Assembly (NCBI GenBank): GCA_937928685.1
Contig: CALGJU010000222.1
Location: forward strand, 1-34,795
Origin: an uncultured Granulosicoccaceae bacterium
Lineage (GTDB): Bacteria > Pseudomonadota > Gammaproteobacteria > Granulosicoccales > Granulosicoccaceae
Direction of reading: 5' to 3'
Length of the DNA: 34,795 nucleotides
Positions 1 to 34,795 of the stretch are shown here, piece after piece. The position numbers were made by a program, and so were the translations under genes. The notes beneath the pieces were generated by a model. The model was not told where the DNA came from. It did no database searches and saw only the letters and a list, made by a program, of their open reading frames with translations. The stretch's first letter is position 1. Each line of letters opens with the position of its first letter.

Positions 1-77
1 GGGAGGAGGATTCGAACCTCCGAAGCATATGCAGCAGATTTACAGTCTGCCCCCTTTGACCGCTCGGGAATCCCTCC
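1..77 (-). tRNA. tRNA-Tyr (GTA anticodon), 3' end at the window edge
   Basis: Reverse complement reads GGAGGGATTCCCGAGCGG...CAGACTGTAAATCTG...GGTTCGAATCCTCCTCCC. The acceptor stem pairs (GGAGGGA/TCCTCCC), anticodon loop CTGTAAA carries GTA, the T-loop is TTCGAAT, and the variable arm is long as in class II bacterial tRNA-Tyr. Confidence 0.95.
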
Positions 78-258
78 GCGCAAGAGCGGAATTATGATAG
101 TCCAGCAAGCCAGTGTCAACAATTTGAAGGCAACTGTTTACTGATTTTTCACCAACCGCCCCAACTAACCGCCCAAAAACCGCTCTGGCGATAGTTATAG
201 ACCATATTTCGTACTTTTGAACATTTGGGTTTAATGCCAGCCGCCACCCGCGATCAAC

Positions 259-401
259 CTAGTTACTGGAACAAATGAGAGTGTGCATTTGAGAGTTTGT
301 CGTTTGGTTTACAACAAGGCGAAGCTCGCAGGCAATAGTTTAAAATTAGACACGTTGATTGATCGACTCATATGTGCAATCTATTTGTTCCAGTACACTA
401 G
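259..401. repeat. Decayed inverted-repeat element bounded by CTAG (MITE-like)
   Basis: TACTGGAACAAAT (264-276) is the perfect inverse of ATTTGTTCCAGTA (383-395), with weaker pairing continuing inward. CTAG occurs just outside both arms (259-262 and 398-401). Confidence 0.4.
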
Positions 402-1576
402 ATAAATGTCCGGAATGGATAGACGAGATAGCCGCTCAACTTCTCAATCAACGACCTGCTGCGCAGACGCTCTGACGTAACTCGATACGAAGTGGCAAGA
501 TCCCGGGAGAACTGCCTTGCCAGCACAGTCAGTGACTCCTGACCGGTCAAAGAAATATCAACCTCAAGATCATGGTAGAAGCTACGATGATTAAGGTTCG
601 TCGTCCCGACACAAGCCCAGCGATCAATGAGCAGGGTTTTGGCATGCAGCATCTCGGGCTGGTACTCATAGATCTTCACGCCGTAGCGCATCAATCCAAA
701 ATAAAACATTCGACTTACACAGGAAACCAGACTGATATCGTTCTTACCCGGCAAAAGCAATCGTACATCACAGCCTTTTTTCGATGCATTAACCAGAGCC
801 GTCACAATGCTTGTGCTTGGAACAAAATACGCCGTTGTCACCCACACCCTGTCAACAGCATTTTCAATACGGGCGACAATCTCAGCATTGTGCCGTCGCC
901 TCAGGCGACGAGTGCAATTTACCCGCACAAGCGAGCTATTACGCAACCCTGAAAGCAATTTTCTACCCCGCAGTAAACCGGGGAATGACCCATCGAGGTA
1001 ACTCGATCGGCGCCAAATCACCTCAAAAGAACTGCAAAGCTCAGACACTTCTGCACCACTTACCCGAACCGCGGTTTCGCGCCACCTCTTGTGCAGATCA
1101 GTTACGTTACATGATCCAACAAAAGCTGTGAGCTGATCCACGACGATTATTTTCCGGTGATTTCTTTTGTTGAGCCGACTGGCAAAAACCAGCAAACGGC
1201 TCAGTACAGACTGTTGCCGGGCACCGCCGAGCACTCTCAAACCGGAAAACCGGGATCCGGGCAAACGCAATATAGGGTGGTAAACACGAGCAGCAATTTT
1301 CTCCTGCGCCAGGGAGCGTAGAAAACCCGTAGACCAGGCCGGAGAACCAAAACCATCAACCACAATACGTACATCTACGCCACGGCGCGCGGCACTGCGC
1401 ATAGCTTCAAGCAACCGCGACCCGAGAGCGTCCTGACGAAAAATGTACATTTCAACCAAAACAGAACTACGGGCCGCAAGAATTGCCGAGCAAACGGAGT
1501 CAAAATGCTTTTGAGTATCCGAACAGACTTGTTCGCTTATCCACATATCGTCACGCCAATGAAAAGCGGTCAGCAC
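398..1576 (-). CDS. Phospholipase D / cardiolipin synthase-like protein
   Basis: 392 aa ORF with two HKD motifs: HRKIIVVDQLTAFVGSCN and HAKTLLIDRWACVGTTNLN. No N-terminal TM segments, so ClsB-like in layout. Confidence 0.85.
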   Translation of the reverse strand: MLTAFHWRDDMWISEQVCSDTQKHFDSVCSAILAARSSVLVEMYIFRQDALGSRLLEAMRSAARRGVDVRIVVDGFGSPAWSTGFLRSLAQEKIAARVYHPILRLPGSRFSGLRVLGGARQQSVLSRLLVFASRLNKRNHRKIIVVDQLTAFVGSCNVTDLHKRWRETAVRVSGAEVSELCSSFEVIWRRSSYLDGSFPGLLRGRKLLSGLRNSSLVRVNCTRRLRRRHNAEIVARIENAVDRVWVTTAYFVPSTSIVTALVNASKKGCDVRLLLPGKNDISLVSCVSRMFYFGLMRYGVKIYEYQPEMLHAKTLLIDRWACVGTTNLNHRSFYHDLEVDISLTGQESLTVLARQFSRDLATSYRVTSERLRSRSLIEKLSGYLVYPFRTFI

Positions 1577-1692
1577 CTACCGACCTGCATCGTGTGATTT
1601 TTATACCATTTTTACTGGTGCGAACCCATCACTCAAAGCACATTAATACTGCGCTATGCACCAAAAGTGACAACTGAACATCAGCGAGTTAT

Positions 1693-2475
<783 letters not shown>

Positions 2476-2535
2476 TTGCTTTTCTTTCCTTCAATTCCAA
2501 TCGAGTATCGGCTACAGAACGTGAGATATTTATTC

Positions 2536-3663
2536 TCATATGCGATGCCCGGTGTGCAGCTTGTTTTCAAGGTAAATCGAATAGCGCGACATGCTAAAGC
2601 AGCAGATAAAGAAAAATATCGCGATAAATACATACACTTCCGTAGCCAGACCTTGCCACTTGGAGTCTGACAATGATGCTCGACCAATACCAAGCGGATC
2701 AAGCAGGCCGATGATCACTACCAAAGTAGAGTCTTTGAAAAGACCGATAAAGGTATTCACAATGCCGGGTATAGAAATTTTCAGCGCTTGCGGAAGCACA
2801 ATTAAACGCATTGATGCCCAATACTTAAGCCCCATGGCATCCGCCGCTTCGTGCTGCCCCTTTGGAACCGCTTGCAAGCCACCACGAACTACCTCCGCAA
2901 TATAAGCTGCGGAAAATATCGTCACCATAATCAGCACCCGCAGCAAGAGATCGAATGTCGTACCGGGCGGCAGGAAGTAATTCAACATGGTCGACGCCAC
3001 GAACAGCAGTGTAATCAGTGGCACACCTCGAATAAACTCAATAAATCCGGTACATATCCATCGAATAAAATGCAACTGCGACTGCCTTCCCAGTGCCAAC
3101 AGAATTCCCATTGGCAACGAAAACACAATTCCCGTGACACCGATTATCATCGTCAGCATAAAGCCGCCAAATTGATCAGTATTCACAGACTCCAAACCAA
3201 AGCCACCGAGCAACAACCAGGCTGAGACAAAAGGGAATAAAACAGAAAACCACAGCATAATTCGACGCTTCGGCATCTTCTCCCACAACACGGGCAAAAC
3301 TGCCATCACAAGCAGCAGGAATGTCAGGTTAACTCGCCACCTTTCTTCGATTGGATAAAACCCGTAGGTGAACTGCCCGAGACGCTTGTCGATAAAGCCC
3401 CAACAGGCGCCCTCACCCAATGCCCGGCATTCATCGCGGGACCCCGCTTGAAACACCGCATCTAGAACCAACCAATTGAGCAACGGTGGGATAACCAGAT
3501 AAAGAAAATATAGCGTTGCCAGCGTAAGCACAATATTGAATGTTGAAGAGAAAAGGTTTTTCCTCAACCACAACAAGATACCCGTCTGACCAATTGGAGG
3601 CTTGAGATCCGGATGCTCACCTGGCACATAGTTTTGTGTCGGAGCGTTTGACGTATTGGGCAT
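2536..3663 (-). CDS. aapM: Amino-acid ABC transporter permease (AapM-like)
   Basis: 375 aa multi-TM ORF with an EAA-type loop (EAADAMGLKYWASMRLIVLPQALKISIPGIVN). Confidence 0.88.
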   Translation of the reverse strand: MPNTSNAPTQNYVPGEHPDLKPPIGQTGILLWLRKNLFSSTFNIVLTLATLYFLYLVIPPLLNWLVLDAVFQAGSRDECRALGEGACWGFIDKRLGQFTYGFYPIEERWRVNLTFLLLVMAVLPVLWEKMPKRRIMLWFSVLFPFVSAWLLLGGFGLESVNTDQFGGFMLTMIIGVTGIVFSLPMGILLALGRQSQLHFIRWICTGFIEFIRGVPLITLLFVASTMLNYFLPPGTTFDLLLRVLIMVTIFSAAYIAEVVRGGLQAVPKGQHEAADAMGLKYWASMRLIVLPQALKISIPGIVNTFIGLFKDSTLVVIIGLLDPLGIGRASLSDSKWQGLATEVYVFIAIFFFICCFSMSRYSIYLENKLHTGHRI

Positions 3664-3664
3664 G

Positions 3665-4915
3665 TTATCGCTCCACCAGCGCGATGCGCTTGTTATACCA
3701 ATTCATGAAGAACGATATCGTTAGCGAGAAAAACAGATAAAGCGCGAGCACAATTATCATGCACTCCATCTCACGCCCTGTTTGATTAAGCGATATACCC
3801 CCGATAGTCGCCACTATATCCATGTAACCAATGGCAATCGCCAGTGATGAATTCTTGGTGATATTCAAGTACTGACTGGTAAGCGGCGGAATAATAACGC
3901 GCATCGCTTGCGGTATAACCACCAGATTCATGGTGCGCTTGCGTGGCAGCCCAAGCGCCATTGCGGCTTCTGACTGGCCATGATCTACGGCCACGATCCC
4001 TGCGCGAACGATCTCCGCAATAAATGCGGCGGTATACATTGAAAGCGCCAACCACAAAGCCATAAATTCAGGCTTAATCGCCATACCACCTTTAAGGTTA
4101 AATCTACTTTGAGTCGGGTATTCCCAGTTAATAGGCATCCCGCTTAACACGTAGGCAAGGATCGGCAAACCTACAATAGACGCGAGCATAACCCAAAAAA
4201 CAGGAGACTGTTCCCCGGTGGCTGCCTGCTTTATCCGAGCACTTCTCCGATACCAAAATGCAAATACAATCCCAATGACAAATGCCGCCACCACCAACCA
4301 GAACAACGGCTGAAATAAAGGCTGCGGCATATAAAATCCACGATTAGAAAGGAAAAACGTCTCTTTGACGACAATGGCTTGCTTAGGGTGCGGGAGCGCA
4401 TGCACCATCAGCCCGTACATAAAAAGAATATGCACTAATACAGGCACATTGCGAATAAATTCGATGTAGCAATAAGTAAGCTTATTAACCAGGACGTTTT
4501 TTGAAAGTCGCAACACCCCAAGGATAAACCCAAGCACGGTGGCTAGAATTATTCCGCAAACAGCGATCAACAGAGTATTAATAATACCGACCGCCGCTGC
4601 ACGTGCATGCGAGCTCTGCGAGTTGTATTGGATCAGGGTTTGATTAATATCGTAGTTTGATTCCTGCTTAAGGAACCCAAAGCCGAATGGCTTGCCAAGC
4701 TTCTGGAAATTCTCAACGACATTACCAGCCAAATAAACCACCACTGCACAGAAAAGCGCCATGGCAATAACTTGTATTATGATGCCGCGTGATTTTTTAT
4801 CAGTCCAGAGCTTCCCTAAGGAGAAACTGGATTTCGGCGGTTTAACGGGCGGAAGCCCGGATTGTTCTAGCGTGTGCGCCACAGATTGATCCTGTTGCGG
4901 GAGCGGATTGGACAA
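3665..4915 (-). CDS. aapQ: Amino-acid ABC transporter permease (AapQ-like)
   Basis: 416 aa multi-TM ORF with an EAA-type loop (SEAAMALGLPRKRTMNLVVIPQAMRVIIPPLTSQYLN). Confidence 0.88.
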   Translation of the reverse strand: MSNPLPQQDQSVAHTLEQSGLPPVKPPKSSFSLGKLWTDKKSRGIIIQVIAMALFCAVVVYLAGNVVENFQKLGKPFGFGFLKQESNYDINQTLIQYNSQSSHARAAAVGIINTLLIAVCGIILATVLGFILGVLRLSKNVLVNKLTYCYIEFIRNVPVLVHILFMYGLMVHALPHPKQAIVVKETFFLSNRGFYMPQPLFQPLFWLVVAAFVIGIVFAFWYRRSARIKQAATGEQSPVFWVMLASIVGLPILAYVLSGMPINWEYPTQSRFNLKGGMAIKPEFMALWLALSMYTAAFIAEIVRAGIVAVDHGQSEAAMALGLPRKRTMNLVVIPQAMRVIIPPLTSQYLNITKNSSLAIAIGYMDIVATIGGISLNQTGREMECMIIVLALYLFFSLTISFFMNWYNKRIALVER

Positions 4916-5007
4916 CTTTATAGCTGCTGAAGTGCTTTACCCGTTTCACTGGATTCATCATCAACGCAAGAACCCGGAAGCAGTCACTTCGGTTAGTCTA
5001 GCTTAAA

Positions 5008-5034
5008 AAAAAGGGTGCGCTGAGCGCACCCTTT
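5008..5034 (-). terminator. Intercistronic hairpin/terminator between aapJ and aapQ
   Basis: Perfect stem AAAGGGTGCGC-TGA-GCGCACCCTTT. On the minus strand it is followed by a run of T (AAAAAAAA on the plus strand). Confidence 0.8.
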
Positions 5035-5046
5035 ACCAACTAACGA

Positions 5047-6066
5047 CTAGCGGAAAGGAGGAGAGTACAGAAGTCCACCATCAGTCCACTGGGCATTGAT
5101 TCCACGATCAAGGCCGATCGGGGTATCTTTACCAATGAATTGCTCAAAAACTTCACCGTAGTTGCCTACCATTTTAATCGCACGCCAAGCCCAGGCCTTA
5201 TCCAAACCGATCATCGCGCCTAAATCACCTTCACTGCCAAGCAGACGATTAATTTCAGGGTTATCAGTACCTGTTGCCATTTTATCAACATTAGCAGACG
5301 TCACACCCAACTCTTCAGCAGTGATCATTGCATTCAGAGTCCAACGAATAATGTCAGCCCATTCGCTGTCACCATGACGAACCAACGGTCCAAGTGGCTC
5401 TTTCGATATAATTTCCGGCATCAAAGCATGCGCAGAGGGATCTTCCAGCGCAGAACGCGTTGCAGCAAGACCAGACGCATCAGTTGTGTATACATCACAC
5501 CGACCAGCTTCATAGTTAGCCTGACCTTCAGAATTGGTTTCAATTGGAACCGCTTCATACGAAATGCCGTTGGTTCGGAAAAAATCTGCAAGGTTCAGCT
5601 CGGTAGTGGTTCCTGTTTGAATACAAACAGAGGCACCATCAAGATCTTTTGCACTGGATACGCCCAGCTCTGCTGGAATCAAAAAACCCTGTCCGTCGTA
5701 ATAGTTAACACCGACGAAGTCGAGCTTAAGATCGGTATCGCGACTGAAAGTCCAGGTAGTGTTGCGGGCCAACATGTCAACTTCACCAGAAGCCAGCGCA
5801 GTGAAACGGGTTTTGCCGGTTGTGGTCGTGTATTTCACAGCTGAAGTATCACCAAAGATTGCAGCGGCCACGGCTTTACAAACTGCCGGATCAAAACCCT
5901 GCCAGTCGCCTTTATCGTCTGTGAAAGCAAATCCAGGAACACCCGTGGAAATACCACACTTTACATGGCCGGCAGATTGAACATCAGCCAGCGTGCCTGC
6001 TTGTACAGTACCGCCAAGCAACAGCGACGCAGCAGCGGCGGCTACAGCATTTTTAACTAAATTCAT
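5047..6066 (-). CDS. aapJ: Amino-acid ABC transporter substrate-binding protein (AapJ-like)
   Basis: Start chosen at MNLVKNAVAAAAASLLLGGTVQAG (signal peptide). Periplasmic SBP features include LADVQSAGHVKCGISTGVPGFAFTDDKGDWQGFDPAVCKAVAAA. Confidence 0.9.
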   Translation of the reverse strand: MNLVKNAVAAAAASLLLGGTVQAGTLADVQSAGHVKCGISTGVPGFAFTDDKGDWQGFDPAVCKAVAAAIFGDTSAVKYTTTTGKTRFTALASGEVDMLARNTTWTFSRDTDLKLDFVGVNYYDGQGFLIPAELGVSSAKDLDGASVCIQTGTTTELNLADFFRTNGISYEAVPIETNSEGQANYEAGRCDVYTTDASGLAATRSALEDPSAHALMPEIISKEPLGPLVRHGDSEWADIIRWTLNAMITAEELGVTSANVDKMATGTDNPEINRLLGSEGDLGAMIGLDKAWAWRAIKMVGNYGEVFEQFIGKDTPIGLDRGINAQWTDGGLLYSPPFR

Positions 6067-6377
6067 AAATTGAATCTCCATGACATTAGTCGTCCGTGAC
6101 ATTAGGTTGCCCGCGGAAATGCGGGGTGTTGAACGGAACCAGACCGTAACACAAGGTTGCCGCGCATCCAACCAACTCGACCCTTACTGCTAACTAGGAG
6201 CCGAATTGCCGTCATTTATGCGTTAGGTATGCGCTTCAATTCCGAAATTAAGACAATAATTGCACGGTACACTTAAGCAAAACACTAATTACATCGCACT
6301 TCGCCGTGTATACTATTTGCTCGGGTGTAAGCCCATTCAGCGTCCACTTTACCCCAGCTAACCTGTCTGCTTCCGGT

Positions 6378-6851
6378 ATGTCCAGATTTTTCCCAACACT
6401 GCTCGTGTGCACCATACTGTGGTTGCTCTGGAGCGGCATTTTCGAGCCACTTATGCTGGCCTTCGGTGCAGCATCGTGCCTGCTTTCCGCCTGGATCACC
6501 TCACGCCTGAAAGTTGTTGATCCAAATGAACGCAGACTATTGATATTTATAAGAATGATTGGCTTTTTACCCTACATTGCAATAGAGGTTGTCAAATCAA
6601 ACATAGATGTAGCGAAACGAATCTGGCAAAAAGACATGCCGATCTCCCCTACCATCATGACGGTGCCAGCCAGCCAGAAAACCGCGCTGGGCCTCGTTAT
6701 TCACGCGAATTCGATCACGATGACCCCCGGCACACTCTCAATAGACGTTGGTGCAGATGAAATAGAAGTACATGCTCTCGCCCGCGAAACACTGGACCCG
6801 CTGCTCAACGGGGAGATGGATCGGCGCGTTAGAAAGCTGGAGGGTAAATAA
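6378..6851 (+). CDS. Na+/H+ antiporter subunit E (MnhE/MrpE-like)
   Basis: MSRFFPTLLVCTILWLLWSG... membrane N-terminus with C-terminal ...TPGTLSIDVGADEIEVHAL, typical of MrpE. First gene of an mrp-like operon. Confidence 0.85.
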   Translation: MSRFFPTLLVCTILWLLWSGIFEPLMLAFGAASCLLSAWITSRLKVVDPNERRLLIFIRMIGFLPYIAIEVVKSNIDVAKRIWQKDMPISPTIMTVPASQKTALGLVIHANSITMTPGTLSIDVGADEIEVHALARETLDPLLNGEMDRRVRKLEGK

Positions 6852-7175
6852 TTGTTTACAGTCGCAATGATAGCAATACTCCTGACCATGCTTATGGCAC
6901 TGGTCCGAAGCTTCATGGGGCCGACGCTCTACGATCGCATTCTTGCTATCAATACCGCTGGCACCGCCACTGTTCTCTTTATAGCGGTCCTGGGCTTTTT
7001 AATGGGCCGCCCGGACTTCCTTGATATCGCCCTCGCCTACGCGCTGATCAATTTCATCGGCACCATTGCCGTGCTTAAGTTTTTTAAACATGGCAATCTT
7101 GGTACTGCAGACCCTGCAGATCAGCCTCCACAAAGCGATATTGAAACTGGTAAAGCTGGAGAGTCAAACACGTGA
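6852..7175 (+). CDS. Cation:proton antiporter subunit F (MrpF-like)
   Basis: 107 aa, TTG start; RSFMGPTLYDRILAINTAGT and DFLDIALAYALINFIGTIAVLKF are MrpF-like. Confidence 0.88.
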   Translation: MFTVAMIAILLTMLMALVRSFMGPTLYDRILAINTAGTATVLFIAVLGFLMGRPDFLDIALAYALINFIGTIAVLKFFKHGNLGTADPADQPPQSDIETGKAGESNT

Positions 7176-7528
7176 GTATTGTGTTAGACATCGTGAGCTT
7201 CGTACTGTTAGTGCTCGGCAGCTTTTTTTGCATCACATCGGGTGTCGGCTTGCTTCGTATGCCTGACTTTTTTACCAGGGCGCACGCAGTCAGTATTCTC
7301 GATTCAATGGGCTCAGGCCTGATACTTTTGGGCTTGGCACTGCAGGCACCTGACTACTTGATCGCACTAAAACTAATGTTTATATTTTTCTTTTTACTCA
7401 TTACAAGCCTTGCAGCCATACATGCCTTAGCGCAGGCGGTGACTTTCCTTGGAATTAACCCGCGTCTTGCCAATATTGTTCAAAGACTGGACAAAAACAC
7501 ATCCGCCGATAAAACAAAGGATCTCTAG
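7172..7528 (+). CDS. Cation:proton antiporter subunit G (MrpG-like)
   Basis: 118 aa, GTG start overlapping the previous stop; GVGLLRMPDFFTRAHAVSILDSMGSGLILLGL is MrpG/PhaG-like. Confidence 0.88.
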   Translation: MSIVLDIVSFVLLVLGSFFCITSGVGLLRMPDFFTRAHAVSILDSMGSGLILLGLALQAPDYLIALKLMFIFFFLLITSLAAIHALAQAVTFLGINPRLANIVQRLDKNTSADKTKDL

Positions 7529-7557
7529 CCATCGAATTCCTGATTAACAGTGTACTG

Positions 7558-8520
7558 TTGACCATGATCGTGGCAACAGTCTTTATCATCGTAAAGCTTG
7601 ATCGACTGATGACAGCAGTCATGATGATGGGCTTCTTTAGTTTATTAAGCTCTTGCATCTTCATGATACTGGATGCGGTAGACGTTGCATTCACAGAGGC
7701 CGCAGTAGGTGCTGGTGCCTCAACCATCTTTTTTCTGGCCGCACTTGCAATCGTTGGTCGCACCAGCAAAAAGAGAAAGAAAGAAAAAACACTTATGCCA
7801 CTGGCTGTTGTGATTTGCACGGGTGTCGTCTTAATCTACGCAACCTTTGACATGCCGTACTTCGGCACTGCTGATGCCCCTATTCATCAACACGTCGCGC
7901 CGCGTTACCTACAAGAGTCTGGTGACGAAGTAGGCCCACCAAATATGGTGACTTCTGTATTGGCTAGCTACCGGGGTTACGACACCTTTGGTGAAGCAGG
8001 TGTAGTATTTACCGCGTTTATCGGCGTTTTGTTGTTGCTTGGTGCCGGGACTCGGAAATCAGGTTTAGAGCGGCCCGTCCCACCGAACGTTAAAGTAGAG
8101 TCAATGCGTCAGAAGATCGTGTTGCGTGAAGTTGCAGATCTATTGATCGCTCCGGTCCTTATCTTCTCGCTCTATGTACAATGGCATGGCGACTACGGCC
8201 CGGGGGGCGGCTTTCAAGCGGGAGTTATCTTTGCCAGTGTTATTGTTCTCTACGCATTGATTTACGGCATCGTGCCTGCGCAACAGTTATTCCCACCAAG
8301 AAAGCTCGCCTATTTTCCAGCACTGGGTCTACTACTTTATGCAGCCGTCGGCATCGCCAGTATGGCCATGGGCGGCAACTTTCTGGACTATGGTGTTTTA
8401 ATGCCTGACCCTCATGATGGACAACACTACGGCATACTTATTATTGAATTAGGCATTGGAATCACTGTGGCAGCTGTGATGATAAACATCTTCTTTTCTT
8501 TATCAGAGAGATCGTTGTAG
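7558..8520 (+). CDS. Fused DUF4040 (MrpA C-terminal-like) + MnhB domain subunit
   Basis: N-terminus with AVDVAFTEAAVGAGASTIFFLAAL (DUF4040); middle DMPYFGTADAPIHQHVAPRYL...GYDTFGEAGVVFTAFIGVLLLL (MbhE-like); C-terminus APVLIFSLYVQWHGDYGPGGGFQAGVI (MnhB). The true start may lie upstream (see findings). Confidence 0.85.
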   Translation: MTMIVATVFIIVKLDRLMTAVMMMGFFSLLSSCIFMILDAVDVAFTEAAVGAGASTIFFLAALAIVGRTSKKRKKEKTLMPLAVVICTGVVLIYATFDMPYFGTADAPIHQHVAPRYLQESGDEVGPPNMVTSVLASYRGYDTFGEAGVVFTAFIGVLLLLGAGTRKSGLERPVPPNVKVESMRQKIVLREVADLLIAPVLIFSLYVQWHGDYGPGGGFQAGVIFASVIVLYALIYGIVPAQQLFPPRKLAYFPALGLLLYAAVGIASMAMGGNFLDYGVLMPDPHDGQHYGILIIELGIGITVAAVMINIFFSLSERSL

Positions 8521-8916
8521 ATGGTTACCGGTCTTTTTAACTACTGGATAGTCGTCATTTTGATGATGGCAGGTTTGTACATTGTTATGTCGAGCGGTCA
8601 TCTGGTAAAAAAAATTATTGGATTGAATATATTTCAAACCTCAGTTTTTATATTCTTTATATCCATGGGCAAAGTTTCAGGTGGTACCGCCCCCATACTT
8701 AAAGACGGAATATCAGTCTTTAGCAACCCGTTGCCGCATGTACTTATTCTCACAGCTATTGTAGTAGGTGTTGCCACCACCGCCCTTGGCCTGGCTATTT
8801 CAGTGCGAATATATGAAGCCTACGGCACCGTGGAAGAAGATGAAATAAGCGACATGGATAAAGAAAACAGACAACGTGAGACATCTGTCAGCACGGTGGT
8901 GCTCGACAAGCAATGA
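8521..8916 (+). CDS. Cation:proton antiporter subunit C (MrpC/NuoK-like)
   Basis: 131 aa; GLYIVMSSGHLVKKIIGLNIFQTSVFIFFISMG and NPLPHVLILTAIVVGVATTALGLAI are typical of MrpC. Confidence 0.9.
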   Translation: MVTGLFNYWIVVILMMAGLYIVMSSGHLVKKIIGLNIFQTSVFIFFISMGKVSGGTAPILKDGISVFSNPLPHVLILTAIVVGVATTALGLAISVRIYEAYGTVEEDEISDMDKENRQRETSVSTVVLDKQ

Positions 8917-10388
8917 TCGAACAACTACCTGCAATTCAATTACTGCTTACATTATTAGCGGCGCCCATTTGCTCGATGCTCCGCAATGGCGACCAGTCAT
9001 GGCGACTGGCAACATTGGTCAGCTGGGCTTCTGTCGCCGTAGCCGGTGCACTACTGCATCAGGTGTGGGATGGCAATGAAATAAGCTATCACATGGGTGG
9101 CTGGCCACCACCTTGGGGTATCGAAGTGGTGGTGGATGAATTGACCGCTATTGTTTTGCTACTCGTCACATTGTTTGGCGCGCTGGTAATGACGGCACTG
9201 CGTGAATCGCTTAGCACCATCATGCGCCATCAACGCCAAAGCCTTTACTACACCTCATTTCTTTTGTGTATGGCATCTTTAATTGGCATCACGCTTACCG
9301 GGGATGCGTTTAACGTCTTTGTATTTTTAGAAATATCCTCACTTGCCACCTACACCCTGATTGCCCGAGGCCGTGATCGACGCGCACTGACAGCCGCTTT
9401 CCGCTACCTGATCATGGGTACCATCGGGGCAACGTTTATACTTATCGCCATTGGTTTCATGTACATGTTGACTGGCACTCTCAACATGGCCGACCTTGCC
9501 GAGCGCCTTCCCGAACACCGTGACAGCCGCGTGTTGCACGCATCATTCGCTTTCTTTACCGTCGGCATAGCGCTCAAAATAGCGCTGTTTCCGCTGCACT
9601 ATTGGTTGCCGAACGCCTACACCTATGCACCAAAAGCCACCACCGCGTTTCTTGCAGCAACGGCAACCAAGGTCTCCTTGTATGTGATGATACGATTTGT
9701 TTTTGATGTCTATGGCGTTGAGTTTTCTTTTCAACAGATGCAACTCGGCACACTGCTTGTACCACTAAGCCTGGCCGGCATACTCATCGCCTCACTGACG
9801 GCCATCTTTCAATCTGATGCCAAACGATTACTTGCGTGGTCAAGCGTTGCACAGCTTGGTTACATGTCGTTAGGCATAGGTCTGCTGAACCTCAATGGAC
9901 TCACCGCCTCTATCACTCATATGTTTAACCACGCCATGATGAAGGCCGGTTTGTTTCTAGCGCTTGCGACGATGATTTACCGGGTTCAGTCAAGCCAGCT
10001 CACCTCATTGGCAGGTATCGGCCGCACCATGCCACTGACCACAGGTGCGTTCACTGTGCTGGGCATTGGATTAATCGGCGTCCCGTTCACTGCAGGCTTC
10101 ATCAGTAAGTGGTATCTCATTACCGGCGCACTGGATAAAGGCTGGCTTCCTGTAGCAGTTTTGTTAATTGCCTCTTCACTGATGGCGATCGTCTACATCG
10201 GCAAGATGATTGATGTCATGTATTTTAAACCCGCGCCAGAAGAATTCTCTAATGTTCGTGAAGCGCCGATGTCCATGTTAATACCATGCTGGATTTTCGC
10301 ACTACTGACCTTGTATTTCGGCCTTGATACACGAATCACAGCAGGTTTAGCGGGGCGTGTAGCTGCCAACTTGCTGGGTGCTTCATAA
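8913..10388 (+). CDS. Cation:proton antiporter subunit D (MrpD/NuoN-like), copy 1
   Basis: 491 aa multi-TM; retains FLEISSLATYTLI (TM5 Glu) and GIALKIALFPLHYWLPNAYTYAP (TM7 Lys/His). Confidence 0.9.
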   Translation: MIEQLPAIQLLLTLLAAPICSMLRNGDQSWRLATLVSWASVAVAGALLHQVWDGNEISYHMGGWPPPWGIEVVVDELTAIVLLLVTLFGALVMTALRESLSTIMRHQRQSLYYTSFLLCMASLIGITLTGDAFNVFVFLEISSLATYTLIARGRDRRALTAAFRYLIMGTIGATFILIAIGFMYMLTGTLNMADLAERLPEHRDSRVLHASFAFFTVGIALKIALFPLHYWLPNAYTYAPKATTAFLAATATKVSLYVMIRFVFDVYGVEFSFQQMQLGTLLVPLSLAGILIASLTAIFQSDAKRLLAWSSVAQLGYMSLGIGLLNLNGLTASITHMFNHAMMKAGLFLALATMIYRVQSSQLTSLAGIGRTMPLTTGAFTVLGIGLIGVPFTAGFISKWYLITGALDKGWLPVAVLLIASSLMAIVYIGKMIDVMYFKPAPEEFSNVREAPMSMLIPCWIFALLTLYFGLDTRITAGLAGRVAANLLGAS

Positions 10389-11866
10389 TGAATCACACAC
10401 TCATCTATGCAAGTTTTCTTACCCCGCTCATCGGTGGCGCACTACTCGTGTTGTTGCGCAAAAACGAAAACATTCGCGATGCGGTCAGCATTATAACCGC
10501 CACAATTCTGTTCGGCATTGTGCTGTGTTTGTACCCCACCATTCTTGCAGGTAACACTCCATCAGTCACACTTGCAGAACCCATACAAGGGCTTGGCTTA
10601 ACTTTTACCGTTGAACCACTCGGGCTTCTATTTGCAACTGTCGCATCAGGACTTTGGATACTCACCACCATTTATGCCATCGGCTATATGCGTGGTGCCA
10701 ATGAACCCAACCAATCGCGCTTCTTTTTATGCTTTGCTATTTCGATAGCGGCAGCCATCGGCATTGCGTTTGCGGGCAATTTGCTCACACTATTTGTATT
10801 CTACGAAATGCTCACCCTGGCAACGTACCCGCTTGTTACTCACAAAGGCAACGAAGATGCTCGACGTGGTGGCAAGTTATACCTCGGCATCTTGATGTGC
10901 ACATCAATCGGCTTATTGCTATTTGCTGTGCTATGGACATTCCAGCTCACAGGCACACTGGATTTTCGTGCTGGTGGTATTTTGCAGGGCAATGTCAGCC
11001 CGACAGTGGCATTAATATTAATGACGTTGTTTGCGTTTGGTACCGGCAAAGCGGCATTGATGCCGTTTCATCGATGGCTGCCTGCGGCGATGGTCGCACC
11101 CACACCGGTAAGCGCACTACTGCACGCGGTGGCGGTCGTTAAAGCTGGCGTCTTTACTATTCTAAAAGTAGTTATTTATATATTCGGCATTGATCTGGTG
11201 GCTGAAACCGGTGCTGGAAACATCGCCTTGTGGGTAGCCACTTTCACATTGGTTGCAGCCTCAATCATTGCACTAACCAAAGACAATTTAAAAGCACGAC
11301 TGGCCTATTCCACCGTCGGCCAACTGAGCTATGTTGTGGTCGGCGCTATGCTCGCCAATGCAGCAGGGATTGTCGGTGCAGCAATGCAAATCGCGACCCA
11401 CGCAATGGGTAAAATCACTTTATTCTTTTGTGCTGGTGCAATTTACGTTGCCACCAAGAAGACTGAAATCAGCGATATGCGCGGCCTGGGTTACAAAATG
11501 CCATTTACCTTCGGTGCCTTTTTTATCGGTGCTTTCAGCATAATCGGCCTGCCTCCCATGGCAGGCTCGTGGGCAAAATGGCATTTAATGATGGGCTCTA
11601 TCGATGCCTCACAATGGGTGATCGTAGCGGCACTGCTATTGAGTTCGCTTTTGAACATAGCCTATCTGATACCCGTCGCTGCACGTGCTTTCTACATGTC
11701 ACCTGAGCAGGCAGTCAACCCAGGCCGTACAGTTATAGAGGAAGCACCACTTTTTTGTGTTGTGCCTTTATGCCTGACCGCTGCTGGCTGTATCTTGTTA
11801 TTTATATTCGGTGACGCACTCGATCATTTAATTGGTCTGATTCCACTCACAAGGGCCGCTCCATAA
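10388..11866 (+). CDS. Proton-conducting NuoL/M/N-type antiporter subunit, copy 2
   Basis: 492 aa multi-TM; FVFYEMLTLATYPLV and GTGKAALMPFHRWLPAAMVAPTPVSALLHAVAVVKAG. Confidence 0.9.
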   Translation: MNHTLIYASFLTPLIGGALLVLLRKNENIRDAVSIITATILFGIVLCLYPTILAGNTPSVTLAEPIQGLGLTFTVEPLGLLFATVASGLWILTTIYAIGYMRGANEPNQSRFFLCFAISIAAAIGIAFAGNLLTLFVFYEMLTLATYPLVTHKGNEDARRGGKLYLGILMCTSIGLLLFAVLWTFQLTGTLDFRAGGILQGNVSPTVALILMTLFAFGTGKAALMPFHRWLPAAMVAPTPVSALLHAVAVVKAGVFTILKVVIYIFGIDLVAETGAGNIALWVATFTLVAASIIALTKDNLKARLAYSTVGQLSYVVVGAMLANAAGIVGAAMQIATHAMGKITLFFCAGAIYVATKKTEISDMRGLGYKMPFTFGAFFIGAFSIIGLPPMAGSWAKWHLMMGSIDASQWVIVAALLLSSLLNIAYLIPVAARAFYMSPEQAVNPGRTVIEEAPLFCVVPLCLTAAGCILLFIFGDALDHLIGLIPLTRAAP

Positions 11867-11874
11867 GCAACGCT

Positions 11875-12192
11875 ATGAATCAGAATCAACATACAAACAA
11901 TGACTCTCAAGAGCGTTCGTATTGGCTGGACAAACCCGCCACGCTGAACTTGATTATTGCCGTCCTTGTGCTCAGCTGCATTGCATTATTTGCCGTGGAC
12001 TTTTTCTATCACAAGCACGGTCACTTTGATTTTGAACAATGGCCGGGCTTCTATGCCTGGTATGGCTTTCTTAGCTACTGCGCTATTGTATTAACCGCCA
12101 AACAAATGAGAAAGTTGATCGGTCGCCGTGAAGACTACTACGAATCCGTAGACTCAGATATCAACAACGAACAAGATCATGACCAGTCTTAA
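11875..12192 (+). CDS. Small membrane protein within the mrp-like operon
   Basis: 105 aa, two predicted TM segments, charged tail; overlaps the start of the next antiporter subunit. Confidence 0.75.
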   Translation: MNQNQHTNNDSQERSYWLDKPATLNLIIAVLVLSCIALFAVDFFYHKHGHFDFEQWPGFYAWYGFLSYCAIVLTAKQMRKLIGRREDYYESVDSDINNEQDHDQS

Positions 12193-13867
12193 TCCTGCCG
12201 TAATATTTCTACTTGCAGGGCTTTTCACGCCGTTTGCAGCAGTCGGTGTACGTCGCTACATTACCCTGGCTGCGCCGTTGATCGGCTTAGCGCTATTGCT
12301 CCTGACAAATCACGGTGATCATGGCCAGATTGAGATTTTCAATCTACAACTAGTGACTTATCGACTGGACAAACTCGCATTTGTCTGGGCACTGATTTTT
12401 CATATTGCAGCGTTTATTGGTGCTTTGTATGCCTTTCACCTTAAGGACGCCACACAGCAAACTGCCGCCTTGTTTTACCAGGGCGCCGCGATCGGTGCAG
12501 TACTTGCCGGAGATTTATTAACGCTGTTCGTCTGGTGGGAGATCACCGCCATTGCGTCAGTATTTTTAATATGGGCACGCAAAACTGATCGAGCCTACCA
12601 CGCGGGCATGCGTTACCTGATTATCCAGATTGGTTCCGGCGTTATCCTGCTGACCGGTCTATTGTTATACAACAAAGATAACGGATCACTTGCGTTCAAC
12701 CACCTGGGACTTGAATCATTAGCGACCTGGTTGATCTTCATCGCCTTCGGTATCAAGTGTGCGTTTCCGCTTTTGCATAACTGGCTGCAAGACGCCTACC
12801 CTGAGGCCACCGTTACCGGTACGGTTATCCTTTCTGCGTTTACCACCAAGCTGGCGGTCTATGCGCTGGCACGCGGCTACGCAGGCACAGAGATCCTGAT
12901 CTGGATCGGCGCGACGATGACAGCCTTCCCGATCTTTTTTGCGGTCATTGAAAACGATTTACGGCGCGTGCTGTCGTACAGCCTGAACAACCAGCTTGGC
13001 TTTATGGTGGTAGGTGTTGGCATCGGCTCTGAAATGGCACTGAACGGCACCGCAGCCCATGCTTTCAGTCACATCCTGTATAAAGCACTATTGTTTATGG
13101 CGATGGGCGCTGTGCTCTATAGAGTCAAGACAATCAAAGCGTCGGAGCTGGGCGGCTTGTACAAAAGCATGCCATGGACGACTGTATTCTGCATTATCGG
13201 ATCGCTATCTATCAGTGCCTTTCCACTGTTCTCCGGATTCATTTCGAAATCGATGATTCTGACAGCGGCGGCTGTTGAACATCACACCATTGTCTGGCTC
13301 ATACTGCTGTTGGCTTCAGCCGGGGTCATGGACCACTCAGGCATTAAGATTCCGTTTTTTGCGTTTTTCGCACACGACAGCGGAAAGCGTTGCGAAGAGG
13401 CACCGAAGCACATGTTATGGGCCATGGGTATTGCAGCATTCATGTGTATTGCGATTGGCGTGTATCCTCAGGCGCTGTATCAAATATTGCCATATCCGGT
13501 GGACTACGCGCCCTACACCACCACACACGTGATTACGCAGCTTCAACTACTGCTATTTTCAGCGCTGGCGTTTGTGTTCTTATTTAAAACCGGCTTGTAC
13601 CCGCCAGAGGTAAAATCGGTCAATCTCGATACTGATTGGACGTATCGTGTCGCCGCAGTTGCTGTAATGAAACCGATAAACAGTCTTACCAGCAGATTTA
13701 CTCAATCTGTTTTTGGCGGACTGCACACCATGTGGCTAATGACCGTTACCACACTTGACCGAATGGTTGGTCCCAAGGCGTGGTTGTCGCGCAGCCTCGA
13801 TTCAACCGGCATGGTGGCAGCGACGATGGGATTGCTGTTCATGTTCCTACTGTTGTATTTGTTTTAA
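12179..13867 (+). CDS. NuoL/M/N-type antiporter subunit, copy 3
   Basis: 562 aa multi-TM; LFVWWEITAIASVFLIWARK and GIKCAFPLLHNWLQDAYPEATVTGTVILSAFTTKLAVYAL. Confidence 0.88.
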   Translation: MTSLNPAVIFLLAGLFTPFAAVGVRRYITLAAPLIGLALLLLTNHGDHGQIEIFNLQLVTYRLDKLAFVWALIFHIAAFIGALYAFHLKDATQQTAALFYQGAAIGAVLAGDLLTLFVWWEITAIASVFLIWARKTDRAYHAGMRYLIIQIGSGVILLTGLLLYNKDNGSLAFNHLGLESLATWLIFIAFGIKCAFPLLHNWLQDAYPEATVTGTVILSAFTTKLAVYALARGYAGTEILIWIGATMTAFPIFFAVIENDLRRVLSYSLNNQLGFMVVGVGIGSEMALNGTAAHAFSHILYKALLFMAMGAVLYRVKTIKASELGGLYKSMPWTTVFCIIGSLSISAFPLFSGFISKSMILTAAAVEHHTIVWLILLLASAGVMDHSGIKIPFFAFFAHDSGKRCEEAPKHMLWAMGIAAFMCIAIGVYPQALYQILPYPVDYAPYTTTHVITQLQLLLFSALAFVFLFKTGLYPPEVKSVNLDTDWTYRVAAVAVMKPINSLTSRFTQSVFGGLHTMWLMTVTTLDRMVGPKAWLSRSLDSTGMVAATMGLLFMFLLLYLF

Positions 13868-13910
13868 CTGCCGTCTAAAACCCGCCCCGAAAGCAATACC
13901 TACAATGGTA

Positions 13911-13924
13911 TTGATCTAAATCAA
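13911..13924. promoter_or_regulatory. Perfect FNR/Anr/Dnr-type box
   Basis: TTGATCTAAATCAA matches TTGAT-N4-ATCAA exactly. Lies in the intergenic region upstream of the 14158 gene. Confidence 0.6.
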
Positions 13925-14157
13925 CACATATGTAATATTTTGTGGAAAAAAAACAACACCAAGTTACGAATCGTTGCTAATTCGCAAACAATAGCCCTGC
14001 ATTGCCACCCAGTAACCCCTACTTAGGTGGCGCAACCGCTGTTTGCGATATAGTGGTGTTGTGTAAATCATACATAGTGACGTTCTCCAGTTACCAAAAT
14101 AAAGAAACGCACTCTAACAATTATCTAAAACTGCCCTACCCCCATTGGAGCACCATA

Positions 14158-15441
14158 ATGAAAGTATCCGCAACAAAAACTCTGTTAGCCGCGGCAATAG
14201 CTGCGGCACCACTGATGGCAAGTGCCGTACAACTTGAAGACTACCTGGTCGCCAACAGCTCGTACGACGAAGCATACGTCTCTGGTGGACTGACGGCGAT
14301 TGAGCCAGCTGGTGACGGACCCAACGAACAGCTTGGTTACAACTACTCTATCGACGCTGACTACACCAAGTCCTTCAGCACACTGCCACGCTCTTGGAGT
14401 TACAACGTTGGCTTAAATGCTGGTGGTAACCGTAAAAGCACTACAAAAGAGCTAATCGACAATCCACTATTTGACGAAACCGATCCAGCTTCAACAGAAC
14501 CAAGACAAATCGAAATTGATACAGAAGCAACCGATGACTGGAAAGCCACTGCCGAAGGGGTAGTTGATACCTATTTCCACGAATCACAATATCCAAAAGC
14601 ATTCTGGTTCGGCCAGGGCTCATTCAAACATCAGGACAGCCTTCCTGATGACGATATCTCAGCCACTGTTGGTTTGGGCTACGGTCGTGTCTACAACGCC
14701 ACTCCACTCGCAAAAGTCATTCGAATTGTCGAAGAACTGAACGAAGAAGGCCTGCTTACCGGTCCAATTCCAGATTCAGTAGCACTTGAGACGGCAGAGA
14801 TCATTGACCGGATCCAGGAATTCAAGAGCAAGTTCGGTGAAGATGACTACAAGCCAGACTACTATGCCGCGATTGAAGCAGCACTGGCCAGAAGTGGCGC
14901 ACTTCGCGACGGCAAACTAGGTGCATTGGGCGCACTTACAGCAGATAAAGTACTGGTAGATGAGCCAATCAGCACTCGTAAGCATGGTTGGGTAGTTCGA
15001 CTGGGTGCTGGTTTCCAAGCCAGCGATCTTTCAGGCCTATCAGACAACGATCCTAAACTGCTAGCCCAGTTTGAATACGCAAAACCTTACGGCTATAAAG
15101 GCCAGTTCATCAACCTATTCAGCTTTGAACCAGTACTTGGTGATGAGACACTGACCAAATTCCGCAACGACATGAGCTACACCCATGAAGTGACAGATAT
15201 GATCGACTGGATCAACACCTGGAGCATGGACTATTCAGATGGTGAAGATGAATTCGGTAATTCAAGGGAATCCACCAGTCATAACCTTAGCTCTCGCTAC
15301 GCGTTTGATTTAGGCAACAGCCTGGATTACTTCGTAGGTCTTCGTCTGGCCCAAACAGACATCGATCCGAATGAACCTGGTTCAATTGGTGATGATCCTG
15401 AAATCAAGTTCGAAACTGGTTTTAACTACCGCCTTAAATAG
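14158..15441 (+). CDS. Uncharacterised outer-membrane protein, predicted beta-rich, secreted
   Basis: Signal peptide MKVSATKTLLAAAIAAAPLMASA, then Tyr/Asp-rich alternating segments. Preceded by a long leader and followed by a terminator. Confidence 0.7.
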   Translation: MKVSATKTLLAAAIAAAPLMASAVQLEDYLVANSSYDEAYVSGGLTAIEPAGDGPNEQLGYNYSIDADYTKSFSTLPRSWSYNVGLNAGGNRKSTTKELIDNPLFDETDPASTEPRQIEIDTEATDDWKATAEGVVDTYFHESQYPKAFWFGQGSFKHQDSLPDDDISATVGLGYGRVYNATPLAKVIRIVEELNEEGLLTGPIPDSVALETAEIIDRIQEFKSKFGEDDYKPDYYAAIEAALARSGALRDGKLGALGALTADKVLVDEPISTRKHGWVVRLGAGFQASDLSGLSDNDPKLLAQFEYAKPYGYKGQFINLFSFEPVLGDETLTKFRNDMSYTHEVTDMIDWINTWSMDYSDGEDEFGNSRESTSHNLSSRYAFDLGNSLDYFVGLRLAQTDIDPNEPGSIGDDPEIKFETGFNYRLK

Positions 15442-15463
15442 GTAGCTGTAGAAGTAAAAGAAA

Positions 15464-15487
15464 CGGGGGCTACGGCCTCCGTTTTTC
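15464..15487 (+). terminator. Rho-independent terminator after the OMP gene
   Basis: ACGGGGGC-TAC-GGCCTCCGT stem (one G:U) followed by TTTTT. Confidence 0.75.
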
Positions 15488-15525
15488 GTTGTATGCTGTC
15501 AGTTAATAAACCTATCGTCTCTGCC

Positions 15526-16206
15526 ATGAACAAGCCTAAAGTCATCGGCGTACTCAAACTCAACACTCACTTTCCAAGACTGGCGGGTGATATCGGAAAC
15601 CCTGACTCTTTCAGATATCCGGTCCTGTACCAGACAGTGACCAGCGCCATTCCGGCAAACATCACCATCGCAGAAGCGCTGCCACCGCTGCTTCAAAAAG
15701 ATTTCTGCGACGCTGCCACCCTGCTGATTGATCAGAATGTGTCGATGATCACCACGTCTTGCGGGTTCCTGACAACAATGCAACATCAATTATCAGCCCT
15801 GAGCGATACACCGGTAATTTGCTCTGCTCTGTGTCTGTTACCACTGATCGCTGCAGTTCATGGCGGCCCGACTCACGTTGGAGTATTAACTTTTAATCGT
15901 GAAACACTCAACGAAAAACATCTAGGCGCTGAATCAACCGTGTGCGTTGAAGGACTGCTGCCACAAGATTCGCTAAGGCAGGTCATCATTCAAGATGCTG
16001 CTGATCTCAACCGTGCCACGGCCCAGAAAGAAGCACTGGCAGCGTGCGATCGACTGTTAACACTGCAACCGCAACTGCGCGCGATTGTGCTCGAATGTAC
16101 AAACTTATCACCCTATAAACAGGCAATAAAAGAACACAGCGGAATGGCCGTCTACGATATTGTCGATGCCGTGCATTGGCTGGTGGAATCACAGCCAAGC
16201 TCCTAG
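15526..16206 (+). CDS. Aspartate/glutamate racemase-family protein
   Basis: MNKPKVIGVLKLNTHFPRLAGDIGN..., SMITTSCGFLTTMQHQLSAL..., AIVLECTNLSPY. Two catalytic-type Cys contexts (TSCGF, LECTNL). Confidence 0.75.
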   Translation: MNKPKVIGVLKLNTHFPRLAGDIGNPDSFRYPVLYQTVTSAIPANITIAEALPPLLQKDFCDAATLLIDQNVSMITTSCGFLTTMQHQLSALSDTPVICSALCLLPLIAAVHGGPTHVGVLTFNRETLNEKHLGAESTVCVEGLLPQDSLRQVIIQDAADLNRATAQKEALAACDRLLTLQPQLRAIVLECTNLSPYKQAIKEHSGMAVYDIVDAVHWLVESQPSS

Positions 16207-16368
16207 GAGCTTGTCCGAGAACTAGGGTCGTAGCGAGGTGGTGAGATTTTGAGTCAGATATTTCGATCGATAGAGGCGAATAGTCATTCTTCTTTAACGA
16301 TATGGATCGTAATAGCTGGCCAAAATATCGCGACCGCAGTAGATCATAGTTCTCGGACAAGCTCCTAG
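16203..16368. mobile_element. MITE-like foldback element with 21-bp perfect terminal inverted repeats and flanking CTAG
   Basis: TAGGAGCTTGTCCGAGAACTA (16204-16224) is the exact inverse of TAGTTCTCGGACAAGCTCCTA (16347-16367). Inner arms also pair imperfectly. CTAG is present at both outer ends. No transposase ORF inside. Confidence 0.85.
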
Positions 16369-16484
16369 CATCTATTGCCGGGTACTGTGTCAGCGACGAC
16401 CCTAACCAACAGTAACCACCAAACAAAGCAATTACTGACCGTTTAGGCTAAGCTGACTTTGATTATAATCATCGAGCCTATGCA

Positions 16485-17804
16485 TTGAAAGATTGGATCA
16501 GCCGTCGCTCCCAGACGCGCCCCTCTACAAAAACACGCTTTAACGCAGGCACTATTGAAAGCCACTTTCAACGTGACCGTGCGCGTGTCATTCACAGCGC
16601 GTGGTTTCGTGCTTTGCAATCTAAAACACAAGTGCTGGGCCTTGGTGAAAGTGACTTCTATCGAACCCGCCTGACCCACTCACTTGAGGTGGCACAAATA
16701 GGCACAGGCGTCTGCGAGCACCTGCGCCGGACAGCCACCGTCGAACAAAGTGAATGGCTAGCGCCTAGCAGCCTGATGGATGCGGCCTGTCTTGCACATG
16801 ACATCGGACACTCCCCATTCGGACACGGTGGTGAAGTTGCGCTGAATTACATGATGCGGGACCACGGTGGATTTGAAGCCAACGGACAAACATTAAGAAT
16901 ACTCGCACGTCTTGGGGAATATTCAGAAAACAGTGGACTTGATTTAACCAGGCGCAGCACCCTGGGCATTATAAAGTATCCGGGGTTCTGCTCAGAGCTT
17001 GCACAGTACAAAGAAAACTCAGAATCAAAAGCACCACTCAATCTAGATGACTGGCACCCACCCAAAGGCATCTACAGTGACGAAAGAGATGTTCTTGAAT
17101 GGACCCTTGAATCCTTTAGCAGTGCCGATCGTAAATTATTCGTCAGCACCAAAACCGCCCCTGGTGGTGGTCATTTAAAAACATGCTATAAGAGTTTTGA
17201 CACTTCTATCATGGAGCTGGCTGACGATATTGCCTACGGGGTTCATGACCTCGAAGACGCAGTGGCCATGTCTCTGATCTCTCCAAACCAATGGGATCAG
17301 AAATTCCTGCAACTGCTACCAGATGCTGATTCCAATCCCATCAGTGCAAAGCCCGATTTCTACACAGAGAACCTGTTCAGCGGGAGCAATAAAAAACGTA
17401 AGCACGCCATTAGTAAACTGGTTGGATGGTTTATTGATGAAATCTCTATCATCGAAATTGCGGAGTTTGAACATCCGTTGTTGCGCTATCAAGCATCGAT
17501 GAGCCCGGACGCATCGGCACTGCTCAAACTGATGAAAACCTTTGTTATGGAAAACGTTATTCTGAGACCCGAATTGCAAGCACTTCAATACCGCGGACAG
17601 CAGGTCATACTGAAAATATTTGACATTTATCTGCACAATGGCGCACGCCTACTGCCAACACAAGTATGGGAGGAATCTCAGGATAGCGAAAATCCGCAGC
17701 GAATCTTGTCGGACCATATATCAGCCCTGACAGATGCCTCTGCGACCAGAATTTACCATCGATTGTCCACTCCGAGCGCCGGCTCAATTTTTGACCGAAT
17801 TTAA
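16485..17804 (+). CDS. dgt: Deoxyguanosinetriphosphate triphosphohydrolase (dGTPase)
   Basis: HSAWFRALQSKTQVLGL, RTRLTHSLEVAQIG, HDIGHSPFGHGGE HD motif. TTG start. Confidence 0.9.
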   Translation: MKDWISRRSQTRPSTKTRFNAGTIESHFQRDRARVIHSAWFRALQSKTQVLGLGESDFYRTRLTHSLEVAQIGTGVCEHLRRTATVEQSEWLAPSSLMDAACLAHDIGHSPFGHGGEVALNYMMRDHGGFEANGQTLRILARLGEYSENSGLDLTRRSTLGIIKYPGFCSELAQYKENSESKAPLNLDDWHPPKGIYSDERDVLEWTLESFSSADRKLFVSTKTAPGGGHLKTCYKSFDTSIMELADDIAYGVHDLEDAVAMSLISPNQWDQKFLQLLPDADSNPISAKPDFYTENLFSGSNKKRKHAISKLVGWFIDEISIIEIAEFEHPLLRYQASMSPDASALLKLMKTFVMENVILRPELQALQYRGQQVILKIFDIYLHNGARLLPTQVWEESQDSENPQRILSDHISALTDASATRIYHRLSTPSAGSIFDRI

Positions 17805-18006
17805 CCGCAGCTGAATCACACTGACCCACAACTAATCCGCACACGACACTATTTTCCAATCCTCACTGTCAGTCCTCACTAAACCAGCGTTTTGCTTGAT
17901 CTCATAGCGCGTTTGCCACATGCTGTCGGTGTCGCAATGCCGTCGCACTAATGACTGTCGGTGGTGCCTTGCGCTAACAATCATTGCTGCCAAAGAGAGG
18001 ATTACA

Positions 18007-19023
18007 ATGAAACTCACTACTCGCTTACTTCGTACTGGTCTTGCAGCCACCGCCTCACTTGTGCTGGCCGCCACTGCAACTGCTGCCGATATCGAACCTG
18101 CCGTGGTTTTCGATATGGGTGGAAAATTCGATAAATCATTTAACCAGGGTGTCTACGACGGCGCAGAACGATTCAAAAACGAAACCGGCCTGAAATACCG
18201 GGAATTCGAAGTCACCAACGAAGCCCAACGCGAGCAAGCGTTGCGCAGAATGGCACAACGTGGTGCCGACCCCGTACTGGGTATAGGCTTTGCGCAAGCG
18301 CCAGCGCTTGAGAAAGTCGCCAAAGAATTCCCGGACGTACGCTTCGCCATCATCGACATGGTGGTCGATCTGCCAAACGTTCGCTCCATCGTATTCAAGG
18401 AACACGAAGGTTCATTCCTGGTGGGAGCACTGGCAGCCCTGGCTTCAGAGTCTGGCAAAGTCGGCTTTGTCGGTGGCATGGACATCCCTCTCATCCGCCG
18501 CTTTGCCTGCGGTTATGAGCAAGGAGCCAAACACGTCAATCCTGACGCCGACGTAATCCAGAACATGACAGGCACAACACCTGCTGCGTGGAATGATCCG
18601 GGCCGCGGTGGTGAATTGACCAAAAGCCAATTCGAGCGCGGTGTCGATGTGGTCTATGCCGCAGCCGGTGGCACAGGTGTCGGGGTGTATCAGGCCGCCA
18701 AAGATGCCGGCAAGCTGGCCATTGGTGTTGATTCAAACCAGAACTATCTGCATCCGGGCACCATGCTGACCTCTATGCTGAAGCGCGTTGACGTTGCTGC
18801 ATACAATGTTTTTATGGATGCTAAAAATGACGAGTTCACAGCAGGCATTCAAGTGCTGGGCTTGGCCGAAGAAGGGGTTGGCTGGGCAATTGATGAGCAC
18901 AACGAATCAATGATCACCGGCGAAATGAAAGCCAAAGTTGACGAGCTATCTGAAATGATCAAGTCCGGTGACCTCACTGTGCACGACTACACCAGTGACA
19001 ACACTTGTAAAGTTGCGGGATAA
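18007..19023 (+). CDS. BMP-family ABC transporter substrate-binding protein (nucleoside-type)
   Basis: Start at MKLTTRLLRTGLAATASLVLAATATAAD signal peptide; AVVFDMGGKFDKSFNQGVYDGAERF, GVDVVYAAAGGTGVGVYQAAKD. Confidence 0.9.
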   Translation: MKLTTRLLRTGLAATASLVLAATATAADIEPAVVFDMGGKFDKSFNQGVYDGAERFKNETGLKYREFEVTNEAQREQALRRMAQRGADPVLGIGFAQAPALEKVAKEFPDVRFAIIDMVVDLPNVRSIVFKEHEGSFLVGALAALASESGKVGFVGGMDIPLIRRFACGYEQGAKHVNPDADVIQNMTGTTPAAWNDPGRGGELTKSQFERGVDVVYAAAGGTGVGVYQAAKDAGKLAIGVDSNQNYLHPGTMLTSMLKRVDVAAYNVFMDAKNDEFTAGIQVLGLAEEGVGWAIDEHNESMITGEMKAKVDELSEMIKSGDLTVHDYTSDNTCKVAG

Positions 19024-19041
19024 TACTGCTTTCATTGCTAT

Positions 19042-20637
19042 GTGTACCACTCACTGATGCAAAGCCAGAAGACACAGGGGGAAGACAGACCTCTTCCCCC
19101 TGCTAATGATCAGCTCGCTATTGAGCTAAGAAAAATCTGCAAGCGATTCGGCCAGGTACAGGCCAATCGCAACATCGATTTACAAGTCCAGCCGGGGACC
19201 ATTCACGGTATCGTCGGTGAAAACGGCGCTGGCAAATCCACACTGATGAGTATCTTGTACGGCTTCTATCAAGCTGACAGCGGTGAGATACTTATCAATG
19301 GAAAACCTGCAAAAATTAAAAGCTCCAGAGATGCCATAGATTCGGGCATTGGTATGGTGCACCAGCACTTTATGCTGGTAGAAACATTCACCGTACTCGA
19401 AAACGTATTGCTCGGCGCGGAACAAAGCGCAATGCTGGACAAGAGTGAACGCAATGCTCGCGACGTGTTGGAGCACCTGTCTGAAGAATACCAACTGAGC
19501 GTGCCACTCGATGCGATCACGGGCGAACTGCCGGTGGGTCAGCAGCAACGTACTGAAATTCTAAAGGCGCTTTATCGTAATGCCGAAATATTAATTCTAG
19601 ATGAACCGACCGGTGTACTCACACCGCAGGAAGCTGACCAACTGTTTCGGGTGTTACAGGCACTTAAAGACCGCGGTGTAACTATTATTCTTATAACTCA
19701 TAAACTGCGTGAGATTATGGATATCACTGACAACGTCTCAGTGCTTAGGTTAGGCGAAATAGTTTCAACACAGCGAACCGCTGACACCAGTACCGCCGCA
19801 TTAGCCGAGCTTATGGTCGGCAGAAAGCTTGAAACGCAAAGTTTCGAAAAAGTCGACAACCCCGATGCTGAAAACGGAATTGAAGTACACAACCTGACAG
19901 TCAAGGATGATCGTGGTCTGACTCGCATTGATAACATCAGCTTTAACGTCAAAAGAGGTGAGATTGTCGGCATTGCAGGAGTTGCAGGAAATGGCCAAAG
20001 CACGCTACTGGAAGTGCTAGCCGGCATACAATCTCCGGGCAGTGGTGAATTTGTGATTAACGGCCACAACGTCACACCGGATACAACAATCAGCCCGAAA
20101 GAAATGCGTGAAATTGGCGTACAACACGTACCGGAAGATCGCCTGAGACTCGGATTAATAAAATCTTTCAGCGCAGCAGAATCATCTGTTTTGGGATATC
20201 AGAATCGAAAAAAATTCAATTGGCGTATGTTCCTGAATATAAGAAGCATTCGCGCCGCCTGTAAAAAGTTAATGCAGGCCTTTGACGTACGCCCCCCCGA
20301 TCCGAAATTGAAATCATCCAGTTTTTCAGGTGGCAATCAACAAAAGCTGATACTTGCACGTGAACTTGAACAATCACCATCCGTGTTGTTAGTAGGGCAA
20401 CCCACACGTGGCGTTGATATAGGTGCGATCGAATTAATTCACCAGAAAATCATTGAAATTCGCGATGCTAATTGTGCCGTGTTACTGGTGTCGGTGGAGC
20501 TTGATGAAATCATGACACTCAGCGACCGGATACTCGTTATGTTTGAAGGTCGAATCGTCGGCACGATGAACGGCAGCGATGCCGACAAAACCACCCTCGG
20601 TTTAATGATGGCAAACGCCATGGACAATGCCGCGTGA
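19042..20637 (+). CDS. Nucleoside ABC transporter ATP-binding protein (two ATPase domains)
   Basis: GENGAGKSTLMSILYGFYQ Walker A, EILILDEPTGVLTPQE; second half with FSGGNQQKLILARELEQ. Confidence 0.92.
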   Translation: MYHSLMQSQKTQGEDRPLPPANDQLAIELRKICKRFGQVQANRNIDLQVQPGTIHGIVGENGAGKSTLMSILYGFYQADSGEILINGKPAKIKSSRDAIDSGIGMVHQHFMLVETFTVLENVLLGAEQSAMLDKSERNARDVLEHLSEEYQLSVPLDAITGELPVGQQQRTEILKALYRNAEILILDEPTGVLTPQEADQLFRVLQALKDRGVTIILITHKLREIMDITDNVSVLRLGEIVSTQRTADTSTAALAELMVGRKLETQSFEKVDNPDAENGIEVHNLTVKDDRGLTRIDNISFNVKRGEIVGIAGVAGNGQSTLLEVLAGIQSPGSGEFVINGHNVTPDTTISPKEMREIGVQHVPEDRLRLGLIKSFSAAESSVLGYQNRKKFNWRMFLNIRSIRAACKKLMQAFDVRPPDPKLKSSSFSGGNQQKLILARELEQSPSVLLVGQPTRGVDIGAIELIHQKIIEIRDANCAVLLVSVELDEIMTLSDRILVMFEGRIVGTMNGSDADKTTLGLMMANAMDNAA

Positions 20638-21758
20638 GCACCAGCAACGTTGAGCTACCCGCATGGATCGAAGTTATTTTGATCCCCGTACTAAACATCT
20701 GCCTCGCACTATTCTTTGCAGGGTTAATTATTTTTGCCATTGGTGAGAGCCCGCTGGAAGCAGTAGGCATCATGCTCAATGGTGCATTTGGTTACGATGA
20801 AGGTGTCGGCTACACGCTCTACTACACAACCAACTTTATATTTACCGGCTTAGCCGTCGCTATAGCTTTTCACGCACGTTTATTTAACATTGGCGGTGAA
20901 GGTCAGGCTTACATTGGTGGCCTGGGAGTCGGGCTGGCGTTCTTACTGCTTGACGGTTATCTCCCTACTGTTTTACTGCTTCCCATTGGCATCATCGCCG
21001 CCGCGTTGTTTGGTGCTGCATGGGCTTTTATACCCGCCTGGTTGCAAGCTTATCGCGGTAGTCATATTGTCATCACCACCATCATGTTCAACTTTATCGC
21101 ATCAGCTGTGATGGTTTATCTGCTGGTTAATGTACTGATTAAGCCCGGCAGCATGTCACCGGAGACGCGCGAATTCAGCCAGTCATCATGGATGCCTTTT
21201 ATGCATGAAATGCTCGCTGTTGTCGGCATTGATGTCACACGCACACCGCTCAACCTGTCTTTCATTCTTGCGTTGGTCTGCTGCCTTCTTGTGTGGATAT
21301 ATATCTGGAAAACCCGTTGGGGCTATGCACTCAGAACAGCAGGGCAAAGCGAAGCCGCGGCGGTCTACGCTGGCATTAAGCCGAAAAGAATAATCATCAT
21401 TACCATGTGCATCTCCGGTGCGCTGGCAGGTATGGTGGCCGTCAACGAAGTAATGGGCGTACACCACCGCGTGATACTTAACTTTACTGCAGGCTACGGC
21501 TTCACCGGCATTGCTGTCGCCTTAATGGGACGCAATCACCCGGTGGGAATTATACTGGCGAGTCTGCTGTTCGGTGTGTTGTATCAGGGCGGTGCCGAAC
21601 TCGCATTCGAAATGCCGAAAATTACCCGTGAAATGGTAGTAGCGATACAGGGACTGATTATTCTGTTTTCCGGCGCACTGGCACTGATGTTACGTCCCGC
21701 CATGGTAAAAATATGGCTGGCAATAATGCCTGCACGGGCAGTCGCACAGCATGGATAG
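20634..21758 (+). CDS. Nucleoside ABC transporter permease 1
   Basis: 374 aa multi-TM; FNIGGEGQAYIGGLGVG and FTGIAVALMGRNHPVGIILASLLFGVLYQGG. Overlaps the upstream stop. Confidence 0.9.
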   Translation: MSTSNVELPAWIEVILIPVLNICLALFFAGLIIFAIGESPLEAVGIMLNGAFGYDEGVGYTLYYTTNFIFTGLAVAIAFHARLFNIGGEGQAYIGGLGVGLAFLLLDGYLPTVLLLPIGIIAAALFGAAWAFIPAWLQAYRGSHIVITTIMFNFIASAVMVYLLVNVLIKPGSMSPETREFSQSSWMPFMHEMLAVVGIDVTRTPLNLSFILALVCCLLVWIYIWKTRWGYALRTAGQSEAAAVYAGIKPKRIIIITMCISGALAGMVAVNEVMGVHHRVILNFTAGYGFTGIAVALMGRNHPVGIILASLLFGVLYQGGAELAFEMPKITREMVVAIQGLIILFSGALALMLRPAMVKIWLAIMPARAVAQHG

Positions 21759-22731
21759 CCTACTTAACGCGCAAACTGTGTTGTCGACGCTTGATGCCAC
21801 GTTACGAGTATCAACCCCGCTTATTCTGTGCGCTATGGCGGGTCTGTTCTCTGAGCGCTCAGGCATCATTGATATCAGTCTTGAAGGTAAAATGCTTTTC
21901 GCAGCCTTTGCCGCAGGCGCGGTAGCAGCTGTGACCGGCTCACCGTGGCTGGCACTAGCCGCCGGCATGTTAATCAGCACCGTGCTGTCACTTCTCCATG
22001 GCTTCGCCTGCATCACTACCCGAGGCGATCAGGTCGTCAGCGGCCTAGCAATCAACGTCCTCGCGTCGGGACTCACAATTGTTCTGGGCATCGCATGGTT
22101 CTCGCAAGGCGGTCAGACACCGGCGCTGGCATCTGACGCGCGCTTCATGCCATTGGAATTACCCTTCATTGAACAGATCGGCAATCTTCCGTTTATAGGA
22201 CCCTTCTTGGAGATCGTGATCAGCGGTCACAATCTGCTGGTCTATGTAGCGCTGATCGCAGTTCCCATAACCTGGTGGGTGGTGTATAAAACCCGCTTCG
22301 GTTTGCGTCTGCGAGCAGTGGGAGAAAACCCGTTGGCAGTCGACACGGCTGGCATTTCTGTCAGCCTGCTACGCTACAAGGCTGTGGTAATTGCAGGTGT
22401 GCTATGCGGGATTGCGGGGACCTATCTGGCGATCGCACAAAACGCCGCCTTCGCTCGTGAGATGACCGCAGGACAGGGCTATATTGCACTCGCAGCAATG
22501 ATATTCGGCAAATGGCGACCGGTCCCGGCCCTTCTGGCGTGTTTGATGTTCGGCTTTCTCGATGCAGTCGCTATACGCCTGCAGGGAGTGCCACTGCCTG
22601 GTATTGGCGAGGTGCCAGTGCAGCTCATACAAGCACTGCCCTACCTGCTGACCGTGATCCTGCTGGCCGGATTCATCGGTAAAGCGGTCGCACCAAAAGC
22701 GATTGGAGTACCTTTTGCCAAAGAGCGATGA
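21751..22731 (+). CDS. Nucleoside ABC transporter permease 2
   Basis: 326 aa; LCAMAGLFSERSGIIDISLEGKMLFAAFAAG, typical of the second BMP-system permease. Confidence 0.9.
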   Translation: MDSLLNAQTVLSTLDATLRVSTPLILCAMAGLFSERSGIIDISLEGKMLFAAFAAGAVAAVTGSPWLALAAGMLISTVLSLLHGFACITTRGDQVVSGLAINVLASGLTIVLGIAWFSQGGQTPALASDARFMPLELPFIEQIGNLPFIGPFLEIVISGHNLLVYVALIAVPITWWVVYKTRFGLRLRAVGENPLAVDTAGISVSLLRYKAVVIAGVLCGIAGTYLAIAQNAAFAREMTAGQGYIALAAMIFGKWRPVPALLACLMFGFLDAVAIRLQGVPLPGIGEVPVQLIQALPYLLTVILLAGFIGKAVAPKAIGVPFAKER

Positions 22732-23131
22732 TCCAAACCATGCAGCCCTGATCAGCGCCGCACAACGTGCCATGCACAACGCCTATGCGCCTTATTCCAA
22801 TTTTCAGGTAGGTGCTGCGATCTTAGCTGAAGATGGCAATATCTACGCGGGGTGCAATGTTGAGAACGCCGCTTATCCCGTCGGCTGCTGTGCCGAAGCA
22901 AGTGCCATAAGCGCCATGGTTATGAGTGGGCAGACATCTATCGCAGCAATAGCAGTGGTTGGCGCTGGCGATGAGCTGTGTACCCCGTGTGGCGGTTGTC
23001 GACAACGAATACGGGAATTTTCCAGTGAATCCACACCAATTCTCGTTTGCGATCAAAATGGTCTGCGCCACGAAACAACCTTAGGTGAATTACTGCCCCT
23101 TTCTTTCGGGCCAGACAACCTCCAACCCTAA
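22703..23131 (+). CDS. cdd: Cytidine deaminase
   Basis: AYAPYSNFQVGAAI, GCNVENAAYPVGCCAEASAI, CTPCGGCRQ (zinc ligands). Confidence 0.93.
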   Translation: MEYLLPKSDDPNHAALISAAQRAMHNAYAPYSNFQVGAAILAEDGNIYAGCNVENAAYPVGCCAEASAISAMVMSGQTSIAAIAVVGAGDELCTPCGGCRQRIREFSSESTPILVCDQNGLRHETTLGELLPLSFGPDNLQP

Positions 23132-23276
23132 CCTTTCGATTCCCGTTTGTTATAGCAGAGCTGCTGTCACCTTTTTTGCATGATCGAATACCGAACGCCC
23201 ACAACACCTTGCTTCTACAGCAACCTTGTGGCTTTCGAGTGTTCCTATTCGTAAATGATCAAAAGCATGCACCACT

Positions 23277-23816
23277 ATGAAAGGTATCGTATTTAACTAC
23301 TTAGGTGAAATGGTTGAGGAACAATTTGGCCTTGAAGCCTGGGACTCATTGTTGCAAAAGACCGGGCTTGACGGGCAATTTATAGCGTCTGAAACCTACC
23401 CTGACGAACAACTATTTGCTTTAGTGGCAGCCGCCAATGAAGCGACGGGTATCGAAACCAGGGAACTCATTCGATCTTTTGGTCGATTTATGCTGCCAAA
23501 CTTCAGAAAGCAGAACCCGCAGTTCTTTGAGGGTCATACCGACTTAAAGTCATTTCTGTTAACCGTAGATCGAGTAATCCACGTTGAAGTTCGAAAGCTT
23601 CACCCAGGCGCTGAGTTACCTGAATTTACCTACGATGACGAATCTGATTCAGAATTGACCATGCACTACACTTCTCCAAGAAAGCTGTGCTTTCTGGCCG
23701 AGGGGCTGATCGACGCTTCAGCAGAACATTTCAACACCCGCTACGAACTTGATCACGCACAGTGCATGCATGACGGTGCTGACTATTGCACTTTCAAAAT
23801 CAAAATTCTCACTTAG
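23277..23816 (+). CDS. H-NOX (haem-nitric oxide/oxygen binding) sensor protein
   Basis: MKGIVFNYLGEMVEEQFG... with His at residue 102 (DRVIHVEV), Pro at 115 (GAELP), and Y131-x-S133-x-R135 (HYTSPRKL), all at canonical H-NOX positions. C138, H160, C163, C171 resemble the known H-NOX zinc site. Confidence 0.93.
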   Translation: MKGIVFNYLGEMVEEQFGLEAWDSLLQKTGLDGQFIASETYPDEQLFALVAAANEATGIETRELIRSFGRFMLPNFRKQNPQFFEGHTDLKSFLLTVDRVIHVEVRKLHPGAELPEFTYDDESDSELTMHYTSPRKLCFLAEGLIDASAEHFNTRYELDHAQCMHDGADYCTFKIKILT

Positions 23817-23820
23817 TAAA

Positions 23821-24792
23821 GTGGATATAGAAGTACTTCAACGAGCCTATGAAAGAGAGCGTGAGCGCCGCAAGCAGGCTGAAAAGCTTCTGGAAGAAAA
23901 GTCCAGAGAGTTATACTTGAGTTATGAAGAGCTTGATAACTCTCATCGCCAACTCGAGCAAACTCACGACGATCTGCAAAAGCAACAAACAGAACTGGTT
24001 CAACTGATCAACGCCTATGCATCAGTGACCAATGATCTGCAGCTCGCAGCAGCGCTACAGGCAGATCTCCTACCAGAGCCCATCGTTCTCGATACACACG
24101 CAGCGCGAGGTTATTTCCAACCAGCGCAATACGTAGCAGGCGATGCCTATGACTACTTTATGCTGCCAGACGATGTGTTCGCTTTTTATATCATTGATGT
24201 TGAAGGTCATGGAACAGCGTCCGCGATGACTTCATTTGCTATACACAGCCAGCTAAACCCCAAATATAACGGTATCTGCAGGCGCAATCTCGCGGCACAT
24301 GATAACCACTCAGCGGCGGTATGCGCTACCGTGAGTGATTTAAACAATGCATTTTATCGTCAGAACTCAGCTAGCAAGTACTTCACTATGATTTACGGGC
24401 TGCTCGATCTAAAAACCGGCGAGGTCACCTGGTGTCAGGCCGGGCATCCAGCACCAATTTTCAGCACCAAAAACGGAATTAAGGAAATAGGTGACGGTGG
24501 CTTTCCGGTAGGAACGTTAGAGGATCCCGCCTTCGAAGCTTCCTCTTTTACCTTGCAATCGAAAGATCGTTTAGTGCTTTATTCAGATGGAGCTGTAGAG
24601 TGTTTTTCGAAAGAAAAAGAAATGTTTGGCAAAGCCAGGCTATTTGACCTTTTGGCTCAAAGCAGCAGTGAAGCTCCGGAGCTATGCGTTAACAATATAC
24701 AAAGCTCCTTGCTTGAATGGAATGCCAGCGATCAGTTCGAAGATGATGTCACCATACTCTTTATCGACTATTTAGCGCCACCTTCAGAATAA
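23821..24792 (+). CDS. Coiled-coil + PP2C/SpoIIE (RsbU-like) serine phosphatase
   Basis: ORF open from 23749; GTG start at 23821 proposed, 4 nt after the H-NOX stop. Motifs VAGDAYDYF, IIDVEGHGTASAM, QAGHPAP, LYSDGAVE, DDVTILF; N-terminal coiled coil. Confidence 0.9.
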   Translation: MDIEVLQRAYERERERRKQAEKLLEEKSRELYLSYEELDNSHRQLEQTHDDLQKQQTELVQLINAYASVTNDLQLAAALQADLLPEPIVLDTHAARGYFQPAQYVAGDAYDYFMLPDDVFAFYIIDVEGHGTASAMTSFAIHSQLNPKYNGICRRNLAAHDNHSAAVCATVSDLNNAFYRQNSASKYFTMIYGLLDLKTGEVTWCQAGHPAPIFSTKNGIKEIGDGGFPVGTLEDPAFEASSFTLQSKDRLVLYSDGAVECFSKEKEMFGKARLFDLLAQSSSEAPELCVNNIQSSLLEWNASDQFEDDVTILFIDYLAPPSE

Positions 24793-24878
24793 ATCCGAAC
24801 TTATCCAAATGTTGTGCAGCCCCTGCCGATCTTCAACAGCCTGGCCTGCATTATTCATGAGAATTCCATGTCTAAGAT

Positions 24879-26237
24879 CTAGGATGCTGCTCTTCCAATA
24901 CGCACGATCGGGCCAAATTGTATATACCGTAGTGACTCAAGCACAATCGCATTCGTATTTGCGGTTAGTGCTTTATTGATCTCGCCTGTCGCTTCGTATA
25001 TTCCAGCATACCACCCTTTGTTTTCATCATAGTTCTTGCCGATATAATCAAAAAGCTTGCTGGTGTAGTCGGTGTCGTATAGCGCATACCAGGCTAAAGC
25101 CGCCTTGCTGCTGAGCGTTCGGAACTCAGAAGCATCATCACCTTTCTCAGTCACAGCATTCCAGGCCTTGCCGTCGGCGAAAACCGCGTTGTAAACAAAG
25201 TATGGCGGTTGATCAATATTGTCCTCACTAACAGCGGTCAAGGTACCCGTGTTTTCAAAGCGAGACTGCTGTGCCTGATAGACACCGTATGCCAGTGATC
25301 TTGAATTGCGATCCCACCCGAATTCCAAACCATCCAACACATAAGGTTCAGAGACAATAAAGTTCAATGCATCAAATTTGTCCGGAGTACGGAGATCAGT
25401 GCCCACTGCTACGCCGTCAATCTCTACATATTCAAAATGCCGCTCGTAGTTTACGGCCTCAGACAGATCAAGCCCTGCTAACACTAGTGACTTCGCAGCG
25501 TACTCTTCGTAGCCAAGGCGCCCTTCCTGCAAATACAAAGTGACACCTTCTACATTGACATCAGCTCCCATCATCTCAGCGTTATTTACAATTGCCTGCA
25601 TATCCCAACTAGACAAGACCTGATCAATCAGCTGGGTATACTCCGGGTGCTGCCATACCAACACGTTGAATGGCACCATGATTCTGCCAATATCTATAGC
25701 AGACCACCCTACACCGCGCTCAGTGGTTTGATTGTCATACGTGGTCATAGATGCTGTCGCTGTGCTGTACACCTTATTGGGTAACTTATCTTCAAACAGA
25801 GGCAATGCAGCCATTGTCTTTAATACCTTTGTAAGGCGATTACCGAACTCTGTGTTGTCGATAATTTCTAAATCATAGGCAGAAATCATGGCCAGCAAAT
25901 AAGACGCTGTGTCCCACAGCGTGGCTGCAGTATAGCCATCAACGGAGTTGACGAGACCTGTATCCGCATTGGTATTATTTTCAAAGTACGTCCAGGCTAC
26001 CCTGGCCATTCGCACTTCATCATCTGTCAGCGCGCGCTGCTCACGCAGCGGAATATTTTTTTCTTCAGTCAGATTGATAAGACCAGCCGATGCTATTGCA
26101 CTGTATTCATTCATCACATTGGCCTTTTGTGGCTTCCACTGTTCCAGACCAAACACGGTACCAAACGCCAGTACGATCCCGATCAGGAACACAATACTGC
26201 CACGGGCTTTTTTAAGGTTGTCTTTGAAATGACTCAT
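24879..26237 (-). CDS. DUF3131 domain protein, membrane-anchored
   Basis: N-terminal TM (IVFLIGIVLAFGTVFGL), then ARVAWTYFENNTNADTGLVNSVDGYTAATLWDTASYLLAMISAYDL...LPNKVYSTAT. Overlaps the upstream GT2 gene by 4 nt. Confidence 0.85.
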   Translation of the reverse strand: MSHFKDNLKKARGSIVFLIGIVLAFGTVFGLEQWKPQKANVMNEYSAIASAGLINLTEEKNIPLREQRALTDDEVRMARVAWTYFENNTNADTGLVNSVDGYTAATLWDTASYLLAMISAYDLEIIDNTEFGNRLTKVLKTMAALPLFEDKLPNKVYSTATASMTTYDNQTTERGVGWSAIDIGRIMVPFNVLVWQHPEYTQLIDQVLSSWDMQAIVNNAEMMGADVNVEGVTLYLQEGRLGYEEYAAKSLVLAGLDLSEAVNYERHFEYVEIDGVAVGTDLRTPDKFDALNFIVSEPYVLDGLEFGWDRNSRSLAYGVYQAQQSRFENTGTLTAVSEDNIDQPPYFVYNAVFADGKAWNAVTEKGDDASEFRTLSSKAALAWYALYDTDYTSKLFDYIGKNYDENKGWYAGIYEATGEINKALTANTNAIVLESLRYIQFGPIVRIGRAAS

Positions 26238-28114
26238 GCGGCCTTCCTTATGATCGTATCAGCGACAGGTATTGCACTATCGTTTAACTGTTCAGTATCA
26301 CGTGGCTTCCAGATCGCTGAATAGACCATGCCACTCATCGCGATGACGTTAATCATGCCCCAGAACGTGTTCAGAAACAGTCCATCAAAACCATACGCAG
26401 CGCTGCCGGATATCTGCCTAACCCATGCATAAATTAACGCCCCAAGCGTTAACAGAATGACAAATATCTGTGGCCAGACAAGATGAAGAAATACACCATC
26501 CTGTCTGGATTTCGGTGTAACGGGAAAGCTGATTTTTTTACCACGTATAACGGTCCACAACGCTTTTAAGTTGATCGGGAAAAACGCCAGATAACTAAAT
26601 TTCGATTTAGTTGTCGCAAGCCCCCAGAGTGCCAGCATAGAACCCAGCTCCGTCATAAAAAGAAACGGAAATATGTGCTTATAAAAATCAAGTGAGTAAG
26701 CACTGACCGGAGCGATGGAAAACAGAAGATAAATTATCGGTGCTGCCAAAAACACCACATTCCAGATAGCACCAAAGTATGACCATACGGTTGAACCATA
26801 CAAAATCCGCTGTGGCCAACTCAGGCCTTTTCTAAACAGAAAATCGTCATTCACAGCGATGTCAAGCGTACCACCGGCATACTTAAAGCGCTGAATCGTC
26901 CATGTCAGCAGATCTTGCGGTGACAACATTTTTGATTCTACTTCAGGATGCATCACAGACTTCCACTGTCTGGAGGTATCAGAATGCAGTTCAATAGAAG
27001 TGTATATATCTTCAGACACATGAAACTTGTACGGGGTAAATTCCCGCTCTAGAAACACTTGCTGACCAATGTGCTGCACTACAGAATCGTCTGTGCCTGC
27101 CTCACCTGTCAGTTGTTTTAGCCGGTTGCTTCGTTTATCTGTTTCATTCAGCACTGCACTGCCAAAGTTAGTCAAAGCGGTGCTCATTGTCGCTTCTCTG
27201 CGATGGATCGAACCCGCGCCGCAGCAAAACGATGCATTTGCCCAGTTACGTCGACGCTGGATAACGTCGTAAAACATTTTCGGATCATTAACGAACGGAT
27301 CTTCTCCAACCACAATTTCACCAAAAAACCGGCTAACGACTCTGTCTATGGCTCGACCGGGCGCTCCAAAACGTGTCAATATCTCAGACAGAGGGCGCCC
27401 TTGCGGAAGATCAAAAAACCATTGCGGTGTTTGCACCCACGCCACATTCGGATCTTTAAAGTAGCCGAGCGTATGTTCAAGGATGGTCGGGAACGGACGT
27501 GTGTCAGCATCACAAATAACAATAAAATCACCACTGGTCTGCTCCATCGCATTACGCATATTACCGGCTTTAAAACCGATATTATTATCACGGGTAATAT
27601 AGTTGCAGCCCAATTCGTCTGCCAGAGCTCGCATGGCAGGCCTGTTACCGTCATCGAGTACGTGGATGCGTATATCTATGCTGTGGGGGTAATGAATTTT
27701 TTTTGCGTCTTCAAGGCTTAACCGTACCAGTGAGACGTCTTCATCGTAAGTTGGAAAAAAAACATCCACCAGTATAGGACGTTGAACAAATGACGGTCCC
27801 TCATCTGATACCTGGCATTCACTGATGCAGGCGGGTGCTGATTGCTTTGTGGTATCAGCCACGTGCCAGATATTGAAGACATAAAAGAGCAGACCAATGT
27901 ACGCCCCGGTCTCTGCAATTACCAGAGGCAGCGAAAACCATAACGCCTCAAAATTCAACGAAGAAGTCCACCTCCAGTGGAGATACCATGCCCCAGTAAA
28001 CACCGCAATCAATAAGCAAATCTGACCGATTGCATGAACGGTGGGGTTTATTTCCAGCGGCGGCGGTGGCTTACGATCTTCAAACTTTTTAAAGTAGGGA
28101 ACTGAATTATCCAC
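26234..28114 (-). CDS. Family-2 processive glycosyltransferase, cellulose-synthase-like (BcsA-like, no PilZ)
   Basis: Multi-TM; DVFFPTYDED, HVLDDGNR, CDADTRPFP (DxD), HVSEDIYTSI (TED-like), QRFKYAGG (QxxRW-equivalent). 626 aa with no recognisable C-terminal PilZ domain. Confidence 0.9.
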   Translation of the reverse strand: MDNSVPYFKKFEDRKPPPPLEINPTVHAIGQICLLIAVFTGAWYLHWRWTSSLNFEALWFSLPLVIAETGAYIGLLFYVFNIWHVADTTKQSAPACISECQVSDEGPSFVQRPILVDVFFPTYDEDVSLVRLSLEDAKKIHYPHSIDIRIHVLDDGNRPAMRALADELGCNYITRDNNIGFKAGNMRNAMEQTSGDFIVICDADTRPFPTILEHTLGYFKDPNVAWVQTPQWFFDLPQGRPLSEILTRFGAPGRAIDRVVSRFFGEIVVGEDPFVNDPKMFYDVIQRRRNWANASFCCGAGSIHRREATMSTALTNFGSAVLNETDKRSNRLKQLTGEAGTDDSVVQHIGQQVFLEREFTPYKFHVSEDIYTSIELHSDTSRQWKSVMHPEVESKMLSPQDLLTWTIQRFKYAGGTLDIAVNDDFLFRKGLSWPQRILYGSTVWSYFGAIWNVVFLAAPIIYLLFSIAPVSAYSLDFYKHIFPFLFMTELGSMLALWGLATTKSKFSYLAFFPINLKALWTVIRGKKISFPVTPKSRQDGVFLHLVWPQIFVILLTLGALIYAWVRQISGSAAYGFDGLFLNTFWGMINVIAMSGMVYSAIWKPRDTEQLNDSAIPVADTIIRKAA

Positions 28115-28121
28115 AAGTCAT

Positions 28122-28571
28122 TCACACCGTTGCCGGTGAAAGATCGAAATTCAGCTTATAGATATTCTTACCGTGCGATCTTCTGTAACTGACTTCGTCA
28201 CAAGCTGACTTAATCAACTGAATACCCCAGCCGGACTCCGGAAGGTCAGCAATACTCATGTCAACACCAGGCATTCTAACGTTATCCCTGGCGTATTCAT
28301 TGGCTACTGCACCGTCAATCTCCTGCCCACGATCCGACACGGTCACAGTAAAGGTCGGATCCACAAAGCGGCAATTTAGTTCAATCAAGCCATCTACAGG
28401 AATCCGTTGCGAATAGTTGATTATGTTGTTCAATAACTCCACTACCGCGAGCTCCACTTGATTCAATGAAGTTTCTGCGTCATCACTGGACAACACACAC
28501 AGATGTCGCACCAGCTTTCCCACGTTTGCAATTTCTTTGCAGTCGTACTTTATGGCAATTTTTATATTCAT
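28122..28571 (-). CDS. RsbW-like HATPase (anti-sigma/serine kinase-type) regulator
   Basis: Start at MNIKIAIKYDCKEIANVGKL; N-box-like ELAVVELLNNIINYSQ, VSDRGQEID, ESGWGIQLIKSACDEVSYRR. Confidence 0.85.
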   Translation of the reverse strand: MNIKIAIKYDCKEIANVGKLVRHLCVLSSDDAETSLNQVELAVVELLNNIINYSQRIPVDGLIELNCRFVDPTFTVTVSDRGQEIDGAVANEYARDNVRMPGVDMSIADLPESGWGIQLIKSACDEVSYRRSHGKNIYKLNFDLSPATV

Positions 28572-28599
28572 GGCTACCCCATGGAAACGGAAGGTCGAG

Positions 28600-28938
28600 C
28601 TACGCTGCCTGCTTGCTAAAGCAGGTATCAAAGTCATCGTGAATCTCGAAAATTCTGTCCATATGAGTGAGAGTAAAGACTTCTTTCACATTGTCGTGCA
28701 CGTTACAGAAAGCCAGACCGCCATTTTCCTGCACCGCCTTATAACATCCAATCACAGCACCAAGTCCGCTGCTGTCCATAAACTCGACATTCGCCATATC
28801 AATGACAATCGATACTTTGTGCTGTTGGGATAAATCAGTCACACACTGGCGGAATTCGGGCGCCGCAATCGAGTCCAGACGGACGATGCCCGGTCGAACC
28901 ACAACGCACTTTTCAAAAAGTTCATGCTCAAAATTCAT
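28600..28938 (-). CDS. STAS-domain anti-anti-sigma (RsbV/SpoIIAA-like) protein
   Basis: Start at MNFEHELFEKCVVVRP with an upstream AGGAAA RBS; VSIVIDMANVEFMDSSGLGAVIGCYKAVQENGG with conserved phosphorylatable Ser in DSSGLG. Confidence 0.9.
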   Translation of the reverse strand: MNFEHELFEKCVVVRPGIVRLDSIAAPEFRQCVTDLSQQHKVSIVIDMANVEFMDSSGLGAVIGCYKAVQENGGLAFCNVHDNVKEVFTLTHMDRIFEIHDDFDTCFSKQAA

Positions 28939-29180
28939 ATGAGGTTTCCTGTCACTACACGGCGATGTATCAGTCCAACGGCTAACACTCAACGCACTTG
29001 AGCCTGTTTAGTGCCTTTTCTTTGACATTGCCTCGTGCACCAAAACGCAACCTGCAAATAGTGAAACCAGTGGCACAAACAGTTGAGACCTGATTCACTC
29101 TTTCTACCACCCGGCAATCCTTAGGCACCAGAAATGCACTAGCAAGGTCACGCCTTGAAAGATGTTCTTTAGGACTCCAG

Positions 29181-30761
29181 ATGCAATCGGAAAACCGTTC
29201 AAAACCAACACCATACAAAACTATATCTAAATCAAATGAATCACATAGATATAAGTCCCCGTGGTCATTGATTGCCGGTGGAGCGCTGGTATTTGCTTTG
29301 ATTTTCACAAGCGGCTACAACGCCAGACATCTGCTATCCGGTAGCGATGAAAACGGGTTGACACAACCCAAACTGTCCGCGGCCAAAAGCGGTGAAGAAA
29401 TTTCTATTGATCAGCTATTCAAGCAGAACAAAAACAGCCACGACAGCTGCAACGCAACGGACTCCACTGCCCAGTCCTGTCTAATTCAACCTGTGGCAAA
29501 TAGTTGTACTGTCGCAGACGAGGAACTATGTCATGCAGACCTCGATGTAGCTAAAACCGCATGGAAGTATTTTGAAAATAACTACAACCCGGAAACTGGA
29601 TTAGTTAACGCCGTTGACAACTACCATTCAACCACCATGTGGGATACCGGCTCAGCGCTGGCCGCGACCATTACCGCCTACAACCTCGGGCTCATTGACT
29701 CCCGGTCATTTGACGAACGTATTATGGCCATGTTTAAAACACTTTCAAGCATGCAGCTCTTTAACGGTGAAGCGCCAAACAAAGTTTACAACACCAAAAC
29801 AGTACAGATGGTTGACTATGGCAATCAGGCGAGCGACCTGGGAATCGGCATATCGATTCTAGATTTAGCCCGCCTTGTATCCTGGCTCAATACCCTAAAC
29901 TGCATGCACCCGCAGTATCACAGTGCCATCAACGCAACACTTTCCCGGTGGGACTATTCACGGTTAGTTAAAGACGGAAGCATGTACGGTATGGCTCGTG
30001 AGGGCGATAACATTGAGGTACTGCAGGAAGGCAGGCTGGGCTACGAACAATATGCAGCCAAGATTCTGGAGCACGTAGGCTTTGATTTATCAGTGGCATC
30101 AGATTACGAAAACGAATTCAGAAGTAACACCGATATTCTCGGTGTATCCATTGCGCACGATACGCGCGACCCACGGCAATTAGGTGCAAACAATTACGTG
30201 GTCACTGAATCGTACGCAATGGATGCAATGGAGCTGGGGCTTGATGATAAAAACAGCAATTTGCTACGCAATATTTTTGAAGTGCAAAAGAAACGCTGGC
30301 AGCAGACCGGCATCGTTACCGCTATCTCCGAAGACAACATCGATCAGGAACCCTGGTTTTTATATAATTCAATTTTCAATTCGGGCCTCGCCTGGCAGAC
30401 CACCAACAGCAGCAACACCAGCTACGATCACCTGAAAACTGTATCTGTAAAAGCGGCACTGTCAATGGCTATGCTCTACCCGGAAGACGAATACAGCCAG
30501 GTACTTACCAGTGCTGTTGCACACGCTTATGATCCTGACAAGGGCTGGTACTCCGGAATCTATGAAAACGGGGCGGGCTACAACAAGGCTTTTACCGCCA
30601 ATACCAACGGTGTAATTTTAGCCGGGCTGCTATACAAAAAATACGGTGCACTTATCCCTCATTGTCAAAGCTGCAGCCGCCCCCTCAAAATTAAAAGCCC
30701 GTTATTGGAAAAAGGATCTGGCCAAGAGCAGTGTACCGTCTGCACCATTGCACAAAACTAG
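29181..30761 (+). CDS. Second DUF3131 domain protein, membrane-anchored, Cys-rich
   Basis: TM anchor near the N-terminus; AKTAWKYFENNYNPETGLVNAVDNYHSTTMWDTGSALAATITAYNLGLID parallels the 24879 gene. C-terminal CQSC...CTVC pair. Confidence 0.85.
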   Translation: MQSENRSKPTPYKTISKSNESHRYKSPWSLIAGGALVFALIFTSGYNARHLLSGSDENGLTQPKLSAAKSGEEISIDQLFKQNKNSHDSCNATDSTAQSCLIQPVANSCTVADEELCHADLDVAKTAWKYFENNYNPETGLVNAVDNYHSTTMWDTGSALAATITAYNLGLIDSRSFDERIMAMFKTLSSMQLFNGEAPNKVYNTKTVQMVDYGNQASDLGIGISILDLARLVSWLNTLNCMHPQYHSAINATLSRWDYSRLVKDGSMYGMAREGDNIEVLQEGRLGYEQYAAKILEHVGFDLSVASDYENEFRSNTDILGVSIAHDTRDPRQLGANNYVVTESYAMDAMELGLDDKNSNLLRNIFEVQKKRWQQTGIVTAISEDNIDQEPWFLYNSIFNSGLAWQTTNSSNTSYDHLKTVSVKAALSMAMLYPEDEYSQVLTSAVAHAYDPDKGWYSGIYENGAGYNKAFTANTNGVILAGLLYKKYGALIPHCQSCSRPLKIKSPLLEKGSGQEQCTVCTIAQN

Positions 30762-30796
30762 CTGCGTAGCAGATGATTTAACGCAATTCGTCGATC

Positions 30797-32506
30797 ATGG
30801 CATCTCTTTATAGGCAACTATATGGTGTGCTCTGCTGCACGGCATTGTCTTTGTCATTCGCAGGCCCACTCAACAGTGACACGCTTTTATCTCACATCGA
30901 AAATCTTCATTGCGCTGGTGATCAGGAAACTGCTGCAGATTACATAAACAAAATACACCAGCTAGACCTGTTTTCACCCGGCCTGCCGAACGAATCGCCC
31001 GACACTCACAACCCATCGTTGCGCGCAGTGACGCTTGATAGACTGCTTATCACCTTATATGAAAATTCGAAAAAGCACCCTGGCAATAAAGATCTGATAG
31101 AACAGACGGTTATAAGGTGGAATTACTGTAGCGTTATAGATAACGGACAACTATACAACCACACCAAGGATCAAAGAGTTGCATCTTCATATGCCGACTC
31201 TCACAAAAACTGGCGCGGCTTTAAATCATTCGGATTGATTCCTACAAACGATAATGTGGAGCGCTTTGACTTTACCACCCCCTATAAAAATTCACTCATA
31301 AGACCACTTGCAGATATACAGTTGCTGCAAAGCTATATAAACCACTGCCTTCCACACCCTGACGATGAACACTTGTACAGATCTTTCGGCAGCAACTTTA
31401 TCAGTCGTCTGGTGCCGGTCGAAAGAAAAACCAACATTAAAACAATACACCACGAAACCTTCGAATGCGGCCCGCGTCCACTCACGTCCGTGGCTCCCTT
31501 ACCCACTTACCCCGGTACGGATAACAACCAGCAAAACGATAAACCAAAAGCGACAATGACATCCAAACCAGTGAACATCACTGAGCGCCCATCACAACTG
31601 GCAAACCGAACTCAGGATGACACCAGTGACAACTTACAACATCATACTGTCGATTATAAAACACTGCCGACACCGATAGTGGCCGCAGCCAAACCCGTTA
31701 ACGATAACGCCTCTGTTCAAGTAGACATTCCGGAAAGCGAACTTGTTGTGGCGAAAGAACGCGGTAGCACCCGAGTGCCCGTAAACGGTGTACCGGTCGA
31801 AATACACTCTATCCAGACACTAAAAAACACATCGGCTGATGTGGATGAGCCAACCGCCGTTGTCGTTATAGGCCCCTCTGGTGGAGGCTCCGTGACTACC
31901 ACCAATATCAATAAATCGAGAGGGCTTAGTGGCTCTATAACCTTGGAAAACAAGTCATTCCAGGCCGATCAGACCAGTCTTAAACTGGCATTCTCTTATA
32001 AGCCTTTGCAAGACAGCTATTGGTTTTTACGCTCTGCATTTAATATCTCAAACCAGGCTAATCCGATCACCTATTCCTGGGGTATTGGGTACGACGACTG
32101 GCACTCAGGGACATGGGGAATACAGCTAAACCACTGGGGTCCGTTAAGCAGTGGTGACGGGCTGGATGTTGACAATGCCGTGCTTGAGGCTAGCTACAAA
32201 ATAAAAAGTAGCTGGCTTACAAAAAACAAGCTGGCCAGTTCTATCGCCCTGTCTTCACCGATCTCAGGAAATCCTTCACTGAGCTGGGGTTGGTCCTGGA
32301 GCCCGTTTTCAGACTGGTTTACACGGACAACTTTCACTAAGGCAATAAGTGGCGGAGGACTGGACTGGTCTTATGGATTTGGCTTTACCCGCTATACGCC
32401 GTCATCGCTCAGTGTGGAATACAACAACTGGGGAGTGAACCGATTTCCAAATGCCAATTTCAAAGCAAACGGGCAGCTAAGCCTTATTTATCGGTGGGCG
32501 TTTTAG
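30797..32506 (+). CDS. Putative outer-membrane beta-barrel protein with Pro/Thr-rich linker, candidate polysaccharide exporter/OM partner
   Basis: N-terminal hydrophobic signal (LYGVLCCTALSLSFAG), helical N-domain, low-complexity linker, then repeated aromatic beta-strand pattern (YSWGIGYDDW, WGWSWSPFSDW, WSYGFGFTRY) ending ...LSLIYRWAF with terminal Phe. Confidence 0.7.
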   Translation: MASLYRQLYGVLCCTALSLSFAGPLNSDTLLSHIENLHCAGDQETAADYINKIHQLDLFSPGLPNESPDTHNPSLRAVTLDRLLITLYENSKKHPGNKDLIEQTVIRWNYCSVIDNGQLYNHTKDQRVASSYADSHKNWRGFKSFGLIPTNDNVERFDFTTPYKNSLIRPLADIQLLQSYINHCLPHPDDEHLYRSFGSNFISRLVPVERKTNIKTIHHETFECGPRPLTSVAPLPTYPGTDNNQQNDKPKATMTSKPVNITERPSQLANRTQDDTSDNLQHHTVDYKTLPTPIVAAAKPVNDNASVQVDIPESELVVAKERGSTRVPVNGVPVEIHSIQTLKNTSADVDEPTAVVVIGPSGGGSVTTTNINKSRGLSGSITLENKSFQADQTSLKLAFSYKPLQDSYWFLRSAFNISNQANPITYSWGIGYDDWHSGTWGIQLNHWGPLSSGDGLDVDNAVLEASYKIKSSWLTKNKLASSIALSSPISGNPSLSWGWSWSPFSDWFTRTTFTKAISGGGLDWSYGFGFTRYTPSSLSVEYNNWGVNRFPNANFKANGQLSLIYRWAF

Positions 32507-32512
32507 TGCAAA

Positions 32513-32543
32513 TCCGAACGGTCGATCACCCCGACCGCCCGGA
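32513..32543. terminator. Possible bidirectional hairpin between convergent genes
   Basis: TCCG-aa-CGGTCG-atcaccc-CGACCG-cc-CGGA stem; lacks a clear U-tract. Confidence 0.35.
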
Positions 32544-32555
32544 CTTCAAAGTAGC

Positions 32556-33464
32556 TTAAAGATTTACTCGCGCTTTACGGAAAGTATTGCAGTTTTCGAC
32601 TTTCCCGTTTCGCAGCCCTTCAGTAAACCATTGCTGCCGCTCGGCAGAGGTACCATGGGTATACATACTCGGGTGGGGCTTGTGCCCGGCTTTACGCATA
32701 ATGGTATCGTCACCAATTTGCGCTGCAGCATTTAACCCTTCTTCAAGATCACCCTCTTCAAGAAACCGGGTATTTTTCTGAGTATGATGGGCCCACACTC
32801 CGGCATAGCAATCAGCCTGCAACTCTGTAAGTACTGACAAGCGATTCGCGTCAGTCTTGGATACCTGACGCTGACGGCTTTGTACCTTCATTGAAGTACC
32901 TTCAAGGTTCTGTACATGGTGAGCCACTTCATGGCCGATGACATAGGCCATTGCAAAATCACCTGCGGCACCCATTTTCTGCAGCTCATTAAAAAAGTCT
33001 GTGTCTATATAAACTTGCTTATCACCGGGGCAGTAAAATGGCCCCGCCGCCGAGCTCTGCGTTCCGCACCCGGACCTGACCGCGCCTTTAAACAACACCA
33101 GCTTGGGAGGCTGGTAGGTTGAACCGTAGCTACGAAAAATCTGCGCCCAGGTGTCTTCGGTGTAGCCCAGGATTGAAGACACAAATTGACCTGCCTGGTC
33201 ATCTTGATTTGCACTGGCGTCATACTGCACGCCACCAGTACTCCCGGTTAAGCCGCCGCCACCTGCTGCACCACCAAGACCACCGGTCATGTTGATTAAC
33301 TGCATAGGGTTAACGCCGAAAATAAGACCGGCAACAACCAATCCGGCGGTCATTAGTAGTCCCATACCAGAGCCAGCTTTTTTCGGCGCTCGACCACCGC
33401 CAGCACCTCGACCACCACGGCGATCTTCGATGTTTCTACTTTTTCTACCTTGCTGCCAGCGCAT
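32556..33464 (-). CDS. Neutral zinc metallopeptidase (YpfJ/KPN_02809-like)
   Basis: MRWQQGRKSRNIEDRRG N-terminus; HEVAHHVQN zinc motif; ELQADCYAGVWAHH. Confidence 0.92.
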   Translation of the reverse strand: MRWQQGRKSRNIEDRRGGRGAGGGRAPKKAGSGMGLLMTAGLVVAGLIFGVNPMQLINMTGGLGGAAGGGGLTGSTGGVQYDASANQDDQAGQFVSSILGYTEDTWAQIFRSYGSTYQPPKLVLFKGAVRSGCGTQSSAAGPFYCPGDKQVYIDTDFFNELQKMGAAGDFAMAYVIGHEVAHHVQNLEGTSMKVQSRQRQVSKTDANRLSVLTELQADCYAGVWAHHTQKNTRFLEEGDLEEGLNAAAQIGDDTIMRKAGHKPHPSMYTHGTSAERQQWFTEGLRNGKVENCNTFRKARVNL

Positions 33465-33622
33465 GTGTATCTCCAATCAAAACGAATTGGACGAATAATA
33501 ATGCCTTATGCAGTGTGGGAACAGTGCCAATGTCGATTTTCGCCAGGCTAACGAAACCGCTGGATAATCCGACTAACAGTAGAATTACTGATGTGGCGTG
33601 GCTTCAATTTTCAAGATCCGAC

Positions 33623-34381
33623 TCATTTCGCGGTAAAACCACCGTCGACGTAAATCACCTGCCCTGTGATGTAGTCGGAGGCGGCCGAAGCAAGAAAGAC
33701 TGTGATTCCATCAAGATCTTTCATTTCACCGTTACGACCAATCGCCGTCTGGCTGGCATTACGCGCTGCGATTTCTGAGTCTTCAAAGACTGCGGCCGTC
33801 AGAGCAGTCGGGAAAAAACCCGGACCGATCGCATTGCAGCAAATGCCATCAGCAGACCAGGCCTCTGCCATGGCTCGGGTTAACTGGGCCACACCACCTT
33901 TACTGGCACCATAGGCGGCACTGTTAGGAAAAGCCCGCTCAGACTGCAATGAGGCAATATTAATCACTTTGCCGCCGCCTCGTTCACGCATCAGAGGCAC
34001 CAACTCGCGGGCAAGAAAAAACGGTACAGTTAGATTAAGGTATAACGTGCGATGCCATGAATCTGCAGTAATCTGGTCAGCCGGTTCGCGCAAATTTATT
34101 CCGGCGGTATTGCAGAGAATATCTACACCACCGGTCACGGCAATCGCCTCTTTAAAAGTTTCTTCCAGATCCGCTGTTGCCAAATCACACCGCACGGCCA
34201 CCCCGGGTCCGGGAAGCTGCTGCATGAGCTCATCTAATCGCGCAGCATCCCGGCCAACCGCAATAATGCTTGCACCCGCAGCAGACAATGCCTTGGCTTG
34301 CTGTTTTCCAATACCCGATGTCGCTCCCGTAACGAGCGCCACTTTATCTTGTAAGCTGAAAATGTCGGCTGAGTTATTCAA
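33623..34381 (-). CDS. SDR-family oxidoreductase
   Basis: VTGATSGIGKQQA, CNTAGIN, YGASKGGVAQL, GQVIYVDGG; 252 aa classical SDR. Confidence 0.92.
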   Translation of the reverse strand: MNNSADIFSLQDKVALVTGATSGIGKQQAKALSAAGASIIAVGRDAARLDELMQQLPGPGVAVRCDLATADLEETFKEAIAVTGGVDILCNTAGINLREPADQITADSWHRTLYLNLTVPFFLARELVPLMRERGGGKVINIASLQSERAFPNSAAYGASKGGVAQLTRAMAEAWSADGICCNAIGPGFFPTALTAAVFEDSEIAARNASQTAIGRNGEMKDLDGITVFLASAASDYITGQVIYVDGGFTAK

Positions 34382-34684
34382 ACCAGTACTCCCCTATTAA
34401 CCAGCGAACATAGTAATCTTTTTCGTGCTATTCAGGGCACACCTGTACCACTCAAACTGCATACCTTATCGTCGGATGCTGCAAATCAGGCAGTTACGTC
34501 GCATCCATGGGCGTTGTCGTTCGTGACCTGATCGGCTGCCTCGAATTCTCATGTATGTTGCGCGCCAACTCCTGCCACGTGAATACGACAGAGCCATCCT
34601 GAATAGCCACACCAAGCTGCAACAGCGGTCAAAAAATATGAATTCAGATCCACACCCTACTGAATAGTTGCGTTTTTCTAAAAA

Positions 34685-34795
34685 TTAACGTGATACAGAT
34701 ACCGAGATACGCCGCAATGGCACCTGATCCAGCATCAAAAGAAACACATCGACACCAATCTTTCGAATCGGAAACGAGGCTTTTTTCCGATAAAG
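34685..34795 (-). CDS. C-terminal fragment of an unidentified protein, truncated by the window edge
   Basis: Open minus-strand frame from the window edge: LYRKKASFPIRKIGVDVFLLMLDQVPLRRISVSVSR*. Tentatively LacI-regulator-like C-terminus. Confidence 0.35.
   Translation of the reverse strand, partial: LYRKKASFPIRKIGVDVFLLMLDQVPLRRISVSVSR

Follow-up and report, generated by a model that had tools for sequence, protein, structure and literature searches.

A polysaccharide locus with its own partner switch

The window analyzed here, a stretch of 34,795 nucleotides from an uncultured Granulosicoccaceae bacterium, carries eight genes of interest at positions 23277–32506. Pfam and NCBIfam profile searches of the window assign all eight, and their identities, order and strands agree with those given by the initial annotation of this DNA. 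On the forward strand, the gene for an H-NOX protein, a predicted haem-based NO sensor (23277–23816; Pfam HNOB E = 9.5e-44), is followed by one for a SpoIIE/PP2C-type phosphatase (23821–24792; Pfam SpoIIE E = 1.4e-37), which most likely starts at a GTG at 23821, 4 bp past the H-NOX stop. The reverse strand then encodes a DUF3131 protein (protein a; 24879–26237; Pfam 1.9e-141), a BcsA-like processive GT2 synthase (26234–28114; Pfam), an RsbW/SpoIIAB-type HATPase (28122–28571; Pfam HATPase_c_2 1e-17) and a single-domain STAS protein of the RsbV/SypA type (28600–28938; Pfam STAS 1e-16, TIGR00377 2.5e-20), with the starts of the last two, at 28571 and 28938, read from the sequence. Divergent from this STAS operon, and again on the forward strand, lie the genes for a second DUF3131 protein (protein b; 29181–30761; Pfam 1.1e-131) and for an outer-membrane barrel protein that ends in Phe (30797–32506). 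An open reading frame of 108 residues upstream of STAS (28985–29308), unmatched in Pfam and overlapping the beginning of the second DUF3131 gene, may be spurious. As read from the sequence, the region directly upstream of H-NOX (17920–23131) holds likely nucleoside uptake genes (a BMP-like binding protein, an ABC ATPase, two permeases and a cytidine-deaminase-like protein), and 6306–13867 holds an apparent Mrp-type Na+/H+ antiporter gene set. Nucleoside-uptake-like genes also lie beside the H-NOX/SpoIIE pair at locus L019 and in genome G383.

The signaling proteins retain the residues expected of their families. H-NOX aligns over its full length with Shewanella H-NOX, its closest solved relative (2kii/4u9b), and in this alignment keeps His102 (IHVEV), YTSPR and the Cys and His residues of the zinc site. 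The HNOB fold, with a proximal His and the YxSxR haem motif, scores 149.6 bits against a Pfam cut-off of 25.5, and we predict that the protein binds haem and NO and serves as an NO sensor. SpoIIE, a PP2C/SpoIIE-type phosphatase whose catalytic domain spans about 24169–24768, has its metal-binding motifs intact (AGDAYD, DVEGHG, YSDG and DDVT). The HATPase carries the N-box of RsbW-type proteins (ELLNNIINYS) and is predicted to be the serine kinase of STAS. The lone STAS domain has a phosphorylatable serine in the motif DSSG (FMDSSGLG), Ser56 counted from the ATG at 28938, and DSS is retained in the loci scanned.

The remaining proteins resemble a synthesis and secretion apparatus. The GT2 protein is similar to cellulose synthase catalytic subunits (CelA model 1.6e-63; BcsA matches in the PDB), and Pfam finds in it no match to PilZ, the domain of c-di-GMP control in BcsA. 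DUF3131 protein a is modeled (pLDDT 89) as an N-terminal helix anchor and an (alpha/alpha)6 barrel, closest in fold to GH144-type beta-1,2-glucanases (Foldseek E = 2e-10, TM 0.60) and more distantly similar to BcsZ and PssZ in the fold search. Invariant acidic residues are present in the DUF3131 proteins; catalysis on beta-1,2-glucan is putative. In the literature searched, each paper that mentions DUF3131 does so once, and no functional study was found. The C-terminal 235 residues of the outer-membrane protein are modeled (pLDDT 76 overall; start disordered) as a 12-stranded barrel (about 31922–32503) with FapF, NanC and KdgM as porin-like neighbors in the fold search, and homologs of this protein occur in other loci.

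To follow the locus beyond the window, DUF3131 proteins were used as the sole queries over the named genomes, which yielded 462 relatives, from which 80 loci were kept; neighbors were scored with profiles built from the window proteins and counted on loci of at least 20 kb (n = 52). GT2, STAS, HATPase and SpoIIE are all encoded in 51 of these 52 loci, and because the loci were found through DUF3131 alone, the association exceeds what chance would give. The gene-neighborhood check proposed in the initial annotation thus ties the partner switch to GT2 and DUF3131 across phyla. Carriers range over Gamma-, Beta- and Deltaproteobacteria and Ignavibacteria/Kapaibacteria, and include Granulosicoccaceae, Thiotrichaceae, Shewanella, Vibrionaceae, Ferrimonas, Methylophilaceae, Sphaerotilus, Desulfoluna, Ignavibacteria and Kapaibacteria. 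A GH2-type protein is a further frequent neighbor, in 36 loci, as are a nucleotidyl transferase in 34 and a GH9 cellulase in 21. Full-length DUF3131 matches are otherwise rare in a sample of the whole class (2 of 369 genomes). Partial matches in proteins of about 2,000–2,900 residues were set aside; their length and fold match suggest that they are cyclic beta-glucan synthases. The Zetaproteobacteria stalk cluster (PMC8250860) and the sheath genes of Leptothrix and Thiothrix were weighed as a known identity for the locus, and neither matched in the descriptions and match lists covered.

The H-NOX/SpoIIE pair itself adjoins GT2 and DUF3131 in four genomes, the window and those of loci L017, L018 and L019, so that the conservation on which the initial annotation had staked its proposal is present beyond the window. 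In G383 each half of the arrangement runs to the end of a contig, as would fit the gene order of the window, and for this reason the H-NOX/SpoIIE half likely adjoins the GT2/DUF3131 half there as well.

A kinase-type segment on the phosphatase

By Pfam, the window SpoIIE has no receiver domain of the kind found in SypE. In its place stand 61 residues (23821–24003, forward strand), a proposed H-NOX docking segment, that are homologous to the N-terminus of H-NOX-associated histidine kinases; the similarity covers residues 1–61, reaches 57% identity and ends where the dimerization domain of the kinases starts. The DHp and catalytic domains of those kinases are absent. An HMM of the segment, built from 14 H-NOX-neighbor kinases only and run over all open reading frames of 96 loci, matched those kinases and the SpoIIEs that adjoin H-NOX, and no other SpoIIE. 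Among 369 genomes of the class, which hold 32 H-NOX genes, the segment occurs 22 times; in 16 of these occurrences an H-NOX gene is no more than 2 kb away, against about 0.002 such adjacencies expected by chance. This genome-wide rarity and the adjacency to H-NOX rule out a chance coiled-coil similarity. The segment is not strictly specific to H-NOX, since the six other class-wide matches (four GGDEF proteins and two others) are not beside an H-NOX gene, and it may be a signaling coiled coil rather than the contact site itself. GGDEF-type proteins with the segment were seen at L135, L136, L143 and L144 in genomes G200 and G070, in neither of which H-NOX was found; another sensor may use the segment there.

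Within the family (48 genomes), all 22 copies of the segment are beside H-NOX, 12 on SpoIIE and 10 on kinases, and in ten family genomes H-NOX stands beside a short kinase. At L152 (G374:C113) a stop codon interrupts an H-NOX gene that neighbors a short kinase, and the genome has another H-NOX copy. In 21 other locus-carrying genomes, Aliivibrio and Vibrio among them, the segment is beside H-NOX in 18 of 18 cases and absent from the three genomes that lack H-NOX. HahK and HqsK, from relatives of these Aliivibrio and Vibrio, have been reported as H-NOX partners (PMC12369376, PMC8738867).

Sensor and phosphatase have different ancestries. The parent form of the phosphatase carries an N-terminal receiver, present in 53 of the 59 segment-less SpoIIEs of our tree set. 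In an unrooted maximum-likelihood tree of 71 phosphatase domains, confined to the sequences gathered, the 12 segment-bearing SpoIIEs form one clade (98/85) that, relative to the sequences sampled, is sister to the REC-SpoIIEs of the family's own polysaccharide locus (17 together, 100/99). A tree of 76 H-NOX proteins, likewise unrooted and confined to gathered sequences, places the partners of the same 12 together with seven H-NOX proteins of short kinases (98/94), although not as a single clade. The simplest reading is a single exchange, in which the sensor half would have come from an H-NOX/short-kinase pair and the output half from the polysaccharide locus.

The link between H-NOX and SpoIIE drawn in the initial annotation thus gains independent support from the swapped segment, a feature that annotation had missed, but as a direct coupling it is limited, as far as sampled, to Granulosicoccaceae. 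Thiothrix loci have H-NOX, a hybrid kinase and an Hpt protein beside a REC-SpoIIE. In loci of this type the Hpt gene (L032:2132–2485 and L030:5523–5924) lies between H-NOX/hybrid kinase and REC-SpoIIE, a position that suggests a full phosphorelay into SpoIIE.

The switch also has a second association. In four genomes (G403, G404, G388 and G406) the H-NOX/SpoIIE/HATPase set stands at an unrelated Wzx/Wzy-type cluster for a sulfated polysaccharide, and STAS is encoded a few kilobases from the set. Genes of this cluster include those for a sugar transferase, a sulfotransferase and a nucleotidyl-transferase-like protein, to which the annotated cases add a flippase and polysaccharide-export genes. 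SpoIIE and HATPase are fused in one protein in G406, and part of this second arrangement is found on a short contig in G408. At L192:6144–7679 a single protein unites SpoIIE, HATPase and an H-NOX-type segment, an architecture like that of SypE but for the missing receiver. Two genomes, G398 and G393, depart from both patterns: their swapped SpoIIE is away from any polysaccharide cluster and the GT2 locus retains its own REC-SpoIIE, and for these reasons the H-NOX/SpoIIE module may serve other targets there.

From NO to glycan: proposed pathway and alternatives

We consider it probable that the locus is a polysaccharide synthase–secretion unit (GT2, periplasmic DUF3131 and outer-membrane barrel) under the control of a switch formed by SpoIIE, STAS and an RsbW-type kinase, to which H-NOX would have been joined by the exchange described above. 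Taken together, the segment swap, the adjacency to H-NOX, the two ancestries and the second switch-bearing branch point to a likely pathway in which NO would act through H-NOX, SpoIIE and STAS on the glycan without a histidine kinase. We envision that SpoIIE of this family exchanged the parental receiver for the segment that is presumed to bring histidine kinases into contact with H-NOX. H-NOX would bind residues 1–61 of SpoIIE and change phosphatase activity depending on NO; SpoIIE would remove phosphate from Ser56 of STAS, opposing the kinase; and unphosphorylated STAS would permit glycan output, as SypA does. SypA of Vibrio fischeri is active when unphosphorylated (PMC4517449), and HahK of this species is inhibited by HnoX (PMC12369376); by analogy we lean slightly toward NO-bound H-NOX inhibiting the phosphatase and lowering polysaccharide output. 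More tentatively, the 61-residue exchange could have moved H-NOX control to a PP2C phosphatase such that NO gates STAS phosphorylation directly, with STAS acting post-translationally on a synthase that lost or never had c-di-GMP control.

The switch could instead be a classical anti-sigma module fed by the H-NOX/SpoIIE pair, in which the HATPase sequesters, and STAS releases, a sigma factor that is encoded elsewhere and directs transcription of the polysaccharide genes among others. The HATPase and STAS do score as RsbW and anti-sigma antagonist, and both RsbU/V/W of B. subtilis and HsbR/A of P. aeruginosa (PMC6482189) affect sigma-factor availability. However, no sigma factor was recognized among the frequent or conserved neighbors in the 80 loci, for which reason the sigma route is not favored for the window, and SypA, functionally the nearest precedent, reportedly works downstream of syp transcription (PMC12369376), through a mechanism described as unknown (PMC4517449). 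We regard the anti-sigma route as rather doubtful. It is improbable that H-NOX here mainly senses redox or zinc state, or O2, rather than NO: redox sensing through zinc sites such as the one retained in the window protein has been discussed (PMC8738867), but the nearest relative is the NO-binding Shewanella H-NOX and both the haem ligand and YxSxR are kept. Signaling through an unlinked histidine kinase, with the place beside SpoIIE an operon accident, is very improbable. H-NOX does pair mostly with kinases or c-di-GMP enzymes (PMC8738867), and a short kinase is its neighbor in ten genomes of the family; against this, the kinase-type segment is borne by SpoIIE itself in 12 of 12 cases, and the window genome (assembly about 77% complete) yielded no further copy of it.

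Relation to known systems

The component parts of the locus are of known kinds. The nearest precedent for the proposed kinase-free pathway is HnoX–HahK and SypE/SypA of V. fischeri (PMC12369376, PMC4517449), where an H-NOX-family NO sensor likewise has a kinase-type partner, a PP2C/kinase/STAS switch controls a biofilm polysaccharide and the H-NOX/kinase genes of Aliivibrio relatives bear the same N-terminal segment. There, however, HnoX targets a histidine kinase, and SypE belongs to the response regulators, whereas the window has neither the kinase nor the receiver and carries the segment on the phosphatase; its polymer machinery is of the GT2/DUF3131 and not the syp type. With RsbU/RsbV/RsbW and SpoIIE/SpoIIAA/SpoIIAB the window shares a PP2C phosphatase, a STAS protein with DSSG and a HATPase kinase with an N-box, but it has no sigma factor in the locus and its input is a haem protein. 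The haem-sensing stressosome of Vibrio brasiliensis similarly feeds a haem gas sensor into a STAS/kinase/RsbU-type system, although that sensor is a globin fused to STAS that senses O2, and the system has neither H-NOX nor polysaccharide genes (PMC4976288). On the output side, the BcsA-like GT2, the BcsZ-like (alpha/alpha)6 protein and the outer-membrane barrel recall BcsA/BcsZ/BcsC of cellulose synthesis, and relatives of the locus add the GH9 cellulase and nucleotidyl transferase; in contrast to the cellulose system, no PilZ domain and no BcsB-like gene were seen in the window, and BcsZ is a more distant match to the DUF3131 fold than beta-1,2-glucanases are.

What is apparently new is the joining of H-NOX, by exchange of a segment, to the PP2C phosphatase of a polysaccharide-locus switch, a step that would skip the histidine kinase. 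We rate this combination as new because its parts are known and yet no described H-NOX/PP2C pair appeared in the portion of the literature covered by searches for H-NOX with SpoIIE, anti-sigma or STAS, and neither SpoIIE nor STAS is named in the neighbor list of an H-NOX review. A Dinoroseobacter paper that has both H-NOX and SpoIIE mentions them in unrelated contexts.

The locus represents a polysaccharide unit that carries its own partner switch and is conserved over several phyla, and loci with so few genes make the targets of STAS proteins such as SypA approachable. If the proposed coupling is correct, a single input segment would be common to histidine kinases and a PP2C phosphatase through natural rewiring, and would provide a short, testable definition of what makes an effector respond to H-NOX.
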